DNA of 64,000 nt, from the NCBI GenBank assembly GCA_963575645.1, contig OY754470.1:43493201-43557200 (forward strand), in the 5' to 3' direction. The number at the start of each line of letters is the position of its first letter. Positions within the stretch are counted from its first letter, which is position 1. Below the pieces are notes generated by a model that was given only the letters and a program-made list of their open reading frames with translations, did no database searches and was not told where the DNA came from. The translations under genes and the position numbers were made by a program. Shown piece by piece: positions 1 through 64,000 of this stretch. The DNA is from Xanthostigma xanthostigma. Its lineage: Eukaryota > Arthropoda > Insecta > Raphidioptera > Raphidiidae.

Positions 1-1
1 T

Positions 2-178
<177 letters not shown>

Positions 179-1720
179 AACATGATTCGCGTTTGAATCG
201 TACAAACACCTCTAAAAACTTATATTTGCAATTAATGTTATAAAATTGTTGCAAATGATAAAGTTATGTTTATGAGCGTCTTGATTAGTTATTTTCTATT
301 TGCGTTTAAAGAGTATTTTACAATATAAGGAATGGATTATTAATTTTTATTTATGAATTTGTCTAAGTATTAATACTTCCAAACAAGTATCAATCACGTT
401 ATTATAATAATCAATGGCCGTATTCAGCTGAATTAATGGAAAGTAAGTTGCCATGCATTGCTAGAACAAAGTAGTAAGATATGTCGGCAAGAGGTGTAAA
501 ATTAAAAGAATTATTTTTGACGAGTGAAGTAAAACATTAATCAAAATCGGGTGTCCATTATAAAAATTGTTATCATGAATATGATGACTGATGAGCAGTT
601 TATCGGGACTGTGTCGAATGCGATCAATGTACGTTATAAACAATAAAAAATAGATATATTTAATTCTATAGGAGCTTGTTTACATTAATTATCAATGTAG
701 GTATTTATTATTTATATTTTCTTTAGTAAATAGCAATAAGTTCGACTTGCCATTTTATTGAACTGTATAATAAACATCTTTTTTATTTCAAGTGTTGATT
801 GGTATATTCATCGCGTATCTAATTTCATATTTAAATTAATGGAACCGTCTTGGATTTAGTAGAAAAAAATTATTGAACAAGAAAATATACAGTGTTTACT
901 AATTCGTTGGTTTATTTTGATAATCAACAATAATTTATAGTTTTCAAATTTAAAGACAAACTTCCTAGTGTAGATGTGCATTGCCTTTTTTTTTCTTTCT
1001 AAAATTACATTGTCTTCTTTTTAGGAATTTAAATATACTGCTCAGTAGTAATTTCTCAGCTAATTGACTATATTTAAAATGTATATCTTTAAATAAACAA
1101 TTTCTTATATAAAGTATACTTTTCATTAATTTTTTTCTTAAAAGAAAGTTGATTTAGAAGATATGTTAACCTGACCGTAGCTAGGAACTTTAGGTTTGTG
1201 TTTCATTAAAATCGGTGCAACTCCAAAGACGAGCAGACAAAAATTCTGAAAACGCAAGTTCCCTCAAGGTAATACTGAAAAAACCTCATTAAAACGAAAT
1301 CTCACACTAAGTGGTCTCGCAATTGTTGATATTGAGTATCACATAAATTTTGCGTTTCGATTAACAGAAAAGTATAGGAAATTGGAATATTCTTATAAAA
1401 TATATTACTGAGAACAACAGTTCTGTATAAATTCAAAGCAGGGAAATCCTAAGAGAGCAACTTATGACGTTTAATATGAGAAAGAGAGAGAAAATGTAAA
1501 TCAATAGGAACAGTCACATGACATGATGACACAAATCGCTTGGAACGTGTCATACAAACGAGTCCCTTTCGCGCAGTGGCTGTTCTGTGCCCAGTGGTCA
1601 ACACAGAATACAGATAGTGAAATGTTACAACAGAGCTGAGTAAAATACTGTTTATTTTAAGAGAAATTACTTTTTAAAGTTGATTTTTGTGTGTGCCCGT
1701 CTGTTTTTTAAACGTTCAAG
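179..1720. other. Abi 3' UTR and intergenic region before Vha100 copy 1
   Basis: AT-rich DNA without a supportable gene. AATAAA occurs at 642-647 and 769-774 and either could end the Abi transcript. The last ~220 bases (about 1500-1720) resemble the region upstream of the second Vha100 copy (about 35745-35906). The shared motifs include CACATGA, an AAACGAGT string, a run around TGTTTATTTTA and ACG(C/T)TCAAG directly before the ATG. This part is therefore probably promoter and 5' UTR, duplicated with the gene. Confidence 0.5.
1513..1522 (+). promoter_or_regulatory. M-box / CLEAR-like site in the Vha100 copy 1 promoter
   Basis: GTCACATGAC lies about 200 bases upstream of the start codon. It is one base away from the CLEAR palindrome GTCACGTGAC and contains TCACATGA, the M-box bound by MITF/TFEB-type bHLH-Zip factors. 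These factors are known regulators of V-ATPase genes in flies and mammals. A matching TCACATGA sits at an equivalent place upstream of copy 2. That it functions is inference. Confidence 0.35.
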
Positions 1721-4700
1721 ATGGGTTCGTTGTTTCGAAGTGAAGAAATGACTTTGTGTCAATTATTTTTGCAAAGTGAAGCAGCCTATGCATGTGTGTC
1801 AGAATTAGGCGAACTTGGATTAGTTCAGTTTAGAGATGTAAGTAAAATATCAGTTTTATGTGGACAGAAATGCATTTATAATAAATTATTTGGTATCAAC
1901 TCAGTTTCGTATTAAATTTGCGTTTTTTTACTGCTTCTTTATGGCGTTTGCCCTGATTTTTTTTGCTCTTGTCAAAAATAATGTACAGTACGTTTACATG
2001 TATTGTGATAGTATCGATTTCTCTTTTATTGCGACAGAGGCGTATTTGAAAGAAATACCCTTTCCAAATTGACAGATTGATTTAAATTTATAGTTAAATC
2101 CTGACGTAAACGCTTTTCAAAGAAAATTCGTAAATGAAGTTCGCCGTTGCGATGAAATGGAAAGAAAGCTGCGCTACTTGGAGAAAGAAATTAAAAAAGA
2201 TGGGATTCCAATGTTGGATACTGGAGAAAATCCAGAAGCACCACAGCCTCGAGAGATGATTGATCTGGAAGTAAGTGTAGCAGAGAATGAAAAATTATAT
2301 TTTATAGACAATTACGAGAAATCGAGAAATCATTTTTTTTTTTATTTTGTAGGCCACGTTCGAGAAATTAGAAAATGAATTGCGAGAAGTTAACCAGAAT
2401 GCCGAAGCATTGAAGAGGAATTTTTTGGAGCTGACTGAATTGAAACATATCCTACGTAAAACCCAAGTATTTTTCGATGAGGTATGTGTCTAAATATTCC
2501 TTTCTTTATTTTTTATGATTTTATTTTTGAAACGAAAGTAAAATAAATGCTGCTTATGGAATCTTACATGTCAAGAACATATTTTATTTTTTGTGATAAA
2601 AGTATGCCTCGGTTTTTGTTTTCTTTTTTTTTTCTTGCGAATTTACCAAAAAACTCAGGTGTTCCAATTATTATTCCCGCAACAGACGCAAAAATTGGTT
2701 TATTTTTAATTTATAATTTGAATTTATAGTTCATAGTATTTATTCACTATTAAAATTGTAAATTTAATTTACTGAATTTTATTTATCACAGAGAATAAAA
2801 TGATTTCTTTGAAGTTCATTGACCACAATAAAAATTTTGTAAATTTATTGAAACGGAACATATATTTTATTTTGTGGTTTCGAAGTTTTTAATGTTGTTT
2901 GGTGAATGAACATAATTGGGGGAGTAATTTAAATTAAAAATCATTGTCCTGGGGATTGCTGTGGGATGTTTTTCTTTATTTTTTTATTAGCATGTTTTAA
3001 GCGTGCACTGCCATATTCTAACCCCGGGTGGATGCATGCATATTATATTTTTAATAAATATGATATATAAAGTACTGTTTTTACCAGGGACATATAATAT
3101 ATTGACTCAATACGACTTGTGGAAAGTATAAGCAACAAGATTTTGACACAGAGAATGCGTGACGTGTTTTGTTTTTAAAACACCCCGAAATTTAGATCTA
3201 TATAACCTTGAGTGTGGGCTAGAGGAAGGTGTACCTTTGTTTTGTCATTTGATTAGCGGTAAATATTCGCGCATAAGGAAGTAGAGACGGAAAATTGTCA
3301 TCTATTCTGTTTCGAAATGTAACTGCCTTCAAAATCTTTCCGTTGTCTAGCATAGAGCTTCGGAGTCCATATACCTATTATACGTTCCTGGTTTTTAAGA
3401 AACACTATCACTTTTCAATCAAAACTCAAATGTATAAAGAATAAATAAGGAAAGTCATCTTTAAAGAAAAAAAGTAGATTTTTATTTAATCTTTATGGGG
3501 ACAATGGTACTGTATTTACCTGCTGATAATATTGAACAATTGAAAACAAAACAAAATCAATATTGTTCAGTGGAACTTTGATATTTTTAGTTATCCAAGT
3601 TTTGAATTGTGTTTTTGTTGTTAGATCTTATTATTCAGTAACTGATTGATCTAAGAACAAAAATAACTTTTTAGAAGAACGCATTTTGATTGTCTATATC
3701 TATTTGCATTTTGTGAATGGCACTGGTTTTTTTCACTTGGTCATTTTTGATATCATTTTATTGATGTCACATTTCCAAAATTGTAGAACATTTCTCAAGA
3801 CTACATTAACGTACTTTGACGTTAACCATTTTACTGATTAAACGTTTTGAACTAGATTTTAGTTGTATTTACGTTTGTAAAGATTTCACGAGAAAAATTG
3901 GAGATTCCAGTTTATGCATGAAATTTAGGGTATCTTTTGTTTAGTAGTTGCAATTTCTGCAATCCCAATAATGTTATGATATCTGTCTTCGATTAAGAAA
4001 AAATGACCTCGTGAAATAGATGCTATACTTCTATTGATCTACCTATACATGATGTTAGGAAAATAAATCATGAAACTTTAGCGGGCGATTCCTTACACAG
4101 TATTAAGAAAATGATCATAAAGATGTATCTCCTAGAACGCACAACAAACACCATTTTGGTTTCAATATTATCAAGAATTTATAATATCCTCAATTCCTGT
4201 AATTTATTATTTGCTGAATTAAATCTTATATAATTATCCAGCTTTGGTATTAATTAATTATCAAGAGATATTTCCTTAATTCCCTGAATTTACTATTTGC
4301 TGATTTCAATTTCTCAAAAATTATTCAACCAGCTTTGCATTCAACTAAGTCTCAAAAATCAATTTTCGAAGTCACTTGTTTGCCTCCTCCAAACAAGATG
4401 TTTTAGTAGATACCTTTATTTCGTTTCGTATTGTGGGAATCCCCTGCCAAAACGTCGGTTTAATTTCCTAACGCCGTGCGTATAAATGTCTAAAAGGACC
4501 GATCTCTAGACCTGTGTGTGCGGAAGAAGTGCACAAATTCGTTTTTCTCAAACTTATCTGACACAGTCGCGCACCTCACGTTCTTGTAAGTACTTCATTG
4601 CACGTCATTTGTCTTCGATGATTTCCGCTGAGTCTTCTTAGGTGTAAACCAAATAGCTAACAATAACAGAGCGTGCGCTTTTTTACCAACAGTAAATACA

Positions 4701-7700
4701 GCATCATTGTTATGTTACCGCGACTTGAGTCGTCAATCCTAAAGATGATGAATCTGTGCCACAAAAATACGATCTCTTAATGAACACTTATAGACGCTTA
4801 TGACCTCAGCTGTTGAGCGTCTATAATTTACAATCTCTCTCTCTTAATGAACACTTTTAAACGAACTAATTAAAACTTTGTGCGTTTTAATTATTCGTTA
4901 GTTTAACATGTTTGTGTATTCATTTATGTAAGGCCACCCACGATAATTGATAATCTGGGAATTTCATTTAAAATGCAATACATACATGAGTTTTTGTTGA
5001 TATGGTGGCTATGGAATTAACATAGCCCAGTCTATGTTGCATTTTATATGTAACGATTTCCTATAATGCATTAATGATTTCCATAGCCACTTTATCATTT
5101 GTTACTAATTCTTGTAGTAAATTAGCCATTAAAAATGGCATCCCTACAATTTTGGCTATTTTTGAGCTCAATTTGTAAATCTTGTTTCATTTGGACGTGC
5201 AGTCTTTTGTATTGGCGACTTCGAGTTGAACAGGGAATGCGTTCTGCAGATTAGTAGTTATCGAGTAATTGCAACCTTTTGCATATAAAGCGCAAATACT
5301 GTACAAATTATTAAAAAGACACTGATTTGAGGTTATGTGAGTGATGTCATCATGCAGACATTCACTTCTTGTGATTTTTTTTAAATATAAAATAAAACTT
5401 GTCTAAAATTACATTTGAAGAGACTTGAACTAAAGTGGCAATGATAAAATCACACTTGAAATGAACTTGAGATATTGCTTAAGATAACAAATTATACTTA
5501 AAAGAAAGCGTGTAATATGAGAAGGTTGCTGACTCTTAATTGATATATTAATATCAACTTGTATAAAATTAACAACAGGATTATTTTACTATAATATTAA
5601 AAATGTGGTGGAATATTAAATAGTCAATATTCGTGTTCTAACTGATTAATGTTGTATGTTGGAATATCTTTCAAAAGTATCAAATTTTATTTTTTGTATG
5701 GTTGTGGATATATTAAAATTGAACACTTCTAGTCACATTTAACGCAGTATTCGGTTTTTCTTTTATAGTATTAGTATTGAATGAATAATTGGACTAGAAG
5801 CATGGCTTGTTTTCTGATGAAACCAGGATAAGCTTGAAATCATCAGATGATTGCTGCCGGCAGTATCTCTACAATAGGACATTTGACACCATAAAAAATA
5901 AATTAATCAATTATGTGAATACAATAGTTTATCGAATAAGAAATCAGAAATTATCGATTTGTATTTACAAAAACGCGATGTAGTTTTATTATTTCAATTT
6001 CAAAATTGCATATTTTTTGACATGTCGAAAAAAGCTGCCCGCCATGATTGTTTGACGCGTGACGTCAGACTTGTAGTAAACACGCACGTTTGCGCTTGTT
6101 TTTATACTACAAGAATGACATGGCGGCCTGTGTTTTCGCGAAGTTATGTATATGTTACGGTTAATACAAGAAAGTAGTTAATTCGCGAATTAACCGGCTA
6201 ATACCCGAATTAACCAATCCTTGACGTTTGGTTAATTCGGGTATTAGCCGGTTAATTCGCGAATAAACTACTTTCTTGTATTAACCGTACCATATATACA
6301 AAGTTTTGAGTGCTATTTTATCGTATAAAACGAAAATACGATATGAAGAAGATAATTTAAAAATAAGCCTAACCAGCAGATGCCTTCCCGGAACATTCTT
6401 GAGTCACCACTGAGTGGTATTGCAGAGATATTAATGTAGTCAACAAATGTTTCTCCAAGTCTTTGCCAAACTCGTACGCGGTTTTTTATAGAGTTCAAAT
6501 TTATACCTTGGTATCATCAAAAAAGAAAACGTGATTCCGGTTCAATAATTCCTTCAAATATGAAAATAGGGCCGTGGAGTTAACGGTATGATGGAGTTAC
6601 TGAATTATACTTTAATTATGTTCACTGGTTCAGAGGGGTGTCATCATAAATATGATAATTACCATAGTTATGATATCTACGAAAAAGGTGTTTCGATTTG
6701 TTAGAATTTGTTTTGTCGAATCAAATCAACTAATGGTGTTGTTTTATTTAAATGGCCTTCCAACATTTGTCTTCAGATGAATTAATTAAATATCAAGAGT
6801 GATATCTATCACAATAATCGATTATGAATAATTCTGTATACAAATATTGTGATTTTTTTTTGTCCCTACTTCTGTGAAAATATTAATTAGATTTTCAATT
6901 TATTATTAAAGGAACATAAAATTGAAAATATGATTTGATGCTAGACCCAAACGGAATGCTGAAGAAATCCCTGGAAAAATGTTTAGTTTCAGAAGACATC
7001 TTGAATATTCCACCATAATTTTAACTTTGTTAGATGTATGTAGTAGTAATGTTTTTCACTAATAAATATTAAAATGATAACGAGCATCGATGGAGAATAT
7101 TTTCAGCACTGCATTATTTTGGGATAATATAATTTGTATTGTGATTCGGTCAGCCTGGCATCATGTTAAATAATCTTTTTATTGCATCAAACGATAATTA
7201 AATATACGCAACCGGTTATCATTGTGGATATTAAAAAATGTTTCGTAAATGCATCATCGGCTTTTGAAAGCGTGCTTGGAATCTTGGCATTTTTAATCGC
7301 TAAAATAAAATTATATGAATACGGAACTTTAATAGGCAGTTAAGAATGTTTTGACGGAAAATTGATCATCATCCAACATGAATATTCATACATAAAAATT
7401 TATCTGGAATTTTTCGATAAAGCGCCAGTATATCAACCTTAATTAGACTAAAAAAGTAGTAATTCGTATATTGGGAAATTTCGAGGGTACAAAAAACGTA
7501 TTTTTTATTTATTATTCAGTATTTTAAAAATGCGTTATGTCGTTAAAGAAGGTCTTATTTTTCCTTATCCAGTTCTGTTTTTGGAGTTTTTTTTTTATAC
7601 AATTACGATACTAAATAATTATTTTGTAATTAATTAAAATCACTGGCAGTTTTTGCAGAAATGATAAAGGGACTTTTGCTATCTTTTGATTCATGCATTT

Positions 7701-10700
7701 TTAAAGTGATTTGCGTAACGCACAGGTCTGTACTGGCCCAATAGTATATCGAAAATTAATATTCTTTAGGACACAGCGATAATTACGGTGTTCTTAGACG
7801 AATAAAATTTATGTTCATTGGAAATACATTTACGTTTATTTCGCGTTTAAATTGCGAGTGTAATAAATTATTGTTTATCATATCTTGCAATAACGGTAAT
7901 GACTACGTTTGTAATTAAAAATATCTAATGGACGGTTGATTTAATAGAAAATCGATAAACTTATAAATTACTTCATTGACAATTTCTTAAGTGCGTAATT
8001 TAAATTAGGAGGCATACAAGTATTACGTAAGCAAACATTTGGTGATTTTAGACCCTCGCCGTTCCCACCTTCTGTATAAAAAAAAATAAATTTAAAAATA
8101 ATTATTGTTTTTGAGCTCAAGCCCTCAAGGAAAGTTTTTAGGGCTGGTTTTTACGGTTAACCGTTTTTTCAGTTTTTTTGAAGTAAAACTTTTTTTGGCA
8201 AGGTAGATTAAAATTGATTCTTGAGATTGAAAATGTAACGAAAGTTTTGCAATTTATACTATAAAAACCGACTGTAGAACATCGGGCTAAACTGGCAGCG
8301 AGGTTGAACACTTGCCTTGTAACTTAAATGTCGTAGATTCGATCCCGGCAGTCAATGCCATTGTTATTTTTTTTTTTTTTAACAATTACACCAGTTTTAT
8401 TTCTGTAAAATAACAATTTTCTTTTTATCTTACGTAATATTGTAAGTAAAACTAAGAAAAAATTCAACTCCCTGCGCCCTCTAACGCTGCTCACGTAATC
8501 CTTGAACGCCTTCAAATAGTCCGCCAATCCTTCCTATTTTTTTTTTAATATTTTTTTTCTGCTTGCTTTCATTCATTTGTTTTGCTACAGTTGTTATTTT
8601 TGTTATCATTGGTTTTACCGTCAATTTTCATAGTATCTCAGTATTTTTATAATTTACTTGTGCATGTGGGGATGCCCGTTTTTTTGAACGCATATGGCCA
8701 TTTTGTTTTTTTAATATCTCATTTCATCGATTCACTAGCTGCTCGGTTCGACTTCGCTAGTGTGTAAATAGCTATTTTCGCTCATTGCTCATCCCTTTTT
8801 TGTCGTAGACTGTTTAAAAAATGTATCGGAAAATAATAATAATGATTCTTTGGCTCATTCTAAGAAAAAAAGTCCCTTTTAACATGGGGCCGCAAACGCG
8901 CCGTTTTCGAGGATGTTTTCTATACAAGAAAGGCACTCCTGGTCAAAAGCTCTAACGTGAACCGTTTTAGAGCAAAACGACATTTTATGATGAAAAACAC
9001 GAAAAGAGTAGCAACATGATCATATTTTACAAAAAACTAAGCAAATAGAAAAAACATGAAAATGAATGCAGGCTTCCAACCCATGTCCCAGTAACCTACG
9101 TATCCGTTCGAAATTGCATTTTTTTGACACCCTGTATCTCGAAAACGATACGTTTCCAGACCCCCGTTAATAGGAACTTTTTTCTTCGAAGTAACCAAGG
9201 AATCACACCCCTTTTTCCCGACACATGTTTTGAAATACTCAGTATAATAAACCTATGTTATTCGTCAAACTTTTAAAATAGTGAAATAATTTCAAATCGG
9301 TTCAGCGGTATTAGGTTTTGTGATAACATAAATAATAACTTGTTCTTTGTGTGCATTTCTGTAGAATATACACGATGCTTGTCACTTGTCACTAATGATA
9401 ATACATAAGGGCAGGTGTTAATTTGTACACAAAATCCGCTAATCAGCTAAATTATTTTCACAAAAATGTGTTCACATTTTAAGTATTGAACTCATAATAG
9501 ATGTTAAACACTTCTATTTAACACTATTAGAACACACACAAGCTTATTTATTATTAAATATTTGATAAGTGATAACAGAATGATACAAATATACGTGATT
9601 ATATGTGTTTCATTTTAATACCAAAAAAGACGGAGTACAATTCGCATCCTAAGCTTCTGTATCGTTATAATAATTTGACAATTACTTTGTTGAAGATAAT
9701 CGTATTTTTTCCTTTACTTGTGCTCTGACACTTCCCTTCTTTTTTAAGATTCTGGGTCAACGGGAAATGCTCTCTTCTAGGTTTTGATAAGTGAGTCGGT
9801 CAGTACCTCTTTATTAGAAGTTTGAGATTTTACAGGACTATGGGGTTTAGTGTTTGATATTAATTTCAACTTGATACCTCTAGCCGTTTCTGAGAAGAAG
9901 GGTCTTGAAGGACATACGAACAAATGGAGTGATTCCGCTATTTTCATTTTTTTTTTTTTAATTATATTTGGCCGACGCTGTACGGTAAAAAATTAACAAA
10001 TTTCTTCTTACAATTAAGTTGAAAATGTTAGAGTATTTTTTCTATTCATTGATTATTTAGAACCATGCAGTTTTTTGTTGCGAAAAAGTTGTCCAACCAT
10101 TGAGCAGTTGGAGGGGGGATTTAATTTATGATAACTATGTGAATTTTAATTTTAACACCTGTTCTGATAATTTATTGGGTCGTATTTTCTGTATTCCATT
10201 TAACAACTAACGTATATTGATTTTTTTTAATCTTACACATGAAAAATCAATTACCAAACCATAAAATCAAAAACCATCTGTAATCATTTTTGCATGATTT
10301 GTGTTATACATATTTGTTTAATTTTTATTGTATTGTTTTATTCTGATTTTTCAAAAAGTAGTAATAGTTTTGTGAATTTGATTTGTATTCATCCCCTGAT
10401 CCTATTTGGTGTTTTGGTATGTAGCTTATTTTGCAGCTAACACAAAAAGTTGTCCTTGATTCCTTTGCCTTAATCCTTACTTTAAAACTCTTTGAATGTT
10501 TTAAATCGACTACAACATTGCTAATTCTTATTTTATTATGTCTGTAACTACGCGTGATTATAATAATAAAAAAGCAAACGGTAAAATGCAAGATGTGATA
10601 TTTCGAATAAAAGATGCAGGTGATTAATCGGAACAGACATGATAAATTTAAAATGGAATCTTGATAATTTGAACGGCAGCATGTCTATATAAAGCGTTAG

Positions 10701-13700
10701 GGCGCGACATTTTTTTTGGATCAGGGTATGAACCCGGGGTGAAAAAAGCTAGGTTTATTAATGAATTAGGATATCGTCGCCATCGATATGTTGCCAGGCT
10801 GATCTACAATCCGACACGAATGTGTCGCAGATGGCGGACCCATCGAGAGAAGAGGAACAGGTCACTCTACTCGGTGAGGAGGGCCTTCGTGCTGGAGGAC
10901 AGGCCCTAAAACTAGGGTAAATAATTATATGATGCACCGTCATTAACGAAAAACTAATTTTCTTATTGCTATTTCGGGGTAATTGTACAATTATTGATGA
11001 TGAATCAGATACAGTATTATATTTCGGATAGTCTTTTTTGTGTGCGCGTTGGATGTTATTGCAAAAGCAGTTCGCATTAGAAGCTTTTCATTTCATCTAC
11101 CGCTCACTGATCACTTGTTTTGAAATCTAACCTCCCATTTCTAGTATGCTGTAGATGTAATATTAAAAACGTTGCGTTTCATATACCGCTTACCATAAAT
11201 AAAGGATCAAGAATACTATTATCCAGACATCGTTGTCATAGACCAGACGTCAGATAGTAAGATTAATCCCTCATTTCTGGTATGCGCCGGATACAATTAT
11301 AATCCCAGCTCGTGTCAAAAGTGTTGCATTGCATCAATTGCTTCCCATAAAAAAAGTTCAAAACACCACCATTCTAAAGCTGCTTACTGATCACTTGACT
11401 TAAAAGCTGTTTAGCAATAATATATTGACCTCTATTGTCGGTTTTTTAGGGACACAAAGCTTAACGTGGACCTATGTATTTTGTAATGGGTTCATTTCTA
11501 TAAAAATAGTTTATCTTACAAAAATATTCAGATAGAGTAACTTGCCACAATTGGTAATGTCGCAAATTATTTAATTATTATTTAATATGTCGAGATCTGC
11601 CGGTAGGTTCCTGATTTTTTAGGCATCCAAAACCGACCGCCTCTTAATCAGAAGATGTATCCTGTACCTTGTAGATTTTTAAACACTCCAAAACTGAGCT
11701 AACAAACATCTACTTCCAGTACCGCGGGATGTGTTGGTTTATCCCAAAATATGTTTTTATTGGGTTCCCCGTTGACGTCTGTCGATATATGCTGTGTCTT
11801 ATTCGAATCAAAACTTTGTATGGTTTACCCGTTAAAATGTCTTTGCACATTACTGGTACTGTGAATATTTTCTGTTGAAATTATTTTGTTTTAAAATCTT
11901 CATTTCGATTTTTGCATTTTTAAATTTTTTCTGCGAAGAAACCAGTTTATTCACATGTTTATAGTAAGATAACTCAATTGCTGAGTCAAATGAGCATAAA
12001 TCAAATGAACCCATACTGAAATGAACAAATGAAACTCACTGGTGAAAATTACAATGCCAACATTTTCAGACTATTGTTTAGATTTGATAGCTCATTACAC
12101 TTTTGTGCGCAAAATATACCTTTATCCTTTATCGCAACTTGAAAGTTAACGATGGAAATACATGTCGTGCAATGAACTAAATTAACTGTTCACTTTAATA
12201 ATATTATGTCATCAACGTTGCCTTCAGAAACCGTCAAGTGCATTGTCTCGAAAACAGAATCAATGTTAAGTAATCTTTTTTGGGTAAATGTGGCTAACAT
12301 TAATTTATAAATTTTGTTTTTGGTTCTATGCCATTTTGACATTATCGACGCAAGGAATTCTAGTATCAAAATATAATCTTGGATTATATGACATTGAAAT
12401 TGTGTTTGCAAATATTTTGGTAGTCTTCAAATATAGTTTGAAAAACTTGATGGATTTGATGCTGACAATCTTGAGTCAATGTAAGATCAAATAATGACTG
12501 TGATGAGTAATTTTGATAGATGATAATGGTTTGGCACTTGAACTCGCCGATACCGGGGATAAGATATTATCAGGAAGGTGTGTGATTTTCGCCTGCGTGT
12601 TTCATTTGTTCAAAATAAGAGTTCCGGAGTTCTTTTTACTTCACTGACAGTCTGTGACTGATGTGACTTGTTCTTACAGCGCTTATATGAAGGAGTTGAC
12701 ATGACTCAATATCGAAGCCCTCTCAGGCAAGCGCACCACGCATGCGATTTGCCTTTAAATTGTTAGTTTTCTTTTGTCTTACAAGGAGACCTTTTGGTTG
12801 TTGGGTCGCCGAGTTTGATTTTAATGTAAAAAAGTTGGTCAAAATCGGTTATCTCGGAACTGTAAGATCCTTTTGTTGGCTTTTCAGTGGGCGCGCAAAT
12901 TCTTCGCTCCAATGGAAAGGGACAGCACTGTCAGTCACGTGTTTCGCGCCACATGAACAAGGTGAACGAAATTCAGTCTAAATCAACGATCTGATTCGCC
13001 AAAGGAAATTCTTCGTTTGTACGATTTTTTTTAATGATTTTATAATGTACGCTGGTGAATGAATTTCGTTCCATTGGTTGTTGACAATGTTCGTGTAGAA
13101 GGAAGATAGTGTTGTCTCTTTTCGTTGAAGCGAAGATTGCCGAACAACCCAAGTGCATACTGGATGTTTAAATTAAAAAAAAAAATTGTGTAAATAACGC
13201 AATTAATTTTTTTTTGTTATTTTGTTACTATTTGAAATTACGTGTTTTTTTTTTCTTTTTTTCATTTGCTAATAACATTTTTTTGTAAATAATTTATTGG
13301 AGTGTTTTTCTCAATGAAAGATATGAATAACAATACTTTTATATGGCCTGTTTCGTGAAAAAATATATACCTACTAAAGATAAAAATTTCTTTTTCAGAG
13401 CATTATAAGAGCAAAACAAAACGATCTAGTACTTAAGTTAATATATCCCTTTTTTAACAGTTTCAAAAGGGCATGTGTTAAGAAATATGTAAAATACAAG
13501 AATTATTATTATTAGATTTTTTAAATGCTCAGAATTTCGAGCTTGCAGTAATTTTAATTACTGAATTTTCTCATTTTTTTATTGAAAAACTAAACATGAC
13601 AGTGTTAATTAAAGACATTTTAAAATCTAATAATAATAGAAACTTTTCGTAGTTAAAAAATGCTGTAAATATTTAAACTAATATAATAGCTAGTACATTA

Positions 13701-16700
13701 TTATTTTTTTTTTTTTTTTGTAAATACATAATTTTCGTTTGTACTCGTATTTGTATCAGTAGTAAACACTAACCATGCTTGTTGTAGCTTTGTTTATATT
13801 GCAGCTTTTTGGTCATTTTATTGTTTTTTTCGTAAAATTTTAACATTTCTAATTAACAGCTTGTTTATAACAAATAACCAAAGGAACATGTATTCGTTGT
13901 TTGTATATTTATCACAATTTTTTAAATTTACTTCTGGATATGAATTTGTTTTTAGCATGGTTTCATTATGGCGTTTAAAATTTTGTTTTGTGGTTTGTAT
14001 CTTTGAATAGAGCGCTGTATTGTTGAAAAGTCACTGGTAGTAGATTTAAGGATCAACCAAAACTCCCTAAACTTCTGTCTTCACGTAGGAAACAATCCAC
14101 CGACATTTTTACGTTTTTTACACAATTTATAATAGACAGTAGCTCTGTTCCAACCTCTCTGCGAACGGTAACAGAATCGTCACAATCATGCACAGTAGCT
14201 AAAACGAATCGATTTTGGAACACATTTTAGTTACTGCGCATGACTGTGACGATTCTGGTACCGTTCGCAGAAAGGTTGGAATAGAGCTAATTTGTATCTG
14301 CCAAATGTAGACAAATAGTTTATCGTTAAGTTCGCCAGTTATTTCTTTGTATAAAAACAAATCACCTGCAATGATAAATCGTTGATTGTTTCCCTGAAAA
14401 TATGAAATTTTGTATAGCTAGTTTATAACATATTGATCATTGATTTTGGTCTGTTTCTGTAGACATAGTTACCCATTGCAAAGAATTGATTTGTAAACAC
14501 TATGACGACATAGTTGTATTCGCCTATCTGTCGGGATTTGACATAAAACTGTACGACATCTGATGACGGAAATTTAAACTATAAACGCATTACATGGCGG
14601 ATCCTGCATTACATTTGGCCTTATAAACTACGCTCATATGTCAAATCCCAATTCTTTACTATACCCGTAATAAGATTTAACATAGTGAGACATGACTTAT
14701 GACGTCATTATTGTAGAAGTTATAGACGAAAGATAGTATTTTTCAACAGTTCATTACTCCTTTATTGACGCTAATTACCTTAGCTGTTGAGCGTCTATAA
14801 TGTACAATCTATCAATCTCTTCTTGAGAAAAATATAATTTTTCGTAAGTTTTACGGCAGTGGAGTAACGTTGTCTTCAGAAACCGACCACAAGTGCATTG
14901 TCTCGAAAACAGAATCAATGTTAAGAAATATTTTTTCGATAAATGTCGCTGACTGATGCCAAATTACAATAATAATTTTTGGCAAGAACTCAACAAAAAT
15001 ATGTTATGGGTGATAATTTTGTAGTCCCAGAGGCAACTGTCGAATTTCCTATGTATCAAATCCACAAAGAAATTTGTGGGGCAAACAACTAGACACTCAC
15101 AATTATTATTATTTTATTCTGTCGGAAACTGGAGAATTAGGGGTTGAGATCGACATTTTGACATCGATTTTTTTTTATGTAGTAGTTTACATAAGAAAAC
15201 AATACTAAAAATGGTCGGAGGTGATATTAGTGACTACCCTATTTGTCTGGCCTGGTACAAACTCACGCAGACAAGTTTGTCATGTGTATTTGATACGTAG
15301 AAAGTTTCACAGTGAACTCTCCGTCTATTACCTATAATATGTAGTAAAGAAAATGATGTTATTATTTTAAAATTTAAATCTCTAGTTTCATATTTTGCCC
15401 ATAATAGTATATTATATCGCTGCGAAGCCAAATTATAAAATATTAATTTGCAATAATTATGCAATATGAAGGGTACACGGGAAGAAGGCGATTTGTCAAA
15501 AAATGTAAATTGTGCAGGAGAGCATTTTGGAGTGTTTAAGGTCGTACCATTTACTTGCTGATGCATTTCTTTCAACGCTTATAACTTTTGACGTAGCGTA
15601 TTCTTGTCTAAAATGAATACACCAACAGAAAGGTACGACTTTTGGCTACAAGATGGCATAAAAAAATTGATTTCGAATTTTTACTGACAAATCGCCTTCT
15701 ACCCGTGTACCCTTCATATGTAATTCACTTGCAAATTAAGGTCACTGCACACGAGGCTGGTTTTGCCTTGCAGCGTCACTGCTGGGATTAGTACGCTGGC
15801 TGCTAGGATCGAAATGACGTCACTGAGAGCTCCCGTGCGTGGTTACAAGCCGGATTCCAAAATTAGAACGGGGACTATTTATCGTGCTTGTTTCCGTGCT
15901 GGTTTTTGGCAAGAACCAATCAGAGAACAGTATCTTGTCACGTGGACGACGCAGACAAACGTCCACTTTTGTCAACATTCGAACTGTCTGCGCGCTCACC
16001 AAAGCCATCTACAAAACCAGTTTTAAAAAACGCATTGTGTGAAACCGACACATAAAAATCATCACGAAGTCTAGCGCCGTAGCGCGCTTGGAATCTAGCA
16101 GTGATATCAAGTAACGAATCTGCGACAAAACCAGCCTCGTGTATAGCATGTTTTCTAGTTTGCCTTCGTATCGATAGGGTATATTATCGGTAAAGTAGGA
16201 AACTAGAGATTTAAAAATAATATGATTATAATTTTATTTATTGCATGTTGCATCATAATTTATGCCAACTATTGATATAAAAGTGGTCAACTATAAAACG
16301 ACTAGTTGGGAAGCTCTCACCCTTATCATAAATGTTAAAATTTTTGTGTACGTTTTTTGCAATCAAAAACTAACATTTAGTTCACAATTAGTCAAACACA
16401 TGACGGTGTAATGTTTTCTGAAAATATTGCAGCGTTTTTAATCACCTTTTATTTTTTATTAAACGTCTCAAATGTTGACATTTTATTTTGAAACACTTTT
16501 TTTACGATAAAAACCTTTTTTTCATTGTTTCTGTTTTAGTTTTCTTGAAACGTTATGCTTCAGTTGTATATATTTCTATCATTTACAAATTATTTTAGTT
16601 CGATATTTCATTCCTGCTTGAAACGAAACATGTGTCATAGAAATATTATGATTTTTTTCTGTTAGTTGCTAAATTTTATTTTTACGTCCTGTGAATCCCG

Positions 16701-19700
16701 AGAAGATATAAAATATCGCCATCTTACTATCTTTTTAGAGCTCCTCTTTATGTACTGGCTAGTAGCTCAGGTGCAAATTGCTGTCATCTGCCATACCCTT
16801 TTGTCGTAGAATATTCTAATCATGAAGTAGTAAAAATCATTTGTCAAATCGACTCAGTGGTTCCCGCTTTTTCTGATAAAATATACTATACATTCAAAAA
16901 TTAAGGAATGAATCATAATTTTTATGAATGGGGCGAGAATGTTTTGCATTGTTTCGCCGCTTCATTAAACGGACCGTACTACAATGATGACCCGCTTCTA
17001 CTATTTTGCTACTTTACTGTAGGCACTTTGTTATTTTGTATATCAGTATTGGGATTTGACATAAAACGATGCGACATCTGGTGACAGAAATTTGAACCAT
17101 AAATATATTATGACAGTTTACATGTATATGTCGCCGGGATATTGTCAAACTCTTGATATTATAATTTCACTTAGTGAAATTATAATATCACGAATCTTTG
17201 TCAATCGTGATATTGTAATTTCACTAGTGAAATTACAAAATCACGGATTTGACAATATCCCGGCGACATATATATATATGAACAATGGCGGATTCAACTA
17301 TTTGGCCTAAACTCCGCCCATATGTCAAATCCTAATAGATTTAGAACTTCCAAAAGCCAGGATTATGTTGACGTTGCACCGATTCATATTCCAACTTCAT
17401 AAATCATAATTTTTAACAATATTTCCTGCAACCCGGCATTAATATTATCAAACAGCTTCTATACTACTTGATAGTCAGATAGCGGCATCTTTGTTAGTGA
17501 TAATTAGAATAATAATGATTCTTTTTAATTAATTATTTATGGTTAATTAATTTTACTACTTCGATTGTGATGAAAATTTATTCATATCGACGGCACATAG
17601 CTTATATAAATCTATTGAATATAGTTTTGTTGGGATTGATTTAAAATGTTTTATGATTTTATGATACATGGTTCGTAACATTTATACAAGGTTGCCAATA
17701 TTATAAATAATACGAATTGTAACTTGACAGCTGGACATAAAGCCATTATATTTATTTATGTAAGGGATCGAACAATGTATGTACATACTAATATAGGCCC
17801 GGATTTATTGTAGATTATAGACCTTCGATAGTTTAATTAGCGTCTATCCGGATGACCGAATCTAAATGTCTTAATGGAAGAATAACAACTAAAATAGTTC
17901 CGAGAAGAAAAAAAATTAAATACGGAAAATTGTCGCTTCGGAATCAAATTTTATAAGAGGTATCAAAAAAGTATTCATCATGTCTCAGTATTCTGGACTT
18001 CAGAACATTATAATTTATTTTTTTTAATATGGCAGTCCTTCTTAGGCCGAAAATTTGGGACGCTCTAAACCAGTAGCCCTTTTGGCTTCATGGTCAATTC
18101 GGTCTTGTATGTACATAATTTTTTAAGCTAGTTATTATTTTACAATATTGGCAATTTTAAATCGGCATTATATATTATATATCCTCAGTAGTCCCCAGGC
18201 TCTATATTTTACTGAACGATGCTTACACTATAAAAGTCTAAATTTAAAATATCGGAAGATTTACGTTTTCATTTTGGTACAATAAAACTAACCTTTCCCA
18301 CCAACAATCTTCCCGGTTTCCGGGCTTGAAAGCCGTTGATTCATTGGTATTTCTACCCGATGTTTCGTCTACAACTGCGGTAGACATTGACAGCAAGCGA
18401 AGTGTTCTTCTAGGCGGCCTAAGCATACAAGAAGAGAGAACACCAGCCGCCTAGAAGGACACTTCTTCGTCCGCTCCCACATCGCCTTTGATAATGTCTA
18501 CCTCAGTTGTAGATGAAACCAATGAACCACGACCTACAAGCCCGGAAATTGAGAATATTTGGAGTTCAATTTTAATTAGAATGAATAGCGTCCAAATGTC
18601 AGTTTATTTACATCGGTGCTACGTCCGTCCAGTTTGAGTGAGAAATAATATCGCTGCCATTAATTCAAATGAACACGTTCACACACATCCGGGGCGGCGA
18701 CACAAAAAGAGCTCAGCTATTCGGGCGTGATTGTTCGAAACCGTGTGGCGTGTAAGCATCGTTCCAGTCGAAACGATTAGACAAGACAGACAGAGCTGGT
18801 ATAAGGGTCGTTACTAAGTCAAGAAAGACAGATGAGATCAGCGCAGGTTTGTGTGCTAATGTGTTTGTGTTATTGTTGTGTTGTGGCGCAGCACGAGGGG
18901 GGAGTGAACCCCACCGAGTCTATGACCCGGGCGCTCATAAGTGACGACTCTATTGCCCGCCAAACAACTCTGGGCCCCGTACAGCTGGGGTATGTATCCA
19001 CATACAGTGCGCAATGTCGTTACATAACATTCATTTTTTTTTATATTGTTTTTGTTTTTATTTCATACCTTTTAACTCATTGGCTACGCGTAGACAACTC
19101 GTCACAAAACAATTGACTGTTGTTTTTTATTGTAGTGCTTCAGTGGAATATGTAATTTTCTTACAGCTGTATTACTAGATTTTTAAATACAGAACGGTGA
19201 CATCCATTTATGAAAAATTTAATAACGTTTTTGATGAACAGATTCTAGAGAGAAATTAGTTATCTAATCTCTTAAAAAATATCGATAGGAAAGTTAAGAC
19301 ACACAACTCATTTTTGCAAATTTAGAAAATTAATTTTGAAGGGATCTATAATACAAAAATTCGAGGGGATATTCTGTTGAAAAACGAATTCTTGTTTATT
19401 ATTGTACTTTGGGATTAATGTCTTGGTGCCGATCCTAAAATTGATAAATGGATTAAACGAACAAAATCAAATCTTTGATTAACATCTGATTAGAACTCTT
19501 CAATAAATAAAATTATCGACCGACGACCAATTTGTCAGACAATATATTAACAAAAAATATAATTAATACATTAGAGTTCAGAACGGATCTAAAAATATAA
19601 AAAATAATTAATATTTAGTTTTTTATTTATTTTTAATGAAATTCGTGAAAGATTTTTTTAATATTGAAGAAGATCCAAATCCGGATCGAAACGTTAATGT

Positions 19701-22700
19701 ATTAATTATATTTTTTGTTAATATATTGTCTGAAAAATTGGTCGATAATTTTATTTATCGAACAAAATCAAATTAAAGACCAAAATTCCAAAATAAAATC
19801 GTAATTGTTTTCATAAAACTGATAGATTAGACATTTATAAATGTTTATACAGTGCGGGGGAGGTCACAAATAAGGCCATTTCTTTACGTATGCGTTTGGC
19901 ATAAGTATCAGGCGAAAAATAATTTCGTTTTTAAGCTTGGGATGCTCCCGGATTCAAACCACCCACTCTAGAATAAAATAAAAACAGTGTAACCGGTAAT
20001 TTTGTTCGTGTCTTCGATCTTTTTGTTCTCGATTACCCGACTCTCCGTCATGTTCTCGGGGATACAGTTCAATGTGTGCGCTACTGCTACATTGCACTAC
20101 TACACACATGACTTGCGACTGGTTGGCGACACCCTTGAAAGAAGTCGACGCAGATCATAGAAATCAGTCGAGTGAAACAACTGGGTTGTCTGTTCTAAAA
20201 CCTTGTCTGTTATCAGTGCGTTCACTGGAAGGCTACAATTTACAAAGACTTTCGATTCTTCGATTTCGATTCTTCCGCTGTAAAGTATTACAGTTGAACT
20301 CATATGTATTTTCAACTGATTAAAACGAAGCCACTTTTGTAATGTTGCGTTCGAACCCGTTTTATCTATACGTCGGGGATTTATAAGTGCCACGAAGTGA
20401 GGATGAGGGAGAAGTTGAAAATATATTATTCGGGTGGTCCGGAAAGGTTGAAAATACATGAGTTCGGCTGCATTCACAACAGCAATTCAGTATCGTGCTA
20501 GTATTAAAGATGGAAGTTGACCGTAGCTAATGAGTTGGAATTGGTAATCATCTCCTACTGCATCCAATCACCCCCACATACAGTACACACCAACCACATC
20601 AGTAGTAAAACACTTATATTTTTAAAAATGAAATCCGTAATTCAGGCAAACAAATTTTATGCATAGTCTTTTCTTGACATTTTACTGCAATATTACAAAA
20701 CTGAACGTACTTTTTCAATAAATGCCACCGAAAACTTCTGATTTGATATTTTTTTTGTATAAACAAAAGACTGTCTCTTTTTTTTTTTTGAAGTGAAAAC
20801 TTCTTTAGCGGCGTTGTACACTTTTTTTGTAATGGGTAAAAAATGTTAAACTCGCGTCAGATCGTCAGGGTCACGTGTCCTGATCGAAAATGCGTAAGAC
20901 GAAAACTTTTATTTATACAACGTTAGACATCTAGCGTTGAAATATCGTACATAAAAATGCAATCTATGATACAAACCATTTTGATCGAAAATTCGTAAGA
21001 CGTTAATATTCAAGTTTTCACTTCCACCGGCGCTCCCGGAGTGCAAAGGGGTTTTTTTTTTTTTTTTTTTGTTTCGTCAGACAACTCATATCCAGCACAG
21101 AATATTGTAAAAGTTATGTACTCTCCAAATTTATACTTTTCTGTATTTTTGAAAAACATTTGTGATTCTTTATGAATTTTAATACAGCCGATGGAAAGTG
21201 AAATTCAAAAAATATCAACTCGAACGTAGGTACTGCTTTCTGTACAGAGATTTATATAATTACTGCATATTAAAAAAAAATCCTATTACGATGTACTTAC
21301 GTTATGTTGTTTTTCCGTTTAGATAAATAAGATTTGAATATTTTCGTGTTAGTTAAACAGCATTTGATAATTAACTTAAATAGGATTATAAAATATATTT
21401 TATTTATTACTGGGTTTAAAATTTAATTCACTATAAATATCTGTGTTAATAATAATTGATCCATATAATATATTATATTTTGCTGGATTCTATTGTTCAT
21501 TAAAAAAATGTCATTATTTTTGTTTACTGTTTTTTTCATATTATCAATTATCGTGTTGAGATAAAAATTGGTAGTATATTTTTTTGTTAATTGGCTATGT
21601 ATAATATTTATGCCTACTGAATTATGAGAAATATTTTCTAAATTAAAGCTGTTTTGCAAAGCTTAATGCTATCATATAAGCGTAACATTATTTATGGTAA
21701 AATTTCTTTAATAATTTGCTAAACAGAAAACAGTAATGTACGCAGTGATTTTTTTTTTCAAATTTATGCGTACGCTACTGACGCAATGAAATATTTTTTT
21801 GTGTCTGTGTTTACCAATTTAAAATTTACTTTAAATTATTGAAGTAAAGAAATTTTGTAACTATTTAATTTATGTTCTATCGAAACGCGACAGGCACCAA
21901 TATTGTTTTATGTTTATCAAAGATTAAGATTTTATTCAATTTCAAATAGTATTTATAAAATAAGAAACCAAATAATTTAAACTTAATATATTTTTTGAAG
22001 TTAATCCATAATTTCTGTGACGGGTGCCAAAATAATGACAGTATAAAAAGAATCAAAGAATAAATGGTTTTAGAGAAAAATATATGTTGAAAGGATTCTA
22101 AAAAATGACTCATTAATAAAATATAAGTATAAAATCGGCCATGTTAACTGAAACTCCAATCAGAGTGAATGACGTCACGCCTATGTAAATCAGAGGATAT
22201 AGACACTTGAAGTAAATACCGTGTCGCTTGAATTTTTGTTGCGATCATTCATTCTGCATCATTTAATTAGTTGATTTGTTATTTATTCGTGGTTAATTAC
22301 AAACTTTCAACTTATTGGTAAAGATAGTCACAAAAAAGATTTTATCTATACATATTATAGTAACTAGATAACACTATATCCCTTTTTTTTCATTGTGACA
22401 GTTTTCCGGAAAAGACACAAGACTCAGAGGATTTCTTCCCATGGTCAGTAATGTTATCGAGTAATTACAAAATACTCAGCACTTAGAGCAGCTATAGCGT
22501 GCTTGCACCTTGCACTCACGCGATTACACGCTTTTTTTAATTTTTATTTTTCTTTTGCATTGATGTTGTATTCCTTTAGTTTTCTTTGAAAATGTTGATT
22601 TTATGATAGCGGTTTTACTGAAATACGTGTACTTTTCAATTTTCGTATTTGTGTTATTTAATATCAATGAGAATTTTTTTTATTTACCTTTGCAGTTGTA

Positions 22701-25700
22701 CACATGAAAATAATGTTACTCACTTGTTTTTTTTTTTAACCTGAAAGGATAGAATATGCACTCAAAAATGAAGCTAGTTCTGAAATTATTCGTCGTTGTT
22801 CACACAGGGGTAATATTCACGATATTGAAATGACAATTAGCGTTTGACATAAAACGACACGACATCTGGTGACAGAAATTTAAACCATAAACACATTACA
22901 TCTTACATGCTGTTAGTATGACTATACAGATTGTATCAAATCAAAACGGTCCATAGGACTTCTGTGTGTAAGACAGAGACGATATTATATAAAGCACTAA
23001 AGCAGTAAGTAAGAAAGAGATTATAGTTACTATGGTTATACAATCTGATAGTATCGTCTTTGTTTTTAGACAGTAAAAATCACAATTTTATCAAATGTCA
23101 GTATTCACTAGTGAAATTATTGATAAAATGGCTATTTATACTGTTCAGGAAAAAATCCAAATAATTAAATGGTTTTATGGTGGTAATTCAACCGCCGACA
23201 TAATAAATTTATTTGTAGTTGCCTTTGAAAACAGACCATCACCGTCTAAAACAACAATTTGCAGTGTCATACGAGAATTTGAATCAAATGGTTGCCTATC
23301 TCCGAAAAATCATAAAAAACAGCTTCGTGTGCAAATTGACGGTAATAGAGAAATGCAGGAAATAATGATTTGTGCAAGTGTCGACGAAAACCCGCAACAG
23401 TCTTACAGAGCAATTGTCAATGAATTTGATTGTGATAAACAAACTGTCTGGAGAATTTTGAAGAAAAACGGCTACAGTTCATTCAAAGTTAAAAAAAGTA
23501 ACGAGCTCTTTCCGGATGACCTATTCAGGCGGATGCAGTATTGTGAAATTGCAATAGAAAAATCAAATAACGACGAAAACTTTATTAAAAATATTCTTTT
23601 CACGGATGAATCTTCTTTTCCATTGCAAGGTCGACATAATCCATCTGTAGTACGTTCTTGGGCTCGCAAAAATCCACGCCGAACTTACACTGCACGTACC
23701 CAGTATCCGCAGAAAGTGAATGTTTGGACTGGAATTCTGGGTGGTAATATAATTGGTCCATTTTTTATTGATGGAAATCAGAATGGGCAAAAATATGTCG
23801 ACTTGCTTCGGAATCAAATTATTCCTGCAGTTCGTCAATTACCAGGGATTAATTTTAACGAAGTTTGGTTTCAACAGGATGGTTGTCCAGCTCATAACTC
23901 CCTATTGGTGCAAGAATATCTAAACGATACATTTCCTAATCATTTGATAAGTGGTCGTGGAACCATTCTTTGGCCCGCCAGGTCTCCAGATTTGACTCCA
24001 TTAGATTTTTTTTTATGGGGATTTATAAAATCCAAAATTTATGGCTTTCAAGAAAATAGAGCTAATAATTTGAACGAATTGAAAATACAGATTTCCAATG
24101 CATGTCAGTCCGTTGACCATGAGATGTTAGCCAATGTGAGGGAAAATATTTATAATCGATTAGGATATTGTTTGGCAGAACGTGGAGGTCTTTTTGAACA
24201 TTTAATAAATTAATTATTAAAAGTATTGTTAAAACTTTTGTACCAGAATATCAGATATAAATAATAATACGAATTAATATTACAGTTTAGTTGTTTTAAT
24301 TGATAAATTGGTAAAAAGATTTACAGTGTACGAAATTATTTATTTACATAACCACAGTAACTATTAGCGATCATTTATCTCATTCTTACTTACTGCTTTA
24401 TATATAGTCTCTGTCTTACACACAGAAGTTCTATGAACGGTTTTGATTTGATACAATCTGTATATGTGAAAAATGGCGGATTTGACAGTACGTTTGGCTT
24501 AAACTCAATAATGATCACGTGTGAACAGTGATTCAAGGACAAGACAACTGTTTTATTGGCTTCTGAAATAGTTTGGCTTTCTATCTCGCAAGACACTATC
24601 TATCGCCATTATTGCCTTGTCTTATCATTTGAACTGTTCTTGAAGCATACAATATAGTCTTGTCCTGAATATTGTCTCAAATTGAACTCGGATTTAAGTC
24701 GTACGTCTCTTACATCTATCGTTACGTAATAACTTTTGAAATCAAAAATCTGCAAAGCGTTTAAATAAATACAATATTTTGTTTTTTTTTTTTACTAGCG
24801 GACATAATCGAATGTTTTCAAATATTTCGAAAACAAAATGCTTGAACTGTGAATCAGTGCGTCGTCTGTCCGTTCGTGCTTGCTTTGCGGTCGAATGCAA
24901 CCGAAACAAAATAATCCGATTATTTTGAAAATCGAAAAGATATCGATTCTTGGATCTGGATAGTTTCACCGCAAGCTCATTTTTGCATGCATCGAAAAAA
25001 TAAATAAGTTACTCGACAATTTTTGGGATGTTTAAATTCAGACAGGGTTGGCCTGAAGAAACACAAAAAGTTACCGGAGAAAACGAATCGATGGAACTCA
25101 CCTCATACAACTTTTAATTGCTATTAATTATTATTTTTTTAATGAGGGAATGGTCATTAGACCGGCCCACCGGAAATTCTTCCAACTACTAGAGAGATTA
25201 TAGACGCTCAACAACTGAGATTATTGGCGTCTGTACTGAATTCAGAAAGAGCTTTCGCGATGATAAAGAACGCAATTTCTCAGCTAAACGAAAACTATCA
25301 TAAAATCAATTCACAGTTGATAATCGTTAAAAAATATAATGTATGGTATTTCATTTTTTTTTTTGCGCACATTTAGATTTCCTTAAATGGGTTACATAAA
25401 GGGATATATTAGGTATACACTGGCCTATAAATATTGTTATTTCTTAACACGCTATGACAAAACTTTCTACAAGAGAATCCACATTGTGCTGTTATAACAG
25501 TCACAAATGTGAAGTAAAAAATTTTAGGTGAAATTTTTCTCGGTGTTTTTCCTGTTCTTGCAAAAAAAATTATAGGAAAAAATCTCATTTATTTTTATTG
25601 GACATGAAAACTTCTAAAAAAGTTACCATACAGCCCTTTAGTTTGCTTTTTCTGCTCCTGCAATTCTGACCTTGAACTTGAATCATCATTACAATGGCTG

Positions 25701-28700
25701 TGTCCATTGTGCTCTTCTTTTTGAAGATCTCCATCAAAATGATGGACGCGCATGCGTACAGCCTATTTAATAATGGGAGGCGCACGCGCAAACAATGTGC
25801 TGCGCGCGCATCATTTTGATAGCAATCTTAAAAAAGAAAAACAAACGAACACAACTGTTGACAGTCTTCGAATAAATGGGGGCTATATTTTGAGTTTTGA
25901 TCTAGCGGCTGACTGTTTAGTTGGAACCGGCTTTATGTATTTTCATTTTCAGAATAATGCTTAATTAGCTTTTTTAGCTACATAACATGTTTACGTGTTT
26001 ATGTATGTGATATGGATCAATTAAAGCTTGAATCGTGATTGTCTTTCCAATAGCTTTTGTGAACGTGCACTCATATTGAAAAGACCAAACTTAATTCAGG
26101 TTTTATTCGATCGTATTGCGCCATATTAGCAAAATTATATAGGTGATTCAGGATTCCTGAAAATGGCCGGTCCAATATAGGTTAGAATTTGACAATAATT
26201 GTCAAATTCTGACCTATATAGGAACGGCCATTTTGTGTAAACTTATGAATCGTTCAACGTTTCTCAAATTTGAGAACATTGTTCTCGTTCTGCATGATAA
26301 AAAGAAACTTGTTTTTGATCAATCCTATCTTCAGTTGAACTTCAAATAAAAAATTAAGTTTCGGTTTGTGCTTAGTTTTAGTAATCTTGCATAAGAAAGA
26401 TAGCGTCGACAGACATTGTAAATTATAGACGCTCGACAACGAACGCCTTTAAGTCTTAATTTATGTTATTTGACAAATATTGTGGAAACAAAATATGAAC
26501 CTACTATAATCGTACGGAGCAAAAAGGCGTCGATGGGGCGGTAGCACGTATAAATTCGAACTACTATATTATTAATAAGTAATTCTAGTCACGTTGCTAT
26601 TGGAAATTCTAGCAAACATTCTAAAATTATTTTCAACGAATGTTTTCATAATTGAAAAGTAAAAATCAATGAGATTTTTTTCAAAATGTTGCGATATATA
26701 TATTTGAAATAAATAATATGTAGTTTTGTGGGGCAGTTTTGTAGCTGGAGTAATTCTGAGGGAGAGAATACCGCCGTTTGAACGTATGTTATGGCGGGCA
26801 TGCCGCGGAAATGTATTTCTTCGCCAAGCTGAGATCGAAACACCACTCGAAGATCCGTCTACGGTAAATTTTTTAATTATCACTCAAGTCTGCACTAGGT
26901 GTTTTATTGGTGAAGTTCTATATTGGTTCTATCAAATTTATAACACTGCTCCTCGGGAGGTTACGACTGCGTGTTATTTGATCAAATTATCGAACTGTTT
27001 GAACTTGGTTTTGGCAGTTCCGAAGAAATAACACCTCAGAACTGACAAAGAAATACGTACTTATAACGTTGTTTTCGCAACAGTTCAGTTTTTCTATTTG
27101 TCGATCTAAAAATAATATTTAGGTTGAGGATACAAAAAAATAGATTGCCTACCAAAAATTCGGCATAACTTTTTGATCAAAGTTTAAGATTTGTTTGAAT
27201 TTTTTTAGAGTGACCAAGTGTTCAAATCAGTGTTCATTATATTCTTCCAAGGAGATCAGTTGAAGACTCGCGTTAAGAAAATCTGTGAAGGTTTCCGGGC
27301 AACTTTGTATCCGTGTCCGGAAGCCCCTGCCGATCGTCGTGAAATGGCTATGGGCGTAATGACTCGAATTGAAGACTTGAATACCGTACGTTACATTCGC
27401 GATAGCACCTTGAAATATAACCTTAACGAAAAATTAACGTTTTTCCGTTTAGGTTTTAGGACAGACTCAAGATCATCGTCATCGTGTGCTGGTCGCCGCA
27501 GCAAAAAACATTAAAAATTGGTTCGTAAAAGTACGCAAGATCAAAGCGATTTATCACACTCTGAATCTGTTCAATTTGGACGTAACACAAAAATGTCTCA
27601 TCGCTGAATGTTGGGTGCCTGTGCTGGACCTGGAAACCATTCAACTGGCGTTGCGACGCGGAACGGTCAGTTATTTATTTCGTACTGGTAACGCACGTGT
27701 TTACTTCACCGTGTCCCAATCGTGTCTGTCTTCTGCACTGTAAGCGTGTTCTATTCATATGTCTCGACCCCAGTGTGGTCGAACATTCTGGAAACATCTG
27801 CCTGGGTCGATAATTTTCTTACGCACTTTGGCGGGCCCCTTTTTTTGACGTGATAACGTCTTATAAATTGATGAAACACCGGCTGCACGCACGAAAAAGT
27901 GTCACGTTCCGCCTGAGCGTGCAAGCGAGAGCGCGGTATAAGCGATAGAGAGGCACGATCGGCCCAAGCGTCGGCTTATACGCATTTCTCTCTCTTCTCG
28001 CGTGACGTCAGAGAGCTTATCAATGTTTCTTTATCACGTTATCACGTAAAACTATCGTCCGTAAACCGACTTTACAGACAACCAATTTTTTTGTTTTTCT
28101 CGAATGTTCCAAACCTCTCTCTATGGGCATCGCAATTCTAAGAAATTTTGTAACCGACGTGTACCAATAACAAAGCACAAACTGTGTTTCAAGCAGAGAA
28201 GAAAATACGTGCAAACATAAAAATAATTAAAACAGAGTAAGTAAAAGATCCGTGAAATTTTGTCTTCAGGAGAGAAGTGGCAGTTCTGTCCCGCCGATTT
28301 TAAACAGAATGGAGACTTTTGAGGATCCTCCGACTTACAACCGCACCAACAAGTTCACGTCCGGTTTTCAAGCACTGATCGACGCTTACGGCGTGGCCAG
28401 TTATCGCGAGGTCAATCCGGCTCCGTACACTATTATCACTTTTCCGTTCTTATTCGCCGTTATGTTCGGTGACGTGGGTCATGGACTCATCATGTTCCTA
28501 TTTGCTGGATGGATGGTACTTAAAGAGAAACCCCTGGCTGCCAAAAAAACTGACAGTGAGGTAGGTGAAATAAAAAATGTTTTTTTCCATTATAGGTATA
28601 TATTCTAAACATTAACAAGTGAAAAATTTGTATGTTATTTCACACAATGGTAATGTATTTGTTTTTCGATCACTTTATTTGACATTAAAAATAATTGCAC

Positions 28701-31700
28701 ATCGTTTTTTAGATCTGGAATATCTTCTTCAACGGTCGTTATATTATTTTCCTTATGGGCCTATTCTCAATGTATACCGGATTTATTTACAATGACGTAT
28801 TTTCAAAATCACTCAATATATTTGGATCTTATTGGAAAAATGGTTACGAAAAAGAATTTATATTGACGCATAAATCCGCTCAGTTTAATCCGGCTGACCC
28901 TAATTTTTATGTTGGACATCCGTACCCGATCGGTCTTGATCCGATTTGGCAGGTACCTACTGTAAAATAGATTTGTTTTGTCATTTAACTTCCTTCTGCT
29001 AACAGTTTTCGATCGATTCTGTTTTAGCTGGCGGAAAATAAAATCATTTTCCAAAATGCGTATAAAATGAAAATTTCTATTATTTTTGGAGTAATACACA
29101 TGTTATTTGGAGTCTGCCTCAGTCTTTGGAATCATAGGCAAGTACAGGCAGTTTCTCCTGACGATATCTCTGCTAAGAACCACATTTATTCCTAGAATTC
29201 GGAGAAGTAATATAATTTTAATGTAAATTTAAAAAGGGTTTGGACTGATTCTGTCCAGCTACCAAAGTCAGTCTTTCAAAGAGAATTAGGGAAAACGTCG
29301 TTCTTAGAAAAACACATGTTTCTACAATGACACCAACAATTTTTTTAAATTAATTTTCTTTTTATCAATCTAGGTATTTCAAGAAACAGATCAGCATCAT
29401 TTGCGAATTTATTCCGCAGATAATTTTTCTATCGTTCCTGTTTCTTTACATGGTGTTGCTAATGTTTCTTAAATGGATGATTTATTACCCAACAGACGAT
29501 CGTACGTTAATCTTTTCTTTTATTATTTCCTTCAAATATGGGCCGTTCAAGTCCAACCATGCTGCATAACCAACATATCAGTACAAACTGGTTCAGTCCT
29601 AATAAGTACATAGAATAAAAGATAACAAATATGTATGTTATTCGCAAGTTACATGTTAATGTTACTTTCGGAGAGCAAAGCAAAATATTAGATGCTTTCG
29701 AATGACATGTTTTGAAATTTATTTGCACTAATTTATTACTGAAAATCTCAGGCGCGAGATTCCAGGTTTATATCTCAATTATTTTTGAAGATAACCCCCA
29801 TTATAGCCTATGGGCTATGTGCAAGGAGGCGGAGTTACAAATTTATCGATGCGAGCGTCTGTGGTAAGCACTAGGGGATACTCAAATTTTCCGTATGTCT
29901 GTGAGAAATGTTTATTAAAAGTGAAAATAGTTATGATTTTATAAAGTTTTTTAATTACAAAGAAAACATGAGCAGGTCTAGGCGATCTGGAAATGCTTGT
30001 TGTGTTTCGGGCTGTCGCGTTGATGGCGATGTAAGTAAAATAAAGATCATTAGCGCCATAATTTGACGTTGCGCTGTCAGAATAAACAAATTAATTATTC
30101 ATATATTGTACGCCATAATTGATAAACAAATAATTCTCACGTGCCTTTTATGTTATGCTATTTATATAATGGTTTACAATCTGAATTTTGTTGTATATAA
30201 AATTAACAGCAGTTTCCTTATTACATTTATTTGACACATCATGGCCAACTAAAATTTGACTTATCATCATAGAAACATGTCGCGATTTCCATACAAAGTG
30301 AGTTAAATAATTCTCTATCACCTACTAGCGGCGCTAGTAGGCTTCGTGCACACAGCGTATAGATCAGGCCTGGGCAAATGGCGGCCCGCGGGCCGGATCT
30401 GGCCCGCAGCGCAATTTTATCCGGCCCGCGAAGCATTTTAGAAAATTTTAGGAAAATAGTAGCGGAAAGAATGCGGGGACTTTTTTTTTCCTTTGCTCTC
30501 CACATCACATGCGGAAATAGAATGTAACGTTTTTTTTTATGCAAATTTTTGGCCCGCGGTGAAATTTACGTCGGCCATCCGGCCCGCGGTCAAATTATGT
30601 GGCCCGCCGATCAAAAGATTTGCCCGCCCCTGGTATAAATAATAAATGGGATTAAATTTTCTACAGGATGGCGATTAAAATTATTAGTGTTGGGCGATTA
30701 TGAATGATATAATCGAAATATTTCGATTATGACCGAATAATCGATCATTCGATTATGGCAACCGAGATATCATTCGCTTGAATCGATTATGAAATATGAA
30801 ATGAATATTCAATCCCGACACAGTACTATTATATATCGATATATCATTCGGTATCTGCATTTACATGCACTGGGATGGGAAGGCTTTGCTAGCACTGGAG
30901 AGTGGGGGTGTTTCGATTGTACATGCTTTGTAGTTTGTTGGATCATTCATATTTCATAATCGATTCAAGCGAATGATATCTCGGTTGCCATACCGAGATA
31001 TCATTCGCTTCAATCGATTATGAAATATGAAATGAATACTAATCCCGAGACAGTACTATTGCTATGTCGACTGTCGATTATAATATGATATATTGATATA
31101 TCATTCGGTTTCTGCATTTATTTCAATTTTAATGTTTAACTCATTATGTAAATTGACGATGTATCCATCTAGAGATTAAAAATATATTTCTATTTCTATT
31201 CGATCATATCAGTGATTCCATTATTAATATTGTGTTAAGTAATATTAACAAATCGAAATTGCAAAGTTAGCACATAATTCATAATCGATGTTTTGAATGA
31301 TCATTCGCTTACACTGTAAAAGTATATAAAACGAAATTATAAACTGCCAGGTTTGCGCATCATTCATAATCGATAATTCGAATGATCATTTGATTTATCA
31401 TTCATAATCGATAATTCGAATGATCATTCGATTTATCATTCATAATCGATAATTCGAATGATCATTCGATTATAAAAACCGATTATTTCGATTCATTTGA
31501 TTATTGAAATGTATCGATTATGCCCAACACTAAAAATTATTGACTGTATCTTATAACATTTTCGAGATAATCACAATTGATTTATCAAAAATAATCGAGA
31601 TACAGGCCTGGAACACTCCTGTATAGTTTCGACGCATGCGCAAATTGTCTATTAGGTCGACTCGTACTGTTGTGTGCATTATGCATGTTTTTGTTAGATG

Positions 31701-34342
31701 AGAAACGGCTTGAACTTTCCATAGTGTATGCGCGGACATTATTTCAATATTCGGTAGAGCTGTAAAAGTAACGAGAAATTGTGTACCCGTATGTATTCGT
31801 TACTTAAAGAACCAGTACCCGTTACTTTCGTATCGTTACCTTACTCGTTACTTTTCATACGACATACAATCGTGTATAACAGCATCAAGAAGTGTATGTT
31901 CTCTTCTCTGGCATCAAGCATGTACCATCCCATCGAGGCGCGTCGCATCGTGATACGGTATGACTTCGTTCGTATAACGTATAACCTCATCAAACGAGTC
32001 GAACTGACTCCATGTCAGTTCGATACGACAGATGCGAGTAACGAAATGAATTTGTAAGTAACGATTTGGTACTTCGAGTGAGACGATGTACCCGTTACTC
32101 ATTAATGAATACATACGGTTTGTTACAGCTCTAATATTCGGAGTTCGTTATTTGACAAGTGTATTAATTTCAGTGAACGAGCTTAAATACAGCCCGCACT
32201 GCGCGCCCTCAATTTTGATCACTTTTATTAATATGGTGCTGTTCAAACCGAGTACTGCATTAGCCGGTTGTGATGTATACATGTATGCAGGCCAAGGTTT
32301 TTTCCAAAGATTGCTGGTCGTTTTGGCATTATTGTGTGTACCTTGGATGCTTTTCGCAAAACCGTTTTATACAATAAGAAACCAACGTAAAATGGACTAT
32401 TCGGTTAGTATACTTCAAACGCGTTTTTGTAATAATTATGTAACGAATGCGTTTCATACTTGTATTCGAAGACGAAATTTGACAGTTGCATACCAGCAAT
32501 GATAAATGGATGCCGCACATGCGCAAATCAAGAATAACCTGTTTTCGTACCTGAGCAATGTTAGGGTCGGAAATAAGCTAGTGGCGCCACCCTGCGCAAT
32601 TATTGCGAAACTCACTCACAGTTTCGTCTAACCTATAGCTCGGAATATGCATTCCTATCCGTTTGCTATTGTAGGTCATTTTATATGATGATCTAATGCA
32701 ATAGAACCTCTGTAAGTCGAACTATAGAGGGTTGAGATTTCGAGTAATGGAGGCTTTGGGGCTTGAAGGGAGAGGAACAAAACATTTTTTTCGAGTTTTG
32801 GAGGTTTTTGATTTATTAAGGTTCTACTGTATATTGTGACAGAATAGCTTGGCGTAATGGTTAGCTTGCTAGTCTTTAGATCAGGTTTTCATTGGTATTC
32901 CTTCGCTCATGACTTTTTAGTGCCGTCTTTTTAAGTTCATGTCGATGCAATTGATTAATTAAGATCTGAGTGTATATTTGTCGAGCGTCTATAATTTACA
33001 ACAAATAAAATTATGATATTGCTCAGGTATCGCACCAGCAGATGCACAGTGCAACGGATATGAACGGCGACGCCGAACAGGGTCTCAATAATGCGGTGGC
33101 CCCTCCGGTAGCACCTCCACCGGGTGGTCACGCCGAGGAGAATGACGTTGGTGAAATGTTTATCCATCAAGGTATTCATACCATCGAATACGTGCTGGGT
33201 TCTGTGTCGCATACGGCGTCTTATTTGAGATTGTGGGCGTTATCGTTGGCGCATGCGCGTAAGTTAACATTTTTTTTTAATGAAATCGTTTAAAATGAAA
33301 AAGCGTCCGAACTCGTGTTGTTTTTTTTGTGCAGAATTATCAGAAGTGCTGTGGAACATGGTCATGCAAAAGGGCCTGGTTCTTGGAGGGTGGGGCGGTG
33401 GTATTTTTATGTGGATAATTTTCTCCGCCTGGGCCGTTCTAACAGTCAGCATTCTTGTACTCATGGAAGGCTTGTCGGCTTTCCTGCATACGCTTCGTTT
33501 GCACTGGTAAGTCAACGTAAATTTTAAAAAATTCGACTTGAAAAGATCAAAACGCCACGACAGTTTGCTTGTAGATTTCTAATTATTTAGAGTTTTTAGT
33601 GGTCCGTCGAAAACGGAACCCTTTGATGTTCGTCCGTGCGCCATAGACAATAGGGTTATTGACAAAATTTCAAAAAGTATTTAAAATTAAAGATTAAAGG
33701 TATATGTACCCGTAAAAAATATTTTTTCTCATAAATGTAACAGATTTGACTCATTATTAGTTGTTTTTTATTTTGACTTTAAATTCTGCGCCAAAACGTC
33801 AATTGACCTTGACAGCCATGTTTACTGATTGCCTACGTCGCAGTAGGCAATCAGTAAACACTAAGCAAGCGGGTACAACGTGACATAGCATTATAACCAA
33901 CAAAGTGTTAGAACATACACTGAACAGAGATAACGAATACACATGGCAGTCAGTGGCACACAGCTACCGGCCATGTTGACTGATTAATGACGTCACGCGC
34001 TGTGATTGGTGTTTAAAATCACGTGACACATAGGTTAAAAATCGTGATTTTATTTATTTATTTTAATATATTTAACGCACTTTTTTAATAAAAATAATAA
34101 TTCTAAACGATATTTTAGACCATAAACTTTCATTATAACACAGTTTTATATTTAATTTTAATCACTGTCAATAACCCTATTTTTTATCAGTGTAAAGTTG
34201 TTAGTTCATCGCTTAATGCGTGTTTTTTTTTTTTTTTAGGGTGGAATTTCAAAGCAAATTTTATTCCGGCTTGGGCCACGATTTCCAACCGTTTTCATTC
34301 GAAGTAATTTTGAGTACAGCGTCTCAAACGGTTGAAGAATAA
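1721..34342 (+). CDS. Vha100: V-type H+-ATPase 116-kDa subunit a, tandem copy 1 (complete, alternatively spliced)
   Basis: Membrane stator subunit of the V0 sector; it forms the two proton half-channels beside the c-ring. Coding exons: 1721-1837, 2094-2270, 2353-2481, 10831-10916 (4A) or 18892-18989 (4B), 26737-26863, 27209-27385, 27453-27665, 28270-28560, 28713-28952, 29028-29137, 29374-29501, 32174-32403, 33027-33258, 33335-33506, 34240-34342. All join in frame to 843 aa (4A) or 847 aa (4B), the usual family length. Residues 1 to ~390 are the cytosolic arm, starting [18 protein letters not shown]. Membrane segments begin near residue 396 ([15 protein letters not shown]). The essential half-channel arginine is Arg743 ([14 protein letters not shown]), equivalent to yeast Vph1 Arg735. 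Start chosen because the family begins MG(S/T)LFRSEEM. Intron 10 has a GC donor (29138); all others are GT-AG. Confidence 0.97.
4791..4836 (+). repeat. Short AGACGCT palindrome family, copy
   Basis: TAGACGCT ... AGCGTCTA arms about 31 bases apart end to end, followed by TAATTTACAATC. The middle carries CAGCTGTTG. The same ~45-base unit recurs at about 14765, 17810, 25196 (inverted), 26418 (inverted), 32976, 44306 and 59781 (inverted). Confidence 0.6.
6006..6330. repeat. MITE-like repeat (pair with 49812-50062) split by a palindrome
   Basis: Shares long stretches with 49812-50062: GCCATGAT, GTGACGTCAGACTTGTAGTA, ATGGCGGCC.GTGTTTTCGCG and TTTTGAGTGCTATTTTAT. The copy here is interrupted by the separate palindrome 6156-6289, which has no equivalent in the other copy. 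Confidence 0.6.
6156..6289. repeat. 134-bp near-perfect palindrome nested in a repeat
   Basis: Left arm begins TACGGTTAATACAAGAAAGT; the right arm is its reverse complement, ending in ACTTTCTTGTATTAACCGTA. The arms are about 60 bases with roughly one mismatch and a loop of ~11 bases (around CCTTGACG). It was inserted inside the older repeat 6006-6330, so it is a fold-back MITE. Confidence 0.7.
8284..8390 (+). repeat. tRNA-like (SINE-head) sequence
   Basis: An A-box-like TGGCAGCGAGG near 8293 and a good B-box-like GATTCGATCCC near 8336 are about 42 bases apart, followed by a T run at 8366-8379 that could stop Pol III. It does not fold into a clear tRNA by eye, so a SINE remnant or tRNA pseudogene is the likely reading. 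Confidence 0.3.
10634..10830 (+). promoter_or_regulatory. Conserved intronic block upstream of exon 4A (copy 1)
   Basis: Matches 38471-38665 of copy 2. The 90 bases directly before the exon differ at only three positions. A second block, 10387-10468, matches 38267-38348 with about three differences. These intron stretches are more alike than the adjoining coding exon. Position next to a weak-acceptor alternative exon suggests splicing control; that is inference. Confidence 0.5.
10831..10916 (+). CDS. Vha100: Vha100 copy 1 alternative exon 4A
   Basis: Phase-0 start, phase-2 end (28 codons plus GG). It encodes [18 protein letters not shown] and ends in GGQALKLG; the last glycine is completed by the first base of exon 5 (26737). 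It inserts after ..VFFDE of exon 3 and before FVAGVI in the cytosolic N-terminal arm. The acceptor (tgtgtcgcag) has almost no pyrimidine tract, as is common for regulated exons. The donor is gtaaat. Exon 4B has the same phases but unrelated sequence, so the two are interchangeable and probably mutually exclusive. Insect subunit a isoforms with each segment are known. Confidence 0.92.
12212..12296. repeat. Direct repeat partner of 14868-14950
   Basis: Both carry ACGTTG.CTTCAGAAACCG followed by AAGTGCATTGTCTCGAAAAC and AGAATCAATGTTAAG. They are about 2.7 kb apart in the same intron and orientation. Family unknown. Confidence 0.55.
14141..14288. repeat. GTTCCAACCTCTCTGCGAACGG palindromic MITE, copy A
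   Basis: Terminal inverted repeats start AGCTCTGTTCCAACCTCTCT and end as the reverse complement (..AGAAAGGTTGGAATAGAGCT). Related copies: 40891-41045 (degenerate), 43971-44193 and 52990-53300. Confidence 0.65.
14533..14649. repeat. GGGATTTGACATA MITE, copy a
   Basis: Begins GGGATTTGACATAAAACTGT and ends CATATGTCAAATCCC, giving a 13-base terminal inverted repeat. The interior includes CGACATCTG.TGACGGAAATTT and ATGGCGGAT. Related copies: 17051-17332, 22842-24507 (split by the mariner element) and 38961-39111. Confidence 0.65.
14765..14810 (+). repeat. Short AGACGCT palindrome family, copy
   Basis: TTGACGCTAATTACCTTAGC then TGTTGAGCGTCTATAATGTA. Same unit as at 4791. Confidence 0.55.
15464..15719. 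repeat. MITE with ATATGAAGGGTACACGGG terminal inverted repeats
   Basis: The left end ATATGAAGGGTACACGGG and the right end CCCGTGTACCCTTCATAT are reverse complements. The match continues inward through GAAGGCGATTTGTCA. 256 bp, no coding capacity. Confidence 0.65.
15741..16150. repeat. MITE with ACACGAGGCTGGTTTTG terminal inverted repeats
   Basis: The left ACACGAGGCTGGTTTTG (from ~15749) is mirrored by CAAAACCAGCCTCGTGT (to ~16142). It is immediately adjacent to the preceding MITE. Open frames inside are incidental. Confidence 0.55.
17051..17332. repeat. GGGATTTGACATA MITE, copy b, with nested palindromes
   Basis: Outer ends GGGATTTGACATAAAACG and CATATGTCAAATCC. Inside lies a second inverted repeat (17126-17272) with arms ATATGTCGCCGGGATATTG and CAATATCCCGGCGACATAT. 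Within that are two small palindromes centred on TTTCACTTAGTGAAA and TTTCACTAGTGAAA. This indicates successive insertions. Confidence 0.65.
18300..18560. repeat. Dispersed repeat related to 44690-44945
   Basis: Both carry CGGTTTCCGGGC or GGTTTCCGGGCA, then GATTTCTACC or TATTTCTACC, (T)TTCGT.TACAACT.CGG.AGACA and later GAGAGAACACCAG. The family was not identified. Confidence 0.5.
18892..18989 (+). CDS. Vha100: Vha100 copy 1 alternative exon 4B
   Basis: 32 codons plus GG, between ggcgcag and gtatgt. It encodes [20 protein letters not shown] and ends LGPVQLG. The [13 protein letters not shown] string matches the segment found at this position in Drosophila Vha100-1. Phases equal those of 4A. 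Using both exons in one mRNA would shift the frame at exon 5 (86+98 bases), so they should be mutually exclusive. The exon lies 8 kb downstream of 4A and 7.7 kb upstream of exon 5. I found no counterpart in copy 2. Confidence 0.9.
19504..19762. repeat. Long inverted repeat (fold-back) in the intron after exon 4B
   Basis: Left arm includes AATAAAATTATCGACC and GACAATATATTAAC; right arm includes GTTAATATATTGTC and GGTCGATAATTTTATT. The arms are ~65 bases with a short interruption, around an AT-rich centre of ~120 bases. A fold-back MITE. Confidence 0.6.
22927..24460 (+). mobile_element. Intact Tc1/mariner-superfamily element, rosa-like (DD41D)
   Basis: 1534 bp. Terminal inverted repeats begin CAGATTGTATCAAATCAAAA on the left and end as the reverse complement on the right. 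They run about 95 bases left (to ~23021) and 84 right (24377-24460), with a few mismatches and small indels. A TA dinucleotide flanks each side (22925-22926, 24461-24462), the canonical target duplication. Between the repeats lies one uninterrupted transposase frame. With both ends and the frame intact, the copy looks young and possibly autonomous. It sits in sense orientation in the intron between exons 4B and 5 of Vha100 copy 1. Confidence 0.9.
23095..24213 (+). CDS. Transposase, IS630/Tc1/mariner superfamily, DD41D
   Basis: Single-exon frame of 372 aa, a normal mariner-type length. The N-terminus (residues ~12-125) holds two helix-turn-helix regions for inverted-repeat binding ([16 protein letters not shown]; later [19 protein letters not shown]). 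The catalytic triad is Asp171 (ILFTDESSF), Asp262 ([12 protein letters not shown]) and Asp304 ([13 protein letters not shown]). There are 41 residues between the last two, which places it in the DD41D group first known as rosa from Ceratitis rosa, not DD34D mariner or DD34E Tc1. The first ATG (23095) gives residue 1; Met12 (23128, MAIYTVQEK) is an equally plausible start. No internal stop or frameshift. Catalyses cut-and-paste transposition at TA. Confidence 0.93.
   Translation: MSVFTSEIIDKMAIYTVQEKIQIIKWFYGGNSTADIINLFVVAFENRPSPSKTTICSVIREFESNGCLSPKNHKKQLRVQIDGNREMQEIMICASVDENPQQSYRAIVNEFDCDKQTVWRILKKNGYSSFKVKKSNELFPDDLFRRMQYCEIAIEKSNNDENFIKNILFTDESSFPLQGRHNPSVVRSWARKNPRRTYTARTQYPQKVNVWTGILGGNIIGPFFIDGNQNGQKYVDLLRNQIIPAVRQLPGINFNEVWFQQDGCPAHNSLLVQEYLNDTFPNHLISGRGTILWPARSPDLTPLDFFLWGFIKSKIYGFQENRANNLNELKIQISNACQSVDHEMLANVRENIYNRLGYCLAERGGLFEHLIN
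25196..25236 (-). repeat. Short AGACGCT palindrome family, inverted copy
   Basis: TATAGACGCTCAACAACTGA then GATTATTGGCGTCTGTA: the 4791 unit in reverse orientation. Confidence 0.5.
25708..25846. repeat. Imperfect inverted repeat
   Basis: Left arm TCTTCTTTTTGAAGATCTCC then ATCAAAATGATGGACGCGCA; right arm TGCGCGCGCATCATTTTGAT then AGCAATCTTAAAAAAGAA. It folds with several mismatches. GC-rich purine/pyrimidine alternation lies in the loop. Confidence 0.4.
26161..26233. repeat. 73-bp hairpin
   Basis: AAATGGCCGGTCCAATATAG and on to GACAAT, mirrored by ATTGTC and back to GGAACGGCCATTT, with three or four mismatches and almost no loop. Likely a minimal MITE; the tight loop argues against a microRNA precursor. 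Confidence 0.5.
29138..29143 (+). other. Non-canonical GC splice donor (intron 10, Vha100 copy 1)
   Basis: The exon ends ..TGG AAT CAT AG and the intron begins GCAAGT, the strong consensus for GC-AG introns (AG|GCAAGT). The equivalent junction in copy 2 is CAT GT|GTAAGT. Only the GC donor restores the 110-base exon length, the phase and the reading into TATTTCAAGAAACAG of the next exon. Confidence 0.85.
29968..30030 (+). pseudogene. Possible THAP-like first-exon fragment in intron 11 of Vha100 copy 1
   Basis: ATG followed by 21 codons ([20 protein letters not shown], then D) ending exactly at a gtaagt donor. The CCVSGC string after a basic start resembles the first Cys pair of a THAP zinc finger. 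It lies in a stretch (about 29815-30640) absent from the same intron of copy 2, so it arrived by insertion. No downstream THAP exons were recognised. It could be a transposon or retro-fragment, or chance. Confidence 0.3.
30365..30632. repeat. hAT-type MITE (CAGGCCTGGGCAAA)
   Basis: Ends CAGGCCTGGGCAAA and TTTGCCCGCCCCTG. Flanked by GTATAGAT (30357-30364) and GTATAAAT (30633-30640), an 8-bp target duplication with one mismatch. The interior is rich in GGCCCGCGG. The 8-bp duplication and CAG...CTG ends indicate the hAT superfamily. Confidence 0.75.
30685..31532. repeat. hAT-type MITE (TAGTGTTGGGCGATTATG) with internal repeats
   Basis: The ends TAGTGTTGGGCGATTATG and CGATTATGCCCAACACTA are inverted repeats, flanked by a perfect 8-bp duplication AAAATTAT (30677-30684, 31533-31540). 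The interior is built from variants of ATAATCGA and GAATGATCATTCG, including an inverted pair around 30765-31030 and about three tandem ~38-base units at 31360-31465. Confidence 0.85.
31755..32133. repeat. hAT-type MITE (TAGAGCTGTAA), copy 1
   Basis: The ends TAGAGCTGTAAAAGTAACGA and TTTGTTACAGCTCTA are flanked by a perfect 8-bp duplication ATATTCGG (31747-31754, 32134-32141). A second copy, inverted relative to this one, is at 50113-50478. The small open frames here are transposon DNA. It ends about 40 bases upstream of exon 12 of Vha100 copy 1. Confidence 0.85.
32698..32832. repeat. pogo/Tigger-like MITE remnant
   Basis: AATAGAACCTCTGTAAGTCG on the left and AAGGTTCTACTGTAT on the right resemble the CAGTAGAACCTC-type ends of pogo-like elements. 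The interior is degraded. Confidence 0.4.
32960..33003 (+). repeat. Short AGACGCT family copy just upstream of exon 13 (copy 1)
   Basis: TTGTCGAGCGTCTATAATTT then ACAAC lies about 25 bases before exon 13. A copy at the same place in the second gene (44306-44343) shows that the insertion predates the gene duplication. Confidence 0.5.
33650..34181. repeat. MITE with ATAGGGTTATTGACA ends and a nested palindrome
   Basis: The left ATAGGGTTATTGACA and the right TGTCAATAACCCTAT are inverted repeats. A ~40-base perfect palindrome lies inside at 33820-33859 (GTTTACTGATTGCCTAC and its complement). It fills most of intron 14 of copy 1 and is absent from copy 2. Confidence 0.65.
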
Positions 34343-35337
34343 AATTAAACGACCCGCTAATGTTCTGATTACTTATTAGGCAATTAGAAGCTGCAGTCTG
34401 TGTGTAGTTAGTAAAATATTTAACTCGAAAATTGAATGTTATTCACCTTGTAATTATTTTTTCTTTTGTTTTTGGTATGTTTTCTTAATGACAAAATATA
34501 TTATTATGTATCTTTAATTATTTATGGATGTGTTTTTGTTTAGTTTTGCAGTAAAAATGAAAACTCTTGACTTAACAAATATGGTTTCCGATTATCAAAA
34601 AAAACATTTTTTTTTAAACAATATTGATTTGTAATAATTCATGCATTGTTTGACGTACCTATTTTGATTTGAAATTCACCATCTGAAATTATGCCTACAG
34701 AATCATTAATTGGGTTTTCTTGACTGTTTATGTGATTGATAAATTAATAACTGTTCAATAGTTAGCTTAATATGAGTAATTATTTAAAATAATCTGTCAG
34801 AAATTATATAATCGATTTACGTACTTAACATTAATTACTTTGTAATTATATGCACAATATTTATATTAAGCTTTCATCGAATTTTCTTGCCACACTAATC
34901 AGTTATTGTTTTTCAGCTATCAGACTTAGTTCTATTAAATATATATTTATTGTCCGTATTTAGTTGGTTCCGATAGAGTATTAAATAGTTGAAAGTTTGC
35001 GTTAGGAACAATTTAAAAAAGAAGCTACCGATGTCCGGCTTGTGGCCTTTTATTTTTTTCCCCGTGTGGCATAAAAAGTTATTTTAATTGTCAAAGGCAA
35101 TTAATTATTGCCTAAAAGTGGGAAAAAAATGGGTCCACAACGAAACAATAGTAAAATTTCTTTTTTGAATTGTTCCTCAACCAAACTTTCCCTTAAAAAA
35201 TTTAAATCGCCCCGCCATTACAGTTATTAGTAGGTACTGATTGGTACCAGCTACCTATGTTTATTATTTCAACAATAGTTCAATAAAAGTAAAATAAATA
35301 TTTAACAATTTATGGATTGCTATTGTTTTAGTGTATC

Positions 35338-35343
35338 AATAAA
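35338..35343 (+). terminator. Poly(A) signal, Vha100 copy 1
   Basis: AATAAA in GTGTATCAATAAATTTACTG with a TG/T-rich stretch (GTGTTGTTTTA) downstream. The same context occurs after copy 2 at 46546. Confidence 0.6.
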
Positions 35344-35761
35344 TTTACTGCAAAAGAAGGTGTTGTTTTATTCGCCATTAATGTCTTTGAGTTTTTTTTA
35401 GTAACTAATTAATTAGTATACTAATTTTTTTGGCATAAAATTATTTTCATTTCTATACTAAACGTAATAATTTTGATAATTTTATTTTTAGCGAAAACAC
35501 TAACAATCGGTGATTGTCTAAAAATTAGTCGAAGTATTAACTTACAACTAGACTTGAATTGTGTGTGCCTTCATTGTTTCGTACGTTCCTAACAAAAAAG
35601 ATTTATTCGAAGTCATGTTATCTAATATAATTTTTGAGATTAATAAACGTCAATCAATTTCCGCTACTTTGATGCTTTATACAATGTTTTTTTTTTTATA
35701 TATATTTATTTACCATTTACCTTCTTGATCGAAACGTGCAGTAGTAAAACAATAAGAATAA

Positions 35762-35769
35762 TCACATGA
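35762..35769 (+). promoter_or_regulatory. M-box-like site in the Vha100 copy 2 promoter
   Basis: TCACATGA about 140 bases upstream of the copy 2 start codon, at a place equivalent to 1513-1522 in copy 1. Its retention in otherwise diverged upstream DNA is suggestive only. Confidence 0.3.
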
Positions 35770-35906
35770 TATGTTGCTCGTAACGTATCATAGAAACGAG
35801 TTTCGTCCAGTGGGATGTTTACGACTACGGTTACGACAGCTGACTTAAATACCGTTTATTTTAAAACTTAATTTTTGTGTCTGCTCGCCAGTTTCAAACG
35901 CTCAAG

Positions 35907-38900
35907 ATGGGTACGTTGTTCCGAAGCGAGGAAATGACTTTGTGTCAATTATTTTTGCAAAGCGAAGCAGCCTATGCGTGTGTGTCAGAGTTAGGCGAAC
36001 TTGGATTGGTTCAGTTTAGAGATGTAAGTAAAATGTCAGTTTTATTTGCACAAAAATGTATTTATATTGAATGATTTGGTCTCGACGAAGCTTATGAATT
36101 TTACATTTTTTACCCGACTACGGCAAAGCCAAAAGAAAGGATTACGGTTTTTTTTTAAGTGAAATTTTTTTAGACTCGATAGGGCAAATTGGCGTGGTTT
36201 AGACGAAACGCTTCCCCTTCTCCGACTTCAACCGGCAGTTGAAAGGAAAGAGTGGGAGAGTCGTTTCTATCCTCTCTCTCTGTCAAAGCGTTATACGCAC
36301 TCTACACGCATGCGCAGTTTGTACTTTTGTATACGTAGCATTTTCTCTAGCCACGGTAACAAATTCCACATAACCGTTTCCTAATCCTGAAATAATAAAG
36401 TCGTCAACAAATGCTAGAGCGAAAGAAGTTTCACTTACAACGCGCTTGTCTTTTTGATGTGAAACATCTATTTGCTTCTCTATGTCATCGCTTATACACG
36501 TAATTGCTTCTCTGTGTGAGCTGGGTACTACGTGTGTCTTTCTTTAGCATGGGTAAATAATATTACTGTGCGTTGTTGGTAAGTTACATTACAAGGTGGA
36601 ATTTAATTACTAGAATTTAGATTAAATTTAGAGTTTCATATTTGCCAGGGGTCCCACGACGGCTCCTAGTTTTTTTACTGTTTATCAACTTCTCTTTTGT
36701 TTCAACAAATGCGTATTTGAAAGAAATATTCAATCGAAATTGACAGATTGATTTAAATTTGTAGTTAAATCCTGACGTAATTCAATCGAAATTGACAGAT
36801 TGATTTAAATTTGTAGTTAAATCCTGACGTAAACGCTTTTCAAAGGAAATTCGTAATTGAAGTTCGCCGTTGCGATGAAATGGAAAGGAAGCTACGCTAC
36901 TTGGAAAATGAAATTAGAAATGATGGAATTCCAATATTGGATAGTGGAGAATATCCAGAAGCACCACAACCTCGAGAAATTATTGATCTGGAAGTAAGTA
37001 TATCAAAATAAATAATGGATAATTACGACAAATTCGTTTTTTTTCTTTATATTTGTAGGCCACGTTTGAGAAATTGGAACACGAATTGCGAGAAGTTAAT
37101 AAGAATGATGAAGCGTTGAAGTCGAATTTTTTGGAGTTGACAGAGTTAAAACATATTCTACGCAAAACTCAAGTATTTTTTGACGAGGTATGTGTCTAAG
37201 ATTTCTTTTCTTTTATTTATTATTATTTTATTTTTAAAACAAAAGTAAAATAAACGTTGATATTATTATTCGGGTTTTGTATACAAATTATTTCAAAATC
37301 AATTGTAACATTTTTTTTTAAATCTGCATCGAAAAAGTTAAACAGGTCCGATTTCTCAAAAATGATTTGATCAGTTTTCAACTAACTCTCAAAAATGTAC
37401 TTTCGAAGTACTGCATCTCCCAAACAGAGCGTTTTTAGAAAATAACTTTATTTTGCTAAAATCCCCTTCCAAACCGTCAGTTTAATTTCCTAACGCTATG
37501 CGTATAAAGATGTAAAACTAATTAGTTTTTGTCAAACTTACACAGTCGTGCATGATAATGAGCATCGATGGAGAATATTTTCAGCACTGCGTTATTTTGA
37601 GATTATATAATTTTCTTGTGATTTGGTCAGCCTGGCATTATGTTAACAAATGTTTTATTGTATTAAATAATAACTAAATATACACAACCATTAGGCGATT
37701 AGGAATGTTTTGACGGAAAAACTCTTTACCCAACATGGAGGATTTGCATATCAAAATTTATCTTTGAATTTTTCAATAAAGTGCAAAGTATACCGCTCTT
37801 ATTTAAACAGAAAAAGAAGTACTAAATCGTATTGGGAAATTTAGAGAGTATTTGTTATTTATTCAGTATTTTAAAAATGCGATACCATAATCAATTTTGA
37901 TATGTTTTGTATTGATTATTTGAAATCCTACAGTTTTTTGTTGTTTATTATTTTTGACGCGACAAAAGAAATTGTACAACCAACAAACAGTTTCACTGGG
38001 GGATTTAATTTTTGATAATTACTTGAGCTTTTATTGCAAAATTTAAACCTTATTTTGATAATTTATAGGTCACCTATTTTCTGTATTTCATTAACAACTG
38101 ACGCATATATATATATTTTTTAATTTCGAGCATAAAAAATCAATTGCCAAAATCAACAGCCATCTGTAATCATTTTTGAATGATTTATGTTATACATATT
38201 TGTTTAGTTCATAATGTATTGTTTTTTTCTGATTTTTCAAAAAGCAGTAATAGTTTTGTGAACTTTTATTCATCCCCTGATCCTATTTGGTGTTTTAGTA
38301 TGTAGCTTATTTTGTAGCTAACACAAAAAGTTGTCCTTGATTCCTTTACCCCTGTGGAATATTATAGTTCTATAAAAAATGTATTATGTCTGTAACTATG
38401 CGTGATTATTGTTAAAGAAATCGGAAAATACGTGACATTCAATAAAAAAATGTAGGTAATTAAATCAAAACAGACATGATAAATTAAAAATGAAATCTTA
38501 ATAATTTGAACGGAAGCATGTCTAGAAAGCGTTAGGATGCAACATTTTTTTTTGATCAGGGTATGAACCTGGGGTGAAAAAAGCTAGGTTTATTAACGAA
38601 TTAGGATATCGTCGCCATCGATATGTTGCCAGGCTGATCAACAATCCGACACGAATATGTCGCAGATGGCTGAAACATCGTGGGAAGAGGAAGAAGCCAC
38701 TCTACTCGGTGAGGAGGGCTTTCGTGTCGGAGGACAGCCTCAAAAACTAGGGTAAGTAATTACATGATGCGCCATCATCAACGAAAAATTCATTTTCTTA
38801 TTGTTATTATACCGATAGTCAGATACATTACCCTCAGGCAGTCATTTTTTGTGTGCATTGAATGTTATTGCAATTATTTTGTAAAACATAAATTGCTGTA

Positions 38901-41900
38901 CTTATTTCAACCTTTTATTTCTTTGTAGTAAATTGAAATTTAAAATATAAAAGTTCTATCTGAGATTTGACATAAATCGATACGACATCTTGTGATAGAA
39001 ATTTAAACCACAAACACATTGCAGTTTACATAATTGCAGACACACTATTAGTATTACTATATATTTGACATTACATTTGGTCTAAGCTCCGCCCATATGT
39101 TATAATTAATTCTTCGTTCAGATCACTTCGCTTTTAGAAAACCTAGCACACGTTCTAAAATTAAAGAGATATTTTAAGAAAGTCGAAGAATGTTTTCATA
39201 CTAATTAAAGAATGAAAAGTTAATTTTGTTTCTTCAAAATTCTTCGATATATGAAATAAATAATATGTAGTTTTGTGGAACAGTTTTGTAGCTGGAGTAA
39301 TACAGTGGTCGAAAATACCGCCGTTTGAACGTATGTTGTGGCGGGCATGTCGAGGAAATGTATTTCTCCGTCAAGCTGAAATCGAAACACCATTTGAAGA
39401 TCCGTCTACGGTAAAATATCTAATTTCAACAAGTCCGTTTTAAGTGTTTTATTGGTGCAGTTCTCATCTGGTTCTTTCGGTTCTAAAACGATTATTGACA
39501 CTGCTCCTCGGAAGGTTGCAACTGCATGTTTGTTAGTAAAATTCTCGAACTGTATGAAGTTGGTTTTAGCAGTTTCAAAGAAGTAGCACTTCAGAACTGA
39601 CAAATGAATGCGTATTTAAAACGTTGTTTTGGCAACAGCACAATACGCACACATTCGTTACCGAGTTTAAAGGGTATGTTCCGAAATATAACCCAGTATA
39701 CTGGCCAGTGCTAAAGTCGTCATGACTCCGACACTATAATTGTACTGGTGAGACAGATATGACGTAGCATAAATATTTAAGCGGACGTGAGTGCATTAGA
39801 CTTTGCGGAATTTTTTATTTTATTATTTTTTTTTTTTTATTTTAAAAACAAAATAAGCGAATCAGCAACTAAGGCCATTATCGCATAAACAAATACATAA
39901 TATGGAAAGTATAAATATTAAATAAGTAACATATTTTATTATTTGTTATTTGCAATAATGTCTGCTCAACAAAGTAGGTAAACATTTGCTTTTGGTGGAC
40001 GAGGGAAATAATAATACGTCAACGCACTGGCCAGTATATTTCGGAACGAATCAACAGTATGGCGTCGATTCATGACGTCATTACTGGTATTTTTCGGATC
40101 ACACCCTTAATTAACCTGTTGGAAAACATATTTCTAAATGCAACGAACACTTTCGATTGGTTGGATTATCCGAAGAGTTTTAAAACGATTCTAGAACTTG
40201 ACCAATAATGAACCTAATTTTTAAAAAATCTGAATTTATTTGCAAGAATCGGGATGTCATTAAAATTTTATGGTCGTGTCGACCCAATGACTTAGATATG
40301 CCAATTTGCCAATAATCCTCTGAGTTTATCAATTGGTCTACGATATAATTTCTTTTTATTTTTAAATCATATTGAGATGATTGAATTTTTTTTAGAGAGA
40401 TCGCATATTCAAATCTGTGTTCATTATATTCTTCCAAGGCGATCAGTTGAAGACTCGCGTTATGAAAATATGTGAAGGTTTTCACGCAACTTTATATCCG
40501 TGTCCGGAAGCTCCTACCGATCGTCGAGAAATGGCTATGGGCGTTATGACTCGTATTGAAGACTTGAATACTGTACGTTTGCATTCGCGGGTGAACCGAA
40601 AACCTTGAAACATAACCTTAACAAAAAATAACATCTTTCCGTTTAGGTTTTAGCACAAACTCAAGATCATCGTCATCGTGTGTTGCTCGCCACAGCAAAA
40701 AACATTAATAATTGGTTCGTAAAAGTACGCAAGATCAAAGCGATTTATCACACTCTGAATCTGTTCAATTTTGACGTAACTAAAAAATGTCTCATTGCTG
40801 AATGTTGGGTGCCTGCGCTGGATCTTGATTTAATTCAACTGGCGTTGCGACGCGGAACGGTCCGTTATTTCAACTTTTTTATTCGCTAGGATTCCAAGCT
40901 CTCTGCGAGCGGTCATGCGCAGTAGCTACAACGAAACTGTTTTGTATTGGTTTTGTGCGCATGCGTCGACTTTGCACTATTTTGTGGCTTAAACCGTTAT
41001 AATTTCGGTTGGAACACGTTTTAGCTACTGCGCCTGACTGACAATAATATTAATGTGTAATAGTTCTTTTACTTCCCACCCTACTATGGTTGCGGAGAAT
41101 TGCATTCAAGTTAATAAGAAAATTCGCAGGTTTGTGGACAAGTCTATAAATTTAGACTTTTTCAAGTACAGATTGAAAATTATTTAAAACAATAATTATT
41201 GTTTTAAATAATTTTCAATTTGTACTTGAAAAAGTCTAAATTTATAGACGAAACGTCGTACAATCATAAATACAACTATTGTCCACAAACCTGCGAATTT
41301 TCTTATTAATTATTATCGATGGACACGATATCTTATATATATTGCATTCAAGGTGTTAAATATAAAAAAAATCTTTTTGTTTTTTCTAAGATACATAGAG
41401 ATTTGACAAAAAAATGTTTTCCGGGAAATTATTTTTTATTCTCTGAAATTTTACCTTCAGGAGAGAAGTGGCAGCACTGTCCCGCCAATTTTAAACCGAA
41501 TGGAGACTTTTGAGGATCCTCCGACTTACAACCGCACAAACAAGTTCACGTCCGGTTTTCAAGCACTGATCGACGCTTACGGCGTGGCCAGTTATCGCGA
41601 GGTCAATCCGGCTCCTTACACCATTATCACTTTTCCGTTCTTATTTGCCGTTATGTTCGGTGACGTGGGTCATGGACTCATCATGTTTTTATTTGCTGGA
41701 TGGATGGTACTTAAAGAGAAACCCCTGGCTGCCAAAAGAATTGACAGTGAGGTAGGCGAAATCAAAAATATTATTTCTATTTTTAATGTGTCAACTAGAG
41801 TGCCCACAAGATAAATTTGTAAAGCTAAGAACTTATTCATAAGTCAAGAAAGTATTGGAAAAGTCAAGAAATATTAATCATGAGCAGCGGAAACAGAAGA

Positions 41901-44900
41901 GATAACAGATTATTATTTATTTTCACGTTGGCAGAAGTTCAGGGAAACTTTTTTGTATCTTGGAAATTTGAAAGAGTATATATTTATAAGAAATTTGTGT
42001 GTAGCAGGGGCTCAACTTTACTGCTCGGGAAGATAAGATTCCGACCCCGTCAACACGAATAGTATTTTTCCACCCTGTGCAAAGTGAGCGTTTGACACCC
42101 CACATTCGAAGCAATAAAGAATTATAACTTGCGGTTGTGAGATTTATCACAACAAAGGCAAGAAAAGTATTATTATTTTTACCTTAAAATTATATCTACA
42201 TTAACCAATATCTTAGATCTTACAAAGTAAAAATCAAATAATTCAGTAAACAAAAAAGATATGAACTTATACAGACGATCGGCCTCCGAGGTCCTCAGCC
42301 TACCGGGAAAACTCTCAAAATCCCCGCAAGCCTATCTGCCTCTGGTGTGTAGTATTTGTACAAACGATTCATTTATTCAAATTCAGAACAATTGCGTATT
42401 GTTTTTTTAGATCTGGAAAATCTTCTTTAACGGTCGTTATATTATTTTCCTTATGGGTCTTTTCTCATTATATACTGGATTTATTTATAATGACGTATTT
42501 TCAAAATCACTAAATTTATTCGGATCTTATTGGAAAAATAGTTACGATGAAAAATTTATGATGACGCATAAATCTGGCCAGTTTAATCCAGCCGACCGTA
42601 ATTTTTATATTGGACATCCGTATCCGATTGGTCTTGATCCGGTTTGGCAGGTACCTACTGTAAAATAGCATTTATCATTCAAATTCTTATCGCTTTAACG
42701 TTTTTCGATCGATTCTGTTTTAGCTAGCGGAAAATAAAATCATTTTCCAAAATGCGTACAAAATGAAAATTTCTATTATATTTGGAGTAATACACATGTT
42801 ATTTGGGGTCACTCTCAGCCTTTGGAATCATGTGTAAGTACAGTCAGTTCTTCATTTAATTATTCCTACAATTCGGAGAACTATTATAACTTTAGCTACC
42901 CCTGTCAGTCTTTCAGAGAGAATAAACATCTAGTACTTTTTAAATTAATGTTCTTTTTATCAATCTAGATATTTCAAGAAACAGGTCAGCATCGTTTGCG
43001 AATTTATTCCGCAGATAATTTTTCTGTCATTCCTGTTTCTTTACATGGTGTTGTTAATGTTTCTTAAATGGATGATTTATTACCCGACAGACGATCGTAT
43101 GTTAATCTTATCTTTCATTATTTCCTTTGAACGTACATTAATAACCCACTCGCACTCAAGCGCAGCAGTGCCTCATAACTAACATCAATACAAATTAATC
43201 AACTTGTGACTATACTTTGTTACTTTCAGATGATAAAGCAAGACATTAGGCACTTTCGATTGACATTTTTTTTAAATTTATTTGCAATATTTTATTATCA
43301 AATATTCCAGACGCGAATTTTCAGGCTTATATCTCAATTATTTTTGAAGATAACCTCATCATAGTCTATATGTCGTAAATAGGATGAAATTTTCTACAAG
43401 ATCGCTATAGATTATTGTTTATATCTTACAAAATTTTAGAGATAAATGCAATTTATTTATCAAAAATAATTGAGACATACCTGGCGAGTCAATACTGGAA
43501 TCCCCTTGTATAATTTCGACGCATGCGCAATATTTCATATCATATGTTGTTAACACGTGTTTCTGTTGGATGATATACAACTCGAACTGACCGTATAGTG
43601 TATCGTCGAAAATTATTTTCGTATCTGAATATTGTTATTTGACGAATGTGTGAATTTTTAGCGAATGAGACTAAAAACAGCCCGTACTGTGCGCCCTCCA
43701 TTTTGATCACTTTCATTAACATGGTGTTGTTTAAACCGAGTACTGCATTTGTCGGTTGCGATATATACATGTATGCAAATCAAGGTTTCATCCAAAAAGT
43801 GTTGGTCATTTTGGCATTATTATGTGTACCTTGGATGCTGTTTGCAAAGCCATTTTATATAATAAACAACGAACGGAAAACGGACCAATCGGTTAGTATC
43901 CTTGTCAGTCATGACTTCTAGGTATCATATCGGTTCCATAGTTATGGTTACTTTTGACAAGCACTCCATTGCTCTGTTCCAGCCTCTCTGCGAATGGTAA
44001 TATTATCGTCACAGTGTTGCGTAGTAGCTAAAACAAAACTGTATCGGTTTTGTTCGCATGCGTCGACTTTGCACTGTTTTGCGGCTTTAAAGGACAGTTC
44101 TAGAACCGTTCTAATCACGGTTGGAACACATTTTCGCTACTGCGCATGACTGTGACGATAATATTACCGTTCGCAGAGAGGTTGGAACAGAGTTCATATC
44201 TACTGCTCCAATTGAAGTGAAGTTGGAACTGTCAAAAATATTGAAAACTGAGAATTGGATATTATGTTTTGTGATAATAATAAAATTGATGCAATTTATT
44301 AATCAAGACGCTAGTGTGTCTTGTCGGGCGTCTATAATCTATAATGAATATAATAAATTATGATATTGCTCAGATGTCGCTCCGACAAATGTACGGTGAA
44401 ATAGATATGGATGAGGATGAGGATGACTACCCTGATCTGCATTTCCATAAGATAGAGGCTCCTCCCAATGCACCGCCACCACATCCACCAGGTGGTCACG
44501 GCGAAGAGCATGACGTCAGTGAAATGTTTATTCATCAGGGTATTCATACCATCGAATACGTACTAGGTTCTGTGTCGCACACCGCGTCTTATTTAAGATT
44601 ATGGGCGTTATCGTTAGCGCATGCACGTAAGTTGACATTTTTTTAAGAAATAGCTCGTTTATCTTAATGCAGACTTTCGTGGCCAACGTTCCAAATCTTC
44701 TTGGTTTCCGGGCATGTAGGCTGTGGTCCATTGGGATTTCTACCTGGAATTTCGTGTACAACTACGGCAGACACTTTCAAACACGGTGTGGAAGGTTTCT
44801 CCTCGGCGGCTCACAAAGTGTGTCGATGACTGGTGTTATTCCTTCTTTTATGCTTCCTTCATGTTTTGCATTGAAAAAGAGAGAACACCAGTCTTCAACA

Positions 44901-46054
44901 CACTTACTTGTGAGCCACAGTTGTACACGAAACGTTTGGAACGTTTTGGAACTCATTTAATGTGAAGCTGATTAAGAGCGTTCTTGCAGAGATTGATACA
45001 ATTCGAAAATAAAAAAAAAACTATATCAAGATTGTATCGGCAAATGAAAAACGTTCCATGTACTATATATACTTGAGTTTAAATAATATAACTCTTTTTT
45101 TATATGCAGAATTATCAGAAGTGTTATGGAACATGGTCATGCAAAAGGGCCTGACTCTGAGAGGTTGGAGTGGTGGAATTTTTACGTATGTCATTTTTGC
45201 TGCCTGGGCTGTTCTAACAGTCAGCATTCTAGTACTAATGGAAGGTCTCTCAGCGTTCCTGCATACACTTCGTTTGCATTGGTATGTCACCGTAAATTTT
45301 AAAGAAATGCGACATGAAAAGATCGAAATTGGCGACGCGTAGTGTGCGTGATTGATACGTGGTTAGAGAAAAGACGTGAAATTAATTTATCCAAGTTTCC
45401 TATTTTCGCGTGCGACACATCGGATAATTATTGGTTATTTGTAAATACATTAATGGCTTAAAGAAAATATAATTGTCGCTGCCAAAATGCGAATTCAATT
45501 TCTTCAATATTCTACAGTGTCATAACAGCATTTCAATTTGCCATTTTTTCCGTTGAATATACTTTTATAAAATTAATGTTGTGAATTTTTGTTGATACTA
45601 TTAAATTTTATTTAATTAAACATAGCTGCAATGTCTGATCAAACCGGACTTTGAAAGTATATTAAACTTTACAAGGAATATTAATAATCAATCAATATAA
45701 TATTCCTTACCGTGGAATCTAATCATTTTCATTGTTAAGTTAATTAATACTTCCGCAATAAAAGGGTCTCAATATAATTAGATGAATTAAAGAAACTCGA
45801 AACAAAGTAATGTTATGGTCTCTTGTTTCAGAGTATTAATTTTGTCGCAAATAACTACAACAATCTATAGATTTATTGTTCAAAGTTCAAACAGTTTTTA
45901 TCAGTGCTTCTAGGACGTCGTTTATTGTGTTTGTTTTTTTTTTAGGGTGGAATTTCAAAGCAAATTTTATTCCGGTTTGGGCCATGATTTTCAACCGTTT
46001 TCATTTGCAGTAATTTTAAGTTCAGGCTTCCAAACTACTGAAGAACAAAATTAA
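35907..46054 (+). CDS. Vha100: V-type H+-ATPase 116-kDa subunit a, tandem copy 2 (complete, diverged)
   Basis: Coding exons: 35907-36023, 36817-36993, 37059-37187, 38666-38751, 39284-39410, 40396-40572, 40647-40859, 41461-41751, 42411-42650, 42724-42833, 42969-43096, 43662-43891, 44374-44626, 45110-45281, 45946-46054. They join in frame to 852 aa. Thirteen of 15 exons have exactly the length of copy 1; exon 13 is 21 bases longer and exon 15 six longer. The half-channel arginine is kept (Arg750, [14 protein letters not shown]), as are the membrane segments, so it should be functional. Divergence is uneven: exon 4A has nine changes in 28 residues; exon 5 reads [12 protein letters not shown] instead of [12 protein letters not shown]; exon 13 has an acidic [11 protein letters not shown] insert. 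The C-terminus gains QN because the copy 1 stop codon is CAA here. No exon 4B was found. All introns are GT-AG. Confidence 0.95.
36729..36832 (+). repeat. Exact 52-bp tandem duplication spanning the exon 2 acceptor (copy 2)
   Basis: 36729-36780 and 36781-36832 are identical. Each holds the intron end (AAATTTGTAG) and the first 16 bases of exon 2. Acceptors therefore exist at 36764 and 36816. Using the second gives the normal exon. Using the first reads [12 protein letters not shown] and then a stop codon. Copy 1 has only one unit. Confidence 0.95.
38471..38665 (+). promoter_or_regulatory. Conserved intronic block upstream of exon 4A (copy 2)
   Basis: Counterpart of 10634-10830. It retains the GATCAGGGTATGAACC string and the run through ATCGTCGCCATCGATATG up to the acceptor cgcag. 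Confidence 0.5.
38666..38751 (+). CDS. Vha100: Vha100 copy 2 exon 4A
   Basis: Encodes [18 protein letters not shown] and ends GGQPQKLG. Same 86-base length and phases as exon 4A of copy 1. Of 14 base differences, 13 fall in nine codons that change the amino acid and one is synonymous. It appears to be the only version of this segment available to copy 2. Confidence 0.92.
38961..39111. repeat. GGGATTTGACATA MITE, copy d (degenerate)
   Basis: GAGATTTGACATAAATCGAT at the left and AAGCTCCGCCCATATGTTAT at the right. Occupies the intron between exons 4A and 5 of copy 2. Confidence 0.5.
39671..40107. repeat. PIF/Harbinger-like MITE
   Basis: Ends AGGGTATGTTCCGAAATA and TATTTTTCGGATCACACCCT, flanked by TAA on both sides (39668-39670, 40108-40110). 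It also has an inner inverted match, ACTGGCCAGT. A 3-bp TAA duplication suggests PIF/Harbinger. Confidence 0.55.
40891..41045. repeat. GTTCCAACC palindromic MITE, copy B (degenerate)
   Basis: TTCCAAGCTCTCTGCGAGCG on the left and GGAACACGTTTTAGCTACTG on the right belong to the family at 14141, but the right terminal repeat is lost. Confidence 0.45.
41114..41311. repeat. Long hairpin, ~198 bp
   Basis: Outer arms AATAAGAAAATTCGCAGGTT and its complement. Inner arms GTCTATAAATTTAGACTTTT through CAATAATTATTG are nearly perfect and centred at ~41199. About 29 unpaired bases on the right side show an insertion into one arm. A fold-back element in intron 7 of copy 2. Confidence 0.65.
43971..44193. 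repeat. GTTCCAACC palindromic MITE, copy C
   Basis: CTCTGTTCCAGCCTCTCTGC on the left, GCAGAGAGGTTGGAACAGAG on the right. Lies in intron 12 of copy 2. Confidence 0.65.
44306..44343 (+). repeat. Short AGACGCT family copy upstream of exon 13 (copy 2)
   Basis: AAGACGCTAGTGTGTCTTGT then CGGGCGTCTATAATCTAT, about 30 bases before the exon 13 acceptor, matching the position of 32960-33003 in copy 1. Confidence 0.5.
44690..44945. repeat. Dispersed repeat related to 18300-18560
   Basis: See 18300. Occupies most of intron 13 of copy 2; the incidental open frames here are repeat DNA. Confidence 0.5.
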
Positions 46055-46859
46055 ACGACATGGAAATGTTCTGATTTTTAGAATCTGCAGTCTGCGGTTA
46101 GTTAGTAAAATATTTAACTCGAAAATTGAATGTTATTCACCTTGTACAATATATATTATTATTTATCTTTAATTTAAGGATATATTTTTGTTTGGTTTTG
46201 CAGTTAAAATGAAAAATCTGGCGTTCAAAAAATATATTTATTTGGAAAACAATTGCGTTGATTGGCGTATTATGTTTTGATATTCACCCTCTAAATTAAC
46301 ATTAATTCTGTCGTAATTGTATGTACAATACTTATGTAGAGCCGAATTTTCTTATCACATTTTCAGAATTGAAAATTGAAATCGCTGCACCATTTTGCCG
46401 CAATACTAAGAAGAGACAACGTTTTGGATTGAAGTTAGTATAAACGAAAATATAAAATATGTTAGTACCAGGCTACCAGCAATACTGATGCCTGTTAACA
46501 AAAGTGTAAAATAAAATTTTGAATGGGTGTTGTTTTAAGTGTGTCAATAAATTTACTGGAAAAAAGTGTTGTTTTACTCGCTACTAATGTTTGGCTTATT
46601 TTGATTAGCATAGAATTATTTTCATTTCATTTCAACTTTTTTGAATCTCCCTCCAAAATTTTAACAGTTCAATTGGATAAACACGCGATCATGTGTGTCA
46701 CGAGAAAGCACGAAGGTGCACGTAAAATTGGTGGAGTGGCATTCTGTACTACTAAATTTGTGTGTAGGAGTGGGTAACTGATAATTTTTTTGAATAATTC
46801 ATTCTGTTCTTGCGTTCTTTGCGATATTCACCAACGTCTCGAAATTGACAATTACAAAA
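46055..46859. other. Vha100 copy 2 3' UTR and Gpdh promoter region
   Basis: Only about 300 bases separate the Vha100 poly(A) signal (46546) from the Gpdh start codon (46860). The Gpdh promoter and 5' UTR must therefore be compact, unless an upstream noncoding exon lies elsewhere. No TATA box was recognised. Nothing else supportable. Confidence 0.5.
46546..46551 (+). terminator. Poly(A) signal, Vha100 copy 2
   Basis: AATAAA in GTGTGTCAATAAATTTACTG followed by GTGTTGTTTTACTCGC, matching the context at 35338. Confidence 0.6.
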
Positions 46860-49800
46860 ATGGCAGAGCCAAAAAAAGTTTGTATCGTGGGATCAGGAAA
46901 TTGGTACGTATTTATTTTGTTACATAATAATTTTGCTTTATTTTTTTTTTAAATGACCTACAGAATTTTGTGTAATAAAATAATTATCATCAATTATTTC
47001 TATGTATTTTGGCCAAGGTCAAATAGTTTGCAATATTTAATTAATAATTATCAACACGTTTTAAAGTAATTCAGGTATTGCGCAAGAAAGGTTATGTAAT
47101 TTCTTTTTCGTTTAAAGATGTCAAAAACTAGCAAAGTTACGCGTATTATTAACTGTGCTGTGCCTTAATTAATATTTTATTTGTTAGGGGCTCGGCTATA
47201 GCTAAAATTGTTGGTTACAATGCTGGTCGTTTACCAATATTTGACGACTGTGTCACAATGTATGTTTATGAAGAATTGATAAATGGAAAAAAGTTAACTG
47301 AAATTATTAATGAAACTCACGAAAATGTTAAATATTTACCGGGCCACAAGTTACCACCAAATGTGGTAAGTTTAAATTTTATTTGATAAATTAATAGGTA
47401 ATGGTATACGTTTTAAAATTGCCCGATTTACCGGATCAGTTCCGTAAAACTATTTTTTAAATAAGTTGCTGTCGACAGAGGCGACAAAAATTGTTGCAAT
47501 GTATTTATTATATTCTGAGCTTTTTTATGTAACCTTTTTAAATAATTCCAATGATCATATAAAATATTTTTAATAGGTTGCAGTACCAGACGTTGTGGAA
47601 GCCGCAAAGGACGCAGATATTTTAATTTTTGTAGTACCCCATCAATTTATCCGCCCATTGTGTTCAACTTTATTGGGAAAAATTAAACCAACCGCGCTTG
47701 GCCTTTCTTTGATCAAGGTAAGACAGTTCAGAGTCTAAAATTCTAATATAGTTAACCTTTGGATTAGAGATTATGCTTACATTGCATGATTCATCTAAAA
47801 ATGTGCACTATTAACTTTTGATTTTGATATTTCGGTATCTTATACTGTATCATTGTTTTTGTACTGATACAAAAAAATATAATATTATTAGCGGTCCCGC
47901 CCGTTTTCACCCGGGTGCAAAAGAACGAATGGAGGGGAGGGACATGAGTACGCACGTTCAACTTCGTTTACCGAGATGAATGTTGTGTACAAATTTCACG
48001 ATGATCGGAGTTACCGTTCAAAAGTTTTTATTGGACGGACAAATTTTGAGTTAAATTTTGCAACATGTTTCATTGATGCTCCGCCCCTATTGGTCGTAGC
48101 GTGATATTATATAGCATATAGCCTTCCTCGATAAATGGGCTATCCAAAAAAAAAATTTCAATTCGAACCAGTTTCCTGAGATTAGCGCGTTCAAACAAAC
48201 AAACATAAAGTCTTCAGCTTTATATTATGTTAGTATAGATACCATAAATTTTGCTTCCAGTCGCGATGTTTAGATTCGTCCTGATTCGCGTAGTTCAATG
48301 TCGATTTTAACGGAAACCCTATCATCCCTCGAATGTACTAAAAATTACGCTGTAGGTACCATACTTTCGGGTTATTGATGGCATGCGAAGTTTTATTAAA
48401 ATTCTTGTAATTGTTTTCAACAGTATAATAGTAGACAAACAAGAATAGTGAAAATGCATTCTCCCGTTCAAGTGCAATGTTCCTAAATTTCATTTTTAAA
48501 TTATCTTTAAATCAAGTTTAAATAACTATAAAAAATGCAGACCAAAGGTTAATTTTATAATTTTGTTTATAATTTGTACTTGTTATTTGAAACGTTGAAC
48601 TTTGAATTATGCTAATTTTAATAAGTATATGCCAGTGACACTCAACCTTTTTATGCATGAGGTCATAACTGCTACCAAACCCAAAATTAGTAGAACAGAT
48701 GTTGTCTCGTTCCGTTTGGAAGGGAGAAGAGGGTATTAAACCGTGAGATAAAAGTTTGGCTGAGGAACAATTTAAAATGAAGCTTTACCGAAATTGAAAT
48801 ACAATTTTTAATACGAATATATGATGATTGAATATGCAATTCTTCAACAAGTTTTTTTTCTATCTGATGAATTGTTCTATCTAATCCTCAGATAGAAAAC
48901 TAACTTGCCGTACTTACTAGATTTAAAAAAATAATAATTTTTCGATAACAATCGAAGTTCTATTAAAGATGTTGCAGTTGTTGATCGCGTCGCGATTGAC
49001 GGTATGGGCACCCCTTGGTACACGTGGTTATTAAATCTAGTTATAAATAAGTTAAAATATATCATTTATTTCTTGTATGTAGCAAAACTTGCATTCACTT
49101 TATAGATCTAAAAAAAAATTGAAATAAACTTTCCATATTATTTGTAACAAAAAGAAGTAGGTATTATAAATTAACATTCAGGGTCATGACATTCATTTAC
49201 ATGTTTTTAAGATAGGAAATGATTTAAATGAATCGACTGCAATTACAGTTACTATGCGTCTTTCAGTTATATATAAATTTTTTACCATCCTATATAACAG
49301 GGCTGCCCAACCTATTAGTAGGAGCGATCTACTTTTTTTTTAAATAATGTCATCGCGATCTACCAATATGCGGGAAAAAAATAAAAATCGCTTTTATAAC
49401 GTTGCAAATATAGAAAGTTTATTAAACATTTAAATGGGAACAAAAATTATACAATATTGAGTATAGTCATATAAAAAAATAAAGAATCAAAATTAGAAAT
49501 ATAGTGAAGTAATTTAAATGAGATCGCTGACAGTGTCCAGATTTGGCAATATTTCAAAGGCTTTGGAATCCAATTTGAATAAAAATTTCACTATACTTCG
49601 ATTTAGTTTGAAAATTGAATTTTTGGATATTAGAATAGATAAAGTATAAAGATCTACTTAAAATAGTTAAAATTACGCCGCGATCGACCGGTAGATCGCG
49701 ATCGACTGGTTGGACACCCCTGCTATATAACGAATCCTTCAGTGGCGTAGCTTCAATTTTTCACCCAGCAATTTATTAATCCAATTTATTATGGCTTTTT

Positions 49801-52800
49801 GAATTAAAGTTGCTATTTTTCGATATGTTAAAAAAACGCTACGCGCCATGATGGTTTACAGTGTGACGTCAGACTTGTAGTAAACACACATACCTATATA
49901 AAAACACTAAATGAGCCTCGTGTATACAATACCGAGTTCTTATTAGCGTTATTTTGTATACTACAAAAATGACGTCACTGTAGGTTAACATGGCGGCCCG
50001 TGTTTTCGCGCCAACTTATATATTTAAAATTTTGAGTGCTATTTTATCCCATAAACCAATTACATTTAAGCGAAATAAAAATTTCTGTGGACTAATATAC
50101 TACAATTTGAACCAGAGCTGTAACAAACCGTATGTATTCGTTACTGAGTAACGGGTACATCGTCTGACTCGAAGTAACGAATCGTTATCTACAAATTCAT
50201 TTCGTTACTCGTATCTGTCGTATCCATCTCAGCAGCGTGTCAGTTCGACTCGTTTGATGCGCTTATACGTTATACGAACGAAGTCATACCCGTATCACAC
50301 ATATGTGACCGGCGACGCGCGATGGTAGGTACATGCTTGATGCTGTTGCCTGTTGGTACATGATTGTATGTCGTATGAAAAGTAACGAGTAACGTAGCGA
50401 TACGAAAGTAACGGGTATTGGTTCTTTAAGTAACGAATACATACGGGTACACAATTTTTCGTTACTTTTACAGCTCTAATTTGAACATTCTAAGATAATT
50501 TAAGAATAAAAATCAGATAGTCTATTGTGAATAAGTTACATTCATCGAATCATTAATTTTGGTGAAATTTTATCATGAATTACGTTATTTTTAGGGCTTC
50601 GACAAAGCGGAAGGCGGTGGTATCGATTTGATTTCTCATATTATTAACCGTAATTTGAGAATACGCTGTGCAGTGTTGATGGGTGCAAATCTCGCCGGGG
50701 AAGTAGCCGATGAAAAGTTCTGCGAAACAACGATCGGCTGTCGAGACAAGAGGTTTGCTCCGATGTTGAGAGATCTCATTCAGACGGACTATTTCCGTGT
50801 TGTCGTGGTCGACGATGAGGATGCGGTCGAAGTGTGCGGCGCGCTTAAGGTATTTTTTAATTGTATTTTTATGATTTTCAATTTTATTTTGCGCTTTAAA
50901 AGTTATAAGCTTTTTTGCTAGTTACGTTCAATGCTAGCAAACATTCTCGGTTTATAATGGACATAAACTTTTTCCGGAAAGAAAACTGATACTGGTTGTA
51001 GACCCTTGTTAAATATAATTCCCTCAATTTTCTCTTCATGAATCCCCACCACACAAATTTCGCGGCTCATCCTTGTTTTTTTTTTTTTTTTTTTTTTAAT
51101 TGGGCTGGAGCTACTTTTTTTTTAGTTTACTTTGTAAATAAGTAGACTTCTCTGTATGAACGATTTTTGGCTAAACGTCGTTCTTAAGGAACTTACAGAA
51201 ACGTTTTCAATTCATTTCTTATGTTGTTCATGAAGGCATTTCGAAAATTTGTTGTAATATCACTTTTTGTATTTGGAGTAATTTTGGCAGCACATAATTA
51301 CTATACAGTATGTAAACGCGTAAGGTGCACATAGGGAAATTAGCATTGGGAAAAAATACTTGGATCAGAGTTATGACTGCATTAATTATAATGGTAATCT
51401 TGAGGTTTTCTATTTTATTTTGATTTATTTTTATTTTACTTGGCTTTTTTAATAATAGAAAGCTTTTATAAATCATTATTTTAATTTTCTTGTACAAAAA
51501 TAAAACAAAAAAACAACTCCATCTGTTTGGAAACATTTCATTCAAAAATTGTCTGACTGGTATGACGTATGCGCGTTGGTAAATCAGTGACCCAATGTCT
51601 TTAGGTTCAACACGAATAGGCGGAGATATTTGATCTAGCGCCATATTTAAGTATTTTTGGGAATTTTATGTCCCATTAATAAAAAAAGTCCAATTATGTT
51701 GAAATCATTTGAATATTTTCTTCGGTAGTATACACATTCATTTTGCAAAAGGATATTATCTGCCAAATTGAAAAACAAGATTTCAAAGCTCACTCTGATC
51801 CAGTCATTTTTTCCCAATGTTAATTTCTCTATGTGCACCTTACGTGTTTACATACTGTATATCAAGACATAACCTAAAATGTAAAAAAAAAATGTTTTCT
51901 GACTGATTATCGTTTATAGACAGTGAACAACTTAGATCATGAACGTTTGAAAATATGTTTACGTTCATTGTGAACCGAGTGTAAATATTGTTTTCATCTA
52001 TCTCACATTAATTGAATTATTATTGTTTGTTATTGAGTTACTGTTTGGAATTATTCGAGTTTTATTAAAAAACTCGAATTATTCGGACAGATGTAGCGTT
52101 TATTTGAACATTTGTTTTTATATTTTTCTGCACTTTATTTTTGTTTTACTACAGAACATCGTAGCATGTGGTGCTGGTTTCGTAGATGGTTTGGGTCTTG
52201 GTGACAACACAAAAGCAGCTGTAATTCGTCTTGGTTTGATGGAAATTATCAAATTTGTCGATGTTTTTTACCCCAACAGCAAACTGAGCACATTCTTTGA
52301 AAGCTGCGGCGTTGCCGACCTAATCACGACATGTTACGGTGGCCGTAATAGGAAAGTTAGTGAGGCTTTTGTTAAAACTGGAAAAAGTATCAAACAGCTC
52401 GAAGACGAAATGCTTAACGGACAAAAACTGCAGGGACCATTCACCGCCGAAGAAGTCAATTTTATGTTGAAAAATAAAAACATGGAAGACAGGTATGTTT
52501 TATTTTGTTTTTATCCCACCCACTACACCATAGCCTCTTTCTAATTTGCTTTACTTATAAAACAGTTGCAATCTAAAACAAAAGTTTCCTATGATTGCAA
52601 TACTTAATAGAACATATATTAATAATATCAGGAATGTGGACTAGACAAGATGGTAAATAATAATCACTTTATTATTTCTGCAACGTTTCGGTCTTTATTA
52701 GACCTTCCTCAGGCATCTGAAAAAATTACATATGTACTTAACCTCTACATTAGCACAATAATTATTACAATTCAATATTTATTATTAGACCTTCCTCAGG

Positions 52801-53691
52801 CATCTGAAAAAATTACATATGTACTTAACCTCTACATTAGCACAATACAGAAATAATAAAGTGATTATTATTTACCATCTTATCTAGTCCACATTCCTGA
52901 TATTATTAATATATATTTATAATTATAGATGATAATAACAACAACTGAATAGAACGTTATTATTTGTTGAATTTTGCGTAAATGTATAAGTTCTGTTCCA
53001 ACCTCTCTGCGAACGGTAATATTATAGTTCCAGTCTTGCGCAGTAGCTCAAAAATCCATACAAACAGTTTAGTTTTAGCTACTGCGCAAGACTAATAGGT
53101 TTGTTCCAAGCAGCCGCGAACGGTTACAGAACCGTACACAGTCTTGTCACTGTGCAAGACTGTCTTGCGCACTAGCTCAAACATCGATGCTGCGCAAGAC
53201 AGTCTTGCGCAGTAGCAAGACTGTGTACGGTTCTGTTACCGCTCGCGGCTGCTTGGAACAAACTTAATATCACCGTTCGCAGAGAGGTTAGAATAGAGCT
53301 CTAGTTGGCGGTTTTTTATTAGTACAATTCTTGATGGTGTCGGGGATCCTTTTATGTTAGTGCCGAAGTTACAAAAATTTACGTAAATTATGGAATTCCA
53401 AAGATCCTTTAAAAATATAAAAAATTCAGAATCGAATATGATATAACCTCAAAACATTTTGACAGCTGATCAGGGATTAGAACAAGTGTCACTTCTGAAA
53501 CACATTTTGCGACATTTCTTAAATCTTAGCGGGGATGTACCAAAAATACATTTATTTAGCAGCAAAAATATTTCCACGAAACAATTTGTTACAGATTTCC
53601 AATGTTCACGTCGATTCACAAAATCTGCATTGGAGAATTGAAACCTACCGACTTTATCAACTGCATCCGCAATCATCCGGAACACATGTAA
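46860..53691 (+). CDS. Gpdh: Glycerol-3-phosphate dehydrogenase [NAD+], cytosolic
   Basis: Interconverts dihydroxyacetone phosphate and glycerol-3-phosphate with NADH; works in the glycerophosphate shuttle and lipid synthesis. Exons: 46860-46903, 47188-47365, 47577-47717, 50595-50849, 52155-52492, 53595-53691, joining in frame to 350 aa. The Rossmann GxGxxG is at residues 11-16 (VGSGNWGSA). The lysine of SLIKGFD (Lys121) and Lys206-Asn207 ([12 protein letters not shown]) match the catalytic lysines of human GPD1 (Lys120, Lys204). [11 protein letters not shown] holds the phosphate-binding arginine. The protein ends HPEHM. The stop TAA overlaps a good donor (CACAT|GTAAGC, intron from 53688), so splicing can replace the stop with another C-terminus, as Gpdh isoforms in Drosophila also differ by C-terminal splicing. 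Introns 3 to 5 carry several MITEs. Confidence 0.97.
47890..48240 (+). repeat. Non-LTR retroelement-like 3' end or SINE
   Basis: Begins near GCGGTCCCGCCCGTTTTCAC, contains TCACGATGATCGGAGTTACC and CTGAGATTAGCGCGTTCAAA, and ends CTTCAGCTTTATATTATGTT then AGTATAGAT. This closing string is typical of RTE-type elements and their SINE partners in insects. No open frame. In intron 3 of Gpdh. Confidence 0.5.
49298..49722. repeat. hAT-type MITE (CAGGGCTGCCCAACC)
   Basis: Ends CAGGGCTGCCCAACC and GGTTGGACACCCCTG with a perfect 8-bp duplication CTATATAA (49290-49297, 49723-49730). In intron 3 of Gpdh. Confidence 0.85.
49812..50062. repeat. MITE-like repeat, pair of 6006-6330
   Basis: Contains GTGACGTCAGACTTGTAGTA and ATGGCGGCCCGTGTTTTCGC. 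This copy lacks the nested palindrome. Confidence 0.55.
50113..50478. repeat. hAT-type MITE (TAGAGCTGTAA), copy 2
   Basis: CAGAGCTGTAACAAACC at the left and TTTTACAGCTCTA at the right, with a perfect 8-bp duplication ATTTGAAC (50105-50112, 50479-50486). Inverted relative to 31755-32133 and similar to it over most of its length. Confidence 0.85.
51303..51861. repeat. Tc1/mariner-like nonautonomous element
   Basis: ATACAGTATGTAAACGCGTA at the left and TACGTGTTTACATACTGTAT at the right. Terminal repeats are ~70 bases, continuing through GGTGCACATAGGGAAATTAG and TTGGATCAGAG with mismatches. TA flanks fit a Tc1-like insertion. No transposase remnant recognised. In intron 4 of Gpdh. Confidence 0.65.
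52614..52914. repeat. Fold-back MITE with an internal direct repeat
   Basis: The outer arms, near ATAATATCAGGAATGTGG and its complement, extend inward through AAATAATAATCACTTTATTA. Inside, a ~65-base unit (ATTAGACCTTCCTCAGGCAT...) is present twice in direct orientation. In intron 5 of Gpdh. Confidence 0.65.
52990..53300. repeat. GTTCCAACC palindromic MITE, copy D, with a nested palindrome
   Basis: Outer ends TTCTGTTCCAACCTCTCTGC and GCAGAGAGGTTAGAATAGAG. Nested at about 53098-53269 is a second palindrome with ends TTTGTTCCAAGCAGCCGCGA and its complement. The nested element resembles its host family, which suggests insertion of a relative. Confidence 0.65.
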
Positions 53692-56451
53692 GCGCTGTTA
53701 ATGTACCTGATTTTGAAACAATATCTGTGGTGTTCTTTTATTTTTTACCTTAGATCCATAGAATATAGTTCCGATAGAAATTGCACGTTTCATTGATTTC
53801 GTAGACGAGTTAAATGTTAAACTGACCTTTACCTTGGACCCTTAGGAACCATGGATGTCTTGCGCTTGTATAACGAAATATACAGCATCAGGGCAAGACT
53901 TCTTGTATGCATTATGCGAATATATATGTTATTTATGTTTGAAATTGAGATGTTTATTTGTTTTTTTCGGAAATGTGATTCTTGCGGCATGTCGAATATA
54001 TTTATGTATATTTTTGTTTACCAAAAACACTGTAATAATTAGACTCGTGACGTCAATGAAATAGAAGCTGGTTGATTGTAATTTTGACACACAAAGATTC
54101 TAAAATCTAAAATAATTTTTGAGGCTAACAAAAGTCAGCCAATATCTGCTACATTGACGTGAGTTCTTACAGTATTTTTTTTTTAACTTGATATGATACT
54201 CATTTTAGATTCCCGTTTACCTTCTTGATTGAAACGTGCAATTATAAATATAAAAGCGTTCATTCAAAATAATTATTCATCATAAAAAATTAAGTATCAA
54301 AAGTGTACAAACGAAGATTTCGGAAATAACTTTCATAATGCTACTTAAAAATCCTTAACTTCTTAGCGAGCGCTTATAAATTCCTCTCAGCTAATTTTTT
54401 ATAAAAAGTGTTTTATTTTTGTACCGAATAATGAAACATCAATGCATATTTTACTCATTTCTATTGTATCGAGCGACATGCAAAAGGAAAATTGCGCCTG
54501 GCGTTTCTCTAGAGCCGGGGCCTACACATAGAACCCGGTTGTGTTCTTCAAATGTGAATAATTTTTCATCTGCTAAACAGATGCTTGTAAACAAATATTT
54601 CTTTTTTTTTAATTCTTACGACTAGATATTATTATCTATTTTTGCTCTGTTTGGCAGTTGGGGAAATGATTGATGTAACACAAAAATACTTTTTTCAAAA
54701 ACTCCATTTTTTTATTTTATGCTCGAATATTTTCATGCATCATTTCTGCAACAAACTTCTATTATTATTTTTTTTCATTTGTTTGCAATACTTTTAAAAA
54801 TGCTTTTATTGATTTTTGGTGCAAATTTCTCAAGTAAGTCTAAAGGTGTAATGGAATCAAATCGTATTGATTCTTTTCATGCCAAGCGATTCTGCACAAA
54901 CCACATAAATATCTGTGTTGGTGTAACAGATTTATGTAAAATAATGTTATTTCATTATGCGCCACTGTTTTTGAATCAGAAACAAGTCAAAATTTGCGAT
55001 TCAATTTTTCTTTTGTTTATAGTGACATGTTAAGCAGAATGTAAGATAGTGTAGGTAGCAATTGTTTTAATAAGTGAAAATAATACCTATCGACTTACTC
55101 TGAGAAATCTACACTTCTAGATAGATCCCTTGATTAATTAAATGTAGGTTAGAATAGTTCATTTGGTGCTAAATTTAATTATGTGTTCAATCACTATAAA
55201 AGTACATAATTAGAGTAAACTATTTTTATGGCAGGTTTTAAAATATTTGAATAATGATGGTCCATCGCTGTCTGCGATTATTATATCACTAATTTGAAAG
55301 AAATGCAGTTATATTCACTGATTTCAATTACTATTAACTGGATTTAATAATTTTGTTGGGATTTTACCTGAAGGCGAACCCTATTTCAAAATATTCAGTA
55401 TGGCCGCCCTATGCGAAACGTTTTCATTGACAGTATATGAAGTTTAGATGTTTTGTTTCAAATGAATATTTCTGCAGAAAAAAAATGTTGTTGGGGTGAT
55501 AGTAATCCTTTGAAACGTAATTATATTCAGAGGAAAAAATCACATCAGAAAATGTGATAGAATCGTTAATACAGGCTGTAGTGATGAGGTTAACTTTGTT
55601 GCTTTCTGCACGTAAACGTCAAATTTGAAACAAATCGCATGAAATCAACCGTGTATAATCAGCTGACAGCTGTCACTTTTCAATTTAATAATTTTATATC
55701 AACATTTACACTTGATCTACTAGCATAATTAGGTACTGTACAACGCATAACATGCTTCTTCTTCGATTTTCCAATGACTTGTGTAGCTTCCGTTATTGTT
55801 AACAATAAATATTTACAAAAATACGTAGCGCGCAATGCTTTACTCATGAGACGCTTCGCATAGGATAGTTCACTGGAACGCCGAATAGATGACGCAGTCT
55901 CAGCTGTGCCGAATTGAAAACTAAATGGTGCAAGAGATACCTAATGCGCTTGCGCAATGCATTACCATATTGCAGTATTGCGGCAGCGTGTGGCCGTGAG
56001 AGGCAGCACGTGTAGGTGCGTCGAGTTCAGCCTCTCGCGACTTAAACAACCCACATCGCGAACGGCGAAAGATCATTAATATTACAATTTTTTTACGAAT
56101 ATTAATAATAATTAATGCAAACAGTGACTTTTTAATATTGGCGTAACAATGCAATGAAACCTATATAAAACGGAACGTCACCCAGGCAAAATAATTTCGT
56201 TTTAGACAAAAAAGAATCGTTTCAAAAGAGGTCTGTTTAATGTTGTAACAGTTTAATATTCTTGTTGACAATTATAAACTTATTTTATTGTTTCATAGTT
56301 TTTTACAAAGAATAATCAACTTCTGTTAATAATCTACCAACTGATTAATTTGTTTAATATATAATATTGTAACATGAGTATTCTTTAATTCAACACTTCA
56401 TCATACGTCCCGCTGCCATCTTGCATTTGTTGTCTCCCCACCACCGCCAGG

Positions 56452-56860
56452 GTAAGATAATATATAAGAAGGTATTCCAATCCTGCAATGCATCATGGGA
56501 AATGTGTCAAGCGGTGGCGCCACCACGAGTGTGTCAGATACACTAGCCATCCAATCCTGCAATGCATCATGGGAAATGTGTCAAGCGGTCGCGCTAAAGA
56601 TACACTAGCCAGTAACTAAAGTATTTTCATCCTAACTCTTGAAATAATAATAAATATTGTTTATTATTAATTAGCGCCTAAAAAATCTAAAAAATTTTTT
56701 AGGCTAGTGTATCTTTAGCGCGACCGCTTGACACATTTCCCATGATGCATTGCAGGATTGGATGGCTAGTGTATCTGACACACTCGTGGTGGCGCCACCG
56801 CTTGACACATTTCCCATGATGCATTGCAGGATTGGAATACCTTCTTATATATTATCTTAC
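56452..56860. repeat. 409-bp palindrome with duplicated units in each arm
   Basis: Arms of about 160 bases (56452-56611 and ~56703-56860) appear perfectly complementary around a ~90-base AT-rich centre. Ends GTAAGATAATATATAAGAAG and complement, flanked by GCCAGG on both sides (56446-56451, 56861-56866; the match can be read as 10 bp). Each arm carries twice the unit CCAATCCTGCAATGCATCAT plus GGGAAATGTGTCAAGCGGT. No coding capacity. Confidence 0.8.
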
Positions 56861-58236
56861 GCCAGGGTAACACCAGTGGCGGCGTGGCTTTTAAGGCGTG
56901 GCGTTACAATGTAAACTTTTACAATATAATTTAATATTTTCGCCATCACAATATGCTTCAATTTAGATAATAGATACTGGCATTGTGTAAGGGGGCCAAA
57001 AAATATTTTATTGAAGACTGCATTATAGATGTGTATCAAGATTCTGTTATGGGTTTCACTGTAGTTGATACAACGTATTTTAAGAGCATTTATTTGTTAA
57101 AATGATGACACTTATTTCAGATAAATGTTAAATTTTAGTTAGGGAAAGTGCAATCATAATAATTAAGCCCTAATTTTAATGACTTTCCAGAAGTTACGTA
57201 TTGCGTTCCCGTAAAATCATGACTCGCTGAACGCGAAAACTGCTTTTATCCGTGTCAACAGTAGATTTTTATACTGTTCTGGTTGCATTTACGTGTACAA
57301 ATGATTTTTTCACTATATTAACGTTTAGACTTTAGATACTCGTAGAATTAATGGGGATAATAAGCTCCAAGCTGGAAATGGACCCTGCCATTGTTTTGAT
57401 GGAATCTTTTGATTTGTTGAAATTGAAAATGTTTTTGCAGAGATTTCGTGTCCGATTACGTAAAATTGTCTTCATAGACATTTGGCAAACGCTGCTATAT
57501 TATTAGTGTTGTATTGTTTTGTTTCTTTTTTTTATTGCAACTCTACTTGCCTAGGAAGAGTGGATTTCAAAACCTTGCGTATATCGGGCTCTAAACATCT
57601 GCTTTTAGGCCTGGCATGATCTTATGGGATTCGTTCTATAGTTTTATATTTAATATTGGTATTTATCTAACCTCCAAACTAGAATAAAAGTCCCTTTTTA
57701 TTAAATTAGTGTGTAATCAAATAACGGTCAAATATGGTGACATGGTATATTATAGTAATATCAATTGCTACTTGGTCATAAATATCGTCTAAATTATGGT
57801 ATAGGACGCGGAGTAATTTAGTTTAAGCTATGGAAGATATGTACCTAAAGTTAAAATATTTTTTTACAAACAAATATTTTCAAACATAGATTCGTCATCA
57901 CAGAGATCCCCAGATGTGTAACCATTTCTACAAACAAATCAGCTGTTGTTTCTAAATACATTCTTACATATAATAAGAATGTTAACCCCCTTTATTTCTG
58001 TGAGCGGATAGAAAATCGAAAATTCTGTTTCGTTAGGTTCTGTTTCATGCCCTATACTACAAGTATGCAAAGGTGAAACTTTCAAGGTTAACCGAGACCT
58101 TCTGGAGAGTGTAGAAAGACAAACATTCGGACAGACAGCCACTCATTGGGAAATTATATATTTTCCCTCGTTTTTCTATGACATAATATTACGGATCTGA
58201 TACTCCGATAAAATATCGTCAACTCGAGTTCTAAAT

Positions 58237-58500
58237 CAGGGGTGTCAGACTGATTTTTCTAAAGGGCCATTTATAAGATTTAGGGTGTGTAAAAAACTAA
58301 AACATACTAAATTAAAATCTTTATTTATTTAGTTTTTCATATAAAAGGGTAAATTATCTTGAGCTTGAGAATCCAGCAATTTTAAAAATACGTAGTGCCA
58401 TCGAATGCCGTCTAAAATCCTCACTGGATAGATTCTGGTCACATATTGAGATGGCTTGAAGGCTGGATGCGGCCCGCGGACCGTATCTTTGACATTGCTG
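58237..58500. repeat. hAT-type MITE (CAGGGGTGTCAGA)
   Basis: Starts CAGGGGTGTCAGAC and ends TTTGACATTGCTG, with a perfect 8-bp duplication TTCTAAAT (58229-58236, 58501-58508). The interior has GCGGCCCGCGGACCG, as in the related element at 30365. Confidence 0.85.
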
Positions 58501-59110
58501 TTCTAAATCGTATTTGGTGACCAGTGAATGACTGAAATTTGGGAAACCTTACTGTAGAATTTTTATCTTAAACTAACAAAAATTTTGAATAGTAATACGT
58601 TTAAAATCATAGCACGATAGATTAAAATTAGTTCATTGGGTTGGATACTAATAGTGGTAGTTTTAGGTTAATCATTCTTAAGCAGGCTAATAAAACGAAA
58701 CTTTGAATTTATATAGACGAAGCAACTGATCCAAAGATTTTAGTTGTAATATGAACTGTTTTGTTTGGTTTTTATAAATTTTCATTTATATTATTAAGAA
58801 AAGACGTTTGTGCCATGAAAAACAGTAAAGCTGTGAACTGTTATTATTATTGTTATTGTTACTATAAATTTATTATATAAGATCCAAATTTATGCCAAAT
58901 TGTTAAACATTATTTTTTTTATGTTATGAAAGTAAGACAAATTTATATATTCAGACCTAGTCTTTTTGAAAGATATGCTCAATTGTTTGAAAATTTAATG
59001 TTACATAATATATATAAGATGTAATTAATATACAGGTGAATAATTTAAAACAAAACACGTAACGTCACACATTCAAATAATTAGAAAAGATGATTTTACA
59101 TCTATTTTTA

Positions 59111-59225
59111 CAGGCAGTGAAACTTAAATCATTGTTGTTAGGCAACAGACGTAAGTTTAGCGAAAAACTTTTTGAATTATGTCTGTTACCTAGCAACACA
59201 ATAATTAAAATTTCATTACCTGCGT
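59111..59225. repeat. Imperfect inverted repeat
   Basis: CAGGCAGTGAAACTTAAATC...TTGTTAGGCAACAGACGTAA pairs with TTATGTCTGTTACCTAGCAA...ATTTCATTACCTGC. A diverged small MITE. Confidence 0.45.
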
Positions 59226-59780
59226 GAAAATGGGTGTAAGAGGATCTTCTGTGTTCTATTTCTAATCAGGAAACTTGACGAAAATGGTAATAACGATAGT
59301 GTCACATCATCATAATAAGGATCTAAAAAAGAAAATGGAGAACACAAGAGTATGTAGACAGCCATTTTCATCCGGCTTTCCGAGCTCCAGAATTTTAACC
59401 TTTGAAGTAGCATAAATTTATTATTTTTAAAAATATTACAAAAATTCTTTTGCCAGAAATTTTGAAATTTTTAGGACTATGATTAATAGTTAAAAAAAAT
59501 GAGAAACTTCCCAGTTATTCGAATACGTGATCTTGCATGCTTCGTTTTAAATACACCCTGTATTTATTATGAGCAGCGCTTTTTCAATCTTGATTGTAGC
59601 GCGATACATTTGAACTATCGAATCAGACGTGATCTACGACCTCATTGGCGCATATTAATGAATCTGTGCTCTTTTGAATTGGCCAATCAGATGAACTTCA
59701 AAATTATACGTTACAACAACGCTCATAGAACTCACATTAATAATTTTGCTTGCGTTGTGTAAAATTCCGTACTAATGAAT

Positions 59781-59824
59781 TGTAAATTATAGACTCTCAA
59801 CAACTAAAGGTCATCAGCGTCTAT
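59781..59824 (-). repeat. Short AGACGCT palindrome family, inverted copy
   Basis: TGTAAATTATAGACTCTCAA then CAACTAAAGGTCATCAGCGT and CTA: same unit as 4791, opposite strand. Confidence 0.5.
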
Positions 59825-60315
59825 GTAAAATTTTGTTATGAACACTTATGACTTATTGATCCATAACGGAACATGACCGTCAACGGTTTGACAGTATCAC
59901 AGACAATATCGGGACCTTAATACAGTAAAATAACTCGCGATACGCAGTTTGAGAAGCGCTGAACGGAGGTGTAAATTTTTAAAGTAATCTATGTCAACAG
60001 AACTAACCTTACAGTAAATCAAATTATATTAGAATACGGATATTCGTAGTAATGTACTATTTCACGTGCAGTTTTAGCATTATATAAATGTGCCTTAATC
60101 GTTAATTTTTTAATACTAACAGACTATTATGAATCCAAAACCCGTTTCATTGTTTTATTTTTTACTGCAAACTTGTTAATTGCCTTTTTTTGAAGTGAAA
60201 CTTCTACATTGAACCAATGAAACGATAGATAAATAGAGTACAGCTTGACAAGTATATGACGCGTTTGATTGACACTGCCATCTATGTTTGGATTGGCAAA
60301 ATAGTCAAGAAGTTA

Positions 60316-60748
60316 CAGACTCGATAATTCGAACTATGTAATTAAAACACAATTGATCCGGACTATAAAAAAATCTAGATTACTACGAGTAATGCTTACA
60401 AAACAATAGAAAAAGCGTTTCTAAAGGAGTTGTTTATACAAATAAATAATAAATATGTTTTAGAACTTCAGTAAGCTTCTGTATAAAATATTCAAACATA
60501 AACAAGCTATTAAATATTATTAAAATACAGATTATATTGATGCATAAACTCTGTAATTTTAGTTTGATTAATATTTGGAACTGCTTTTTTTAATTGCCCA
60601 AGAATTACAGTCATTCTATCACTATTTAAAAACAATAGTCCGGATTACTGAAACTGCAGAAATCCGGATTGCAAAGTACATACAGTCAAGCAACAGTGTC
60701 CGAAACACCAAAGAGTACTAACTATCAAATTTCGGATTATCGAGTCTG
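60316..60748. repeat. pogo/Tigger-like MITE
   Basis: Ends CAGACTCGATAATTCGAACT and TTTCGGATTATCGAGTCTG, TA on both sides (60314-60315, 60749-60750). Inner TCCGGATTACTG and ATCCGGATTG repeats resemble the ends of pogo-like elements. No transposase. Confidence 0.65.
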
Positions 60749-61536
60749 TACTGTATGAATGTAAGTTCTAAAATTCGGGCGTTTTTAGTGTTGTTAAAAT
60801 GGTTATGGATTCGTGATTGTCATTTTTTTCCATTTCTTAACATCGTTGCATTTCTAAAATAGTTTAGTGTATTTTTGTTTTCAAATTAAAAAAAATATAA
60901 ATATACATAAAAACTATTTCACGAACGTTGCTATTTTCAGGTATTACGTCCGGCAAATATCCATATATTAATTCTGACCATATGATTAACAAGTTCCCCT
61001 ATCAAGACCTTTTCCTGTACAAATAAATTTCTTTAAAAATAGCTAATACCATGTTAATGAACACATTTGGTAACAGCTGTATAAATTTTTATGTGAATCT
61101 TGAGGGTAATGCATTATATTTTTTTAAAGTCACTCGGTCACATTTTTAGGAAGAACATAAAAACTGTAAAAACTATTTTTTACATTACATTGATCTTGAT
61201 ACAATATATTGTTCTAACGGATCGATAATGATAGTTTTTCTCTCCTAGCAACTTTATTTTGAATACTTCTACAGAACATATTTTCATGTTTTGTTTTTCT
61301 TCAAAAAATTACTTAACTACCTTCAAATAAAGATATTTATGCAACATTACTCAAAGGATAAAAATATGTGTATCCCTATCATATTTCTAATACATTTTCT
61401 CACAATAATAAACATTTTATCATTGGTTTTGCAAATAAAAACATGCGCTGCTTCCGCTGTGGGAGCCTTTATAATATTCTTAGCATATTTTCATGATTAA
61501 GCAATGTGCGGTAACAACGTGTGCTTTTTGTTTTAG

Positions 61537-61570
61537 GAGCACTGGCGACTCTTCCCGATCTAAACTCTAA
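61537..61570 (+). CDS. Gpdh: Candidate alternative terminal exon of Gpdh with a PTS1 (SKL) end
   Basis: Preceded by an excellent acceptor (gctttttgttttag). If joined to the donor inside the Gpdh stop (..CAC AT|G), the frame reads Met350 then STGDSSRSKL and a TAA stop, giving 360 aa. Ser-Lys-Leu at the extreme C-terminus is the archetypal type 1 peroxisomal targeting signal, and the small, polar, basic residues before it (DSSR) suit PTS1 function. Phase, acceptor and signal are seen in sequence. That the exon is used by Gpdh, 7.8 kb upstream on the same strand with no intervening gene, is inference. Chance cannot be excluded for so short an exon. Confidence 0.6.
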
Positions 61571-62218
61571 TACACCATCATTTATTCCAATTTCCAGTAC
61601 AAAGAAGAAACCATTTTTAACATAATTAATTTACATGAGATATGATTTGAAAATCAGATTTCTCAAAGCCAAAAACAAAATTCCTTAAATCATATTTAGC
61701 TATATTTTTATACATTACTGCATTATGTTTAATAGTCCAGTCGGCAGACGTTTTTTTTCTACAATGGAATACAAAAGCTATTCTATGATTGCGATTTGTT
61801 AGTGGGTCGGTTTTGAGTATAAAAGCAAATTGGCGCGTCAGCTGTTTTCTTGACAAACACGTTTTAAAAAATATCTCTAAAACGATTGAACCTACGAAGA
61901 AAACACAAGGGACCTTTTTTGTAGAAAAATCAATGATTAGTCATTTGTAATCACAACATTTTTTCGTAAAATCAATATTTTAAGAGGTATTGTGCTGCAA
62001 GGTTTTCATTTTTCACTATACGAATTATTTAGCAAAAACTGAAAGGGGAAAACTTTTCAGCGCAATAACTCTTAAAATAATGAGTTTACAGAAAAAACGC
62101 TTCATATATAAAAAATAGATAATTAGTTTTTCTACTAAAAAGGTTGTTTGTGTTTGTCTGTATAATCAACTTACTGTTCTCGAGATAATCGTAAAAATGC
62201 GTTTATCAAGATAATAGT

Positions 62219-62431
62219 CATATACTTAATACTCCTATATTACTAGTACGGATCTGGAAAAGTGTGACCTCAAATGTTATGCGCATGTCCGAGAATGGAG
62301 CATGCACTTGCCCACTACAGTCACAACACTTATAACGAATTGAGTGAGATAGAAGTATGCAGTTGCTGTCTCTCTTGATGGACAACACTTCCACTTACGG
62401 GGGCTAGCAATATAGGAGTATTAAGTATATG
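62219..62431. repeat. MITE with CATATACTTAATACTCCTATATT ends
   Basis: The left CATATACTTAATACTCCTAT and the right ATAGGAGTATTAAGTATATG are perfect inverted repeats. 213 bp. It lies between the two candidate terminal exons of Gpdh. Confidence 0.65.
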
Positions 62432-62948
62432 TGGGTAGCAGTGTAGTCCCTCTCGCCGCTCCTATACTTGTTTTTTATACTCAGGATCGATCCACTAACA
62501 AATTCCGATTACAAAATTCCTGTTGTATTTTATTGCATTTTGGACCCTTGTTTTTCGATCTGCCGCCTGGGCTATAAGTATACTTATTTGTATAAAATAA
62601 TAGTATTGTAGGTTATAATAACATTTTTTTACAGTTTTTTTATTTGCATGGTTTTGCTTTAGTTGGCTGTGACAATTTAACTGTGCCATTTCCTTAACCG
62701 CTTTTGGAATCATTATTAATTTAGTCTATAAAATTATGGACATATTTGTGATTTCAAGCAATAAATTTTGTGGTTCGTAAATAGGATTTCTTAGACGCAA
62801 AAAGAAATACATGGATTGCTTGAAATTATTTAAGTGTAATGGTAAATTAAATTGACTAATTTTGATGTACTTATAATAATTGTTTAATACAAATACAATA
62901 CGTTAAGAAAATTGCGTTTTCATTTACCAATGTTTGCATGATTTTCAG

Positions 62949-62982
62949 GAGAGTTTACGAAGTTCCCCCAGATGATGCGTAA
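62949..62982 (+). CDS. Gpdh: Second candidate alternative terminal exon of Gpdh
   Basis: Acceptor gcatgattttcag. Joined in the same phase as the SKL exon, it reads Met350 then RVYEVPPDDA and TAA, again ten extra residues (360 aa) and again 34 bases to the stop. It would give a cytosolic isoform with an acidic, proline-containing tail. The matching phase and identical tail length are the only links to Gpdh. It could instead be an exon of an unseen gene, or chance. Confidence 0.4.
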
Positions 62983-64000
62983 AATAGACTGTCATTTGTC
63001 AGTTCCGTCATCACATTACTGTCATCTATGATCCTGAATCAACATTTTATGTAGTCAAGTATCGTTTTGTGGACGTATTTTTATTTTTCGTTGGCAAAAA
63101 ATACAATTTATATTAAATTATAGCAACTTATTTATTGTTTTAAATGAATTTTCGACTATGTTTTATAAAATAGTCAAAAATGACTTGTAAATATCCATGT
63201 ACAGTTGTTATCAAATATAAGAATACTTTAGTTTTCATTTTTGCGTTTTTATTTCGATTTTTTGCGTTTATTTTCATTTCTTTCAGTTTATCTTTGTTCG
63301 GGCAAGACGACACGAGACAATGTCTATTAATTAAGATCAATTCGTTTCAGCTATTGAAAGAGAAAAAAAATCGTAGACTGCTGTATTGGGAAGAAATGGG
63401 CAAGGTACTGGAGGCAGCCGTGTCTTTTTACAGATTTCGAGTTTTGACGGGAAACTTTAACTGATTTCCAGTAGTGCAGAAGGTACCTCCATTCTTTATT
63501 AACTTGCTATTTAGTGTCTTTTACACCATTTCGAGACTCTGGACAAACTAACAATTCAGAATACTTTTGCCGCGTTCATCTCACGTTAGCGTAGAGCTAG
63601 TGTTTGATATTGCTCACCTTTTTACCATTCCAACCAGTGGTGTTGTCGAGCCGGAACGTCGTTCCGGTACTTCCTTTTTGGACAGGAACGCGTTCCGGAA
63701 CTAAAGATGATTTCTGATAACGAGAATTCCAAACAATGAAAAAAATAATGTAAATCTTACTTTAGGATTTTATTAACGTAATTTGTTTTTTTTTTCTCAA
63801 ATCGACATAACAATTGAAAAAATTTGTAACAATGTGCCAACAAATAGAAAAATTCCAAACAATGAAAAAAATAATGTTAATGTATTTCAGTTACAGTTTT
63901 TTATCTCTTTTCACCCCCCCCCGTCGTCAAATTTGGGACATGAGACCGCACAGAGCGGCCGCCTACCCAGGATCGGCCCTGTCTATATAATTATATATAG
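62983..64000. other. Downstream region with transposon remnants
   Basis: No gene recognised; the 94-codon frame at 63180-63464 has a hydrophobic low-complexity start and no known motif. Around 63640-63700, GAGCCGGAACGTCGTTCCGG is repeat-like. The window's end (about 63930-63990: ACCGCACAGAGCGGCCGCCT, then CCCAGGATCGGCCCTG) resembles the end of a hAT-type MITE continuing past the window. Confidence 0.35.

What the first reader, a model, noticed from the sequence alone, without database searches (positions are those of the whole stretch)
53685..61570. Gpdh stop codon overlaps a splice donor that can lead to an exon ending in Ser-Lys-Leu (peroxisomal isoform)
The last Gpdh codons are CAC ATG TAA GCG, and the sequence CACAT|GTAAGC is a good phase-2 donor. 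At 61537, after a strong acceptor, a 34-base frame continues ATG-STGDSSRSKL-stop. One gene could thus make a cytosolic enzyme (350 aa, HPEHM) and a peroxisome-directed one (360 aa, PTS1). The donor destroys the stop, so the choice is binary. Drosophila is known to vary Gpdh C-termini by splicing; an SKL version in this insect would put glycerol-3-phosphate production next to peroxisomal ether-lipid synthesis and NAD redox balance.
Basis: partly seen in the sequence, partly recalled or inferred. Interest (0 to 1): 0.75.

Follow-up and report, generated by a model that had tools for sequence, protein, structure and literature searches.

The report
Insect Gpdh with possible peroxisomal tail
An insect gene for a glycerol-phosphate enzyme ends at a stop codon that is also a usable splice site, and a small exon about 8,000 bases downstream could replace the ending with a classic "send me to the peroxisome" tag; the sequence supports this, but no RNA or related insect was available to prove that the exon is used.

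Summary
[quoted passage not shown] Its CAC-ATG-TAA-G end contains a donor, CACAT|GTAAGC; joined to 61537 it gives 360 aa ending HPEHM-STGDSSRSKL. The acceptor scores higher than four of the five other Gpdh acceptors; it is a TAG-GAG tandem and both AGs keep SKL. Among 16 acceptors at least this strong in 53691-64000, it alone leads to a strict PTS1; shuffles give one in 47 of 3000, but real neighbouring sequence suggests about 7% by chance. A divergent Gpdh paralogue also has a donor over its stop. An AGPS-like gene of this genome ends YSSKL. No RNA evidence or insect relative could be obtained, so use of the exon is inferred. Best reading: an alternative terminal exon giving a peroxisomal isoform, most likely for peroxisomal NADH reoxidation. 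It is a new member of a known kind: splice-derived PTS1s are described for fungal GAPDH and predicted for fly Nurf-38, and a variant PTS1 is noted for fly Gpdh1.

The parts
46860..46903 (+). Gpdh coding exon 1 ([15 protein letters not shown]...)
47188..47365 (+). Gpdh exon 2
47577..47717 (+). Gpdh exon 3
50595..50849 (+). Gpdh exon 4
52155..52492 (+). Gpdh exon 5
53595..53691 (+). Gpdh exon 6, short form, ending HPEHM-TAA; in the long form it would end at 53687
   Evidence: Pfam NAD_Gly3P_dh_N and _C on the 360-aa spliced protein
53688..53693 (+). candidate donor GTAAGC, overlapping the stop codon 53689-53691
   Evidence: score 3.73; 8 of 562 GTs in 53.7-64 kb as good
61510..61536 (+). candidate acceptor: possible branch point GGTAAC (by eye), T-rich tract, TAG
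   Evidence: score 3.38
61537..61570 (+). candidate alternative terminal coding exon, (M)STGDSSRSKL-TAA, canonical PTS1

Best explanation
The gene makes two C-termini. If the end of exon 6 is left unspliced, translation stops at TAA 53689-53691 and gives the 350-aa cytosolic enzyme. If CACAT|GTAAGC is spliced over 7,849 bases to 61537, the stop is removed, Met350 is rebuilt, and ten residues STGDSSRSKL are added. Their terminal SKL, preceded by Arg, would be bound by Pex5 and carry the folded enzyme into peroxisomes. There it would most likely oxidise NADH from beta-oxidation by reducing DHAP to G3P (a redox shuttle), or supply DHAP in the reverse direction. Shown: the reading frames, splice-site quality, uniqueness of the exon, and an SKL ending on an AGPS-like protein of this genome. 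Inferred: use of the junction, import, and metabolic role.
For: Exact frame and Met restoration. Acceptor in the range of the other Gpdh acceptors. Both AGs of the TAG-GAG tandem keep SKL. The only one of 16 comparably strong acceptors leading to a strict PTS1; 47 of 3000 shuffles. No PKCS ending and no QNL ending with a good acceptor over 40 kb. The paralogue at C7:13.45 Mb also ends PEHM with CATAT|GTAAGT over its stop. An AGPS-like protein of the same genome ends YSSKL, and in flies PTS2 import is absent and AGPS behaves as C-terminally targeted (PMC7477296, passages), so PTS1 would be the expected route if this insect is like the fly. Literature precedents.
Against: No transcript, protein or cross-species evidence; the viral and prokaryote collections gave no insect relative. 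15 of 462 AGs between the stop and the window end score higher as acceptors. The donor over the stop is largely a by-product of Met-TAA-G. Sequence about 11 kb downstream of the paralogue also yields an SKL frame after a strong acceptor (IVPTAHALLLLFCRFSKL), which looks like chance and shows that such frames occur. No AATAAA lies within 1.1 kb after the SKL stop (first at 62760; a TATAAA at 61818); the short form fares no better (first AATAAA at 55804). The lepidopteran GPDH tail that I saw in print, PKCS, is not a PTS1, and zebrafish Gpd1 is reported to have no PTS (PMC9604208; PMC8919083; passages).
Confidence: 0.6

Rival explanations
1. Chance: the gene ends at TAA 53691, the donor look-alike is a by-product of ATG-TAA-G, and the SKL frame is intergenic coincidence.
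For: 462 AGs lie between the stop and the window end; the real-sequence background predicts about 0.07 such hits in the region; no expression data.
Against: Low probability on both backgrounds (47 of 3000 shuffles, about 7% empirically); frame, Met restoration and tandem acceptor fit; GC of the 30 coding bases is 53% against a local mean of 32%, reached by 5.4% of local 30-base windows.
Confidence: 0.27
2. The donor is used, but for a different terminal exon (a muscle-type tail, another short tail or a UTR-only exon), and SKL at 61537 is incidental.
For: Insect GPDH isoforms with other tails are reported (PMC9604208, passages); 47 of 1828 AGs over 40 kb score higher as acceptors than 61537, e.g. 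59114 (MQ) and 63686 (MNAFRN).
Against: No PKCS ending, and only two QNL frames, with poor acceptors (-0.8 and -5.9).
Confidence: 0.08
3. The SKL exon is real and used, but SKL does not direct import in this context (masked C-terminus, or retained for another interaction such as myofibril anchoring).
For: In Drosophila a C-terminal tripeptide (QNL) places GPDH-1 on myofibrils (PMC9604208, passage); accessibility of the tail was not tested.
Against: SKL is the canonical PTS1; a ten-residue polar tail should be exposed (inference).
Confidence: 0.05

Closest known systems
Drosophila melanogaster Gpdh1 C-terminal isoforms
   Same: Same enzyme family; a variant PTS1 at the C-terminus is noted, with peroxisomal trafficking unconfirmed (PMC7477296, passages); QNL on GPDH-1 is needed for myofibril localisation (PMC9604208, passage). 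Recalled and unverified: a fly isoform with ten residues after HPEHM ending PKL.
   Different: Here the tail is canonical SKL; no QNL frame with a good acceptor was found. Expression not shown.
Drosophila Nurf-38 (inorganic pyrophosphatase)
   Same: Alternative splicing is reported to generate a C-terminal PTS1 on a metabolic enzyme in an insect, with peroxisomal targeting called predicted (PMC4207609, passages).
   Different: Different enzyme; I did not see the splice layout.
Fungal GAPDH/PGK cryptic peroxisomal targeting
   Same: Alternative splicing or read-through gives peroxisomal forms of carbohydrate enzymes, linked to NAD balance for GAPDH (PMC9549241 and PMC3798809, passages).
   Different: Fungi, other enzymes, partly read-through.
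Saccharomyces Gpd1 peroxisomal shuttle
   Same: Same reaction, dual cytosol/peroxisome location, NADH reoxidation (PMC7829553 and PMC9549241, passages).
   Different: Uses a PTS2 and phosphorylation control; flies lack PTS2 import (PMC7477296).
Kinetoplastid/diplonemid glycosomal glycerol-3-phosphate dehydrogenase
   Same: Same enzyme activity, inferred glycosomal from a PTS1, except that no PTS was detected in bodonid data (PMC9512073, passage).
   Different: Not splice-switched in the passage seen; distant lineage, specialised organelle.
Mammalian LDHB and MDH1 read-through isoforms
   Same: Peroxisomal forms of NAD-dehydrogenases through a hidden PTS1 (PMC4207609, PMC9549241, passages).
   Different: Stop-codon read-through rather than splicing.

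Membership tests
[quoted passage not shown]
   (E 6e-45 and 3.1e-44); residues 4-350 match a solved cytoplasmic GPDH, 1x0v, E 9.6e-151
Splice-derived PTS1 isoforms | Sequence allows a splice that removes the stop and appends an in-frame PTS1 | tested here: met
   360 aa ending RSKL, at the level of sequence only
Splice-derived PTS1 isoforms | The alternative transcript exists | not testable with these tools
   no RNA data available
Splice-derived PTS1 isoforms | Conservation of the PTS1 exon in relatives | tested here: inconclusive
   four prokaryote relatives only, none in viral contigs; the in-genome paralogue keeps the donor, but no resembling exon was seen among the candidates listed
Splice-derived PTS1 isoforms | Tail directs import into peroxisomes | not testable with these tools
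   needs a reporter assay; an SKL ending is present on an AGPS-like protein of this genome
Drosophila GPDH-1 muscle isoform | C-terminal QNL | tested here: not met
   over 40 kb only two overlapping weak-acceptor frames end QNL, 20 kb downstream

The most novel reading that the evidence does not exclude
A canonical, splice-switched PTS1 on animal cytosolic GPDH: a dedicated exon that sends the same enzyme to peroxisomes, filling in an insect the role that a PTS2 fills for yeast Gpd1, and possibly an old feature of insect Gpdh of which the fly variant tail is a derived remnant.
Probability: 0.35. Interest if true: 0.7.

Novelty: new member of a known kind. Interest (0 to 1): 0.48.

Why it matters
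How mammalian GPD1 enters peroxisomes is described as unclear (PMC7829553, passage), and trafficking of fly Gpdh1 to peroxisomes as unconfirmed (PMC7477296, passage). A splice-controlled SKL tail would give a clean genetic handle: one junction to block or force, with a predicted effect on peroxisomal NADH, beta-oxidation and ether lipids.

Tried and rejected
Relatives: GPDH searches of viral contigs (8 stretches matched a pattern, none confirmed) and genome contigs (179 stretches, 4 prokaryote loci at 28-30% identity) gave nothing usable for the exon. Competing tails QNL and PKCS: not found with a good acceptor. Other genes between 53.7 and 64 kb: 3 of 36 stop-to-stop ORFs of 55 aa or more were scanned against Pfam and did not match; the other 33 were not scanned. 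No Rfam match at gathering score in 46-64 kb. Repeat origin of the exon: 61300-61800 has two partial matches elsewhere, at about 61728-61788, outside the exon. Insect order: the genome is an insect's, with 78 matches to the odorant-receptor family 7tm_6 and 111 to the cuticle family Chitin_bind_4, 0 of 14 control genomes ringing for either (that these families mark insects and arthropods is recalled). Telomere repeats did not place the order: four tandem TTAGG once, TCAGG none (one match to the reversed control), TTAGGGATGG none. GNPAT C-terminus: a GNPAT-like gene was seen on C8 (name from recalled motifs) but its last exon was not identified. Structure prediction was not run: the spliced protein is a join of exons, and a single-sequence model would say little about a ten-residue tail. 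A recalled Drosophila tail was searched as text without success.

Full report
Observation. The window lies on contig C7 of a 623-Mb, 28-contig genome. No organism is named; 78 matches to the odorant-receptor family 7tm_6 and 111 to the cuticle family Chitin_bind_4, with 0 of 14 control genomes ringing for either, mark it as an insect (the taxonomic meaning of these families is recalled). Gpdh is complete on the + strand. Exons 46860-46903, 47188-47365, 47577-47717, 50595-50849, 52155-52492 and 53595-53687, followed by GTAA, read 350 aa ending NHPEHM and stop; joined instead to 61537-61570 they read 360 aa ending HPEHMSTGDSSRSKL and stop. The protein has both Pfam NAD_Gly3P_dh domains, and residues 4-350 match the solved cytoplasmic GPDH 1x0v (human GPD1, recalled).

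Splice sites. The donor CAT|GTAAGC scores 3.73; the five other Gpdh donors score 2.32, 6.03, 6.16, 0.74 and 6.18, and 8 of 562 GTs in 53.7-64 kb reach the candidate. It must be discounted, because Met-TAA already supplies ATGTAA and only the next G adds to it. The acceptor at 61537 scores 3.38 against 2.33, 1.01, 2.16, 4.43 and 1.90 for the five other Gpdh acceptors and 0.85, 3.49, 4.16, 0.95 and 2.07 for those of the paralogue. These scores use approximate tables recalled from memory. The acceptor is TAG-GAG; use of the second AG would give HPEH-ITGDSSRSKL, again SKL, though that AG scores poorly (-1.5).

Chance. Of 462 AGs between the stop and the window end 15 have a better acceptor score; over 40 kb (1828 AGs) 47 do. 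Ten of the 1828 lead to a lenient PTS1 ([SAC][KRH][LM]), two of them the tandem AGs of this exon; the next best acceptor among the ten scores 2.0. In 3000 dinucleotide shuffles of 53691-64000, 47 contained a strict PTS1 after an acceptor at least this strong and 15 an SKL; the real region has 16 such acceptors against a shuffle mean of 8.6, so the true chance is perhaps twice as large. An earlier run of 300 shuffles gave 0.19 SKL frames per region after any AG, so the SKL frame alone would be unremarkable. In 111 kb of real sequence read on both strands there are 233 such acceptors and two strict PTS1 hits: this one, and one about 11 kb downstream of the Gpdh paralogue whose tail is hydrophobic and does not restore Met. 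That gives about 0.07 expected by chance in the region.

Context. A divergent paralogue lies 30 Mb away on the same contig (C7:13.445-13.451 Mb; five exon matches, 42-57% identical). Its last exon ends SPEHM, and CATAT|GTAAGT again places a donor over the stop. This fits a long-standing alternative C-terminal splice but is not proof. A gene with the FAD-oxidase_C domain on C4, which I take for AGPS from recalled resemblance (other genes with this domain lie on C3), ends LYSSKL, and a GNPAT-like gene is present on C8. So an SKL ending on an ether-lipid enzyme exists here. In flies PTS2 import is absent and AGPS behaves as a C-terminally targeted protein (PMC7477296, passages).

Mechanism. Most likely, retention of the exon 6 end gives cytosolic Gpdh, and splicing to 61537 gives a Pex5 cargo. 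The best-supported role is reoxidation of peroxisomal NADH through DHAP and G3P, as described for yeast Gpd1 (PMC7829553 and PMC9549241, passages). Ether-lipid synthesis starts from DHAP (own knowledge), so the enzyme could also feed it in reverse; it would not help it by making G3P. These steps are inference.

Comparison and novelty. Splice-derived peroxisomal isoforms are described for fungal GAPDH (PMC3798809, PMC9549241, passages) and a splice-derived PTS1 for Drosophila Nurf-38, with targeting called predicted (PMC4207609, passages). A variant PTS1 on fly Gpdh1 and its unconfirmed trafficking are in print (PMC7477296, passage). One moth study reports QNL only in Drosophila and a PKCS tail in four lepidopterans (PMC9604208, passage). 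Ten searches of the paper library showed me no SKL isoform of an insect GPDH; I saw listings and, for nine papers, passages only. Subscription papers, supplements and sequence databases were not covered, so an annotated isoform may already exist in RefSeq. I rate it a new member of a known kind.

Limits. No RNA, no related insect genome and no localisation data were available. Confidence that the exon is real and targets peroxisomes is 0.6.

Noticed in passing
window 28252-33293 and 41500-44646, + strand: Exons of the V-ATPase 116-kDa subunit a (V_ATPase_I in 4 of 4 ORFs scanned) occur in two copies upstream of Gpdh, nearly identical over one shared exon.
   Followed up: partly
window 23095-24213, + strand: An open 372-aa transposase frame (HTH_Tnp_Tc3_2, DUF4817).
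   Followed up: no
window 56452-56860: Inverted repeat with 159-nt arms, 100% complementary, 91 nt apart, inside the candidate Gpdh intron; perhaps a young foldback element.
   Followed up: no
G000 C7:13444801-13451900 (L019): Divergent Gpdh paralogue ending SPEHM whose stop also overlaps a donor (CATAT|GTAAGT).
   Followed up: partly
G000 C4:37532788-37533786 (L025): AGPS-like protein ends LYSSKL, i.e. carries a C-terminal PTS1, in line with what is reported for flies.
   Followed up: yes
G000, whole genome: Four-unit TTAGG occurs once, TCAGG and TTAGGGATGG repeats not at all: telomere repeats are unassembled or of another type.
   Followed up: no
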